From positions 12,930,001 to 12,994,000 of the forward strand of contig OZ038466.1 in the NCBI GenBank assembly GCA_964036295.1: DNA of 64,000 nucleotides, given 5' to 3'. Shown piece after piece: positions 1-64,000 of this stretch. The DNA comes from Plumapathes pennacea. Taxonomy: Eukaryota; Cnidaria; Anthozoa; Antipatharia; Myriopathidae. The notes beneath the pieces were generated by a model. The model had not been told where the DNA came from. It ran no database searches and saw only the letters and a list, made by a program, of their open reading frames with translations. How positions within the stretch are numbered: the stretch's first letter is position 1; every line of letters begins with the position of its first letter. Position numbers and translations under genes: made by a program.

Positions 1-600
1 GCTCCTCGTGGATCCACAGGTTTTTGACAATGTTATGACGCGTTTCATCATCAATAAGAGGGCAGACACAAAAAAACTGACGTTAATTTGTTTTTTACAA
101 TAACAAACTCAAGTGATGAAGCGGGGAAAACACGCAAGAAAATAAATTTTTGGATTTTGTTCGATTTGACCGAAATATTGTAAACAACTTTTCTCGCTTT
201 CTAATTGGTCAAGATTAAAATTCAAGACATTTCTTTTGTCAAAAAGTGACAGCTTGACGTGAGCATTTCGCGCGTGCAAAATAAGATTCTGTCAAAGAAG
301 TTGGAAGAAATGAAACTAGATGTTTTTCTGCTGCGGTTTTCTTGACAATTTCAAGACAAAGTTCAAGGAGTTTCGCCTCTGAACACTTCTGGTTCTCTAC
401 TTCAGTTGCCGAATGTCTCTGTGTCTGTTTAATAAATTTCCACTGGTTTGCCGTGGTGTGGACTCTTATTTACCACGATTTACGTCATCACACATGGTCA
501 AAATGTTGTGGATCCACAGCTTTTTGACAATGTTATGGCGCGTTTCATCAGACACAAAAAAACTGACGTCAATTTAAAACATAGTCGCAATATAAGCCAC
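1..600. repeat. Direct duplication related to a palindromic element
   Basis: The stretch near 9-95 (GTGGATCCACAGG, then a TTTTTGACAATGTTATG core) recurs at about 508-580 in the same orientation. Just before the second copy, about 440-505, is the GTTTGCCGTGGTGTGGACTC sequence that also forms both arms of the palindrome at 32641-32812. So this is a degraded tandem or nested copy of that dispersed family. No coding signal is seen. Confidence 0.6.
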
Positions 601-639
601 GTTCTGATTGGTCGAAGAGCGTGCTCCATAACTTTATCG

Positions 640-730
640 TGCACTCCCGTGCTCAACCTCGTTCAACCTCGTTCAACCTCGTTCGACCAATTGGTCGGGA
701 GCGGATGGCCCTGGGAACGAGGTTGGCCTG
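640..730. repeat. Short GTTCAACCTC tandem repeat and transposon-end remnant
   Basis: Three tandem 10-bp GTTCAACCTC-like units are followed by GGGAACGAGGTTGG. The latter matches the terminal inverted repeat of the 56844-58017 element, suggesting a solo end or chance capture. Confidence 0.4.
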
Positions 731-749
731 TGCTCAATAATATGACGTG

Positions 750-2229
750 AGCAAATGTCGCTTCCTTTCGACTTTTTCTAGCTTTTCTCGTTTATAAATT
801 AACAGAAGCTTTACGTGAAGCTAGAGTTGCTCTCGGCTACGCCTCGAGCAACTCTTACGCTTCTCTCGTGCTCTCCCAACTTCCCGCGTGCATCCATAAC
901 TCGATAGACGCACGCTAAGCATGAACCAATTCTTAATTATTGATATAAATTATGATGGTTATTCTTATTCCGTTAATCCTCTTCAGCCCTCTAAACATAT
1001 TCCGGCCTGGTGTTATTCGTTGTGTTTTATTGACTCCTTTTTCAGATAATGTTATCACGTATAATGCTGTATACTATTAGTAGTACAGCAAGGACATAAG
1101 CGGTAACACTGGCAGTCGTGTAGTGGTGACAATATAATAACGCATTGCAAATCTACTATGACTCCACCTTTTGTGAAGGCTCTAATGTGCAATTAGACTA
1201 TCCCACTTGTCTTATTATGTATTAATTTTGCCGATACGCAAACAGTAGAAAATAATGTATGAAATTTGGGCAAGGTTAACCCCGAGACAATGCTGGCCAG
1301 CAGTTGCCTCCGTAGCTGGGGGCGCCCTTAGAGCTTGCAGGGCAGTTTTGCTTGCACAGCGTCTCGGTCAGTCACTTTTAATGCATGTGTCAGCAGGTCT
1401 AGCAGTTTTTGCCTCTCCCGCCTCTCCCCTGTGGTAGTTATTACAGTAAATCTCCACTGATTATCAGTGTGCCTGGTGGTGGGCTGTGGCAAAGTTGCCT
1501 TGGATTTACCCCCTTCGGCTCCTCCCTCACGAGGCACCTCCTCTCTTCCACCCCCCCCCCCCCCCCCCACCCTCTTCTTGGCGATGAGGTTAAATGTATT
1601 CGAAAAGACATAGGGTACTTAGGGTGCATACTGCATAGCGTTCGCCTTAAACAGGACAAACGGAAGAAAGGCCTTGATTTTTGAAGAACTGTGTAGTAAT
1701 CCAACTTAACTGTCCTTTCATGACATTTATGGAAAGACTTCTCTGCTTCCGGCATCGGCAAATAGTTGGAGTGATCTGCTCGCCACTAGCAAATCACGAT
1801 ATTTTGATACCTTGTCCAATAATTGCTTATTGTTTGAGCTAGTTTGCATTCGGTTGAGTTCGGCACATGAAAAGTTCGACGTTTGAAACGGGCCCTGGGC
1901 ACTGTCCCAGAGATACCTCCAAGGGCAGTGAGCACGACAGTTCATGTAGCTGTAGCAAAAACACATGTCGACGAAGATCCTTGTAGAACTGGCCTTCAAC
2001 CTGCTGATTGCTAGTTGGTATATGACTGATTTCTAATCTCATTTTTTTGCCTGTTCACATCGTCGTATTTTTCGCGTCATTACGTTCCTCGTTCAGTGCT
2101 CCGTGCAGTTTCTCTATAGTTATTCAACACACGTATTTTTGATGCAAGGTTTTTTCAGTGGGTAAATTGTCTCTGTAAGTTTGGCGTCGGTCTTGGTTTA
2201 GAAACGTTCAAATTCGATCCATCGAGTGA
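750..2229. other. Gene-free stretch with an 18-bp C tract
   Basis: I see no convincing exon. There is a run of 18 C at 1551-1568. Short open frames here are low-complexity or overlap each other on both strands and resemble no family. Confidence 0.5.
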
Positions 2230-2686
2230 TCGAAAACCTTTCACACTGTCCAGACGTTCGTGCGGCGTCTTCACAGGATTCGAGTGTTTCTTGGGGAATG
2301 TTTATCACCATGAAAACTGAGTTTACTGCCGATATCGTTGTCTTTTTTGCTAGCTGCCTCCGTAAATTCAGGGACTGGAGCAGATGTGGAGTTAATGGCG
2401 GTTTTGTCGCGCCGTACACAAGTTCGTCTAAATGATGCTGCGATGGGTAACTCGTTGCCATTATCATCGTAAAAACGAAATCTCAGCGAGATTGGGGACC
2501 TCGGCCTGTTTGGTCTAGTCGCCGGTCCGGTAGACGACGTTACAGGGAGGTGAGACCCACGATGTTCTGTAGGCGTCAACTCAGCATTAAAATGACGAGA
2601 ATACCTGTTCTTTTGGTCCATAGTGATCCCCTTTTACCAGCGCTCTTTCTGCTGCGTAGTTCGATCTGCTGGCACTGTGGACCCTT
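2230..2686 (-). pseudogene. Decayed partial copy of the 769-aa disordered protein gene
   Basis: The minus-strand translation (2271-2621) parallels the N-terminal third of the gene at 4765-7074. Shared features in order are a K-x-x-QC start, a RSPISLR-RF block, DNGN-LP, DKTAINSTS, VPEF and a KTPHE-like nucleotide match. About 14 codons present in the intact gene after INSTS are missing. A further deletion and frameshift follow, then a stop after RNTRIL. The homology starts at 2686, exactly where the intact gene has a candidate splice acceptor; here the acceptor AG reads AC. No C-terminal part is present. This is a tandem duplicate in the same orientation about 4 kb downstream of the matching part of the source gene, most likely non-functional. 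Confidence 0.75.
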
Positions 2687-2739
2687 GTGCAATATAAGCA
2701 GTTTAGTCAAAGGAACAAGCGAGTTTTACCACTGAATTC

Positions 2740-4764
2740 AAAACTAATAGCAGTGGGACAATACTGATCAACCAAAACGGATGGAAAGAATTTTATTATG
2801 ACCAATTGATCCCTAAATATTTTGATTTGGCATTGCACTGACGCAAAGAAACCTCAAATTTGGCCTGAACAAAAGTAGCTAGGCTACAGACAAATTTCTT
2901 TTCATACTATTGGCTCACAGCCGGACGAGCAGCGCCGAAACGAGTGGCTCTTCTGCCGCCATGGAATGTGATTGGCTTGTTTCCGTGCCCCTTTTATTTT
3001 TCACACTTCGCTTTTTACTCTTTGTTGTTTTTCTAAATTTGCAGTTATTCCTATTTTAAATTATGGCTTGTTCTGTAATGACGTGGTATATTTCGGTCAT
3101 GCTGTAGTAACTGGGGGAATTGAAATGGAGTTACCGCTGTCATACTGGCAGATAACATAATTATAGCATAACACATGCATGGCATAAATACAACATAATG
3201 AAACAAATATGGACACGAAGACATCTATCATAAAATAATCTTCGTAGTTACTTTCATAAAGATAAAGGAGATATACACAATATATACATCTACATTCAAA
3301 TGTGGCAAAATCAATGGGACATTTTCTACTTAGGTCCTAATTGAGTAGTCCTAAACAAAAGTTCCACAGTCATGTAACCCGTTAGAGGCTCAGCCATTTC
3401 CGGCGTGTTGCTTCTATTTCAAGACGAGGAGCTGTAGTTCAACTTGCAGGTTCGTTTTCATTCAAATTGAACTCAATTTCACACGAAAGCTTTTGCACTA
3501 GGTGACACAACTAGCATCTTGGAAATGGCTATTCTCTCGTCCTCTCTCATATACTGTTGGTAATTATTCAGCTAGAACAGGTCTAATCAAACTAACCTTG
3601 AACTGAAGGAATGCAAAATCTCTAGTAGTTTTTGGCGAAATATATACCTGTTTTGGGAGCTCATCCTTTTATTTTCCTATAGAGCAAGACTTCGATCATC
3701 CTAAGCGGGCCCGGCCCAAGAAACATGTCTGCACTGCATGGAAAAATAGATAATTGGCAGTGTACAGTCCATTTGCAAACGACTTCTGGTAAATACAAAA
3801 AAAGGAAACTAACCTTGGCTTTGCTCAATGTGGCATTAAAAGGGCCCATGCAAAGTCCAAGGAACAACACGAGACGGGGTGCAACCAAATTGTAAGTACC
3901 ACATGAGATGGACCTTGAGTGCTTCCTTTTTACGATAGAACTAAAGTTATGATATTACTCATGTCGCAGTTTTAAAGCTTAAGCAGTTGTAAGGATATAG
4001 TACACGTGCTCTCTCATAAATCGAGAGCTAAAGGTCCTTCTGGCTTCATATTTTATTACTGTTACATGAAGTATTTACAAATTTACCCCGGCCGCACTTG
4101 TGATATTAACGAGACGTACTATTGTGAAACACTTACTAGATATGCTAACTTGCGGATGGCCCCTCGCCCAAAAATATATACGTTTTCTTTTTTAATTTAG
4201 AGTACTCATACACAAGGTATAGGAGGATATAGCAAACACAGTTAATCATGATCTGATCACTGTCCCACATTGTTCTTTTTACACGCTATTTTACAATCTT
4301 CAGAGAGTCCCTCTAACAGCTCTGGCCCTGTCCAAGAGTCGATCATGTCAAAACACCAAGATAACTTTTTTTTTTACATAAACGTAAATATACTATCAAG
4401 TAATCAACTACTACAGCTTAATATTTTTCCCATTGTATACAAATTAGTACATGCTTTACTCTCAAGTGTAAAAGACGACCTAAAGCAGTAAGTCCGCGAC
4501 TTCTATTTGAGTTGTCTTTCACCATGTACTATACTAACTTGTCTTTATGTAGTGGTCATATGCAAACTCATATATAAGATAGATTTAGACCTATAGATAA
4601 ACACTGTATATAAAGACTCTAGTTAGCTTCGTGTGTGTTTGCGTGTGTGTGTTATTTACCTTGCAAGTATTTTCTTCTGTAATGCTTATAGTGTAATTTA
4701 TTCTTTGGTGGTTAAGAATATAGAATAATACTAAAGAAAACTACTATGCTTCAATCACATTTTT
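2740..4764. other. Intergenic stretch, nothing recognised
   Basis: AT-rich sequence between the pseudogene and the stop of the 769-aa gene. It probably includes the 3' untranslated region of that gene (minus strand, below 4765). No repeat termini or exon-like open frames with good splice sites were seen. Confidence 0.4.
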
Positions 4765-7074
4765 CTAATCAGTAAGCGGGCGCAAGAATCGTGACTTCCT
4801 CTTGGTCTTTGTATCCTCCAAGAGGTTTGACATATCCATCCTCATCTCATAGGCTGACATTTTTAATCCGTTTATCTTTACTGTGCCTATGTCTTTCTCG
4901 ACCTCATCACAAATAGCGTTACGTCGCTTTGGGAAAGAGCGCCTGAACAGCTTTAGAATTGGGTCGTCGGTAATAAAGGGACATTCTTCAAGTGGTTCCT
5001 TTGCTGGACAGGCAACGAGTCCTGGCGATGACAAGGGTAAACGTTGGTCTCCAAGAATGGCTCTGCTGGAGTCCGTGGGATCTGTAGCTGCTATCTGGTT
5101 GTTTTTTGTGTCTTGCGGAGCCTCTGCCATAGAATCTTCTTCGAAGATGTTGGTGTTTGTACTTGCTCTTCCAGACATTTCAGTGTGAGTCTCTTTGGGG
5201 ATCTCGGTGGTTGCATACTGAGAATTGAATATAGATACCCGTTCCGCCATTGCTGAGGTTTCTTCCACGTTCCTGTTATCTGTAACTAGCTCCATAGCGG
5301 ATACTCGTTCATTGCAAGCTGCATCTGGCAGGATGTCACGTATCTCATGCAAGACACCAAGACATTGATTGCCAAGAGAAGCACTGGCAACACTAGGAGT
5401 AACTTCACTTTTTACCTGGTGCTGATTGCCATAAACTGTGCTGCTTGTTGTTGTTGACACTTCCTTATAGGTTCTGTTTGGGAGGATATATTCTTCTTTA
5501 GCTTGATTATTGTACACCTCTGCTCCTTTTATCTCTTGTGTCGGACTCTCGTGCTCGTGCTCATGCACACAGAGAGAAAGACCAAAGGGATGAAGGCTGA
5601 GAAAGTTCTCTTTGATGGGGCTGTCCAAGTGGATTCCGTTAGTGGAGCGGTGGAACCTGAGCGGACCTTCTCCAGGAGCTTTTGGAGCTGGTTTGCTTTC
5701 CTGTTGCTCAGAGGCTGAATTATCGTTGGTACCGCTCTCTTTGTATGGATCGTGAATCACGACTGGTTTGTAGCGAGCGGCAGGTCGCCTTTTCTTTGTG
5801 CGTTTGCCTGGAAGTTTCTCCGGTGGATGGGGCACATGCTGGAACTCTGAGTTTCTATGAGCAATGTCGCCTTTCCTTTGTGGGTGCAAGTTTGGTGAAC
5901 CTGTCAACGTTTCATTATCAGAGTCTGTCTCTGCTTGGGATTTTGTCAGGTTCACCTCTGTGTGTTTCATAGTGGTATCTGCGACAGAAACGACTCCTGT
6001 AGGGTTTATAGTTTTGTTCGATTCGCTTGTCTTCCTGGCATATTTGACTTTTTGGTCTGTGCTGGTTTGCAGATGGTCATATTCTGCAGAAGCAGAATTA
6101 TCAGTCAGGTCACATGCTTTCACATTTTTTGTTTCTGGTGCAAAACTTTTTGGTTGAAGGCAACACTGCAGTGGGGGTTGGTGTGCAAATCCAATGGCGT
6201 CTTTGTCTGGAGACGAAGGGGCACTGGGTACGTTTTGCGGGCACTCCACTGCATACAAAAAACATATGGGCACACCAACTTCATTTGTGTAGAACTGAGA
6301 GGAGGGTTCAGTGTTTTTCCCTTGGCGGTGTTCTTTCATGTTTGTTGTTTTGTCGCAGGCAAACCGAGTTTTTCCATTTGCTTTATGCGCTGGAGAAGGA
6401 CTTAGACTGTCTTTATATGTTGGGCGACGAGGAAGGAGTCTTTTGGTGGGCGTTGAAAATTTCGATTTACCAATTACTTCTCTGGGAATCTTGAAGCTTT
6501 CGTGTGGTGTCTTTGTAGAAATCGAGTGTTCGTCGGCGAATTCTTTATCGCGTTGTTCTTCACAGCCACGAAGACTGAACTTCCCAACTATTTCGTTTTC
6601 TGTTTTGCTTGCTTTCTCTGGAAATTCAGGGACTAGAGGGGCTTGCTGGAGTCCCAGCCGGGACAGATATTCAGCGACAGATGTGGAGTTGATGGCGGTT
6701 TTGTCGCTTCGATTACAGGCTCGTGAATGTGACGCTCTTGTTGGCAAATCATTGCCGTTATCATTACAAAAACGAAGTCTCAGTGAGATTGGGGACCTCT
6801 GCCTGTTTAGTGTAGTTGTCTGTCCAGAAGACAACATTTCAGGCAGTTGAAACCCACGTTGTTTTGGAGACATTGATCGAGCGTTATGATGACCAGAATA
6901 TTCTTTCTCTTTCTTCATAATGAGATGTTTAACTACGCCCTCGATGTTATGTAGTTTGATCTCCAGGCACTGTACACTCTTCTGGAATGTAAACGGTTTT
7001 ACCAATAGTAAAATAAAATGAATGAAAGTTACAATTTCGTTCGACACGTAGCGACGAGCAATGAATAATGACAT
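4765..7074 (-). CDS. Large, mostly disordered protein of unknown function (last or only exon)
   Basis: An uninterrupted 769-codon frame, far longer than chance in AT-rich DNA, starting at an ATG and ending ...FLRPLTD. I do not recognise a family. Most of it is polar, rich in S, T, P, K and E and probably disordered. A basic patch KRTKKRRPAARYKP at about residue 420-435 could be a nuclear localisation signal. The last 75 residues (ITDDPILKLFRRSFPKRR region onward) are more hydrophobic and may fold. The first 31 residues may be intron: a good acceptor (ACATTCCAG) lies just before residue 32 (KSVQCLEIK), position 6981. Homology with the pseudogene at 2230-2686 also starts there. So the true gene may have upstream exons, with this as a 4765-6981 terminal exon. 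The existence of a partial copy supports it being a real gene. Confidence 0.75.
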   Translation of the reverse strand: MSLFIARRYVSNEIVTFIHFILLLVKPFTFQKSVQCLEIKLHNIEGVVKHLIMKKEKEYSGHHNARSMSPKQRGFQLPEMLSSGQTTTLNRQRSPISLRLRFCNDNGNDLPTRASHSRACNRSDKTAINSTSVAEYLSRLGLQQAPLVPEFPEKASKTENEIVGKFSLRGCEEQRDKEFADEHSISTKTPHESFKIPREVIGKSKFSTPTKRLLPRRPTYKDSLSPSPAHKANGKTRFACDKTTNMKEHRQGKNTEPSSQFYTNEVGVPICFLYAVECPQNVPSAPSSPDKDAIGFAHQPPLQCCLQPKSFAPETKNVKACDLTDNSASAEYDHLQTSTDQKVKYARKTSESNKTINPTGVVSVADTTMKHTEVNLTKSQAETDSDNETLTGSPNLHPQRKGDIAHRNSEFQHVPHPPEKLPGKRTKKRRPAARYKPVVIHDPYKESGTNDNSASEQQESKPAPKAPGEGPLRFHRSTNGIHLDSPIKENFLSLHPFGLSLCVHEHEHESPTQEIKGAEVYNNQAKEEYILPNRTYKEVSTTTSSTVYGNQHQVKSEVTPSVASASLGNQCLGVLHEIRDILPDAACNERVSAMELVTDNRNVEETSAMAERVSIFNSQYATTEIPKETHTEMSGRASTNTNIFEEDSMAEAPQDTKNNQIAATDPTDSSRAILGDQRLPLSSPGLVACPAKEPLEECPFITDDPILKLFRRSFPKRRNAICDEVEKDIGTVKINGLKMSAYEMRMDMSNLLEDTKTKRKSRFLRPLTD

Positions 7075-7374
7075 GGGCAGTTCTCAACGACGTAGAAAGG
7101 GTGTTTCCCTCTCGTTTGTCACCTACTGATTTACTTTTTGTTTTCCAAATGACTTCAGACCATAAACCGCTATGTGTCGTTGCCAATCTCTCTCCGGTAA
7201 TTAGTTCTGTTGAATTGTTTAGATTTTCTGTTTGTTCCTTTGTTGATTTATTTCGGTAGCCGAAACTGGCGACAGAAGCGCATTAAAACAATACTTCGAG
7301 GGAAAATGATCAGCATACAGATTGTAATACATTCTTGAAGTGATCGGGTTACAAGATACGGGTAGAATATATTT

Positions 7375-7945
7375 GTCACGGTGATTGTTCGATTTCCACT
7401 GACTAATCTTTGTTGTTTGTCCCTTCTGAATAAGTATCTGAGTTTAACACTAAACGGCATCTGAATTTCAAGCGCTGTTTGCCTTTGCGAAGTATTTTCT
7501 TCGGCTTGTTTTTTCTCCTGAAGTTCCCGATTTGCTTTCAAGCGCTGTTCTCTTTGAAGAGTATTTTCTTCGGCCCGTTTTTCTCCTGAAGTTCCCGATT
7601 TGCTTTCAAGCGCTGTTCTCTTTGCGGAGTTGTCTGCGTTACCCGCTTCTGTTCATGTCGCTTTCGATCGGCATTCATGTGCTGTTTTCTTTGCGGAGTC
7701 GTTTCTTCGGCACGCTTCTGTTTATGATGCTGTCGATCATAACAGGATTGTCGCCTTTTCTCGAGACAAATTTGGCGCTGTTCGCTTTTTTTCACGATTT
7801 CGCCTTGCTCGTGCTGTTCCCTTCTTATTTGAAGACGAGCTTCGCGAAACTGTTGTGTTTCAAGTTTTTCAGTTTTTATGTTTTCCATTTTCGTGAACGC
7901 AGCTACGATATTGTTGCTTCGTTCAAATGTAAATGCTTCGTTCAA
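7375..7945 (-). pseudogene. STPR-repeat (score-and-three peptide) protein, frameshifted copy
   Basis: The minus strand encodes basic, glutamine-rich repeats of about 23 residues, for example TPQRKQHMNADRKRHEQKR followed by TPQREQRLKANRELQEK. This is the pattern of the STPR domain, a DNA-binding repeat known from silkworm FMBP-1 and widespread in cnidarian and transposon-linked proteins. The frame 7538-7945 breaks at about 7540-7575. The repeats resume in another frame (7248-7541) as ANRELQEKKQAEEN, so one or more bases were lost. The sequence is mirrored by a plus-strand copy at 8670-9260. It may be a fragment of a mobile-element gene; no transposase or helicase motif is visible. Confidence 0.65.
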
Positions 7946-7977
7946 ATCTAATTTCTCTTATTCTGAGTAAAACTACC

Positions 7978-8218
7978 GGGCCCGGTTTTTCAAAGCACGA
8001 TTAGGCTAACCCTGGATTAGGTCTAAACTTTCATGTCATTTGTAAGCCTGAAAATGTGAAGGTTTCGTCAACAACAACTTCCTTTATGCGTTTTTAAGCT
8101 GGAACAAGCTTTTTAGTCCATCTTCTAACAAAACTTTGCGGTTTATTGACAGAGGGGTCGAGAGAAAGAATTTTGTTAATCCCGGATTAGCTTAGTCGGC
8201 TTTCGAAAAACCGGGCCC
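7978..8218. mobile_element. MITE with GGGCCCGGTTTTTC terminal inverted repeats
   Basis: The left end GGGCCCGGTTTTTCAAAGC is matched in inverse orientation at the right end (GCTTTCGAAAAACCGGGCCC). Weaker pairing continues for about 40 bp (GATTAGGCTAA versus TTAGCTTAGTC). It is 241 bp with no coding capacity. It sits inside the left arm of the STPR inverted repeat and is absent from the right arm, so it inserted after that duplication. No clear target duplication was identified. Confidence 0.75.
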
Positions 8219-8278
8219 AGGGCACACGTGATCGATCCGGCCTTTGTTATTGGTTAGCAGGGTAACCGCGCCTAAAGT

Positions 8279-8618
8279 CGTACGCCCAGACAGACAGACT
8301 GACTGACAGACGAACATTAAATTTCGAGATGGCGACTCGCTTGGAGTCCCCAAGTAAGGCGATATTACTGCATTAGCGTCGTGATTATTTCCCTCACTTC
8401 GTTCGGGGGATTATCAGCTCCTGTTTCCGTTCCTTGTTTAGGCGTGGATTAATATTATACTTATAGTAACTATAATTATTTTATTGTTATCCGCGAGGAT
8501 AATAATAACGGCGCTAACGGTGAACATGTTTGTCGCGCTTTTTTGAATCTCCAAGCTGTCGCCATTTCGAAATTTAATGTTTGTCCGTCTGTCAGTCAGT
8601 CAATCTGTCTGGCGTACG
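8279..8618. repeat. Inner arms of the STPR inverted repeat
   Basis: CGTACGCCCAGACAGACAG ... ATTAAATTTCGAGATGGCGAC at 8279-8334 is mirrored at about 8561-8618 (GTCGCCATTTCGAAATTTAATG ... CTGTCTGGCGTACG). About 225 bp of unique spacer separates them. Together with the flanking mirrored STPR copies this shows one inverted duplication of roughly 7375-8335 against 8560-9260. Confidence 0.75.
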
Positions 8619-8669
8619 ACCTCCAGGCATGATGGCTAAGCACGCTGTAGTTTTACTGACACTTCGAAT

Positions 8670-9260
8670 ATGGAAAGTGCACGACAGAAAGAAAAGCGAT
8701 CTGAACGAAGCAACAATATTGTACTGCATTCACGAAAATGAATTTGAAAACTGGAAAACTGGAAACACAACAGTCTTGCGAAGCTTGTCTTCAAAAGGGA
8801 AGGGAACAGGCACGAGCAAGACGGAATCATGAAACGATCGAACAGCGCCAAGTTCGTCTCCAGAAAAGACGAAAAACATGTTATGACCGACAGCATCAGG
8901 AACAGACGCGCGTGCCGAAGAAACGCCTCCGCAAAGATAACAGCGCATGAATGCCGATCAAAAGCGGCATGAACTAAAGCGGATGACACAGACAACTCCG
9001 CAAAGAGAACACCACATGAAAGTGAATCGGGAACTTCAGGAGAAAAAGCGGGCGGAAGAAAAGACTCCGCAAAGCCGGAACAGTGCATGAAAGCGGATCG
9101 GGAGTTTCAGTATCGAAAGCAGACCTAGCAGGCGATTTCTTTAGGGCATTTGAGCACAACAAAGTACGATCGCAACGCTGTTTTGTGCTAAACTCAGATA
9201 CTTCTACAGAAAGGACAAGCAACAAAGGACAATCAGTGGAAATCGAACAATCACTGTGTA
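8670..9260 (+). pseudogene. STPR-repeat protein, second inverted copy, broken
   Basis: A candidate start at 8670 gives MESARQKEKRSERSNNIV, then a stop (HSRK*). The reading continues in another frame as KLETQQSCEACLQKGREQ and QRQVRLQKRRKTCYDRQH, stops at DNSA, then resumes at 8947 with QKRHELKRMTQTTPQREHH. The order and sequence match the minus-strand copy at 7375-7945. Several frameshifts and stops in a low-complexity basic repeat protein make this a pseudogene. The downstream LNSDTST region corresponds by nucleotide to VKLRYLF of the other copy in a different frame, so at least one copy is out of frame there. Confidence 0.6.
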
Positions 9261-9329
9261 CCGAATCTCAAAAAGATTCTTATGAAACACTGGCACTTGA
9301 TATCTAATCAGCCGAACCTTGCTAGAATC

Positions 9330-9937
9330 TTTTCAGATTCTCCCATCGTCTCTCACAGAAAGGAAAACTCACTTAAAGACTATTTAGTCCGAGCGAAGAT
9401 TCCCTCAAGAGACTAACTAAACCAGCCCCCGGTAAACGATGTAGGAGGTGCGGCAGTGGCAACTTACACAACAAGTTTACAGGATCAAAGATTTGACAAG
9501 ACACACTGGAAAGTGGAATTTTTGTTATATAAGAGGACTGACCTTTTTTTTTTTTTAATATGTTAAAAATGTAGACGAGAATGTTTTGGATTTTGTATCA
9601 TTTACTGGGAAAGAACTAACACTGCGACTTTCAGGAACCAGTGAGTCTTTAGCAACTTCAGTTGACGTACAACAGTATGCTAATTGCAAGTGTATTTGTC
9701 ATTTGTGTTTGTGATTTGATGCCTCGGGAACTGTGATAAAGGAACAGACTGTGTAAATTCGGCTTTTGGACGATTCTTGGCGCATAATCCGTCCGTACTT
9801 GATTTGTATAAGACAGATAGTCCGTCGGGTTATTCGTCAAGCTTCGTTTTCTGATTTATATCAGGATGCTTATCCGTGTGACGAATAACTCGTCTGGATA
9901 CTTAGATAATTCGTCTCTGGTATACGTTGGGTCAATG
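9330..9937. other. Gene-free stretch
   Basis: Contains a T-run at about 9545-9558 and several near-repeats of the type AATTCGTC/TCCGTC at 9780-9920. No exon or element end was recognised. Confidence 0.35.
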
Positions 9938-10776
9938 CAGGGGTGGATTTAGAATTTTGACAGAGGGTGTGGGCCGAGTATTGGTGTTCGAGCGCCGGAG
10001 GCGCGAGCCGCTAGGGAATCAGGGGACATGTCTCCCCAGGAATTTCTGAAATCTACAGTCTCTGAAATGGCATTTCCTGCGTTTGGAGACCACTTTGGAG
10101 CACAGTTAAAAGTCTAATTTTCAAACGTGACATACTCTATTTTACGCATGGTAAGCACAATTTGATTACTTCAATATAAATTATAGGTATATATAGGTAT
10201 ATATAATATAGTAAGTATATATTATATGTGCATGGGAAAAGATGTTAAACAATTACACTAATGTATCAGAAAACTTTTGAATTTCTCTTAAAGATAAAGT
10301 CAATGTGGTCTAAAACAAGAAATAAGTAGTTGGCTCACACTGCCTTAGTTACGTTAATCGGCCAAAAGTGAAGATGACATCATCCTTCTGGGGTGCAGTG
10401 CCATAAATTTCTCGCAAACCTGCCTTCTGTTGATGAAAATTGTGTGTGCATGCATGACGATGACAGCCAAATCTGACAGTGGTCCGATGGCATTGTGCTG
10501 CGGAGCAAAGTATGAACCCTCCGAACAAAAGCAAACGATCTCTCCGCCTCCGTGCTTCCCATACTCCTGAATTGACCGACTCACGTAAGAGAAAATTAAA
10601 TAGTGTTTTTATCACTGGTTTAACTAGAAAACAAAATTACATATATTGAGACACGTGTCGAGATTTATTATTTTCTTATTTTATTTCAAAATACCCAAAA
10701 TTCTTTTTTTCCCCACTTCAGGGGGGGGGGGGGGGTTGGCTAGCCACCCAATCCAGCCCCCCTAAATCCGCCCCTG
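9938..10776. mobile_element. DNA-transposon-like element with CAGGGG(T/C)GGATTTAG termini
   Basis: The left end CAGGGGTGGATTTAG (9938) and right end CTAAATCCGCCCCTG (to 10776) are inverted repeats with one mismatch. Both are flanked by a direct CAATG, giving a probable 5-bp target duplication. The 839-bp interior contains a 15-G tract (10721-10735) next to the right end and no convincing transposase frame. CAGGGGCGG-type ends are common among non-autonomous hAT-like elements, but the short duplication makes the superfamily uncertain. Confidence 0.65.
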
Positions 10777-10835
10777 CAATGTAACGCCTAACCGATAAAC
10801 TGGCATGCGCGGTACCACGGACTGCAAAGATAATA

Positions 10836-11992
10836 GAGTGGTAAAGTGATGACGTCATAAAATTATTTTTTCGGAAATAATGGACTTTGCGCAATTCTTC
10901 GGAATGGCCTATCTAAAAAAAGTTCACACAGAAAAAATTGGCTCTTTAGTGCATAAGCAGCTGAGATATAGGCTTTTGAAATTCAAATTGCTTCATACTA
11001 AACCCTCTTTTTTGGTGTTGGTTCCTTTGATTTGGAACCAACGCTAAATAAGAGAGTTTAGTTAAGACTATCTCGAACTTTAAATTTCTCTATCTTCGCT
11101 TTCAGTAGGGCTATCGATTTAAAATTTTATCGCCAGAAATTTCAGACATCCGGTTGCGCCATCTCGGAAGAGGCATCAGGTTTCACGCTGACAGCCGCTC
11201 AAGAAATAACAAAGAAATGTATGGGATCTGATAATAAATTGTGCTTTTCGCTTAACTGAAGCACGTTCGTAAAAATGTCTGGGCAGCATTCGGAAGAGGA
11301 AAGCTTCCTAAACACAACAGTACAAAAAATATTTATCTCCGGTAAAATTCGATGTGTACTTTTTTGAATTTAAAATTTCGGCCGACGTAAGAAGGGATTG
11401 TTAGCAGAATATGCTCAAAACCGGCTACTGTCACTTTTTAAGCTGCATTTAATACAAGAACCTTGGGTAAAACGCAAAATGTCTACCCCGTACCTGATTG
11501 TCGAAGGACTGAACATCTCCTGTGAAGCCTCAGTCAGTCCCCTGGAGCAAATTCGATGTGTACTTTTTGTGTTTGAATTTGCAGTTCACAGCCAGCCATG
11601 GCGAATACCTCCCGTGAAATACGCTGACTTCTGATGTTGATATTTTGGGCTGGGAAGCTCCAAATCGCATGAAAATTGTACCAAACGAAAGCTAATTTCA
11701 ACTAGGTCGTTCAGCGACACGTCTCCTAAACGTAGCAGTCTCTTTTTGAACCGGAGAAACCCATCCCTCCCCCACCCCACTGAGGCAAAGTACGTAACAA
11801 TGTTGAATGTGTGAATGGCGCATGCTCATACCGCACGCCGCTGGGAAAGACCGGAAGCAATCGTGGACGCAAAATGTCCGGAATTTCTGGCGATGTTGCA
11901 CACGTTCTTTCAGCAGCTGTGTATATCGCATGATGTGGTTTGAGGTTTGAATGGAAAAGTTTGCAAAATGATGACGTCACACTTTACCACTC
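10836..11992. mobile_element. 1.16-kb inverted-repeat element flanked by TA
   Basis: The left end GAGTGGTAAAGTGATGACGT (10836) is mirrored by ATGACGTCACACTTTACCAC ending in TC at 11992. TA dinucleotides are on both outer sides, as in Tc1/mariner-type insertions. The interior has an internal duplication: AAATTCGATGTGTACTTTTT occurs near 11346 and again near 11550. No transposase recognised. The TGACGTCATAAAA segment resembles part of the repeat near 60890. Confidence 0.65.
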
Positions 11993-12483
11993 TATAGAGT
12001 AAGTACTTGACTGTTATACTAAAATTGCGTAGTCAACAAAATTAGAGTGATAAACATAACGTCAGGGTTTAGGAGCTTTAAATAAACTCCGCCCTAAAAG
12101 TAAACGTACATCTTTGTCGAAAACGTTCTGAGACCTTAAACAACAGATATTTTACACAACCCAATAATTTATACTAAGCGATTGCTAAACTTAACTACAG
12201 TCAGTCCAGGTTGGATTGGTCAGGCAGATTCGAAAGTAACTCAATTAGTTAAAGGCCAGGCAAATTTCACACTCGAAAAATATCAGTTATAAGATGAAAA
12301 TATTCAGTCACGTCTCTGAAAATAATCAGTACTAATTAGTGGTGTTTTTATCAAAATCTCTTCCGTAAAATATCGCCTAATTTTTGAACAAAATTTCGCT
12401 TCACCCGCGCGTTTGATTGAAACCACTATTATATTTTCTGACACCAAAAAATCTGGAAAACATGAGGCATAGTCATTTTTTCC

Positions 12484-13538
12484 TTATCCTTTGTCATTAT
12501 GCTCGTTGAGAATAGCCTTAATTTTGGTAAAAATGATCTCCTTTTCCTCTGCACTACACATTTCTATAACACTTATTGACATAACCCACTCCAATAAACT
12601 TCTTGGAGTGACAATTTGTGATGCACTTAGTCGGTTGTCATGTTCCAATGTCCCAAACTTATGAGATGCTTCCAAGATTCCTTTCCAGTTCTGTGATGTT
12701 TGAGTTGGTGTGTTAAACCTTGAATAATATGGGGAAATTACTGCATCCATTTCATTCACCCAAGGTACCGATCTGTCTGGAGTGATCCACAACAGACCAA
12801 ATTTACCTCCAGGGACGAGGACGCGGTGGATTTCTGCTACAGCTTCAGCATCTGCAAACCAGTGAAAACACTGAGCAGCCACTACAGCATTTACACTACA
12901 GCCAGGCAAGTCTGGAAAATAGAAAAGCTTAGGGTTAGTTAAAGGAATTACAACTAGAATAAATAATTTATGCTATTTGATATGGGAGAGTACTCCCATG
13001 CAATCAAATTGACATTCGACATGGGTCATGCAATTTGTTCACAGTGGCAAAAAACATGAAGAACAGCATCTTGATGCAGCCAAAGAGCCACTTTGCCACA
13101 CAGGCTGGACTTACCATTTGGCACTAATGGCAGATAAAACACGAAATAAGCAAAATACTACCTATAAGTAAGAAGCCGTGTGCTCCAGACTTTCTCTAAT
13201 CATTCTTCACCTATCTTTTGAGCTGCACATTTTCGTATGTCGACACCCGGTAACACTTCTCTAAATTTCTCACACATCGCTGGCAGAGGTTCGGTCGCAA
13301 TAATACGGGCATGCTGGTTTCTCAGAACGTCTATCATGGTCCTGGTGAACTTTCCTGTGCCAGCACCAAGTTCAAGGATGACAAATTCATGTTCGACGGT
13401 GTGATTAAGAGCCCCAAGTTGTGTAAGCATCAGCTGCACGGCTTCTTTGTCGTATCCTGGTCTCGCACGCTCATATAAATTTACGAGATTTCTGTTGTAT
13501 GCGATCTTCGCCGTGTTGTGAACAGCGCCTGTCGACAT
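12484..13538 (-). CDS. Class I SAM-dependent methyltransferase (two exons)
   Basis: Exon 1 is 13538-13211 and exon 2 is 12911-12484. The intron has GT (13210-13209) and AG (12913-12912) ends, and phases join cleanly (KI, then D built across the junction). The product is 251 aa. Motif I VILELGAGTGKFT (residues 53-65) is the SAM-binding glycine loop, and the acidic motif II is ATEP (81-84). LPGCSVNAVVAAQCFHWF (111-128) and HRVLVPGGKFGLLW (138-151) are motif III/IV-like segments typical of the methyltransferase-type 11 family, the group of uncharacterised cytosolic enzymes that includes yeast YHR209W-like proteins. The substrate cannot be told. The start has no upstream in-frame alternative in exon 1. 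It lies in the left arm of the inverted duplication; the right arm has a broken copy. Confidence 0.88.
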
Positions 13539-13719
13539 TTTGTTTGTGTAAATGCTTCGACAGATTTTACTAAATGTGACGAAAGCGGGAAGAGACGTAT
13601 CACAAGGAAAAAACTATATTATATAATGATTGTGTCATCATGTATTCAGGCTTTTTAGATAATAAACGGGTGGCCGTAAAATCTAAATCCGGGCATGAAA
13701 TCGAGGACCAGAGGACAAC

Positions 13720-13787
13720 TAACCCTAACCTTGAACCTAACCTAACCTTAACCCTAACCCTAACCCTAACTCTAACTCTAACCCCAA
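13720..13787 (+). repeat. Interstitial telomeric (CCCTAA)n tract
   Basis: About eleven CCCTAA/CCTAA/CTCTAA units in a row. The core has perfect (CCCTAA) repeats around 13750-13770 and degenerate units on both sides. This matches the TTAGGG-type telomere used by cnidarians, here about 180 bp upstream of the methyltransferase start codon. Confidence 0.85.
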
Positions 13788-13921
13788 ACGGCAAGATTTA
13801 TTTCTTTGTGAATGAAACTTTGACAGCTAAACGACAGAAATCTGTGGCGAAACGGCTTCGATCTGCACGTATAACTGATCCAGAACTTTGCGATAATTTC
13901 ATGGAGGTCTTCAATTATTAA

Positions 13922-14840
13922 CTCCACAGGCGGGTGGCCCTCAAATGGGAACGGTGGAATGGCTGAATATACGCTGAAATCTCATAACACGGAATGGCGG
14001 AATTTACCCCCAAAACCATCTCTCTATTTATCTGAATGTCTCTGTCTCTCAGCCTTTTTCTTTCATTTTAGCTTGTTTTGCTTGTTTTTCTTTATTATTG
14101 TCCGGTTTAGCGGAATATAGCCCCGAATCCTAAAACGAGCGAGAGAGAACAGAACAGTGTGAAGTCTCTTTTTATTTACACACTCTTTCAGATAGCCGTG
14201 ATTAAAACCTATACATTGTAGGTAATACTAATTACCTAACCTAAGAATAAAATATAGTGTAATACATATACGTCGTATACCTGTCCATGGTTCACGGTAG
14301 ACCGCAGGATTTAAATTTTCTTTTAAACCCAGAGAGCCTGCACCTTTCACCTCGTAAGGAGAACATGTCTACAGTTTTGCATCCGCATTTTTCTAGGTTA
14401 CTCTGTGTTTGGCTTCGGTAAATGGAAGTTTAATTTACGATTTCTTAATTATATGGATTCACCGGCCTCGACTTTGGTAACTAATTTCAGTTATATATTT
14501 TGGGACCTTGTTTTCCTTGACTTTGAACATTACTGAAGCTTTAATCCCTGCGCATCTGGAACCTGGGCTTTCCAAATGTTTTTCACAAATTTCAGTGGCA
14601 CTTGCATCAAAAGCTGAATTTGTGATAACACTAGTAGAAAGTCCCTTGAAAGAGTATCCCAAACTACGTCACAGTAACGAAATAGGTTGCCTAAATAAAT
14701 CAGTAATAGTATGTCTTGCAGATGAGACTTTCTTTGAAATGTTTTCAACATGATCATTGTATTCCATGATAGTCAATGCCTGAATGTTTGTATTATTTAC
14801 AAAGTTGTACCTTGGGTATATGTCCTTATTAATCTAGCTA
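13922..14840. other. Gene-free stretch
   Basis: No exon or element ends recognised. GGAATGGCGGAATTTAC at about 13990 and CGTTCCGCTGTTTCGCCATTCC near 15445 suggest a degraded repeat pair flanking the 14841-15309 element. Confidence 0.35.
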
Positions 14841-15309
14841 GAGTAGAACCTCCCGTAAGCGACCAAACTTCGTTCGATACTAAGTGGTCGCGGTAATTTC
14901 TCACCACCGGAGGCCTAAGTGCGATCCAACTTTGAGCCACAACCAGTGTCAAATAAGGCAGTCTTCGCGAGTAAGTAACACTTTGAGTTTTAAGAATTCA
15001 ACCTTGTATCTCGTTGCACGTTTCGTTGCGTATGTCAATGTTTTGTCCGGTCCATTCTGCAAGGAAGTTAGTCCTTGCTCAGAAAATTGCTCTGTGCAAG
15101 CATAGGTGGTCGCTTACCGTAGGTCAAAAACAAACAGAAAAACCCAAAGCAGTGAGCTTTAAAGGTGGTCGCCCTCGCATACGAGGGGTGGTCGCTTACG
15201 AGAGGTTTCACTATTACTAATAGTAAGTTGACTAAGAACCCAATCAATAGTTTGGTTACTGGTCGCTTAAGAGAGGTGATTGCTTACGGAGCTGAGGGAA
15301 GTTCTACTG
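14841..15309. mobile_element. MITE with AGTAGAAC(C/T)TC termini, TA target site
   Basis: The left end GAGTAGAACCTCCCGTAAGC and the right end GGAAGTTCTACTG form imperfect inverted repeats flanked by TA (14839-14840 and 15310-15311). Inside, GTGGTCGCTTAC-like units recur several times. The CCCGTAAGCG motif is shared with 15523-15718 and 25056-25233, so these form one Tc1/mariner-like MITE group. Confidence 0.65.
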
Positions 15310-15522
15310 TAGTTGTTAATCAGATGCTATGAGCATGTATTCGGTTTTTGATTCATTGGGGTTGAGCCTATTTGCTATTAAAATTTGGGGGTATGGCTTT
15401 CGCCATTCTGCGTTTTAGGATCTCGGAGTATATTCCACCGTTCCGCTGTTTCGCCATTCCCGTCAGGGCGGGGCAGTACCTGTTCTATTTTCAAAGCATC
15501 ACGCAAAATTTCAAAACTAATA

Positions 15523-15718
15523 CAGTTGCTGCTGTGAAGCTCCCGTAAGAGGACACCCTTGGGAAGTAGAAAAAAGCGTCCGTAACTGAAAACGGCCGCT
15601 TCCAAGAATTTGTAAATATTGAGTTTGACTGAGCCAGAGCAGTAAACGTAGTTTTGTACAGGTGTCCGTAAGTAGAGCTGTCTTCTTACGAGAGTGCTCA
15701 CCCAGAGAGCTTCGACTG
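15523..15718. mobile_element. MITE copy in the left arm, absent from the right arm
   Basis: Contains GAAGCTCCCGTAAG, GGACACCCTTGGGAAG and a CGACTGTA end, paralleling the element at 25056-25233. TA lies at both edges (15521-15522, 15719-15720). Its right edge coincides with the point where the two arms of the big inverted duplication stop matching. Confidence 0.65.
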
Positions 15719-16995
15719 TATTTAAGAGCGGCTCTCTGTAAATATCGAGAATCGGGCGCCAACTGCCAAATTTCGAAATTCATGTTATTTTATCCAAAGA
15801 ACCTCTTTGGTGAACTGTCTTCGAAAATAATATTCAAAAGTTCAACTGCCTTTTCGTTTTGACAAAATCGGGGATAGTCTAAAATGCCCTCCCGACCCCT
15901 CGAACCGACACGAAAATGGTGCAAATTTAACAAGCTCGTGTAATAAAACGGTAAACAATCTGGCCATCGCAACTCGTCAGTGATTCAAAGTACCTCTTCT
16001 TCTTTCTAAAGCACCTAAAATAACTATGGAAACTTGAACTTGTGGTAGTGTTTCGATTTTTCAAAAAGACCAAGGTAAAACCTCCGAGCGGCAGGTCAAA
16101 TTTTAGCCAATTTTAATTTCACCAGGAACATTTGGTACATGTCGTTTGAGCAAAAACCCAACGTCAACTGAACTAATAAACATTTAAATTTCTTGTCTCA
16201 AAAGGTTTTCCGCGGCCCGCAAAAAGCCTCGCGTTGAGAAACATAAACAGTGAGGGTAGTTTGACACAATCGGTACTGGATGCGGGAAATGGCTTCGGCT
16301 AAAACGAGGCATTAAGTAGGTACACAGATGAGAAAATTATCAAACGCTTGACAATTTAAAACTCGATTTGCTATATTCTTTTCCATTGTGTGACTTAGAG
16401 TGTCATTTTCGCAGAAAAACGGCGATGTTGTGATGAATAATGAGCACTGATAAGAACCGACGCGGGCACGGATCAGATTACATTTTCCGGAATTCAAGAA
16501 ATTCTTAATACAGAAAGTTTCAACAGTACCACTGCAGTAAAAGCAGGTGTATATTACCAAGTATTTCCACTACAAGCCATAAAAGTGACTGGGTGGAGTT
16601 AAATCAAAAGCTACGGCACGACTTTCAGATAGATTTCAGTGAGTTATACACAATAATCCACTTACCGCGGTCAACATAACATCTAATTTGCCAACACCAG
16701 CTAACAGTAATACGTACTTGTAACTTGAAATCCTTGCTTTACAATTGGAAAGAGCTTGTCATTTTAACACACGAAAGCCCTTTAACAGAAATTTGATGTT
16801 TTCGTGACCAATTCGATGTCCCGCAACCCAAGTGGTGGTAGTAAATCGACATTCGCTTTAGCAATTCAGTGCTGTTACCGTAAAATGTTTGATGGGGGTT
16901 TGATCACTGTTTAAACCTTCGCTATTAAATTAAATTATGATCGTCGACTTCATGTGAAATCGTATAGTCGTGTTTTGCTGACCCGCTACATATTA

Positions 16996-17273
16996 GGGCC
17001 TTTCATACGAGAGAAAATACGCCGCGGCTCACATAAGACTTGCACGTACTATAAATGGCACGCAATCCACACGTTCATGGCTAACACAAGGCGCAGCAGT
17101 ATCCTGGCCTAGGGATTTTGAGCTGTTCTTATCTAAGCCGCGGCTTATACCTCAGTCGTGAAACCGTAAATCATTTATACGAGCAGTTCGCGTCTTGTGA
17201 AAGCCGTACTCGTATGAATGGGTCTGCACGTCTTATGTAAGCCGCGGCTTATTTTCTCTCGTATGAACGGCCC
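16996..17273. mobile_element. MITE with GGGCC(T/G)TTCATACGAG inverted ends
   Basis: The left end GGGCCTTTCATACGAGAGAA continues with CGCCGCGGCT and CACATAAGAC. It is mirrored at the right end (CTTATGTAAGCCGCGGC ... CTCGTATGAACGGCCC). The inverted repeats are about 50 bp, the whole is 278 bp, and TA flanks both sides (16994-16995, 17274-17275). Non-coding. It resembles the GGGCCTCTTCATATGAG element at 26631-27301. Confidence 0.8.
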
Positions 17274-18001
17274 TATTGTCTCCTTTTTGACAAGTATTCA
17301 TGCAATAATTTTATCACGTTTATGCCTACTCACTTAATATGTTCGACTTTTCCCGTGAAATAATTAGTGCATCTCTGGCTAATCATTCTCGGTGAATTTT
17401 TTGAAGTATTTGAAGCACTTCAATCTGATCTTCGACAGGCATTTGCAGTGGACATTTTAGAGAGAGTGTAGTGAGCGAGTGCAGCTGACGTGTTCCTTCA
17501 GCCAGTGTTTGCTTTAGTCTCAACTTAAAAAAAAATCCTAAGGCTGATCTGTAATACACGATGTAGGTTCAATGCTCATAATTGAGCAATCCATTCCAGT
17601 GTGAGTACTGATTGACTGCAGCAGTGAAAGAGAACTCGAGAACATGCAACGTGCACTATTTACATGTGCGCGTCCAACCAGACATTCAGTTCTGTAATAT
17701 CTTAAAGTCTGTTTAGAGACTTGTAAGCTTCGGGGGGTGGGGGCACTTCGTATTTGATGGGCTGTACGGGATGGGGAGGCTCTGCCCGAATGGGCGGGTT
17801 CTTTTTAATCAAGCCTCAGGTCATAACTAAATTTGGTACTTCAAAGGGTCGGTAAGAATGTCTGGACAAAGAAAAATCGTATTGGCATCTTCTAGAGTTT
17901 CTAACAATCATGCCTCCACTGAAGTATTCGTAAATATCGTGTTGCTGAGTTGTCGCTTGCGGTTTTTCAGCGCTTCTTCCTGTTCAAAGGTATGAAAGGT
18001 T

Positions 18002-18023
18002 GGGGGGGGGGGGGGGGGGGGGG
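18002..18023 (+). repeat. 22-bp G homopolymer
   Basis: An uninterrupted run of G. Similar G/C runs occur at 1551-1568, 10721-10735, 22436-22459 and 43884-43900. Confidence 0.9.
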
Positions 18024-19860
18024 ATGTTTATAAGTATGGAAAAGGGTCACTATGTCGACCCAGGATGGTAAGGGGTTGAAAGTCTCGGCGGAGCCTCTCC
18101 GTATTAAATTTATGATGCGAGTGCCTCTCCCTCTAACCTTTTTCTTAAATCCAGATATGCCCTTATGTTTTGTTCCTGGCATACAGAAACGGCTCAGTAG
18201 ATCCTAACGTTTAGTAGACGGCATCCTCTGGCTTATCTGGCCGGGTGAAAGGTTTCTGCGGCTGAACAACAGATCACCGGCTGAATTGTTTCCGACAGCA
18301 CTGATATGGAAATAAAATAGAACTGTTGATGACGTTTATTTTAGAACTCGGTCACAGGCCGGTTTGTTTTGCTTGCTGAGATGTTATTTGGTGGATCTGC
18401 AAGACACGACTGTACGATTTCAAATAAAACCGCACTTCATGAACCAATTCAACAGCAAAGGTTTTAAAGTCGAGAAATTCAAACCATTTCACGGTAACAC
18501 TTGCTAAAGCGAATGTTGATTAATTTACCACCAACATTTTGCGGGACATTTAAAAGTCACGCAAACGGCATCGAATTTCTGTTAAAGGGCTTTCGTGTGT
18601 TAAAATGACAAGCTCTTTCCAATTGTAAAGCAAGGATTTCAAGTTACAAGTACGTATTACTGTTAGCTGGTGTTGGCAAATTAGATGTTATGTTGACCGC
18701 GGTAAGTGGATTATTGTGTATAACTCACTGAAATCTGTCGGCTGAAAGTCGTGCTGTAGCTTTTGATTCAACTCCACCCAGTCACTCTTATGGCTTGTAG
18801 TGGAAATACTTGGTAATATACACCTGCTTTTACTGCAGTGGTACTGTTGAAACTTTCTGTAATTAAGAATTTCTTGAATTCCGGAAAATGTAATCTGATC
18901 CGTACCCGCGTAGCTTCTTGTCAGTGCTCATTCATCACAACATCGCCGTTTTTCTGCGAAAATGACACTCTAAGTCACACAATGGAAAAGAATATAGCAA
19001 ATCGAGTTTTAAATTGTCAAGCGTTTGATAATTTTCTCATCTGTGTACCTACTTAATGCCTCGTTTTAGCCGAAGCCATTTCCCGCATCCAGTACCGATT
19101 GTGTCAAACTACCCTCACTGTTTATGTTTCTCAACGCGAGGCTTTTTGCGGGCCGCGGAAAACCTTTTGAGACAAGAAATTTAAATGTTTATTAGTTCAG
19201 TTGACGTTGGGTTTTTGCTCAAACGACATGTACCAAATGTTCCTGGTGAAATTAAAATTGGCTAAAATTTGACCTGCCGCTCGGAGGTTTTACCTTGGTC
19301 TTTTTGAAAAATCGAAACACTACCACAAGTTCAAGTTTCCATAGTTATTTTAGGTGCTTTAGAAAGAAGAAGAGGTACTTTGAATCACTGACGAGTTGCG
19401 ATGGCCAGATTGTTTACCGTTTTATTACACGAGCTTGTTAAATTTGCACCATTTTCGTGTCGGTTCGAGGGGTCGGGAGGGCATTTTAGACTATCCCCGA
19501 TTTTGTCAAAACGAAAAGGCAGTTGAACTTTTAAATATTATTTTCGAAGACAGTTTACCAAATGGGTTCTTTGGGTAAAATAAAATGAATTTCGAAATTT
19601 GGCAGTCAGCGCCCGATTCTCGATATTTACAGAGAGCCGCTCTTAATAGGATAATATGGTTAGTTTTGCCTTGTCGAGGCGTCTCTTCCGGCTTTTCTCC
19701 ACATTTTTGTTTTATCTGCCATACCAAACGGTAAGACCAGCCCGTGTGGCAAAGTGGCACTTTGGCTGCATCAAGATATTATTCTTCATACTTTTTGTCA
19801 CTGTGAACAGGAGGATTCTTGCAGACAATCGCATGACCCATGTTCAATGTCGATTTGACT

Positions 19861-20096
19861 CCCGGGGGAGGGGGGAGGGGGGTACTCCCATATATTTCCT
19901 ATATAGGGACGTTCCGCCCGATAGGGTATCATTTTCAGGGTCTTCCGTCTTGAACAGGGTATCAATTAGAGCACTTTGTCTTAGACAGGGTAGCAAAATT
20001 TCCATTTTTGTGTCTTGAATAGGGTCAGGGTTCTATAGAGTCAGCGGAACCCCCCTACCCAAATTCCTATTGAGTAACCACCCCCCACCCCCCGGG
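19861..20096. mobile_element. CCCGGGG-ended element with 8-bp target duplication
   Basis: It starts CCCGGGGGAGGGGGGAGGGG, continues GGGTACTCCCATATAT, and ends CCACCCCCCGGG. It is flanked by a perfect direct ATTTGACT (19853-19860 and 20097-20104). It interrupts the duplicated methyltransferase intron; the uninterrupted left-arm intron is the empty site. The 8-bp duplication suggests a hAT-like mechanism. Further copies are at 22136-22463, about 50860-51147 and 51493-51719. Confidence 0.85.
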
Positions 20097-20190
20097 ATTT
20101 GACTGCACGGGAGTTCTTTCTCCTACCATATAGCATAAATTATTTATTCTTGCAATTCCTTTAACTAATCCTAAACTTTCTATTCTCCAG

Positions 20191-20630
20191 ACTTGCCTGA
20201 CTGCAGTGTAAATGCTGTAGTGGCTGCTCAGTGTTTTCACTGGTTTGCAGATGCTGAAGCTGTAGCAGAAATTCACCGCGTCCTCGTCCCTGGAGGTAAA
20301 TTTGGTCTGTTGTGGTATACACGAGACAGATCAGTGCCTTGGGTGAAAGAAATGGATACAATGCTTTTCCCATATTATTCAAGGTATAACACACCAAATC
20401 CAATTTCCCAGAACTGGAAAGGAATCTTGGAAGCATCTCATAAATTTGGGACATTGGAACATGACAACCGACTAAGGGCATTACAAATTGTCACTCCAAG
20501 AAGTTTGTTGGAGTGGGTTATGTCAATAAGTGTTATAGAAATGTGTAGTGCAGAGGAAAAGGAGATCATTTTTACCAAATCAAGGCTATTCTCAATAAGC
20601 ATGATGACACGAAGGATAAGGAAAAAGTGA
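20191..20630 (+). pseudogene. Orphan methyltransferase exon 2 with frameshift
   Basis: Clear paralogue of exon 2 of the gene at 12484-13538. It reads LPDCSVNAVVAAQCFHWF, HRVLVPGGKFGLLW and TPRSLLEWVMSISVIEMC. The intron acceptor (CTATTCTCCAG) is kept before 20191. Exon 1, with the SAM-binding motif I, is absent from this arm. One base is missing near 20581 compared with the intact copy (ACCAAATCAAGG versus ACCAAAATTAAGG), so the last about 15 residues are out of frame and end in RIRKK. It lies in the opposite orientation to its source. It cannot make an active methyltransferase alone. Confidence 0.85.
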
Positions 20631-20689
20631 CTCTGTCTCATGTTGTTCAGATTTTTTGGTGTCAGAAAATATAGTACCTTATAAAAGTT

Positions 20690-21337
20690 ACTCTCTGATT
20701 AATTTGTTTATATCCGTTTTATCCGTTTTTGTTTGAAAACGCATACTTTTTTATGCTTTTGCTTTCCGTCCACACTAAAACGATGACTCGAAAACGGAGG
20801 TTTATGAAAAGGGAAGTTTTCAAAAAACCATTTTCAAGGTGGAGACTTTATAAAACGGATGCGTTTGCAATTAGTTTGGACGGGCGAGTCGAAAACGGAG
20901 CATTCGTGTGGACGGGCGAAAACGCCGGAGGGAGTTTATGAAAACAAAGATGTTAGTTGAAAACGCATTGGTGTGGCCGTAGCCTTACCCTGGTCAACCT
21001 CCGGACATTTGCACAATGACATAAACAAATCCACCTATTAATTCTTTAAATTATGCTTTGTTTTGTTTTGTTTATTAATTTCGTCATACACTGGTGTTTT
21101 AGTGTCTAATACTTAATCTTTTTTTTTAATATTTTGCTTACTTATCAATAATTGTTCATACATTTATTTTGATTTGTTTTTTCACTCATATATTTAACTT
21201 TTGCACATCGTTGCCTTTCGCCGTTCTCCTGTTTTATTTTAAGTCCTATAATTTCCGAGTTTGTTGGCCGTGCAGTATTAGCCTTCTTCACAACCTTTGC
21301 GAGTTAGATGGATTATTTTTTACTCAAATGATATTAA
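20690..21337. other. Gene-free stretch with a GTGTGGACGGGCGAAAAC-type repeat
   Basis: About 20760-20985 shows inverted motifs of the kind CGTCCACACTAAAACGATG ... GTGTGGACGGGCGAAAACG, and ends GTGTGGCCGTAGCCTTA. A related stretch lies at about 59548-59705. This is a common non-autonomous DNA-element style; exact ends were not resolved. Probable 3' flank of the nuclease gene follows. Confidence 0.45.
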
Positions 21338-24310
21338 TCACATAAACCAGTATCTCGCTGAGGACGTTGGTGCACCCTTGAGCGGCATAGTTTTTGTGAG
21401 ATGCGTTTGAAATTGCGTTGCATTGGATGGTATATCATGCCACTTGAAACCAAGCCATTTTTCCATAAGCTCAAGCGGCACAGACAAGATCACCGCCTTC
21501 ATCGGCTCGTCGTAGTTATTTCCCATGTGTGCGATGCTCTCCACTTGGTTTATTTCATTTGTATTTGGATCGACGTGAACAAAGGCTGCCAGAGACCATA
21601 TGGAATTGGGAATTGTTATGTTTCCTTTCAAAGAGCGCTCTTCCCCTTCCACAAGGTCGAACTCTTTCCCGCCGTTCGGAGCATCATAGATTCTAATTTC
21701 TTTGCTCGATGTCCCCGCAAAAATAGCAAACTCTCCATTACTATCGGTGAATGCAGACTTAAGATGGTTCATCAGTGCATACTCTACCTCCAGCCAGTAA
21801 ACGCGGTTAAACTTTGGAGCCTGGGGCACGGTGAAGGCGTAGCTGAACGTGTTGTGCAAGGCCCAGGGATCAAACGAGGCCAACTGTGGAGGGATTATGT
21901 GGCCCCGGTCCCACCCGGACTGGTCATAAAGCTCATACGAACCCTGGTTAGGGCCGAGATCTAAAAATGTGACATCGGATAAACAGTCTAGAATATTTTA
22001 CCGATTTCGCAACTAAAACGGCCGCATATTTAAGTATCGTACGACCAGCGTGCAATCGGCCAATATCCAACAATGAGAGTCAAGTATGACTTGCACATGT
22101 ATAACTTGCCGGTTCTATATGAAATAACACGCTTCCCCGGAGGGGGGTACTCCCATATATGAGCCATATAGGTATGTGCCTCCCCAAAGGGTATCATTTT
22201 CAGCATTTTAGTCTAAAATAGGGTATCAATTTTAGCATTTTAGTCTGAAATAAGGTCGGAGATTTTGATATTTGGTCTGAAATAGGGTCGAAAATTGCGC
22301 ATTTTGGTCTGAAATAGGGTCGAAAATTGCAAATTTTGGTCTGAAATAGGGTCGAAAATCGCAAATTTTGGTCTGAAATAGGGTAAGGGTTTTCAGTCCC
22401 GGGCGGCACACTTCTACCCAAAATTTTGAAGAGTACCCCCCCCCCCCCCCCCCCCCCCCGGGGCACGCTTCACTTTGGGAAGGTATTACTTCCTTGAACT
22501 CATTCTTGTTCCAGGCTCTTGTTTCCTTAGGGCACAATTATTTATCGTTTTTATTATCAACTATCTGTGGCTTTCGTGGTTTCGAAGGATTCCCTTAAAA
22601 AACGTAAGAATTTTTAGATATTTCATGGCTAATTCGACGCAGTCTTCTTTAATTTAACTCCTAATTCTTGTTGGAGTTATTTCAAAATTTAGGATTGATT
22701 TGTTTGCCTTACAGTCTGTTCAATTTTCTGCGCTTAGTGACCCAAGGTAGGTTTAGGGTCGGTTGGTGGAAATAAAATACATACGTGCATAAGAAAATTA
22801 TTCTAATGTACATACAATACCAAGAAACAAACCTGGTTCCTTGTAAAACTGGTTGGAAACCACGCTTCTCAGAAAAGAGCCCATCTGTTTGACCTCCTCT
22901 GATGTCATCAGTATCCTGGTTGTTTGTGGGATTCCTCTGGCAATATTGAATAAACAACCTAACGGCTCCTTCTTAAAGTACTTCCATTCCTCATGTCCAA
23001 GCGCCATGTTCTTCAGAATTTGGAAATCCAATACCTTTGCTAAATGAACAATTTCTCTTGAGGCGGCCTTCACCGCGGCTTCGACAGTAGCACCTTCCTT
23101 CACCAATGGATTATGTGATCGAGAGAATTCGGGAGCAGGAATTGCCATCTTATCTGGACAAAGTATGTCGACCTCAAGAATCGTGGCACAGTCACCAGAA
23201 GTCAACTTGTCTCCGAGATAATCCATCTCGAACACATCGTCTCGGAGATATGCTTCCAGAATTCGGAATTTCTCACATGTTTTGGAGCTGTTCTCTGGCT
23301 GGACTTGTTTGGACTTGGAAATCACGTGGTTATACCGGAGTGGCAAGGGTTGATAACGGCAGTTCGCTGTCAGAATTTTAAATATCATTATCTTAGAGAG
23401 CAAGAATAATAACTAATGACATCTTACAATAAAAGTACAGTGGAATCGTCGAGACCAGAGAGTATAACTTTTTGTGAGATAGTGAAAAGATTCTTAAAAA
23501 TTCTATATCTTTTAGATTTATAGAATTTTTCCACGTTTATAGGACTGGGCTTGACAATTCATTGACTCAACTTTCATCTCCCATGTGTTCGTTCACTAAA
23601 TTTTCAATTGCATTTTCACTTGATGGTCATCATCAATTCGTGCGACCTCTTTTTGTGCATTACTGAAGATTCTTGATGAACATGCAAACAACCTGTAAGA
23701 GATAGGGGTACGGGAGTACAGAAAGGAGTTGTGTACCTACCTTTGACAACTTCTTTAAGGTCTGCAAAGTGTGACAAGGTAACACAGCTTTTAGTAATAC
23801 GTACTATATCTGCACTAATTCTTACGATTTCACATTTTGGTAATTTTAAGAATTTCTACAAAGAAATATGGCTGGAAAGGCTATAATACCCTCCGTCAAA
23901 ACTCTCCGGTTACTATACAGCTCGGGTTGCTAAGCTTGGCATCAATACACGGCTCAAATTACGTAAAGATTTTAACAACAGTCAATATATTACCGTGGCA
24001 TCGGCCTGGCAGCCCGTCTCCTATAAACCCAGTTTTACAAACGCACGTGAAATTCCCTTCAGCAACCTTCACACATCCTGCGTAAGTATCGCATTTTTGT
24101 GTGCACTTGACTCCTGTTGGCGAAAGGACCAAAAGTCGTCAGTTTCAAGTGTAAGTTCATTGGTACAAAGGTTGATGTCCGTCAAAATGTGCACGGGGTG
24201 AAGTTTATAGGCAATTGGTCAATCAACATACCTACAGGAGTTTTCTCCTTTCCAACGGAACCAGCGATAAATATGGCAGCCAATACAGCCATCACAGGAG
24301 CTCGCTTCAT
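21338..24310 (-). CDS. Secreted EGF plus DNA/RNA non-specific endonuclease (four exons)
   Basis: Exons are 24310-24232, 24113-23994, 23366-22833 and 21960-21338. All introns are GT-AG and all junctions are phase 1, giving 451 aa. Exon 1 is a signal peptide (MKRAPVMAVLAAIFIAGSVG). Exon 2 is one EGF-like domain with six cysteines (C30, C34, C40, C50, C52, C65; core GNFTCVCKTGFIGDG). Exon 3 (residues 67-244) is a linker or N-terminal domain I do not recognise. Exon 4 holds the nuclease core: GWDRGHIIPP with DRGH at 262-265, whose His is the catalytic base in the Serratia nuclease family. It also has FTVPQAPKFNRVYWLEVE, where N296 and E304 keep the spacing of the Asn metal ligand and Glu of that family. 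It would cut nucleic acid with a divalent metal, outside the cell, plausibly in digestion or defence. The stop follows ARYWFM. The gene is complete with no breaks. Confidence 0.88.
22136..22463. mobile_element. CCCGG...GGGG element with 32-bp internal repeats, in the nuclease gene's last intron
   Basis: Perfect 8-bp direct CACGCTTC at 22128-22135 and 22464-22471. It starts CCCGGAGGGGGGTACTCCC. Four to five tandem units of about 32 bp (GTCTGAAATAGGGTCGAAAA core) lie at about 22240-22390. It ends in a 24-C tract and GGGG. It lies between nuclease exons 3 and 4 (22832-21961), so it would be transcribed within the intron. Confidence 0.85.
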
Positions 24311-25055
24311 TGCTGAGCTTGTCAATATTTGTACTAATGACATGAAGATTTGCTAAATTAGGCCCTTACAAAAAGATGATGTGTGTAACCTCAGCGATTA
24401 TAATGTGGTATCTTAAAATCCCCCCTTTCTCTTTCTCTCTCTTTGCCGTCATATCTATGTCCATCATCCATTATCTTTGTGTGTCCGTGTTGTCACTAGT
24501 TTATAAACCTTAGTACTATATACCTTACTTTAGTTTAAAAGAAAGGGAGACTGCATTTGTGCGCGCGGATGTAAAGTGGACGAACAAAACAGCGAGTTCA
24601 CTGTTTCTAAACGACAATCTTTTAATTTATTGATCTTGCATGGGATTAACAAAAGTTCAGGTTCTTTCATTCACTCTTTTCTGGTGTCCGTTATGTGAAA
24701 TTGTCACTTTTGTCATGCAAGATAGACACGTGCAACACAGCTACTCCACGCTGATCGTGACAAAGCGAACTAGGCGGACTGCCGAACCAATGATGCAAAA
24801 TACTTTATGATTTATGAATGCTACAGTGTCGTTTAGACTGTTGAAGAATGAAGGAAGCAGTTACGGGCGGTGTCGTTTTTTTATCTTTAGTGAAACTAGA
24901 ACTCAACTCTTTTTTCAGAGATCGCGTTGGGCAGTGTAACATCTCAACTCAGCAACTACAACGACACATTTTCAACAATAAATTGCCGACAAATTGCTGA
25001 GAAAAATGTGTATTAGCACTTTAAAAATCAAATTTCTAAACTCTGATTGTATGTA
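24311..25055. other. Upstream region of the nuclease gene, no further gene
   Basis: Likely promoter and 5' untranslated region of the minus-strand nuclease gene. A pyrimidine-rich CTTTCTCTTTCTCTCTCTTT tract lies near 24427. No further exon was recognised. Confidence 0.4.
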
Positions 25056-25233
25056 TAGTTGAAGCTCCCGTAAGCGGACACCCTTGGGAAGCAGAAAACG
25101 TGTCTAGAACTGTCTGCTTACAAGAATGTGAAAATACGAGTTCACTGACTATAGAGTAAAACGGGCTTTTGTAAAAGCGTCCGTAAGAAGAGCTGTCCGT
25201 TTACGAGAGTGTCCGCCCAGATACATTTGACTG
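25056..25233. mobile_element. MITE, CCCGTAAGCGGACA family
   Basis: Ends TAGTTGAAGCTCCCG and ACATTTGACTG, imperfectly inverted, with TA outside each. Related to 15523-15718. Confidence 0.65.
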
Positions 25234-25344
25234 TATTTAAGAGGTTTTCCGCTGAAAATTTGAGCAATGCACGCAAAAAGTCTGTTCCCGAAAAAGAAGC
25301 ATTATTTTTGTGATTTATGTCAATTTCCTAGTTTGATTATGTAA

Positions 25345-26013
25345 AGGTGATGTTACACGAGACGATTTTTAACGACAATTTTTAGCGACGATTTTTAATG
25401 CATGTTACACAAGACAACTTTTAGCGCAACATTGTTGCGGCAGCGGCATGTTACACGAGACAATTTTTCGCGCAACATCCAGCTAGCGCCCAGGCTCCTT
25501 CTCCAAAAACATGACAGCCTTTACCAAAAGCAGAACTTTGTGCGAATGTTGTAATTAATTGATAGTTTTGAAGATTACCAGACGCGAACACGAAAAAGAA
25601 TTGTTTGGACGAGGGAATGGATGAAGAGGAGAGAAGAAAAGGGGGTTTATTACCAGTTAGCCAGAGAATTAAACGTAAAAGATGAACTTTCGCTCGATAT
25701 TTCCTGATGGCAAAAAACAAGTTCGACGAGCTGGTCGGCCGAGTCGCCACATAAATACAGAGGTTTAACACAATAATGAGGGCGTCAATAAGTCCTGTGA
25801 CGTCAGTGTTGCGCGAAAAACCGACTGCGAGGGTGTTACACGAAGCAACTCCAACAAAATTCGAGCAACATTGTTGCATGCGTTTGAAGGCCATTCAAAA
25901 ACTTTTAACATGTTGCCGCAACGAAGATTGCGTATGTTACACTATGACGATTTTTCGCGCAACATTGTTGCGCTAAAAATCGTCGTTAAAAACCTTCTCG
26001 TGTAACATCACCT
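25345..26013. mobile_element. Harbinger-like element, AGGTGATGTTACACG ends, TAA target duplication
   Basis: The left AGGTGATGTTACACGAGACG and right CTCGTGTAACATCACCT ends are inverted repeats extending past 40 bp (TTTTTAACGACAATTTTTAGC versus mirrored GCTAAAAATCGTCGTTAAAA). TAA flanks both ends (25342-25344, 26014-26016). Sub-terminal copies of GCGCAACATTGTTGCG occur on both sides. A 147-codon minus frame in the interior has no recognisable transposase motif. The 3-bp duplication fits PIF/Harbinger. Confidence 0.8.
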
Positions 26014-26630
26014 TAAGATGATCATCGACATGGCCAGAAATAGCAGACACGCATGCGCACTAGGGGCTTCACTTTATTGACTTCAGTGTAAACTAAACAA
26101 GAGAGTTTACTATGGAGATGGACACAAAAGTCATCGTACCTTTGAACCAGAGACTAAATTGCAAGCTGTTCAATCGGATTCCTTATAATACAAGGATACC
26201 GAAAACATTGACACAAAATCAGTAGCTGTTTATTTGTATATCGCGTTTTTCTAATGTTAAGATGCAACAGACGTCTAACAGACAACAGCATGGCAAGCTG
26301 AAAACGGCATACTGGATGAGAGTAGCGAACCGTTTTGCCTCAAAGTGGTTGAAATATTGAACCTGTTCAATCGGCTTTTACTTCAAGAAAGACATTCTCC
26401 TGAACAAACTTAATGGTAACCCTCAGCACTCTGTATCTCTTGCGTTTTTAATCATAAAGCTGCAGTTTTGTTGAATTTACCAGAACAGTTATTTGATAAC
26501 GCATGCTTGAAGCATAGTTTGAAACTACTCGCGATCGGTTCTGGCTCCCTTTGGTTGGCCCCGGCGATCGACCAAGTTGTTTAATATAAACCATCCTTCA
26601 AAGTGAGATTAAGATTTGTTTTGGGGATTA

Positions 26631-27301
26631 GGGCCTCTTCATATGAGCCCGGTTACCGAGATCTCGCCCTCCCACTATTTCCTTTGTAAAAATTCTAATG
26701 TGTTCATATGACAGGGCGGGCCAGCCCGGTTAACTAAGATCTTGGTCTTTGCGACCGGGATCTCGGTTAACCGGGCTGGCCCGTTTCTCATATGAATACT
26801 TCAGCCCGGTTAACCAGGATGAAAATGTTTCGACTATGCGAGTCTGAAATGTACTTGCTCCTTAATTTAGCATTGAAGGAAGAAAAAAAAAAAAAACACA
26901 CACACACACACACACACACACCAATAGTTTTTATTACCCTTAAGTACGTACAGGTATTATCAATCAGAAGTAATGGTACAGTCATCATGCCAACATAAGT
27001 ACAATTATATCCTGAATTTAACTAATCAGGCAATTACAGTATAGGGTACGTACAAGCACAGCAAAACATATACACACAACTTACACACAACATAAAGTAC
27101 AAACATAAAACACGACAATATACAGATGTAAAGCCAAAATAACATTGATCATCCACGGAGCCAAAACTTTCGCGCCATCTTGGTTCGATGACCGCTGACC
27201 GCTGGCAAAAACTTCTGCATCATGGACACTTTATCTCGGTTACCCAGGCTGAAATTTTCAATATGAACTCACGACCGGGCTGACCCGGTTCACCGAGGCC
27301 C
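26631..27301. mobile_element. Inverted-repeat element with GGGCCTC ends, TTA duplication, CA microsatellite inside
   Basis: Left GGGCCTCTTCATATGAGCCC, right ACCGAGGCCC, flanked by TTA (26628-26630, 27302-27304). Repeated AGCCCGGTTAACC/GGTAACCGAG motifs occur in both orientations (26740-26815, 27235-27300). A (CA)13 tract at 26896-26921 preceded by 14 A lies inside. Non-coding. Confidence 0.65.
26896..26921 (+). repeat. (CA)n microsatellite
   Basis: Thirteen uninterrupted CA units after an A-run. The open frames reading HTHTHT or VCVCVC are artefacts of it. Confidence 0.9.
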
Positions 27302-27304
27302 TTA

Positions 27305-28502
27305 ATGGGGCTTTAAAATAAAGGAAATAGACGTCGGGAATCGTGGCACATAAATACTGTTGGAACGGATTAGAAGAGCCTGCCCATCAAAGCAGGAGCT
27401 GTTTTAATACCGCTAAATTGTAAGACTTGCCTTCTGTTATCCTTTCTTCTGAATTCACATAGAATTTGCAGTGAAAATACAGCATTACTGTTCTTACAAA
27501 ACTGACCGTGCATCAGTGGCACTTTAAAACATTTCAGCTTTTTCATTGTTCTGCTATCCTTATGATCTCCCATTTCGTCGAAGTCAACTTCTGACATCTC
27601 TGAAAACTTATACAATTGATTGATTGGTTCAATTTGATCGATTAAATTGATTGGTTCAATATTCATTTCTATCATTTTTCGCGCGATTTAACTGGCTGAG
27701 AACAAGCTTTCCAAAAATTGAAATTTGGTCGCGCGAGTTTTCCGATGTCCGCCATTTCTGGCCATGATGAGTAACACCGAAAATAGACAAGAAGCGTAAG
27801 GATAGATGTAAGTGTTTTTGGTTGCCTTTCCAGCTCAAAATGTACAATAATACGTGCGTTATCATTGCAAAATAAGACTTTGATAGGAATATTCGTCAAC
27901 CTGTTGCTTGGAGAGTTTTGTGAATTATCTTTCGGTGTTACAGTAAAAGATGCCTGGCATCAAGATCTTCAAGGAAGTGGCGAAAAATTCTCAATTACAA
28001 ATGTATCGTGTTGGTACAAGAATTGTTTCGTTTTACTTTTACCATCATAATTACTCGAGTTTACAGCGGAAATCCTCCTAAATTTACAATGCTTTCTCAG
28101 GTTCTTTGCTCATGGAATTTCATCTAATAGGGTGGCAGGGAACATCCTAGGATGGGGCTTGGCTTTGTCGTACATTTTAGCCATTCCCAGCGTGGCCCTG
28201 TTCTAGTTGGCTCATCCAAACGACTTCATTTTGTCAAGGCAACGACCAGACGCATAACATTGATGTTGTCGTCAGCACTCATCGATACGTCTCGGTGGCC
28301 AGTTGATGTTGTAGAGCAGAGGCCTGAAGGATGAGCCTTGCGAACACCCCCTCGTTGCTTCTTTTCGGGTCTTTACTGTAGACATAAGCTTTACAGGGAA
28401 TTTATTACACTACTTTACATTTTCAAGTGCAAATAAAGGCCAAAGCGAATGCAAAGATGGGAGCGGATGGCACTCGTCAGGAACCAGATCAACTGGTTTA
28501 TT
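27305..28502. other. Stretch without a supported gene
   Basis: Short open frames exist: a 101-codon minus frame at 27370-27675 and a plus frame starting MPGIKIFKEVAKNSQLQ near 27950. None shows a family motif or a clear pair of splice sites, so I do not call them genes. ATGGCGGAC on the minus strand near 27757 looks like a start context only. Confidence 0.3.
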
Positions 28503-29525
28503 AGGACCTCGTTCCCAGGCTCTTTCATCTCCCGGGCCCCGCCCCCGAAGAAAGACCCTGGTTCAGGCTGGTCACGTGTCGGCCAGAATCTGGCCGGTTG
28601 CAAAAAAGGAAACCAAGGGAGGGGCCGTTAAGTCGGAAATTTACTTTACTTTGTCTACTGGGGAAAGAAAAATTTGGATATAAAAATTTAACACCTCCCA
28701 TGTAGTTTACGCTGCGTCTGAACAACAAGTCAAGTTGTTGCAGGCCTTGTAGTTCTGTGGGAGACCACTGCAAAAACGTATGCGGAAAACTGAGCTAATA
28801 AGGCACTTCTCGAAACAGCGAGAGAGTTTTACAGCAGCTCGTTGCCACAGAGCGAAGGTTTGCCGCATTTAATCAGCAGACCATGTGAAAGACGCCTCGA
28901 CAACTTCAGAGCTTTCAAAAAGGTAATTTCGAGAGTCAAGGCTCCTTCGGAAGGGTGAAAAGATGCATTTAAACACGAAGGCGCGCTATAAAAGGCCGTT
29001 GGCCGCCTCTTTCGACATCAAATTTGCATAATGTTTGTTGAATCGCACGTGCGTCCACAGCGTTCAGCTGAAGTCGCTCTGTCCATGAAATTTCTCTGCA
29101 GCAACTAAAAGTATACCTAAAATTATACACATACGGGCAACTTTAATGTGGAGTCCTGGACGAAAGGGTTTGAAACGAAATTTTTCTCTTGGCTGCCAAA
29201 ATACATTTTGAATTTCGCGGTGCAATACGACCACCAAGCATATTTAATTTTTTACTTTGAAGATTATTCTTGGCTTTTACTCAAATTGCACTCAAAATGA
29301 ATGTTTATGTGATGGCAAAATTGGTGAGGCAACATTATCTTGTTTTGCGTGGTATTCAAGTACAAGGAAAACAAAATTTGGACATTTTTGGCTTTTTACT
29401 AATTAGGAGCTGTTGTCTCGGTCGCTGTTGATTGACAAGTGGCTCTGCGTTTCCCTGGGAAGCGCCCTTTTATAGGAAGCTTGCCAAAAAGCGTGGCTGA
29501 TTTGTGTCGTTTGTGCCTTAGTAAG
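28503..29525. mobile_element. Diverged copy of the AACCTCGTTCCC element
   Basis: Starts GACCTCGTTCCCAGGCTC and is homologous over most of its length to the 56844-58017 element in reverse orientation. Shared parts are the ACACCTCCCATGTAGTTTAC, GCCGCATTTAATCAGC and AAGCTTGCCAAAAAGCGTGG segments. The right terminal repeat is not found near 29525, so this copy is end-truncated. Confidence 0.7.
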
Positions 29526-29529
29526 TTAA

Positions 29530-30690
29530 GAGTTAAGTATTCAGGTTGTACCAGATAAAGATGTACCCTTCAAAAATATAAATAGCACGAAACAAATGGC
29601 TGTAAAATTTGCCCAACAAGAATTCCACTTCTGTAATATTTCTGGCGCGAAATATTCTTCATTTGCCTTGAAAAGCTAAGAAATATCCAAATCAAAATGA
29701 TGAGTGTTCTCGTAAAAAAATAGTTTCATAAAATTCCTGTGTTGAAAAACAGTGCAACTTTCGATTTTTGAAGAGTATATAACTAAGCAGCAGCAGCAGC
29801 AAAAAAAACCTATCAGACATAGTGACTAATTTGTACACAGAAGAAAATCTAATAACAGTGTCCAACATTAATTTTAAGAAGCCGTACCCAAATTTGAAAG
29901 CGACTGGAGAAGTATTGTACAAAGTTGTGCCAAGATCAACGCGAGTTTCGAAGACGAAAATGACGCAAACACGATAAAATATGCGAAAACAACAACTGTT
30001 TTGTGAGATACGCCGGTCTAGCGGCTTTTTTAACACCGTCGAGAAAGAGAACGATAAATTTACGAGCAGAAACAATAAAACGTTAAATCGATATCTGTGT
30101 AATAACGTTTTCACAACGAACAAAAAGAAATACGTGCAAAAACAAGTGCAAATCGTGAACGTTTTAGAGAATCATCAACAAAAAATGTTGACAAGAAAAA
30201 TAGAAACACGGGCAAAACAAGAATTCTTTGTAAACCAAATTGATTGGACATCATTGTTTTCAGCAGCCAAAATCTGTACTGTTTGCATAATTTATCATTT
30301 TGGCTTTTTCTGCATAATATCGGTACCGGACCTGGAAATTTTGGCAATTTGTATCAAATGCAGCCATCTAGCGAAGAAATAAAGACCTTTCCTTGCAATA
30401 ATATGCTGTTCACACCTTTGTGACAGATAACAAATCAGGTTTGTGCCCGAAGTAGTGCGGTAAAACAAATTCAAAAAGTTGCGTTTAAAATCGTTCTTGT
30501 TCACAAATTGAAGTAAAAGAAAGTCTTGGGGCGAATTGAACTGGGAGAACGTTTGGAACACCCCTGTTCAAAGACAAAATAAATAACATCATACATGACT
30601 GTAGAATAGCATTAACATATCAGAGCTTACGTTTTCCGTTCAATACATTTCCACATTCGTCTTCCATTTGAAGCCATTTTCAGCCAAATA
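29530..30690. other. Gene-free AT-rich stretch
   Basis: Open frames on opposite strands overlap fully (29692-30123 against 29981-30382) and have no recognisable protein character. A short CAG repeat lies near 29788. Confidence 0.35.
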
Positions 30691-30708
30691 TTCATTGTAA
30701 ACTTTGAG

Positions 30709-30931
30709 TCAAGTCCATGCGCCATGCTTCTTTTCCACTGTCCTGAACTCCTGCGTGGTGCTCTGCGAGAAAAGAGAGAAATGTATTAAATAACCTGGAA
30801 CGTTTCAAAGACAGGCATAAAGCTAAGTGTAATTTCGTTTCGTCCGTTCGTACGTCGCAAGTTTCAACTTGTAATACACCAGAACTCACCAGAAAGCCAC
30901 CGGGAAGTCTGACTTTTGCTTGCTCCGCCAT
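30709..30931 (-). CDS. Possible two-exon microprotein
   Basis: An ATG at 30931 opens MAEQAKVRLPGGFL and meets a strong donor (CTG|GTGAGT, exon end 30890). A good acceptor (TTTTCTCGCAG) precedes 30762. Joining in phase gives STTQEFRTVEKKHGAWT and a stop at 30709, 31 aa in total. I do not recognise it. The splice sites are the main support. It could equally be a 5' non-coding exon pair or an upstream frame of another gene. Confidence 0.25.
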
Positions 30932-31344
30932 TTTCGGGCTTCAAATCTCCTCTCGCAAACACGTCCATCTTAGTTGGAGTCTTCTCACAAATGGCTTCTG
31001 TAGTTCTGTGCACGATGGAACGAAACGTGTGAAAAATGCAGTCAAGCCGGTTTTGGCACGCTTGTCAGTTGGCACTTTAATTTTATACACATGGGACGCA
31101 TGAACAAAACAGCGCGCGGGGTGGGGTGGTGGGTTTTGCGGGTTGTACGCAAACGGCCACTGTCATATACCTAAAACTCTTAGGGGGAGGGGTGGTCTAA
31201 CCCCACTGCGTATCTGCGTACCATTTCCACATATACCTCAAAACGTAGGGGGGTGGGGGTATCTGTGTATTTGCCGTTTTCTAGGGGTGCTCCAAAAAAA
31301 GGCGGGGTATTCTGTAGCCGCCTCTTTTTCTGCACCGGGTTATT

Positions 31345-31510
31345 CAACGATGCCCGGTTCCAATACGACTCTATCAGTTGACCTTCATGTGGTTGATGCC
31401 GGGGATTGTCCATATCCGGGCCATTGTACGCTCGGCACTGGTCTGAGTACACGATCGTACCAGGCTGGACGACCGTGCTGTTGGATGATCGGCAGCAAGT
31501 TGTTCGCGTA
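31345..31510 (-). pseudogene. Transposase relic, Merlin / ISXO2-like DDE domain
   Basis: The minus-strand translation has VQPGTIVYSDQCRAYNG followed by a shortened segment and IESYWNRA. GT-I-SD-W-AYNG and IESYWNR are hallmark blocks of the ISXO2/IS1016-type DDE domain of Merlin transposons; the D of YSDQ is one catalytic Asp. The usual Trp after SDQ is Cys here. The intervening HQTVNHS-type segment is deleted or frameshifted. No N-terminal half was found. A dead fragment. Confidence 0.65.
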
Positions 31511-31574
31511 AGGGGTGAATACAAGTGAGGGTGAATCCGAGTGAAGCGCAGTATTCATCCAGAATAATCACAAA

Positions 31575-32500
31575 TCATCACAAAACCAGTGAAGAACAGG
31601 CAACGTTTTTGATGTACAGTTGTTGGGACTTGTACTGTTAATGTAGACACTGCACAGACATTCAATATTTGTAATTTCGTGCTCATTATGAATACACTTT
31701 GATACAGGCAGTTATATAAAGAAGTTGCACGATCCATTGTGAATGCACACTGTATAATAAAGCACAGTGAAAACACACTAGTAAAAGGGAAAGGAGAACA
31801 GTTAAAGGAAAATAAACTCAAGGAGTAACTAATCGACCACAACTCCCGGGCCAGCAAGAAATTTTTGTTCTGTGTCTGACGCCGAGAAAAGCGTTCAGGG
31901 CTAGAGTTCCTTGAATCTGGGAAAGTGACGAACGATGTTTTTTTTTTTTTTTTTTTTCGAGCCCTGCGTACATCAACCTAAACGATTTAGTTGAAAGAAC
32001 AGAGAAGGATGAACCTACCTCAGATTAGAGCAACCTCTAAATATCGTAGGGGAATATTACAGCCCCACAGCACCCGCTGTAAGTGAATCTTTGTGTAAAT
32101 GAGTGTGCGCACATTTTGCCTGGGATTGAATGAAAACAGTTTTGCTTGAAGTCTCTGTTTTATGTTTGCCGAAATATATTTTATATAAAGGTAAAACTAC
32201 GTCACAGTCATATAATAAATCCCGCGGCGGGGCTCGGAAAATACGAGCAACTCGTAAAATACCGGCCCGTATTACGCACTAAACCATCGAATAAGATGTA
32301 TGTAACAGAGTCAAGAAAGCCATGCTCCTTTGTTCTGAGTTGAATCCTTTGCCGAATTTCAGTGACACACGTAGCAGACAGCTCAAAAACAGTCACATGC
32401 GCATGCATAAAAGTAGACAAACAAAGGAAGAAATTGATGGATCAAGGAAGATGGAAATTAAAGTACAGTGGTTAGTAGCATTTTCACAACACACTAGTTT
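31575..32500. other. Gene-free stretch with a 20-bp T run
   Basis: T run near 31939-31958. The phrase CACCCGCTGTAAGTGAA occurs at about 32069 and again near 33359, an unexplained short repeat. Confidence 0.35.
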
Positions 32501-32640
32501 CTCGCTCTCTGATTGGTCGATTTACCGTGGTAAATAAGAGTCCAGACAACGATGCTGACGCCAGCATGTCACGCTTTGCAGCGAAATACAACGAAACTTT
32601 CCTGTATATTTCTAAATGTTGGAGTAAAAAACAAATTTCC

Positions 32641-32812
32641 ACTGGTTTGCCGTGGTGTGGACTCTTATTTACCACAATCTACTTCATCACATGGTCAAAA
32701 TTTGTTGTGGACTCACTCGGCGAAGCGCCTCGTGAGTCCACAACATTTTGACCATGTGATGACGTACATCGTGGTAAATAAGAGCCCACACCACGGCAAA
32801 CCAGTGGGAATT
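32641..32812. repeat. Palindromic element, about 75-bp arms
   Basis: The left arm begins ACTGGTTTGCCGTGGTGTGG and runs through ACTCTTATTTACCAC, ATGGTCAAAA and TTGTGGACTCAC. The loop is TCGGCGAAGCGCC. The right arm repeats this in reverse to CCACACCACGGCAAACCAGT. A half copy lies at 440-520 and a fragment at 32520-32550. Confidence 0.85.
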
Positions 32813-33007
32813 TATTATCTGCGGATATGGCTAAGCCGCCAATAACTTTAAAACTAATACCGATTGAGTCGTCAATTGCGCACTTATTGTATTGCTGCAC
32901 TGTTAGTCCTATCACCAGACTGAAGTCACCCTATGGTCATGGCTTGCTTTAATTCCCTATTAGGGTAAGAGAAAGTTCCTTAATACTACAAGTTCTGAGA
33001 TATTTCA

Positions 33008-34014
33008 GAGTCTACAATGGAGACAAGCAAGAATGATCAATTGAACCTTTGGAGGATATACTGCAAGGTGGTAAAACCTCAAGAATGTGGGGCCTCAAGC
33101 CAATTTTCCGATGAAATGATGACGCGCTCCTTGTCTGTCAGTAGAGATGAAAACACATACGAGGCACTATTTCGTTGTTGCTTTTCGACGAAGATTTTCA
33201 GATGTCTCTGAGAATGATGCAAGGAAGACGCAAATAAGGCTCGGGATTTTCTGAACAACATGTGAACATAGGCCGCGTCGCAGATAGGCAACTCTGGATG
33301 TTTCACTCACCGAAAGTGTAGCCGAAGCAGTTTTTTCCCTGCAATTTCCAACGCCAGCCACCCGCTGTAAGTGAAACGAAATAGTTGATTGTTGGAAACA
33401 TAAAAAAAATACAGTTCTTGTACACCTGCCATTGTGGGGGAACTGAGAATTTGGAAAATTAATTAAAGAACAGTTAAAAGAAAAGTTAATTAGAGAACTT
33501 GGGATGTGTCCACCACATTATGCAACACAGGAGCCAAAACACTTTCAGATTTCAGAAAAATATAAGTTTAACATGTATAAATGTATAAATAGAAGTTTTA
33601 CCATACAATTTGCATGTCTTAAGCAAAGCTTGTTTAGTTTCATGTTTCTTTTAATTTATTAATGCCAGAAGAATTAAGGATTACAATTTTTAATGACTCC
33701 ACCAATGCTTTAAAAGTCAGCGTTGGACAAAGACAAAACTAAACAAACTAAAACAAGTTCTTTCCTACTGAGAATCGCCAAGTCTGGTTTTCTTGGGAGT
33801 TCCAGGATTTTACTGTAAGCCACTTTCAGGATCATGCTTAGTAGAAAATCGTACTTTGAACCTTATGACTTCACAAAATAAAACAACCATGCTTCTTGAT
33901 TCTTTTAAACGTTTAAATTTGCAGCTACAAACATACGCGCACTATGTTACGTACGGTGCTAGAATAAGTGTTAGTTGTCTTTCTTTAGTTCTCCATTACA
34001 CTGCTCTGAGTATC
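33008..34014. other. Stretch without a supported gene
   Basis: A plus frame at 33017-33211 (METSKNDQLNLWRIYCKVV...) looks mildly protein-like, but no splice partner or family was found. The rest is AT-rich flank, probably 3' untranslated sequence of the lectin gene near 34014. Confidence 0.3.
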
Positions 34015-34767
34015 TCAGTGTCTCTGACAAATATAGAAATAATTACGCCACAGAAAAGCATCGTTCCACTGGTTCCACCTCCAGATAATCACATAATGCT
34101 CTTTCTCGCCTGCATTATTTGGCTCACCCGGAGAGAAGTTCTCGTAATCGACTTCTGATCCGTCCAGCCACACCCAACGTCCCTCTTGTTTCTCGTTCGT
34201 CATACCGATCCACGCAGACTTCCCGTTAAGCTGACGCGCGATGAAAGAATTCTCCGCCTCTGATTTGATGATCACAAGCGTGGCGTTGAGGCTCTCGCAT
34301 TTGGCGCGTGCGCCGCGCCAATTCTGTTGTTCTGACGAGAAAAGGTAGCAAGAGTTCTGGAATTCTATCCAACCTGTTTCACAAACTGAAATGAAAGAAA
34401 TATTAATTTATTAACCACGTCAATGGCTAAGAATTAATATCAGCCAAATTTTCCTAAAAATGTTAGAGACCAAAATATGTCTGTTCTCGCAAAAAGTAAC
34501 AACGCTTAAAAATGACTTTCCACTCCGAGGATGGCCGCTTACGAAATATACTGCAGTTTCGTTTTCTCTTAGCTTGCTCCAAAACAATTTCTTTTTTTCT
34601 TTTGTATCTTGCCCCTTGGTCACACTCTTATAAAAACTACTGGCAACTATAATATATCAGGTACAGTAAGTAGTGTCCAATAGAGCGGTGTTTGGATGAT
34701 TTTCGAAAACCAAAACCAGTAACTCAACCGCAAATCCCAGAAGCAAAAGTAATTTGCAGGAAAAAAA

Positions 34768-34800
<33 letters not shown>

Positions 34801-35757
34801 GAAAAGAAAACACCCAGCATCGAAATAAAAGCGCCGCCTCCACTTGCTTGCTGGCCCAAGGTTGGATCGCAAACAAGTTTTGTTTTGTCACAATACTCGA
34901 CTAACACTTCTTCAGAAAGGGCAGTTTCAGCTATCGCATTCAATGATTTGTTAGATACAAAACAGGTTGGTGGCCTGCCTCTCCGCGGCTGTTTGGCCGC
35001 CGGTTGATCGGTGAACATTATTTGTAGAAAAACTCGGTGCAAAGCACAAAACGAATCACCAAAAAAGGATAGAAAGATTATAGAAACTATTTAGTTGAAA
35101 CGATTAGCTTGATGATTGATTGATCGATTGATTGATAGAAGAGATTCAATCGGATTGTCATCAAACACTTGAAAAACTGATATACCGTGAAGTCGAAAAT
35201 GGGGTCGGAGCGCGTGAAGGATCATGGTAGAGGGAGGCTCTTTAAGCAGTTGCATACATAGCCCGGGAAAAAAAAACACCGGGGTTTTAATGGAAATTGA
35301 ACCCATGACCTTCGCGACCTGGAAGTGTAAAATTGTTAATTGCATTTAGGCGTTGAACAGGTTTAAGAAGCGCAATGTACGTTAACTTATAAGTTACTAG
35401 TTGTAACTAACATTATTCTATTGCAAGTTGTAGTTTCAGGAACTTACAGGGATGTATTTCGCAGTAAATGGAGTACTCGTTGTAGTAGAAACCCTCAGGA
35501 AACCAATGACGAGTTGATTTCCTCAGGGCACATGCTTTTCGACTCGAATAAAAGTTCACACTACGACAGCCTTGCTCTTGTTCACAGGTAGTGGTGCACT
35601 CTTCGTAATCTTTGGCAGAAACTCGTTTGATCCAGTAACGCCCTGTCAATTCATAGTTCAGCACGCATGACACTGCTTTACACTGGTCAGCGATAACTGT
35701 TGCCATCAAGGAGACGAGGCAGAACCCTATGATGCCATGTTGGATTTTCATTCTCAT
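34015..35757 (-). CDS. Secreted PAN/apple plus C-type lectin protein (two exons)
   Basis: Exon 1 is 35757-35448 and exon 2 is 34385-34015. The donor is CCT|GTAAGT and the acceptor ATTTCAG. Phase 1 joins EIHP to FCETGW, giving 226 aa. Residues 1-24 are a signal peptide (GIIGFCLVSLMATVIA core). Residues 26-101 form a PAN/apple-like domain with paired cysteines (C26, C31, C54, C58, C64, C76, C99). Residues 105-226 are a C-type lectin fold: C105/C116 long-form pair, WIGM (162-165), E191-P192-N193 (mannose-type sugar motif) and W210-N211-D212 (calcium site). C133 and C223 give the main disulphide. The second conserved disulphide is missing on both sides (Y201 where Cys is usual, and no Cys after WND). 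Likely a secreted sugar-binding recognition protein. An acceptor-like TTTTAG lies 8 nt before the ATG, so a 5' non-coding exon is possible. Confidence 0.88.
34761..34786 (+). repeat. A26 tract in the lectin intron
   Basis: 26 A followed by GAAA-rich units. It lies in the single intron of the lectin gene. A dirty poly-A of this type may mark a retroposed insertion, but no element body is recognised. Confidence 0.8.
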
Positions 35758-38700
35758 ATGCGAAACTAAAATGATAGAAAATAAGCGAGATGATTACTTC
35801 TTATTCATATGGTAAAATCTTCCCTTAAAACGTAAAGGCAGCAAAATAACGTTATCCACTTTATCGACCTACGAGCATGGGCCTTTTCCAAAGTTCCTAA
35901 CTTCTTTTAAACGGGAAGACATTATTTGAAACGTCTACATCATGTTTCATTTTGCTTTTAGCATATTTTAAAATGGTATTTGTTATCGTGAAAAACCCTT
36001 AAAGGGACCCTTTATTGCTCAATCGTATCGTATCCTGAACAGACCAAAATTCACAGAAAACCGCCAATATTTTGTAGTATCATCGTCTTGGTGAGAAAAT
36101 ATGGCGCAATCATAGATGCATTGAACTTGTATGCACATCCACGTTTAGAATTTGACTAATTTTACAGCTCCGAATGAAAAATAAAAAATGATCACTGATC
36201 TGAAATTGTTTAAGATAACCAAATTCAATTACTGGTGTTCGGAAAAATGTATAACAATAGGACCCAGCTTGTACACCTACTTGACTGGTGAACAAAATGA
36301 AACATATTCTTGCCAAAATGTCCACACAACGGTTTTAGGTGCGTCGTTTGTTTGGCTTCGACTGGGAATGGGGCATTTGGTTAAGGAAATCTAGACATTT
36401 TTGTCAATACTGAAATGTTCATAAAGTCAAAACGTCGCACCAGCATACTCTGTTCACTAGCCCATAATAATAGACTGAGACTTTTATAACGATTGTTTGT
36501 TTAAAAACTTTTTATTAAATGTCACAAAATTGCTGCAATTCAAGACCTTCAAACAAGGCAATAATGTTCTTCAATTTTGTAAAATTATAGCACCCATTGT
36601 GTTTACTAGTACATAACAATGTGCCTTCGGTGGCTTTTAAGGAAAATTAAAACTTTAGATCTGATGTTTGTCGTGGAGTTGCATGGATATGATTAGTTGA
36701 AGGGCTTGTTTTTTGGTAACTGCCAAATTATTTTTATAGAAATGATTTGAAATGATACAAGTGATTTGAGGTCAATTTAATAAACAAGACAGAGCTGGTG
36801 TATATTGGTTTGTAGAATTATCACGCACAACATTACACAAGGTGAAGAAGAAAAGAAACTAAGCAATTGAAATGATGATTATTCATGTTTCAAAATTAAA
36901 CTTTTCAACACCATTTTCACAAAAAAATAAACAGCATTTTTTTTCGCTTTGAAGGAAATTCACATAGATGAGCTACTTTCAGTTGATATTTTGCAGAAAT
37001 TGTTCATGGAAAACGCTTGAAGTTAAAAAAAAAGGTTGTGTCTGGTTTTGTAAGCCAATTTCGAGAAAAATAGAATAGCTGTCCCCGAAGCTACGTAATG
37101 ATTTGTGGAATGATGAAGTTCAAGTAATATCCACGTTTGGAACACAGCAGCAGTCGATCACTGTAAAAATAGGAATGAAAGGTACAAATTCCACGTATTT
37201 TATGAATGACCGGGGAACCAAGGATGATTACGTTCTTGCGAGCACTGACAAATTCCTGGTCGAACCTACTTGCCGAAATTCATCGTTGTCTTACCGTTTT
37301 ATTTGAAGTGTAAACGTGTCCTGCAAACATACCTCACCTGTGCTGTTTTCAGCTTAGCTGGGAATTTAGAACTTCAGCTTTCATAAAGGGCGAGTGGCTG
37401 ACAGGAATTTCACTTGATGCTGCAATAAACGGAAGAGGAAAAGGATACAAATGAAAAGACGGATAATTGTTTGATTCTGTCGCAATGTTTGACACTTTAC
37501 AATGTAAAGATTCAGTTAAAAAAGAATTCAACTTACCACAGGAAAAGTCGGAAGTCTGTTTGCCGCGGTTTTCCAAACAAAACTTCTTATGTATCTGTTT
37601 GTCATGTGATCAGCTCAGAGCGACGCCGCCGCGTTACATGATATTCTGATCCTTTTCCTGATTGGTTGGAAGAAACAGTTACCAAACAATTCTTCAAGTA
37701 ATTACATTGTACACTCGAAACCCCATAAAAGCAACTACTTTACCACTTCTTTTAGAGGTCGTCCGCGCAAAAAACTTCTAACGTTGACAAAACGAAACAA
37801 CAGAAACACATACGTGCAACTATAAGTTCTGCTCAAATGTTTGAGCTTAAATAAAACCGGTTTGAAAACGTACTGTATGTATCAGTGTAAGGTTGATGTA
37901 TACCTTTGTCTTGAACGCCATAAACAATGTGTGCGTTAGCCGTTACTGAATACAGAACCTTTAGTCGATTTTCATGCAAAGGGCGCAATCTGAATAGGCA
38001 TTGAAGTCGACAACTTTATTTTTTAATGGAGTTGCCATTAATGTCCAACGGTAACAGCACATTGGATGCTTGCATCTACAGTAGATTTCCATTTAAAGAA
38101 AACACAAATTAAACAATACCAACTCCTCAGTTAAGTGTTTACAAAATCATGCTGAAGTCATTTTTCTGACAGATTCGACAAGAGACAAAAAAATCGTTCA
38201 AAAAATACTGACATCAGGACACACTACTTCTGTTATCTTAAACCAAAAAAAAAAAAAAAAAAAAACTGTTCGTCGACTGACCCAAAATACCCGACTGTCA
38301 TAGCGAAAACGAGTAGACGCCTGTTCTATGGGTGGTTAATGATACTTACAATAAAACGTTATAAATTTTCTGTATCTATACTCAAATATCCGCTTACCGT
38401 GAAATTGTAATTATAGTGAACTGAAAATAGAGTTGGTCTCTCCCGCACTCTGGAACCAATTAATATGAGAGACTTCCCAAATTTAATTACGTTGAAAATT
38501 TAACACAGTTATTTTATTGGCAACAAGTTTGGGTTGGACAAAAGAAACATCTTACCGCGGGGGAAGGTAATTTACACTTTCCGCACTTTTGTCGATTACT
38601 TCTAACGTCAGCTGTCACTGCCAGTGAAGTGGAAAAATTATGAAATCTACAAATGCTACAGGAAATGGAAAAAAGAAGACATTTGCGTTTGCAAAAACAA

Positions 38701-39360
38701 AAGAATTGTACCCTTGTGCAAGCGATTAGTAGTTCCTTAAAAGTAAAATGTAAAAGAGTATTGTAGCACATCTTTCCCGCACTTTTAATTTTTGTTTTTT
38801 TCCAACTGCAGCTGCTGAAACTGAAAAGAGATCTTCAATTACGTTGGAAACATAAACAACATTGCATAATTACTTTCGCAGCAAGTCAACATTGGACAAA
38901 ATTACAAAGCAAGGAGTGTAAATTAGTTTGAGCGCCAGCTGCCACTATCAGCGAATTGGAACATTTTGGTGAACGCTAAAAATGGAAATAGCACTCTTTC
39001 TTTGAAAAACTCAGATGAGAAAGGATTCGTTTAAAAATTGTCAAATAATGTCAGTCACTTAATGATAGGCCAAGTGAGAACATGGAACAGTAGGGTTTAC
39101 GTCCATTACAGGAACTTACAGATCCACGAACTGGTTTAAACTATTATATTTATTTCTCACTGTTTATGCTGGTTCAAACGGTAAAGCAAGCGTTTGCGCT
39201 CGCTTCACAAAGCTAACCGTCTGAACCCGTCGCTTGCATTAGAGCTTGCTTTACTCGTGTGAACCAACTTTTTCAACCAGTAATTAAATAACATAAAAGG
39301 TAGCATAACAAAACATAACATAAAACAAATATTCTGTTTTGAGTTTGCCGCGCTAGTGAT
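35758..39360. other. Upstream region of the lectin gene, possible non-coding exons only
   Basis: No supported coding gene. On the minus strand a segment with a clear acceptor (CCGTTTATTGCAG before 37419) and donor (CACAG|GTGAGG near 37340) is closed by stops in all frames. Upstream of it is another donor (CCTGTG|GTAAGT at 37537). These could be 5' untranslated exons of the lectin gene or a non-coding RNA. A signal-peptide-like frame MDILARICFILFTSQ begins at 36325 with donor-like AG|GTGTAC. Confidence 0.3.
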
Positions 39361-39361
39361 A

Positions 39362-39723
39362 CAGTTTAGTTTAATTTAGTTTAATGAGTTTGTCACACAT
39401 GGTGACGGGAGGATACGAACAGGACTTTCGTCCCAATTCACACCCATCTCACTTTTTATACTAGTTTAGGTCAGGTCACAACACCGGGGAAATTCCCCTG
39501 CTCTATTGAAGAAGTTCGAGAGGTCTTGTAAATCCTCCATATATTGGGTTAGTGAAGGTTTTGAGAGACTAGGTCATCGGCTTAACGTCCCCACCCAAGG
39601 ACGGTGGTATTTCAGACAGGACAGATATCCTTCTCACTTACGGCGCCGCGATCAGATCCCCAGGCCGGAACTATATAAATACTAAACTAATACTGGCGTG
39701 CTAACCACTCGGCCGCCTGAACT
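39362..39723 (-). mobile_element. tRNA-derived SINE
   Basis: Read on the minus strand it begins GCGGCCGAGTGGTTAGCACG, an A-box-like tRNA head (Leu/Ser type). A GTTCCGGCC-type B-box candidate lies about 45 bp on. A unique body follows (TGGGGACGTTAAGCCGATGA). It ends in an ATTAAACTAAATTAAACTAA simple tail. Length and layout fit a SINE mobilised by a LINE. No target duplication was confirmed. Confidence 0.65.
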
Positions 39724-40060
39724 ACCAATTACAAAGGCGTTTATTACAAAGAAACTTTAGCCATTTGCCACATTTGCCAAAGAAACTTTAATTATAAGGC
39801 TCATTTAATTCAATTTGCACAAACTAAGTAACAAACAAACGTAGGGAGCCAAATTGCGCGGTCTTTGAATTAAAACCTTTCACTGCCAGAAGTGATTAAC
39901 CCTAATTTTGTCTTTTGAGTCTCTCGCCACAAACATATACCGTTTGGAGAACTTGGCATCTGATAGTTTGCTACAATGAAAGCTCAATTCTCTCTTTATC
40001 ACATATATGTTTTCCCTACGAAAGGTTGGAAGAATCTGAATTATGACTTGGGAATTATGG

Positions 40061-40258
40061 TGAAGTAATGCACCGTAGTATGGCGCACATTACCACCATG
40101 TTGCAAGTTTGCATCAACAATGTCACACGAAGTAGAACTCACTTCTACCTCGTGCAACATGTTGCTGCAGCTTGCAACGTGGTGGTAATACGCGCTAAAG
40201 TACGATGAAACTTGCCACGCAACATTGTTGCGCAAGTCGCGAGAAAATGTTGTCCGTA
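40061..40258. mobile_element. Small palindromic MITE
   Basis: TGAAGTAATGC at the left and GTATTACTTCA at the right, with mirrored internal blocks (ATTACCACCATGTTGCAAG versus CTTGCAACGTGGTGGTAAT) and GCAACATTGTTGCG. It shares the CAACATTGTTGCG motif with the Harbinger-like element at 25345-26013. Confidence 0.65.
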
Positions 40259-40638
40259 TTACTTCATTACGGCATACACATTTATACTTTTGTACCTTTA
40301 TATCAAAGTCAGGGTATATATTCCTGTGTGTGATGAAATCACATTTTTAGAATAAATATCGACTCACGGCCAAGCTTCTGTTAAGCTTCAGGCTACGCTG
40401 CAAGCAGAACCTCCTTACTCTCCACTGCAAAGACGCGAAGAGGAAAGCAAGGTTCCTTTTCTCTTCACTTCTTAGGAGGAAAATTAAGAAGATTCTGCTC
40501 ACAGCTGGGCACTCCAGTTCCACCTTTAGGAGTACAGTTGGAGTGACTGCAGTGACGGAGTTAAGTAAAGAAACTACACCCTTAAGTTATGGACAGCAGA
40601 TCGCCGGGCAAGCGAATTAAGGCCCTGTTTACATGGAA

Positions 40639-40720
40639 CCCTCCTAGGAGGGACACCCTCCTAGGAGGGACACCCTCCTAGGAGGGACACCCGACTAGAA
40701 GGGACACCCTCCTAGAAGGG
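40639..40720 (+). repeat. Five tandem 17-bp units, each a 14-bp palindrome
   Basis: Units start at 40639, 40656, 40673, 40690 and 40707. The first three carry the perfect palindrome CCCTCCTAGGAGGG separated by ACA; the last two are slightly degenerate. The surrounding 40620-40975 has GGGTTACCCTA-type blocks and GTTTACATG at both sides, so it is probably an inverted-repeat element just downstream of the first GPCR gene. Confidence 0.85.
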
Positions 40721-41003
40721 TCACAAGATAGCCCCCCCCCCTTTACACGCGAAGCTCTATGCGGCCTAGGGCTATCTCGCCAAGAGTTACTATCTCAAGC
40801 GAGATTTGAGATAGTAACCTGGCACTGCTAAAAATAGCCCCCTGGGAGAGTAACCCTAACTCGAGTGTTTACATGGCCAAAAGTTGTTCCTGCTGGAAGG
40901 GTTACCCTAGCAAGGAGATAGGGTAACCCTCCTCCTAGGGTGACCCTACCTATCATATAAACGGAACTAGGAATTCCAGTAGAGAAGGGTGACCCTCCGT
41001 TCT

Positions 41004-42107
41004 CTACACGGTCGTTTCTTTAGGCCAAACAATCGATTGTTCCTTTTTTGCTGGAGATTTGGTCATTAAATAGCTTCTCATGCTGTCACTGAAGCTTCTG
41101 AGTCGGTTGAATCTTGACGCGTGACTGGATTGGAACACCCGGCGTGGGTTGCAAGAAAAGCAGAGCTTAAACTGTTCGCGGAAGTTCTCGTGGCATATCG
41201 CGTACGCGATAGGATTTGCCGCACTGTTCGCGAAAAGGATGATGTTAGTTACTGCAAGGAGATCCCGGAAATGTGCGTAGTCTCCGCCGCGACCAAAATC
41301 CAACCACAACCACATGACGTTATTGGGTAACACGCTCATTGCAAACAGCAGGGTGACCACTATGAGCATGCGCACAACTCGGCGTGTCTCGCACTGGGAT
41401 TGGCTCCCGAGGGCTGTGTTTGAGTTGGTGCCAAGACGTTTCCTGAGCTCAAGACCAATTTGCACGTACACGAATGTTATGACCGTCAGAGGCAGCAGGT
41501 ATTGAAATACAAATAAAGAGGCGGTATACACTCTCCTACTTTTCTTGCTCCGCCACTTTTCTTCACACTCGCCTTTTGTCTGATCTAGTTGTAAAGCCAC
41601 TATATATGGGGATGTGAGCACTAACGACAGAATCCAAATGAGAACAACGGCGACTTTCATGTGGTGGATATCCATCTGTTTCCGCAGTGGATGAACTATT
41701 GCACGGAACCGATTCAAACTGAGCACAGTCAGAGTGAAAATAGACGCAAACATAGACACAGTCTGGAGTGGGTAGAGGGCTTTACACATGAACGAACCAT
41801 ACGGCCATTGGTAATTGTTTTCTTGGACATGGATGTCAAATGGGATACAGATGCAAGTCACGGCAAGGTCTGCAATTGCCAGGTTAAGAATAAAAAAGTT
41901 TGTCACAGTTCGCATTCTCCGGCGTTTCGCGATCACTATGCACACGAGAGCGTTTCCCACCACACTGATGACAAAAATGACAGCGTACAGCAGAAGCTTC
42001 ACCGCCTTAAAAGTTGCCCCCTCTCTCTCTGACGAAGCTTCGGTGACGTTTCCTTCGAAGAACGACGCTGTTGTTGAAATATTCCAAGAAGGAATGGAGC
42101 TTGTCAT
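41004..42107 (-). CDS. Class A GPCR, neuropeptide-receptor-like (copy 1)
   Basis: Intronless 367-aa seven-helix receptor of the rhodopsin family, at the plasma membrane, signalling through G proteins. Visible hallmarks are two N-glycosylation sites in the N-tail (N9, N20), GN in TM1 (51-52), NLAIADL in TM2 (75-81) and the C108-C181 loop disulphide. TM4 has W158, TM5 has P206, and TM7 has NPIAY (298-302) followed by CHENFREQF as helix 8. The DRY motif is NRF (132-134) and the CWLP toggle is SVLP (258-261), with Val where the switch Trp is expected. There is no TM7 lysine, so it is not an opsin. Overall it is closest in feel to RFamide/galanin/QRFP-type peptide receptors; the ligand is unknown. 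It is a close paralogue of the gene at 54946-56028. Confidence 0.92.
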   Translation of the reverse strand: MTSSIPSWNISTTASFFEGNVTEASSEREGATFKAVKLLLYAVIFVISVVGNALVCIVIAKRRRMRTVTNFFILNLAIADLAVTCICIPFDIHVQENNYQWPYGSFMCKALYPLQTVSMFASIFTLTVLSLNRFRAIVHPLRKQMDIHHMKVAVVLIWILSLVLTSPYIVALQLDQTKGECEEKWRSKKSRRVYTASLFVFQYLLPLTVITFVYVQIGLELRKRLGTNSNTALGSQSQCETRRVVRMLIVVTLLFAMSVLPNNVMWLWLDFGRGGDYAHFRDLLAVTNIILFANSAANPIAYAICHENFREQFKLCFSCNPRRVFQSSHASRFNRLRSFSDSMRSYLMTKSPAKKEQSIVWPKETTV

Positions 42108-42109
42108 TT

Positions 42110-45100
42110 CTGTTTTTACAGGTTTATCGTGGCCCTCTGCTTAATAATAATGAGCGTCAACACGATTAATTAATACACTCCACTCGCTCTTGAATTGCTT
42201 CCAACTGAAACGCTGTGAAACACAGTTATGACTCGTCCACGTAATATAATTATACATAACATCAAATATTTTCGTATCAGCTTGCCTCCAATGCGTCTCC
42301 TCGTTTGGAACTCCAACTCACTAGACAAGCGCTTGATGCTGTACCAGTTCTGCCGCCCAACGCTTTCTCCTGCTTTTAAAAACCTGAAACAAACAAAGAC
42401 GGCAATACTGACTGCGGAGACCACGCCATATCGTTTGAACAACTGTTTTAATAATAACAGTTGTCAGGAAATGCTTAGTAATGCCACAACATGTACAACT
42501 ATATTTTAGGGTGCGTTCGATTGACCGTATTCCGCAATAGGAAAAGCTAAAATGATCCAAAGTTTTGCTTGTTCTGGGAAAAATGTTTTCGGGATTGTTT
42601 TTAAAACCTTCACGCTGACAGTTAAAACAGCTCCCAATATATCTAGACAGTTCAGCTACAAAGCAAAACATTTTATCAATCAGTGTTGCTATTTCAATTC
42701 CGGAATAGACCCAATCGAAGGCGCCCTTAATGAGTGTCGAACTTTACCATATGTATGACCATCTAAGCAATATTATTACAAACTAAGCAACTGTTTCTCA
42801 ACCGCTTGAAGTTGTACTCAATAAAATAACTCACAATAGCACTAGATGGCGTACTTATTAAATGTAATAATATACGGAAGGGTTAAGTTATTTTCGGAGA
42901 CAATATTTCTTGTACCTGTTCAGCTTCCGGAATGAGGTGTCACCCGAACAGAAGCAAAGATTTGTAGGGAGGCCGATCTGAAATCGTGCAAGTCTGAGTT
43001 CGTACGGATCTCGTGTAATCACTTCTAAGTGACAAGGAAATTAATGAACTAACTGCTGAGACCCAAGCACGTCCGAAGATAATTAAGTTTTAAAGTGATA
43101 AAACAGATTTATGCCGGATATTTTATAGACGACTGTCTCTGTTGTTTTCTTGGATAAATGTACAGGGTGGGGACAGTAGCCTTAAACGTCAGTCGTCTCC
43201 TCGGCCTGACGTTTAAGGCTATGGGGAGAGCATATCAATATAAATCCAAAAAAAAAAAAAAAACAAACAAACAAAAAAAAAAAAAAAAACCGCGACGCGC
43301 AATAGTAGGTAAAGATAGCATTTTTTGACGACTGAAGACAAAACAACGAATAGAAACAGTTTTAGAAGAGAGAAAGCAAAACAGTTACTTGTTTTAGTGA
43401 CAAGGGCGACTGAGCTAGTGTTACGCCTTGAAAGACCTGTCTATTTAGATCTGATTTGGTACGCATTACCACTGCTAACATGAAATATACAATATACGTA
43501 CTGCATGAGGTATTCACAACTTCAGTAGTTTTAGTTACATCGTTCGCGTGCATGTGTCAAATTATTGTGAATATTTGTTATGCTGTTTTGATATGTGAGG
43601 TTGAATTCCTGTCCATCATCTACTAATTAGAGCATACACTTCACTTCCAAATTTATCTGTATTAGGAAGGAAAATGTCATACACTTCAGTCAGCAACTCT
43701 GTGATAGGATCTTCTTATTGACATTTTCCTCGGGTTTGAGTGGAGCAATACTTTCACTGATAGACAAATTCACCTTGTCACTGAAAGGACTGCCGGGTCG
43801 CTGTCTAATTACAATAGTCATCATCTAAAACTTGATACAAATGTATCCATCATTGCTCCCCGTATAGCAGATCGTAGGGAGTACCCCCCCCCCCCCCCCC
43901 AGAACAGTGTCTGCACATCAACATATATATGTACAGTGGGTTTAGTGAGCGAAAGACTACTAAATAAATTCCATTTTGTCTAGAACACATGCTATACATT
44001 TGTAAACAAGCACCTGAAACCCTGCATATCACAATATCAAGTCCTGTGATCGCCTTAATAGTTAGTTTGCAGTCGCGCTTGAGTTTGTGGGAAAAGACGG
44101 AAATGAAGCTCTTCGTTCTAGGCAAGCAGTAGCAAGTAGTGAAGCGTAGTCTTGAGAGAGTTCTGATCGGTTCGCAATACAAAGAAACTACCCAAAAGTT
44201 CACAGACCAAATTCGTTCGTGCCAAACGCTTGCGTATTGTCTGTACGCTGAAGCGGCTTAAATTACATAATGTCATCAGGAATACAGATTAACCGCAGAC
44301 AGAGCGCTGTTTTCAGTTGAACAGATTACGGAAACGCACCGTTTGAAGTATACAATTAGTAGAACTTTCATGCAGCTGATCCATTTAGTTCAATATAATC
44401 CATTTAGTTCACACTCGATGTAACTCTTACCCTTTCACTGTTGTGTTTTCAGTCCAAATGAAACTCAGGAAATACAAAAAAGGACTAGATATCCGTTCAA
44501 TGACAACGTGAGCACTGCAACCATTAGACGGATTCACAGTACGCGTCGAGGAGTTCCGTCTAAGTTGAGCCTTGACCGCAGACTAACGGCTGAAAGTAGA
44601 CGAACATTTGCTAAATGACCTATTATACCAAATGTGGTTTTCTTCTTTCTTGAGTGACTGACATAACATTGCCTCATTTTAAAAGTGAGTTAGAGTTGAC
44701 CATAAACAGCGCTCTTGTTTCTGCTGTAGTATCATCTGCATGAACCACCAAGTGAACTGAAAGCTTGTTAATCCTAAGATAGGGAGTTCAAATTCCTTCT
44801 GCTTATCTTACGAACAGTACGAACGATATGAGAGATAGTTGATGTGAAATATCAGCTATGCAAGGATAGCTGTGTCTATATCTGTGTACAGAGTTTAAAA
44901 GGAGAAATTGTATACCTTGACCAGGAGTTAAAGAAACGGCTCCTAACTTAACCCGCTCCGGTGTATCCTGCACATCCGCAATTTTTCCGTTCGCGATTCA
45001 AAAACTGCCGACGGATTATTGCGAGCGAGCATCGCCTTACACTGTTCCACTTGTCAAGAGTGCCATAAATCATGTCACTTACGTAAGTATACTTACTTAC

Positions 45101-45450
45101 TAGTTATAGCTGTTTTGATGACCAAACGGGAGGCATGTTATATTTAGAAATATGCAGATGCGGCGACTGTCGAAGCGAGCTAAGCTCGGCAAAGCATTAA
45201 TCACAAGTGCCAAGCTAGTGATGGATAAAAAATGTTCTTGTCCGAGTATTTTGACCTCAAACACTAGACAAATGACTGTACGTTGAAATTAGATCGAGGG
45301 CCAGACAAATTGTATCGGTGTCTTTGTGAAGAAAGCAGGGATAGGGATGATTGATGCATTTCATTGCTCTTGTGATGTTTTGATAGTAAATTTTTCTCTC
45401 TACAATTCAAGAAGATAACACATGGAGGGACGTAGAAGAATGCAACTTTT
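42110..45450. other. Gene-free stretch upstream of GPCR copy 1
   Basis: Contains the 5' flank of the receptor gene, an A-rich CAAACAAACAAA tract at about 43247-43289, a 17-C tract at 43884-43900 preceded by GGGAGTA (possibly a remnant of the CCCGGGG element family), and a short hairpin (CCTTAAACGTCAG / CTGACGTTTAAGG) at about 43181-43224. No supported exon. Confidence 0.4.
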
Positions 45451-45571
45451 GATCAGCTTTTATCCTGGCAAGCTAACAAATGCCAATTTTTTTTTCTTCC
45501 TAATGTGTGATATGACGAGAATTGCACGAAGGTTGCCAGGGGACTGTTTTGTGGCGGCCCATTCATTGATT

Positions 45572-45602
45572 TAAAAAAAAAACAAAAACAAAAACAAAAA
45601 CA

Positions 45603-45653
<51 letters not shown>

Positions 45654-45655
45654 CA
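45572..45655 (+). repeat. (AAAAAC)n / (AAAAC)n simple repeat
   Basis: A-rich repeat with about twelve C-interrupted units. The F/C-rich minus-strand frame over it is an artefact. Confidence 0.9.
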
Positions 45656-45780
45656 ACCACTGCGGCGTAGAATTAATCAAGTAGCTCATCCACCACGACC
45701 GGTTTGACACCCTCGTCATTATATGAAGTCAAACGCGCATGCGCATTTAGCGGACATATATATATATATATAATATTTAA

Positions 45781-45967
45781 GCAATATAACACGAGCTTCC
45801 ATGTCTATGTACTCTTATATAAACACGCAGGATGTTGGGAGAACACGAGAAAAAGTTCAAAATCACGAGCCGCTTCGGCGAGTGATTTTGAACTTTTTCG
45901 AGCGTTCTCACAACATCCCAAGTGTTTATATAAGAGTACATAGACATGGAAACGAGTGTCATATTGC
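45781..45967. repeat. Near-perfect 187-bp palindromic element
   Basis: The left arm GCAATATAACACGAGCTTCC runs through ATGTCTATGTACTC, TTATATAAACAC and AAAAAGTTCAAAATCAC. It meets a CGAGCCGCTTCGGCG centre and is mirrored to GAGTGTCATATTGC. Arms are about 88 bp with few mismatches. A half-copy (TTTCCATGTCTTTGTACT) is near 48470. Confidence 0.85.
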
Positions 45968-46460
45968 TTTTATAAAATAACGAAGCTTTTATTACCTGAA
46001 AGAACTTTATATTGAAAATGATCAAGTTCAAGATTCTCCCGAAAACCGTCAAAACGCACGCTCGTCCAATCGGAAAGTCTGTTTCACGGCACTTCGCTCA
46101 AGTCAGTCCATGAATGAAAACGGAACACCACTCCCGTTCACTTGAAAAACTTGACAGGCTGCTAAATGAAGATGAATTTCGCAAGAAATGTGTCGGATAT
46201 TAGTACCACTGTTTGTCAAGAATTCAAAAGAACCGGCGAGAATGTTTTGAGCCGTCAGGTTTCAACTTTCAGGACAACGGTGTCACTCGACGTAAACATG
46301 TCTGCACAACAACACTATTCTGCTGAAGAAGGTAGCTTGTATATTTGTTTGCTTTACTTGAGCATTACTTGAACTCTGCCGGACGACAGTCAACTCCATT
46401 GAATTGACTCAACAGCTTTTGTGCCACCGAGCCGACAGCCGAGACAGACTCATTAGCGAG

Positions 46461-46739
46461 GAAGGCACTGGAAGGGATAGATGAGAAGGCCCTTGTCCGA
46501 AGAGGACTGGGTAACACCGCCACCGATCGGTACCGATGATTCTCGGCAAATATTCGGTGAACAATATGGCGGATACGCACTTCTGTTGTTTTGAGAGAAA
46601 TATCCGTGTCGCCAGACTCTTATGGTTTCCGAGATGCACGAGGTCCCAAATACTTGCTTATTTAAGTCGACTCAATATTCAGTTACGTCTCAAAGAAAGA
46701 ACAGAAGACGGGAATTCCGAGTTATTCGGGAAAATAACG
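46461..46739 (+). repeat. Left arm of a 280-bp inverted repeat
   Basis: Matches 47852-48130 in reverse complement. Both arms encode the same translated frame (MILGKYSVNNMADTHFCC...). The spacer is about 1.1 kb. Confidence 0.85.
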
Positions 46740-47327
46740 AGTATTTCGTATTTACTGGAATGGAACCCCTGTTTCAGCTGTGTTGTATTGTTTTTTTTTT
46801 TTGTTGCTTTTTTTTTGTTTGTTTGTTTGTTTGTTTGTTTGTTTTTAATCAGAGTACCAAACAAAAACGTTAAACCAAAGGCTGTTTTACCGTGAGGGAC
46901 CTCTGATCTATCCCTTCCGGTGTTACGAAATATAAAGGGATAGACCAGAGGGACTACTTCCGGTAGCAGTTAAAGGTCTCTTCACTTCAGTGATCGAATG
47001 CAGACACTGTCGTGATAAGACACTGTTGTGTAGACAGATGAAGATCAACGCCAGGCACTAGAGCAAGGACATTTATTTTGAAGTAAAAATTATATCAGGC
47101 AATCATTATAGTGATTGCGAGAGTAAATTAAAAAAAAAAAAAAGAGTGTAGCTGTGCTGTAGGTTGGCTGCTTTGACAAAGTGGAGAAACTCCTTAGTTC
47201 TCTTATTGCTGACTTTCGGTCAGTCAACGAGACCATACACGCGAGAAACGCGCCAGAAACGCGCCAAATCCGACTTAGTTATTCAGTTGTGATTTCGTGA
47301 TTTTGTTTGGTGAATTCGCTGCGAGCT

Positions 47328-47460
47328 ATGCCTTTCCAGAGGATAAGCGACACCATCAGGTATGCTGCCGATACAGCAACTGCAGAGAAGATTCTACATG
47401 AACAGGAAGTGGAAAGAACCACACGATATGTCATGTATTATAACAATGGACTTCGCAAAG
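47328..47460 (+). CDS. Putative first coding exon of an unknown gene
   Basis: The ATG at 47328 opens MPFQRISDTIRYAADTATAE, continues KILHEQEVERTTRYVMYYNN, and reaches GLRK at a strong donor (AAAG|GTAAGTGG, exon end 47460, phase 1). The composition is protein-like, unlike nearby low-complexity frames. I do not recognise it. It lies between the arms of the 46461/48130 inverted repeat, so it may belong to a transposon or be a host exon trapped between two insertions. No second exon was found in the following 600 bp, which include an A-rich CAAAAA tract (47559-47642). Confidence 0.4.
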
Positions 47461-47851
47461 GTAAGTGGTAGCTTATTAGCCGGGAAAGCACGTTTGATAT
47501 AACATGGGAATGAAACAAGGAAAAGTCCAGTTCTTGAAATTGAAATATTTTCGTTGAAAAAAAAAAAAAAAACAAACAAAAAAACAAAAACAAAAAAAAA
47601 CAAAGAACAAAAAAAAAAAAACAAAAGCAAAAAAAAACAAAACGGTCTCATATTGTTTTATCTCCAAATTGGCTGTAAGGCAGTGAAATAGGGGACTTGT
47701 AGCGTTTGGAGTTCCAACTGGTCCAGCTTGTTCGGAGAAAAAATAAAGAAAAAATTGCCTAGATGACCATTTGGACATAAAAATCAACCGGCCAAATAGT
47801 TTCAGCCGAATGTATCAAACAATTGCATCTGAACTGGAAAGGTAATGATTA

Positions 47852-48130
47852 GTTATTTTCCCGAGTAACTCGGAATTCCCGTCTTCTGTTCTTTCTTTGA
47901 GACGTAACTGAACACTGAGTCGACTTAAATAAGCAAGTATTTGGGACCTCGTGCATCTCGGAAACCCAACAGAGTCTGGCGACACGGATATTTCTCTCAA
48001 AACAACAGAAGTGCGTATCCGCCATATTGTTCACCGAATATTTGCCGAGAATCATCGGTACCGATCGGTGGCGGTGTTACCCAGTCCTCCTCGGACAAGG
48101 GCCTTCTCATCTATCCCTTCCAGTGCCTTC
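47852..48130 (-). repeat. Right arm of the 280-bp inverted repeat
   Basis: Reverse complement of 46461-46739 with scattered differences, including TTATGGTTTCC against GTTGGGTTTCC. Confidence 0.85.
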
Positions 48131-48535
48131 CCATTAGCGAAGACTGTTTGTGCCTTCATCACCATAAACCTACAATTATTCGTGTGAAACTCCGGTGATC
48201 TAAGCTATCTATTTACTAGCTACGAGCCACAGGAGACGAAGGTATAAAGGTTAGAAACTTTAGAGAATGTTCTTTGACTGTGTAATTGTTGGTTTCCGAA
48301 TTAAATTTTATGCAATATTCGGACAACTTTTCTTCACGCTGCTTCACTAATTGCACATGACTTGCACATGGCTTCACTATTTGCTCTAATAGCCCACTGC
48401 AGTTTCTGTAACACATGAATCTTTGAAGTAGGGGACGACACGCAGTCTTTTTATTTCAGGATTCGTCATTTCCATGTCTTTGTACTTATTTATAAAATGG
48501 TTTTTTAACCAATCAGAGCGCGCGTAGTATCATAG

Positions 48536-48682
<147 letters not shown>

Positions 48683-48831
48683 AACTTAGTAATAGTTTTA
48701 TTATAGATTTAGGGTGACCAATCCAGAGGGAATTTATTAGAGAAAGTAAAGAGAAAATAAATAAAACGAAATAAAGGTAAGATGATATTGGCCTGGGACA
48801 AAAAATAAATAAATGTATAAAATAAAATAAA

Positions 48832-48835
<4 letters not shown>

Positions 48836-48896
<61 letters not shown>

Positions 48897-48934
48897 TTAA
48901 TAATAATAATATTAATAATAATAATAATAATAAT
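48836..48934. repeat. (AAT)n microsatellite
   Basis: About 32 AAT units with two ATT interruptions. Confidence 0.95.
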
Positions 48935-48939
48935 CGTCA

Positions 48940-50317
48940 CAAAGGCAAAAACAAATGGTTGTTACTAACGACCAGAAACTGGAAAAACATATGCACAGAC
49001 ATAAATGAAATAGTCTGTTATGTACGGCCTACATACTATAAGTCTTTCTGAGCGAAACTTTAGTTCGCTTTGTAATAAGCTGGTGACCAATACTATATAT
49101 ACTAAAAAGAAACGTGGCACTAGCACGCAAACCTGCACGACAATTTTCGATCGACTTAATGAAACCAAAACTGAAGGCCACAAGAAAAGTTAGTGCCAAC
49201 CGGAAGCCAAAGTTATTTGTAATTGATATTACAATGAAGCTGGAGGAAAGGCCAGTTTAGCAGTGCAAGGACTGCGTGACCAGGCCTGGCTAAACAGTTT
49301 GCTAAACCTGTTTCAACTAATTAAAAACCGTGGGAAATTATTCAAAATTGTCTTTCTACAGTCAATTTGAAGTGAAAGTTAAATTCGACAAACACCTTCA
49401 ATTTCTTTCTTCGTTTAGCATAAACAAGTACCGCTGTTTTAGTTTTATCACTGCAGTGGGTGGGGTTTATAATTGAAAATTACCAAGGTTTTGTTTTCAT
49501 ACTTTTATCGCATAATAGTTGTTAATGGGGGATTCTATTGTATATGAGTAGACATTTTGACTGCAAAAAGACTCATATCTATACATGGAAATGCAAATTT
49601 AAAATACATTGACACATTCATGCCAATCATTTGCACAAAGCCATCAAGACAACAAACAACGCATATCGTCAGTTTTATCAGCAGTCAAGAGCTAATTCGA
49701 GTGGTCCCCCATAAAGTCTTCTGCTCGATAATCTCGGCGTTGATAGGCTGTCATGTTCAGTCTCCTGTGCTGGAGTATTCGATGATGACAGATTAATAAT
49801 ACAGCAAAATTCAAAGTCACATTCCGGAGGATCCATATCATAAGTGGAGGCTTCACAGCAGCCAAAACAGTTGCTTTCAAATCGTGGCGTCGTGATACTG
49901 GACTCAACAGGGAATTGCCAAGGAGTTGGTAGGTAAACTTTAGTTGTTTCCTTGCTTACTCTGTTAGATAACTATAGCGTTGGTACGTGAACACACCACT
50001 ACGGCTTTAACTGAGCGCGTTGGATAAATGCCATGCAGAATGAATGATTGTAGTTTTTAGCCGCTACAATGGAACACTAATCCCTGAAGTGAGAACAAGA
50101 GACCAAATCCCTGAGAGATCCAGCGACGTCAAAACGTATCTGATTATGTGTGGTGTCGAACAATGATCACAGCTTACAGTTGAAGGTTTATTGACATGTG
50201 TTTAAACATTACATCGAAAATAAACATTAGGTCCCCGCGTTTCTATGGCCAAATGTTTTTCCAGGGATTCTGTCAGAGACAAAGTCCTCCCCAAGGCAAC
50301 TGTTTTAGCGATTTAAG
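48940..50317. other. Gene-free stretch
   Basis: No exon or element end recognised. The last 250 bp may be degraded 5' sequence of the LINE fragment that follows. Confidence 0.35.
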
Positions 50318-50652
50318 AAGTACGCTACCCCTGTCTGGGCTGCGCTACCTAAATATCTAAGCGATAGCATCGAGGCCGTGCAGCGACGGGCAATGCGCAT
50401 AATCTATGGCCCTGACTTGCCTTATGACGTACGTCTGAATCAAGCCAATATTTTACCTCTCTATCAAAGGAGAGAGCAAATCTGCTCAGAGTTTATCAAT
50501 AAGAACAGAGTTTCTGGTCCATTACGACCGTATCTGAAAGCAGGCCACCAGAGGTTCCTCGTGGCTACACAACCTCCGTTCTGGGAGCACAACAGATTGC
50601 TCATATGTTCCCAGGACGGAGAGAATCATTTTGTCTCTAATAGGTACCGGTA
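50318..50652 (+). pseudogene. LINE reverse transcriptase C-terminal relic
   Basis: Reads KYATPVWAALPKYLSDSIEA, then VQRRAMRIIYGPDLPYDV, then LNQANILPLYQRREQICSEF. The pattern VQ-RAMRIIYG and L-NLP-L-RREQLC is typical of the C-terminal end of non-LTR reverse transcriptases of the jockey/CR1-like groups. Only this 3' part is present and the catalytic YADD region is absent. The downstream TGTAATTAG...ACACTGTAAATTT looks like the element's 3' tail. Confidence 0.75.
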
Positions 50653-50859
50653 GCTATAGCGATCATAGCTGATATACATATCATTGCATGTAATTAGGGT
50701 AGGATAGCGTAAAAAGTAATGTAATTAGTTTTGATTATTAACACTGTAAATTTCCCGCAAATTCAGCTGTTGCTGCTATGGGCTTTTTTTTTTTTTCAAT
50801 TACAACTCTACCCTGGGCGCGCCAAATATTCATACAAATTTAATCGGCCACAACCCTTT

Positions 50860-51147
50860 ACAATTTGGGATGGGAGTGTGCCGCTCGGGACTTAAAACCC
50901 TTATCCTATTTCAGCCCAAAATTTGCGATTTTCGACCCTATTTTAGCCCAAAATTTGCAATTTTCGACCCTAATTCAGATCAAAATGTGCAATTTTCGAC
51001 CCTATTTCAGACCAAATATCAAAATCTCCGACCCTATTCCAGACCAAAGGCTCATTTCAGACTAAAATTCTGAAAAATGATACCCTTTGGGGCGGCACAT
51101 ACCTGAATGGCTCATATATGGGGGTACTCCCCCTCCCCCCCTTCCCC
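50860..51147 (-). mobile_element. CCCGGGG-family element, reverse orientation
   Basis: TCGGGACTTAAAACCCTTAT, tandem TTCGACCCTATTTCAG units, TGATACCCTTTGGGG and GGGGGTACTCCCCC near the right end mirror the element at 22136-22463. CACAAC occurs just outside both ends (about 50849 and 51147) as a possible decayed target duplication. The left terminus is degraded. Confidence 0.75.
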
Positions 51148-51492
51148 GGCACAACTTGTCTATATAAATTTATGGGCCTTAGCCTAAGGAGGGAGATTGG
51201 CTCTAAGAGAAGCGCTGGGGTTTAGACAGTCTTCAATAAATTCAATAGTCGACGTATTATTTAATGTTAAACAAATGATGGTTAAGTTTGAAAATGCAGC
51301 TTGAACAAAAGTTTGTTCAGCTAAATCGAAACCGTAGACACAAGGGCGCCACATCTAACTGCCTTGTTAATGATAGTTAATCCATTTACTATCAGCAATT
51401 TTAACTTTTCCTTTAAGTTAGATTGAAAGTGAAGCAGCTCGAAAAGGAAGGCCACTATAAGGTCTGACGCGCAAAACGAAAAGCTTATCACT

Positions 51493-51719
51493 ATAGGGTA
51501 TCGATTTTGAGCCTTTGGTCTGGAATAGGGTCTGAGATTTTAATATTTGGTCTGGAATAGGGTCTGAGATTTTGATATTTGGTCTGGAATAGGGTCTGAG
51601 ATTTTAATATTTGGTCTGAAATAGGGTCGAAAATCGCAAAGTTTGCTCTAAAATAGGGTAAGACTTTTCAGTCCCGGGCGCAGACTCCCAACCAAAATTT
51701 TGAGCAGTACCCCCCGGGG
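51493..51719 (+). mobile_element. CCCGGGG-family element, left-truncated
   Basis: Begins AGGGTATCG, has four TTTGGTCTGGAATAGGGTCT tandem units, and ends AAAATTTTGAGCAGTACC plus CCCCGGGG. The left terminal GGGTACTCCC is missing. Confidence 0.75.
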
Positions 51720-53113
51720 ACTGTAGTAACGATTTTTTTGCCAGCTGTCTCTGTACTGTTTAATTGGTTATTGACGGTTTAATATGCATGAGCATGAAAA
51801 ATGCACGCACTTGTTTAGAAGAGTGTCTTTTGTACAAGCAAAGAATATTCCACGGGTGATGCAAGTGGTTTTAGTTTGATTATATACAATGCTGCTAAAT
51901 GGTGTGAAGCTGTAGATACGACATATCGCTTTTCGGCGATATCAATAAAACCCATGACAGTCACTTTGGCTTCAAGTGTCCACGCGGGCTATAACAAAAT
52001 AATACTAACAGATATTGTACTTTTAAACATATTGACCCAGTAAGGTGTGATGTTGAAGGAATTATGGATACAAAATGGCTAAACAGTTGCAACAAAATCC
52101 TAAATCTGAGGAGATTAGATTGCTACACTCAAGGCACTCTTACTATTCAAGCTGCTTTGAGGCACAGAAAATGCAACCTCGCACTACTAAGAACACTACG
52201 TACCTTAAAAGAAAGGTTTCACTGAACAAGCTCGATGAAAACGTCCGTGTACTGCTGATCACAACCGCTCAACTCCCAACTTCAAAACGCTGCAGTTCGT
52301 CCTGAACGAAACTCAGAGTTAGGAAAGCCCAGGATTAAATATTGTGTACAAATGTCATATGTGTCGGATATTTTATTCACCGACTAGAATAAATCATCCG
52401 CTTTGCTTATTTATGCTAATCCCCCGGGCATTGTTGCATAAATTTTACTGCCAAAAAGCTTCTGCTTCCGCCTTTGAGGCTTTTTGAAGATGCCGAACAA
52501 CATCAAAACCTGAACAAACAAGGTGCGGGCTCGAAAAGATTGTTTGACTTTTTCATCCCTTCACGCGCGCATTATCAAAAAGAGACAGCTGGCAATGTGA
52601 TAGTAGACGTGTAGTTCAGCTGTAATTAGCTAGCTCAGTTATAAAGACCGGTAGAGTATATACCTTTAATTAACTTGTCACTTACCAAAACGTGCTTAAA
52701 CGTAAAACCATTATAAACTTGAAACAGGTAACAAAGATTACCAAACTAGTGATTTAAACGGCAATTTCTCGAGCACATAGCGGGTCCAAGGATTACCAAT
52801 GAAATTCGTGTTCAGCTGATTAACCTACTTCCTTATTTGATTTTAACCCCTCGGTTATTCGATTAGTGTCCCATTTGCCTTAGCTTAGACGGTTTCATAT
52901 GCTGACAGGAAGTTGTATAGTTTCATCGTAAATCAAAGTCCAATTTCCACATTTTGAAGTTAGCAAATTTCGATGGCCATCATCAGTATTGAATGTTTCA
53001 AACACGTCACATGTCGTGCAAGAGTAAAAATAGTAATTTCATTAAACATTTCACTGCCATGTTGCCTGTACAAATTGGGTGCGAATGAAGAAAGTGGAAG
53101 AGAGGATGAACTT
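51720..53113. other. Gene-free stretch
   Basis: A plus frame at 52075-52305 (MAKQLQQNPKSEEIRLLH...) lacks support from splice sites or family motifs. Nothing else is recognised. Confidence 0.35.
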
Positions 53114-53117
53114 TTAA

Positions 53118-53568
53118 AGTGCACATAAGCCCAAAAATGATATCTTCACAATCGATTCTACATAAAGTAAATAGTTGACTATTAGATTATTTCTGTGTTT
53201 CAACATTGCGCCTATAAGTTATAGAGGTTTATATTTCAAATATGGTAATGACGTGACGTCAAAGAAGTAATTCAATGTTATAGTTCTTTCTCTTCGTGAT
53301 TGGAACTGTTTCCAGATTCATACAAAGTATTTGGTAAAATCATTTACACAGAATTCAAATATAAAATGGACGTTGATAAAATGTCAATTATCTCTGCCAA
53401 CAAGATTTTGTATAAATTGTTCCTTCTTTGACGTCACGTCATTACCATATTCAAAGTATAAACCTTTATAACTCAGCAGCGTTAAAACGCAGACTTATTC
53501 TAATAGTCAACATATTTCCATCATGTAGATTCGATTGTAAAGATATCATTTTTGGGCTTATGTGCACT
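53118..53568. mobile_element. piggyBac-like MITE with TTAA target sites
   Basis: TTAA at 53114-53117 and 53569-53572 flanks ends AGTGCACATAAGCCC and GGGCTTATGTGCACT. The inverted repeats run for about 150 bp (including ATGGTAATGACGTGACGTCA mirrored), with about 160 bp of unique centre. 451 bp, non-coding. TTAA duplications are characteristic of piggyBac. Confidence 0.85.
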
Positions 53569-53574
53569 TTAATG

Positions 53575-54945
53575 TTTGTAGTATAATGTGGATGAAAGTC
53601 TTAAATCCTTTGTACTTGAAACGGTAAGCAACCACCAATGTAGCAGCCTACTGAATTAAGATACCACCGCCGTGAAATGACTGCCAAATTCAGTCAATTA
53701 GACAATCAGTAGATTATTAAACAAGAACGAATGAAAAACACTTTGGAGTGGCTCGTTAATCAAATGATTACGTATTGTGATTGTGTCGAGCAAAATGAGA
53801 ACCACAGGCGATTTCGATTACGATTGTTTTGCTAGCGTAACGCAGGCATTCACGAAAGATCATACAGTTTGATGATTGGCTTGCCGAGCTCTTGCCTGAG
53901 AATAAAACTGACCGAGACACGTCACAATGCCAGTTCTCGAAGAACATGTATGGACAGTGCTAGAGAATTGACCAAATTACACTCCTGCAAGACATCGCTT
54001 GCCATTTGGTCTACTAGAAATACGATAATTGCAGAAAACCCCCTCGCTCTGCCATTGATGGGACTTTTACTTTGGTACTCCCAACAAGAGTAGCCTTTGC
54101 TTTACCGAAATGTTGACTCAATCTTTTCTTCGAAGTCAAGTGCTACACGCAAAGGAAGGAGAAAAAGAATGGTGTGTGTTATACTTTTATGTAGCTGACA
54201 GTGTAATGCAAGAAGAAGTTTGCTTTCTATCGTAATAAAATAGTTTTCCTTCTATCTCTCAATAACATCTCCTTAATACATCCTTAAAGCCCCTTTCACA
54301 TAAATCGCATGAAATAACCTTTCTTGTGAACCAATCGTAACAATTACCAAGCAACCGTTTGAGTGAGTGAACTGCCTTATCAGCTTTTATCTGGGTAGAG
54401 TACAGTAGATGCAATGTTCGTTTTACCTTACTACACTGATCTGTGGCGCAAAAGATCGAAAGGAAAAATATACTGTTTACTGTCAGGAGATTTAAAACGT
54501 TAGTCAACAACAACAGTCTTCTTTGAGACTATCTAACTGGCGGACGATCACAACTAACTTACTGTTCACACTCCTGGGTTCAAACCTTTTGTTACTTGTA
54601 AAATAATTATGTTAATATCGGAATTTCAAAGCAATCAAACAGTTTCACGGGCGACAATTAACGACAATTTTTAACGATGAATTTAATAATTTTACAACTG
54701 ACATCTAACGACGACTTTACATACGATTTATATAAGTGGCAACTTTTAGCTGTTTTGACCGTTTTATTATCATTTACTTGTTCATTGATTCGGATTTACT
54801 ATCATGCCTGCTACTAAGTTGTCGTCTTTATTTATGACAATACGTTATTTGTTATGCCCCTGTCTTATAGATACGTTTAGGAAGGAATTAAGTAACATTA
54901 AAAGTGCAGCGTCTTAAATTGCTGCACTTCTGCACCTTGAAACTC
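53575..54945. other. Gene-free stretch downstream of GPCR copy 2
   Basis: No exon supported. AACGACAATTTTTAACG at about 54660 resembles the inner end of the 25345-26013 Harbinger-like element, probably a remnant. Confidence 0.4.
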
Positions 54946-56028
54946 CTAAACCCGAGTCACTTTAACACGAACTTCTCCCACAGATCGGTATCCAGCACTC
55001 CGGCAACTACTTTGTTGTCTCGCACTCGTTCCAACAATCCGGCTTGACGAAATCCTGAATGTGCTGGTAAGTTTGGAAAAACTAACAATCCCACTGCAGT
55101 TCATATAACGCTTAAACTCCTCACGGAAATTCTCGTGACAAATTGTGTACGCGACCGGGTTTGCGGCGCTGTTTGCGAAGAGCAAGATGTTCGTCACTGC
55201 CAGAACTTTCTGGAAATGAGGATATTCCTCACCACGACCAAAGTCCAGCCACATCCACATAATGTTATTCGGTAAGACGCACACTGCGAACAGCAGTGTC
55301 ACCACTATGAGCATGCGCACAACCTTGCGCGTCTCCTTCTGGTGCGCATGTCGAAGTGCAGTTTTTGCGCCTTTATCGATAATACTCTTGTGTAATTCCT
55401 GACCAATCCTTATGTATGCAAATGTTATGACCGTGAGCGGAAGCATATATTGAAATACGAACAGCATTGCGGTGTAGCTTCTTCTTATTCCGCGTTCTGG
55501 CCACAGCTCGCCGCAGCTTCCTGAAGCATCGAGGCGCAAAACCAGAGTCAAGGGAATTGTCAGCAGTGCCGAGAGCACCCAGACTAAAATAATGACCATA
55601 ACGGCATGCGTCTTGCTCATTTGTCGCTTCAATGGCCAAACTATCGCCCAGAAACGGTTCAGGCTGACGGCGGTGAGAGTGAAGATAGACGCGAACATGG
55701 ACGTGGTCTGGAGCGGGTAGAGAATCTTGCAAACGAAGTGTCCGTAAGGCCATTTGTAGTTGTTTTCCTGTACGGGAATGTCAAACGGGATGCAAATGCA
55801 CGTCACTGTAAGGTCCGCGATTGCCAAGTTTAAGATGTAATAGTTGGTAACAGTGCGCATGCGATGGCGTCGCACGACCACCACACACACTAGAGTGTTG
55901 CCTATGACGCTGACGAGAAATATAACCGAATACAGGATTAGTTTGATCGCTTTAAAAGTCGGGTGCTCTTCCGAGAGATAGCTCTGATCCAATTGAGAAG
56001 TGGAGGACTCGGAGCTATTGTTCATCAT
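54946..56028 (-). CDS. Class A GPCR, neuropeptide-receptor-like (copy 2)
   Basis: Intronless 360-aa receptor. The frame is open further upstream to 56349, but I chose the ATG at 56028 because MMNNSSESSTSQLDQ gives a normal glycosylated N-tail. Its body aligns with copy 1 almost without gaps from residue 24; the upstream 107 codons have no counterpart and look like 5' untranslated sequence. Hallmarks are GN (43-44), NLAIADL (67-73), the C100-C172 disulphide, NRF in place of DRY (124-126), VLP (251-253) with no toggle Trp, and NPVAY (290-294) with CHENFREEF after it. The C-tail is Ser/Arg-rich (SSSRIVGTSARQQSSCRS), offering phosphorylation sites. It is a paralogue of 41004-42107, 12.8 kb away and in the same orientation, so a local duplication. 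Peptide ligand unknown. Confidence 0.92.
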   Translation of the reverse strand: MMNNSSESSTSQLDQSYLSEEHPTFKAIKLILYSVIFLVSVIGNTLVCVVVVRRHRMRTVTNYYILNLAIADLTVTCICIPFDIPVQENNYKWPYGHFVCKILYPLQTTSMFASIFTLTAVSLNRFWAIVWPLKRQMSKTHAVMVIILVWVLSALLTIPLTLVLRLDASGSCGELWPERGIRRSYTAMLFVFQYMLPLTVITFAYIRIGQELHKSIIDKGAKTALRHAHQKETRKVVRMLIVVTLLFAVCVLPNNIMWMWLDFGRGEEYPHFQKVLAVTNILLFANSAANPVAYTICHENFREEFKRYMNCSGIVSFSKLTSTFRISSSRIVGTSARQQSSCRSAGYRSVGEVRVKVTRV

Positions 56029-56843
56029 ATTCAGACGGTTTGTGAGTCGATTGAGGCGAGACACAAGATAACCTCCAGCGAAATCCAAGATATTTTGACT
56101 TTTGACACTTTGAAAACAATTTCCAGCCGTTGTGCGTCGAACACTTTGTCTATGTTTGTCACAGTATGTGCCTTGCTCTTCCTGGTGCCGTACAATTAAA
56201 TTGAAATAAATGCACTGCTTTTTGAATCCTATTTCGAGGTTTTCACAGCCCGCTACGATTAAAACAAAAGAAGAATTAGTAACGCTAAATGAAAATCTAT
56301 TAGCATAATAGACAAGTCGGCATTTACAATATATAAAAACCCACAACATCCCTTAAAAAACATTTTTAAATTGTTAAAACATTTCACAGACAAAAGAATT
56401 TCAAATTGGCTCTGCGGAATCCTTTCATGTATGAGATGCCAAGAGCTCATTTGTAGTGTAGGGTCTCTGAAAATAGCTAGAAACATCAATAATTTGATTC
56501 TCGAACCTTCTTTAAAACATTCTTTAAAAGCAAATGCTTTCACAGCGTGTGGTCCATCAACAATCACTTCACTTTTCGACTGCTTTCCGTTAGGCGTCAA
56601 TGATTTTGCAAGTTTCACACAGCTATTTATGTCCAGTAACTGCGTTTAATGGGGTCAGTCATGAGCTGTGGCACGCGGTAGCTCAGCTCTCAAAAGTTTT
56701 GAGACCTGAGCTACCACTACCTGAAAACGTGAGGCCAACGTTCGAGCACAACAAAGTACAAATTACGCCACGTCGTTTGTCGCAAGTTGCATCAGGAGGA
56801 CTGCTCTTTGTTTCAAAATCATTGAAGACGGCAAGTTATACTA
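56029..56843. other. Upstream flank of GPCR copy 2
   Basis: Probable 5' untranslated region and promoter on the minus strand. The 56371-56649 plus frame and 56259-56618 minus frame overlap and neither is recognisable. Confidence 0.4.
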
Positions 56844-58017
56844 CAACCTCGTTCCCAGGCTCTTTCATCTCCCGGCCCCCGCCCCCGAAGAAAGACCCTG
56901 GTTCAGGGTGGTCACGTGCCTTGCTCACAAAGATAATCCGTTGGGAGGGGTCCCCCTGTCAAAGAAATTTGTCGCGCTGTGCGTTTGTCAAATCAAACCG
57001 AGGCTGGCACAAACGACACGAATCAGCCACGCTTTTTGGCAAGCTTCATTACGCTATCGTTAATAGCAGCTACGTACTGGAGCATAAACCTTAAACTTCA
57101 ATAAGTCAAGTGCTTGGGAGCAGTTTACTTTGGAGGCACTAGGGACTTTAAGATACAGGACGCGAGAGGACGACGGCAACGTCGGTGAAACAATAAAACT
57201 AATCATAGAAGACAAAAGAAGCACGTGAATATCTGAAATTGACATGTTCTCGGGGTCGCCGTGCTCTCGCATGCGACTTTAAATGCTTCTTTTTTACGTC
57301 GTTGTCAGGACGTGGACGACAGTTCGATAGAATAACAACAGTCGTTCTTCTTAGTAGGAAACGATGAAATCAATAGAACCGGCAAAAACGGAACAAATTG
57401 AGCAGGGAAAACAGAGACACTATTTATTGGTTTCTCGCGTTGCCGCCGCCGCTCTAGGTTTCTTAAACTCCCTATTCAGTGCACTTCGCACGGCCGGGAG
57501 CTTCCGCGGCTTCATTTGCCTAACTTGTCTTCGATCATTTCAGCGTTCGGGGCGCTTCTTTTCACCCTTCCGAAGGAGCCTTGACTCTCAAAATTACCTT
57601 TTTGAAAGCTCTGAAGTTGTCAAGGCGTCTTTCATATGGTCTGCAGATTAAATGCGGCAAACCTTCGCTCTGTGGCAACGAGCTGCTGTAAAACTCTTCC
57701 GCTGTTTCGAGAAGTGCCCTATTGGCTCAGTTTTCCGCAAACGTTTTTGCGGTGGTCTCCCCACAGAACTACAAGGCCTGCAACAACTTGACTTGTTGTT
57801 CAGACGCAGCGTAAACTACATGGGAGGTGTTAAATTTTTATATCCACATTTTTCGTTCCCCAGTTGACAAAGTAAGGTAAATTTCCGACTTAACGGTTTC
57901 CTCCCTTGGTTTCCTTTTTTGCGACCGGCCAGATTCTGGCCGACACGTGACCAGCCTGAACCAGGGTCTTTCTCCGGGGCGGGGGCCGGGAGATGAAAGA
58001 GCCTGGGAACGAGGTTG
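56844..58017. mobile_element. 1.17-kb element with CAACCTCGTTCCCAGGCTC inverted ends and 9-bp duplication
   Basis: The left CAACCTCGTTCCCAGGCTCT and right GAGCCTGGGAACGAGGTTG ends are perfect over about 30 bp (through TTTCATCTCCC). A direct GTTATACTA lies at 56835-56843 and 58018-58026, an intact 9-bp (or 8-bp plus one) target duplication. The interior has no recognisable transposase. A diverged reverse copy is at 28503-29525. The 8-9 bp duplication fits hAT, P-like or Mutator-type insertion. Confidence 0.85.
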
Positions 58018-58029
58018 GTTATACTAGCC

Positions 58030-58610
58030 ATATCCTTGTGTGTATTACTGACTACGATCACTTGAAGAAAATATATAACCCTGCTGTTCTTGTTTATGAT
58101 TTTTACACGAACCCAATGCATAATTTTCTGTCGACGGCTTCAGCTAGTGTATTCCTCTCAGTAGAATCGGAACTTAATCGCTTAGTCAGACGACTTCTTT
58201 TTTCTTTCAAGATTTTATAATTCGTCGGGTTGGAAAGCTGTCTATTCGATAAAATAATATGATGCAATTTGAGCCGGCGGCGATTCATACAACCTTAGAA
58301 CCGTTGATAAGCCGTTCGAAGTATAGCTAGATTTGAGCGTCGCAGAACCACAGGCAGCCCATGCTCCGGGGGTCTGTCTGTCTGTCACAGCTCATAGTGC
58401 GATTTTGCTGATATCTACGATAAAATGAAATTACAAAAAATATCACGCTTTTACGTCTAGTAATTGTGTCCTGGATCTCTTTCGAACGCTTTGGAGCCGT
58501 TTTAGAGCTAATATAAAGATGTTTTAAATTATGCTGCCTCGCCCCCTACACAAAAAACGGCAAAGCTGAAAAGCAATTTCGACCGTACCTGACATTTTGC
58601 TGATAAAATT
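58030..58610. other. Gene-free stretch
   Basis: Contains GTCTGTCTGTCTGTC near 58373. Nothing else recognised. Confidence 0.35.
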
Positions 58611-59240
58611 ACACTTCTCCAACAGCAGTCAAGCTCAAACTCCGGCGATCGCCACTGAGATAAATAGGCTTCCCTTTGGCCAAGTTACAAGGTCCAGTGA
58701 ACATCCGTTCTTGAGAAATCGCGAGAAATATTACTTGATTCAAATCCTTCGAGGCTTGCCAGAAACGAATTTGGACACGGGAAACCAACCGTCTCTCGAG
58801 TCTTGATCTGGTGAACGCAAACTGCGACACACGCACCAGAGGGTGCGGAGAATTCGGCAGACCAAAAAAAAAAAAAAAAAAAAACCAGCCTTGTCCCGAA
58901 CGTGAAAATTGACCTCTCAGTCTGTGGTTCTCTCCAAAAGTTCTCTTCAGATAGAGGGCTGTCAAACGTTCGGAACAAGGCTGGGGTTTGTTTTGGTCTG
59001 CCGAATTCTCCGCACCCTCGGGTGCGTGTGTCGCGGTTTGCGTTCACCAGATCGAGACTCGAGAGACGGTTGGTATCCAAATTCGTTTCTGGCAAGACTC
59101 GAAGGATTTGAATCAAGTAATATTTCTCGCGATCTCTCAAGAACGGATGTTCACTGGACCTTGTAACTTGGCCAAAGAGAATCCTATTTATCTCAGTGGC
59201 GATCGCCGGAGTTTGAGCTTGACTGCTGTTGGAGAAGTGT
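58611..59240. repeat. 630-bp near-perfect foldback hairpin
   Basis: The left arm begins ACACTTCTCCAACAGCAGTC and the right arm ends with its reverse complement (TGTTGGAGAAGTGT). Arms are about 290 bp each with few differences, around a loop of under 80 bp near 58907-58975. The left arm has a 21-A tract (about 58864-58884) that is short on the right (TTTGTTTT). The same frames appear on both strands because of this symmetry. Confidence 0.92.
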
Positions 59241-59249
59241 GATTCGGTT

Positions 59250-60860
59250 TGGATCGAGCGCGCGATGAGAGACGTCTGTTTTCTCAGGCTAATTGAGAGA
59301 TTGACTTTGTCCACAACATATAAAATAATTTCGAGCTATACTAAGGGTCTACATCTGGCAGTTAGACCAATCTAGGCTAAATCCGGGTCGAGTGTAAATG
59401 TTCGACGTTTTCTACGATCAACCTGGTTTTCGGACGAACGCGCGTCATTGCGATATGAGCGAGAACGGGCTTAATTTCCATAGTCTCTCCACAAAGATTC
59501 TTTTCGCTTGATGAAACTCAAACACTTTGTTGCCTTTTTATCCCCCGTCCATACGAAAACGACCAAAGCGATGCATCAAATTCACTGAAAACGCAAACTT
59601 TTGAAAACGGCTGCTCTTCTAAAAACGATGTTGTGTGGACGTATACTTCCTTCCATTTTCAGTGAAATAAAAACTTAAGAAGTATGTTAGTGTGGATGGG
59701 GCCCAAGTTTACAATCAGAAAAACTATAGAACTCATACAATTCATCTGAAAGTATTTTAGAAATCAACCTAATGGTTGGTTTGGAGGTTTATTTCCACAA
59801 CGTAATTTACTTCAGGATTGGGGAAAAATCTGTTCAAGAAACTTGAGACGGAACGTTGTGTCAACAACGACTTAGAAACAAGCACATTTCAATATTCGTT
59901 GACTTTTTACTTACCCACAATTTTTCCTTGACCAAATACTCAAACAAGAGATAAATCGTGAATAGCAAGAACTTTCAATGTGATGTAACACCAACAACTA
60001 ACATTTCGTTGTTTAAACTGTCACTGTAATCGTGTTATATATATTGTGTTTCCAGCAAACACTATTTTAAACATTTCTAACTGAAAACTTCTACGATCAA
60101 AATTCCTTGACCTTCACCTTTCTCCGACTCTTTTCTGATGTGTGACAACTCTGTATATTAAAGAAACACTCTCCACAATTTTTCTAAGAAATGCAAAAGC
60201 ATAAGACAATGCCTAGCATAATTAAGGACGTCCAGCATACTTATGAATCAAAGCAGCCGCGCCGCTAAGAGCTCGGCTATCCCTTTTTTAACTGTCAATT
60301 AAGATTGACAGATTTTGTCGCACTTTTCAAAAACCTCCCCGCATTTTAATTCATTTTAAATCACATCCGTTTCGCACTTTCGGAAATGTATTTGAAAGTT
60401 TTCAAAAACCAAAAATGATGTCATATTATAACAACAACACAAATTCAATTTCGTGTGGTGCACGTTCTTGCGTGTTAGTCTTCAAGCCGTGAAATGAGTA
60501 AAGCACAGGTATTATTCATTTTCCTAAAAGTCGCCAAATTCTATTAGTTGGTTTAATTATGTATAAAAGGGCAATATGCCCAATATTTTAAAATGTCGAG
60601 AAGGAGGTCATCAATTTCTATCGATCTGGTGTTCAATAAAAACAAACTAATTGCGATGTATCCGCAATCACTTGGTCGGCATCCATAATACTTGCTTTTC
60701 CTAAGGCCAGTCTTCTAGCGATACATTAAGCAGAAGCAGAACCTTATGCGTAAGAGAAAATGGAAACGTTTCCTTTCTTTTATGCGTATGCCCTATGTTG
60801 CGTGAAAACAGGTTTTTATTGGCGTGTGAAGTTTTGCCCCACATTGCGTGAAAACAGGCT
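59250..60860. other. Gene-free stretch with a GTCCATACGAAAACG repeat
   Basis: About 59548-59705 resembles 20760-20985 (mirrored CGTCCATACGAAAACGACC ... TGTGTGGACG, ending GTGTGGATGGGGCCC). No exon seen. Confidence 0.4.
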
Positions 60861-60861
60861 T

Positions 60862-61100
60862 CTACTGATCTTTCAATAGTGGTTTGCATGTGACGTCATA
60901 AAAAATTATCTCGGAAGTTATGCATTCTACAAAACCAACGCGTTCGTATTTTCTAGAATACCATAAGTTAAGCCTCCATGCAAAGTTCTGGGAAGATACG
61001 AAGTTTCTATCAAGAATTATTGATGTTTTAAAATCGTGACAACAAGGCCGTGTGTCACGCTTTCCGCCGCGGAAATCCTGTTTGTGTGCGAATTTCAATG
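60862..61100. repeat. Dispersed repeat shared with the window's right end
   Basis: CAAAGTTCTGGGAAGATACG ... CGTGACAACAAGGCCGTGTG at about 60978-61058 aligns with about 63919-64000. The second copy runs off the window edge. Confidence 0.7.
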
Positions 61101-61205
61101 TTTTAGCTCTGGAATCATTTAAAAAGTGGATGGGAAATAACTTCAAGCAATCCAGAATCAAATTAGTAATCAAATCAGCTTTAGTTCGTGCCGCAAGAAA
61201 AAGGT

Positions 61206-61244
61206 CGCCATGTTGGTGTACAAAAGCTGTACACCAACATGGCG
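61206..61244. repeat. Perfect 16-bp-arm hairpin
   Basis: CGCCATGTTGGTGTAC, a 7-base loop, then GTACACCAACATGGCG. Probably the centre of an inverted-repeat element including the 60862-61100 repeat. Confidence 0.9.
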
Positions 61245-61249
61245 GCTCC

Positions 61250-62640
61250 ATACAAAACCTTATTGAATTTCGTCGGAGATTAAGTCTCGATAAATTCACA
61301 CCGCAGTGTGCGATTTCTCTAAAATATTGCCTAGTGATGTATTTTCAACATATCTATCGATTCGAGACATCAAACTATGTTTGAGATCAATGATTTAGAA
61401 GATAATTTTCCGATGCCCGATCGTGCAAACCACCAATACCAAAGTCCAGTTTGACTTGGAAAATTTCCAAGCCTCCCAAACTATCGACGATGAACCAAAA
61501 GGTGAACGTAAACACCAAATAGATTCACTCGGTCCTCCTCAAATATTGTGCTCACTACTACCAACGTCCTTCCACTGCTAAGATGCGAGTTAGAATCAAC
61601 TTGAGAAACTTGCAATTCCTGAACCGTGAAACGAAACCGAAGGATGCGACCACTCAAATGAAAACTTCCAAGCGTACATTCTTACAGCACTGTTCACGTT
61701 CTTGTTCATCAGAGGTTGTGTATGTATTTTTATTAATTGTTTTATTTATTTTTTTACATGGGAATCGCTATTTTATTTAATCTGGAAAACTTTCAACTCC
61801 TGAACCGTCAAAGGAAACCGAAGGGTGTGACCACTCATGAATGCTCTCACTAGTACATTCTTATAACAGTGTTCAAGTTGCTGTTAAGCAGAGTTTGGAA
61901 CTCTCTAGAATAGTCGCGCTTACGTTGTTGTTCCATGAAAATATTTTTAGATTTTTGTGGGCGGATAAACTTACCAACACGCGCGTCTCGAAGTAACAGA
62001 GAACTGCGACATCGTCTGGCTAAGGCACACTGGTCTAAAGGTTTCTTGACTTCTTCGGCTCATAAAACATTATCCTTGCAAAATCACGACACCAGAATGG
62101 CAAGGAAAAGAAATGTAAACAAAAACGTAGCGTCGCGTGTTCAAAATATAGAGCCTTTGATGCAGTGCGGACGTCATCGGAAACTAGAAATTAAATGAAA
62201 CAAGGAAAACAATACTTTTAATTATTTTTCACTGCGCGCACGGTATCCTGACGAATCGTTCAATCTGATTGGTTCCCTATGTGGGCTGTTGTTTCCTATG
62301 TCTTTGCACGGTATTGTGTTGTCGAATGTTTACGAGTACTTTAGCTATAAAGCGAAGCGTCTTGAAAAACTTTTAATTTAAGTGGACGGACTACGATACT
62401 GCAATAAATGAAACGGAAACGAAACCCTGCACGCTATGAAGCTGATTTTACTTAAAAGAAAAGATGTTAGAACTGAGCTTAACCTCGAGGAAGCATCCAG
62501 AACTGACAAGGGAAACACGTAGAAAATTATAGCAAAGAAGTGTTTGTTTGTGCCCAAAGCTTATACTTCAACACGTTGAAAGTACTTTTCTGGTAATATA
62601 AAATGATTGAAAGAGTGCAAAATATTTGCAAACAAAACAG
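61250..62640. other. Gene-free stretch with a short direct repeat
   Basis: Two related segments, about 61610-61700 and 61795-61880, share CCTGAACCGT, a GAAACCGAAGG phrase, GACCACTCA and TACATTCTTA. This is a tandem duplication of about 185-bp period. No exon supported. Confidence 0.45.
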
Positions 62641-62642
62641 GC

Positions 62643-63066
62643 TCGTTATAGTAGTTTCGTATTAACGTAGCACACTCCAGCCAAACAAACCTGTTTCTCG
62701 TGCTCTTCGAACGGTGGTGAAATAGATTCACAGTAAAATTTCCTGTCGACTTTTCAGTCGATTTTTCATTAGCGACAAAACCCGCTAGAGACAATTTTTG
62801 TAAACAAACAACTCAGACAAACCACAGTCGATCTGGTCATGAATCATGTGTCAACAAACATATCATGCGAGGTAAACCAGATTTTGACTCGTTATAATAG
62901 TTTCGTAACGTAACACACTCCAGCCGAACAAACCTCTTTCTCGTGCTATTCGAACGGTGGTGAAAAGGATTCACAGTAAAATTTCCTGTCGATTTTTCAT
63001 TAGTGACAGAATCCGCTCGAGACAATTTTATAAACAAACAACTCAGACATACCACAGTCGATCTGC
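62643..63066 (+). repeat. Two-copy tandem duplication, period about 246 bp
   Basis: Unit 1 (62643-62836) and unit 2 (62889-63066) share TCGTTATA(G/A)TAGTTTCGTA, CACTCCAGCC, TCGAACGGTGGTGAAA, ATTCACAGTAAAATTTCCTG and ACCACAGTCGATCTG. Non-coding. Confidence 0.85.
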
Positions 63067-63918
63067 ATTTGCAATTATGGCATGAAATCATGTGTCAACA
63101 AACGTATCAGTGAACGCAAAAAAACTCGGAATAAGCTTTTACCTTTGCCAAAACATATGCATGGTCACACCATACAGCTGTGTTCCTTCTTTTGTGAGCG
63201 GAGCGTATATTCGCAAATGTGTCCAGAAATGTCGCTCTAAATGTGAATCTGTGTCGCCTGTTTGCCAGATACTACGGATATGTCAGCCGGGGGCTGAAGG
63301 GGGAGCAGATTTCCACATGCAACCAAAGAATCGGCAACGCTCACAGCCGCCATTAAATAATGCCTTGAATTTCCACGTGCGAGAGAGCCAATTATATTTA
63401 GAAAACCCCTCCCCGGAGGTAATTTAGCTTCTGACATTCTGTCGCAAAGTTATAACATTAGCACGGAAACCCTTTACTGGAAATCTCTCTGTGCATTCTT
63501 TGTGTTAAGTAGATAATAAAAGACAAACTTTCTCACAGGACCTGTACCACGGCGGCTTTTATATGGATAACACTTCATGCTCCTCCCCCCTTAGTAGTTT
63601 TTGCCACCTAGAGGGGGAGCATTTTAATGACCTAATGAGATGGGCCAAACGGCTGTTCAACTATCGCCCAAACGCCGACATAGAAGCTATTTGCATATTG
63701 CAAATAGCTTCAAAAAATCTGCGACAGAGACGATCCTTACGTCAGAGACGATTATATGGAAACCAGGCTTTAGACTTATCTCTGTAGCACATTAAAACTT
63801 GACACTTCTCATGATGAAATTACTTCGTATGAAAAAGCCATCTCAGACGTTACGCATCCTACATGTACAAGTCTGATCACTAATATGTTCAAGACTGCTA
63901 TGCATTAAGCTTTAACGC

Positions 63919-64000
63919 AAAATTCTGGGTCGATACGAAATTAATCTCTATCGGAAGCTGCAGACGTTTGAATACCGTGACAACAAAGGCGTGCATCACG
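63919..64000. repeat. Second copy of the 60862-61100 repeat, cut by the window edge
   Basis: AAAATTCTGGGTCGATACGA ... CGTGACAACAAAGGCGTG matches the earlier copy with moderate divergence. Confidence 0.65.

Follow-up and report, generated by a model that had tools for sequence, protein, structure and literature searches.

A predicted EGF-linked secreted nuclease gene in the anthozoan Plumapathes pennacea

A gene of the anthozoan Plumapathes pennacea, spread over at least four exons, probably encodes an intact, secreted, metal-dependent nuclease that carries an EGF module and would act on extracellular nucleic acid. It lies on the minus strand of a 64,000-nucleotide stretch of contig OZ038466.1 (assembly GCA_964036295.1, positions 12,930,001 to 12,994,000), the whole of which was analysed and is referred to here as the window; all coordinates below are those of the window. 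The gene structure, the match to a nuclease domain and the presence of its core residues are direct observations. Nucleases of this family have roles in digestion, insect saliva and mitochondria, and the product would appear to be a variant on the known family in which the nuclease is joined to an EGF module and to a segment of unfamiliar sequence.

Results

When the gene model was rebuilt from the window, the four exons, their GT-AG introns and the reading frame of the preliminary description were recovered as given, with an open product of 451 amino acids (Table 1). Exon lengths of 79, 120, 534 and 623 nt place all three introns in phase 1, the 1356 coding bases are uninterrupted and every splice site is canonical, and the locus has the look of an intact gene. 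The exon 3/4 junction, which falls between residues 244 and 245, is supported independently of the splice signals, because a match to EXOG (phmmer against the PDB; E = 3.3e-4) spans residues 239–306 and crosses the join unbroken. It is possible that translation starts instead at an in-frame ATG upstream, at 24343, which would add 11 residues, with an in-frame stop (TAG, 24355) farther upstream bounding the frame; as we read the two contexts, that of the ATG at 24310 is the better. The gene had also been called complete, and in this respect the model is probably one 21-nt exon short.

Table 1. Exons, proposed micro-exon and selected codons of the nuclease gene (window coordinates)
Feature	Position	Strand	Remarks
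Exon 1	24232..24310	-	Start codon, followed by a putative signal peptide (up to about residue 20); donor TAG/GTATGT, phase 1
Exon 2	23994..24113	-	EGF module, six cysteines (residues 30–65); phase 1-1
Proposed micro-exon, 21 nt	23741..23761	-	Phase 1-1, open; highest acceptor and donor scores in the gene (generic matrices)
Exon 3	22833..23366	-	Residues 67–244; about 67–190 unrecognised, 210–244 the start of the nuclease match
Exon 4	21338..21960	-	Nuclease core: D262-R-G-H265, N296, E304; stop codon
DRGH codons (residues 262–265)	21899..21910	-	
F287 codon	21833..21835	-	N in 10 of 10 aligned bacterial relatives
N296 codon	21806..21808	-	Expected metal-binding asparagine
M308 codon	21770..21772	-	R in 10 of 10 aligned bacterial relatives

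The proposed additional exon lies in intron 2 and would insert the seven residues DLKEVVK after the EGF module, ahead of exon 3, giving a product of 458 residues. Scored with generic metazoan splice matrices that were typed from general knowledge, its acceptor reaches 7.9 and its donor 9.9, against 3.8 to 7.6 and 4.7 to 7.8, respectively, for the other exons. Across the window, such scores are attained on the minus strand by 57 of 3698 AG and 4 of 3831 GT sites; the plus strand has 51 of 3592 AG and 6 of 3728 GT sites that reach them. On either strand the micro-exon is the sole pair of AG and GT at these scores that encloses an exon of 12–120 nt divisible by three. A pair of this kind was present in one of 400 random stretches of equal length, and that one must have overlapped the micro-exon itself, since the scan of the whole window found no other; these statistics are post hoc, the site having been spotted by eye and scored afterwards. 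We are fairly confident that a five-exon, 458-residue form is made, whether constitutively or as an alternative.

Over the whole length of the product, mean hydropathy exceeds 1.5 across 19 residues at the N-terminus only, as would be expected for a secreted protein without membrane spans, and the signal peptide proposed earlier, which we call from hydropathy and by eye, is likely to be one. The six cysteines that follow (C30, C34, C40, C50, C52 and C65) fit an EGF-like pattern, and the EGF_3 profile of Pfam matches residues 31–61 with an E-value of 4.9e-5 and a score of 23.9 bits, which is below the gathering cut-off of 28.5; with the micro-exon included the match improves to 25.0 bits (E = 2.2e-5), still short of that value. 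Of the six-cysteine EGF reported previously, then, the cysteine pattern and the E-value hold while the score stays under the cut-off, and we refer to the module as EGF-like on the strength of the former two rather than of the curated threshold. Its linkage to a nuclease in one protein is borne out, as the EGF_3 and Endonuclease_NS profiles both match the joined product. A gene in which all junctions are in phase 1 and the EGF module occupies a phase 1-1 exon by itself shows the classic signature of modules shuffled into secreted proteins of animals.

As had been anticipated, the product scores with Endonuclease_NS (PF01223): the match covers residues 210–383 (E = 1.1e-17), and its 64.9 bits, against a cut-off of 23, rule out a chance match. 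Exon 4 by itself gives 61.6 bits (E = 1.1e-16), to which the joined protein adds a small gain; NCBIfam, searched with the full product, returned no match. The DRGH motif is present as described beforehand, as are N296 and E304, which stand eight residues apart, the catalytic spacing of the family. N296 is expected to be the asparagine that binds the metal in this family.

Relatives of the exon 4 product, all of them distant bacterial or phage sequences and informative for the nuclease core only, were found in 21 plasmid records and in one phage record (E = 0.01), and prokaryote genome contigs held one weak relative (37% identity, query residues 55–103). Residues 68–451 were aligned with 10 of the 21 plasmid-borne relatives at identities of 17–23%, a level at which columns outside ungapped motifs are less certain, and of the 18 columns invariant in these ten the product keeps 14, including those of R233, R263, G264, H265, N296, W300 and E304. 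The other four are changed (P to G247, N to F287, R to M308 and K to S367), with M308 lying four residues past E304 without a gap. By our own reading of the printed PDB alignments, the same N, R and K are found in EXOG and in NucA, which we take chains 1zm8 and 2o3b to be. In Serratia nuclease the columns of F287 and M308 would correspond to N110 and R131, which would place both changes near the active site. With its general base, metal-binding asparagine and glutamate all in place, the product is expected to be a nuclease; full activity is not assured, and the predicted enzyme is perhaps slow or specialised.

The 178-residue segment that had been considered unrecognised (residues 67–244) coincides exactly with exon 3. 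The Pfam nuclease match begins within it, at residue 210 and at profile position 32 of 223, and because N-terminal profile positions are missing, the domain probably starts earlier still, at about residue 180–190. At least the last 35 residues of the segment (210–244) are therefore nuclease domain, and the description would hold for roughly residues 67–190, which match no recognised family. The exon 3 product gave no match in the PDB, and in pattern-based scans, which detect close relatives only, none of 32 pattern matches in prokaryote genome contigs and none of four in viral contigs was confirmed; such absence says little about how widespread the segment is, since these collections hold no animal genomes. 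The sole Pfam match of exon 3, to GST_C (E = 0.043, 14.5 bits against a cut-off of 20.7), was taken as chance.

Elsewhere in the window there is a large inverted duplication (12427–20676), whose arms are 93% identical over 1281 bases (15722–16992 versus 19646–18385) and 91% identical over 585 bases (12427–13009 versus 20676–20097). A methyltransferase-like frame lies in each outer arm, that at 12487–12972 on the minus strand matching Methyltransf_11 of Pfam (E = 8.4e-6) and that at 20175–20627 on the plus strand being recognised by similarity (tblastn). Intron 3 of the nuclease gene contains a repeat (22139–22434) of units resembling CCCTATTTCAGACCAAAAT beside a long run of G, which is 85.6% identical to 51136–50853 over 298 bases. 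Two frames for rhodopsin-type receptors (41007–42140 and 54949–56352; 7tm_1, E = 8.7e-57 and 1.8e-58) lie on the same strand with 68% DNA identity over 859 bases, and form a local gene pair. Also on the minus strand, frames for a C-type lectin (34018–34407, E = 1.8e-20) and for a PAN domain (35416–35793, E = 1.3e-8) may belong to a single secreted protein as two of its exons. These receptor, lectin and PAN frames, along with the kinds of repeat present, would suit a coral. The longest open frame of the window (4768–7083, minus strand; 772 amino acids from stop to stop) matched no Pfam family above cut-off.

Discussion

The view that this is a secreted nuclease draws on an open and correctly spliced frame, on the matches to Endonuclease_NS and EGF_3 and the EXOG match that runs across the exon 3/4 join, on the retention of 14 of 18 invariant columns, R233, R263, H265, N296 and E304 among them, and on an N-terminus that holds the only stretch with hydropathy above 1.5. 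Nuclease activity is known in secreted family members from animals (PMC2858651). In the mechanism we propose, the signal peptide would direct the protein out of the cell, and the EGF module, probably gained by exon shuffling on its own phase 1-1 exon, would likely serve as a spacer or docking module; it may also tether the nuclease, as was proposed earlier. The C-terminal domain, of the beta-beta-alpha-metal kind, would cut DNA, RNA or both, with H265 acting as the general base, N296 holding Mg2+ and E304 nearby. Breakdown of extracellular nucleic acid would be the likely task; that it takes place in digestion or at mucus surfaces is a guess by analogy. Counting against a secreted nuclease are the four changed columns and the EGF_3 score below the Pfam cut-off.

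Those same columns are what an alternative would build on, namely that the protein is secreted and binds nucleic acid, its nuclease activity being altered or no more than residual, as with the tsetse salivary proteins Tsal1 and Tsal2. Methionine at 308, phenylalanine at 287 and serine at 367 replace residues found in all ten bacterial relatives and, as we read the alignments, in NucA and EXOG as well, and the Tsal proteins bind tightly and cut weakly (PMC3479092). That source also describes the Tsal proteins as having no catalytic histidine, however, whereas H265 is kept here along with N296, E304, R233 and R263, and we regard such a binder as unlikely, if worth keeping in mind. It is far less probable still that the locus is an unexpressed copy or a decaying gene. 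The large inverted duplication does end near 20676, some 660 bases from the stop codon, but the 1356 coding bases are open, the splice sites are all canonical, the core residues are kept and the window holds no second copy of the exons: tblastn for a paralogue returned the exons themselves and one chance-level match of 24 residues (E = 4.0), and blastn at 1e-10 found none.

A further question concerns residues 67–190 and is compatible with the secreted nuclease favoured above, so that its odds do not add to those of the other alternatives. We lean slightly towards the segment belonging to the nuclease as an elongation of its N-terminal part, much as arthropod secreted nucleases have long N-terminal regions, rather than forming a separate domain. 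In the arthropod secreted members, too, the active site lies far from the N-terminus (PMC3479092, PMC2858651), and exon 3 encodes both the segment and the first part of the nuclease domain. Our expectation is that the segment is a lineage-specific extension that packs against the nuclease. It is tempting to speculate that it is instead an undescribed extracellular domain of some animals, which together with the EGF module would direct a nuclease of altered active site (F287, M308) to one particular surface or ligand, making it a tethered binder or trimmer and not a free digestive nuclease; we think this improbable.

The product shares its domain with the other members of PF01223, such as Serratia nuclease, Anabaena NucA, EndoG and EXOG, the last being its best single-sequence match in the PDB, and has the DRGH, N and E at equal spacing. 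Unlike the relatives compared, it has a secretory N-terminus, an EGF module and an orphan segment, as well as F287, M308 and S367 at otherwise invariant columns. ENDOD1 (endonuclease domain-containing 1) is an animal Endonuclease_NS protein that likewise has a signal peptide, and it is not known to carry an EGF module. Other secreted relatives can be compared by description. The dsDNase of Northern shrimp and the DSN of Kamchatka crab are also secreted proteins of about 400 amino acids with the active site far from the N-terminus, and the passages describing them mention no EGF module (PMC2858651). The crustacean Par_DSN-like group has AKGH where the product has DRGH (PMC2858651). Tsal1 and Tsal2 are likewise secreted Endonuclease_NS proteins with a changed active-site region, differing in the loss of the histidine that the product keeps as H265 (PMC3479092). 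Among the matches listed in a search of the open-licence literature by title and start of the abstract, none concerned a fusion of EGF and Endonuclease_NS.

EGF-like modules are common and the nuclease domain is nothing out of the ordinary, and fusions of the two in cnidarians may well be recorded in protein databases. Apart from the fusion, the altered positions and the micro-exon this is a routine gene model; the probable micro-exon is relevant to anyone expressing the protein, and what the altered active-site positions do is open to simple biochemical testing. As a secreted member of its family fused to an EGF module by exon shuffling, the protein is a candidate for handling DNA or RNA outside the cell, at the gut or mucus surfaces of the coral.
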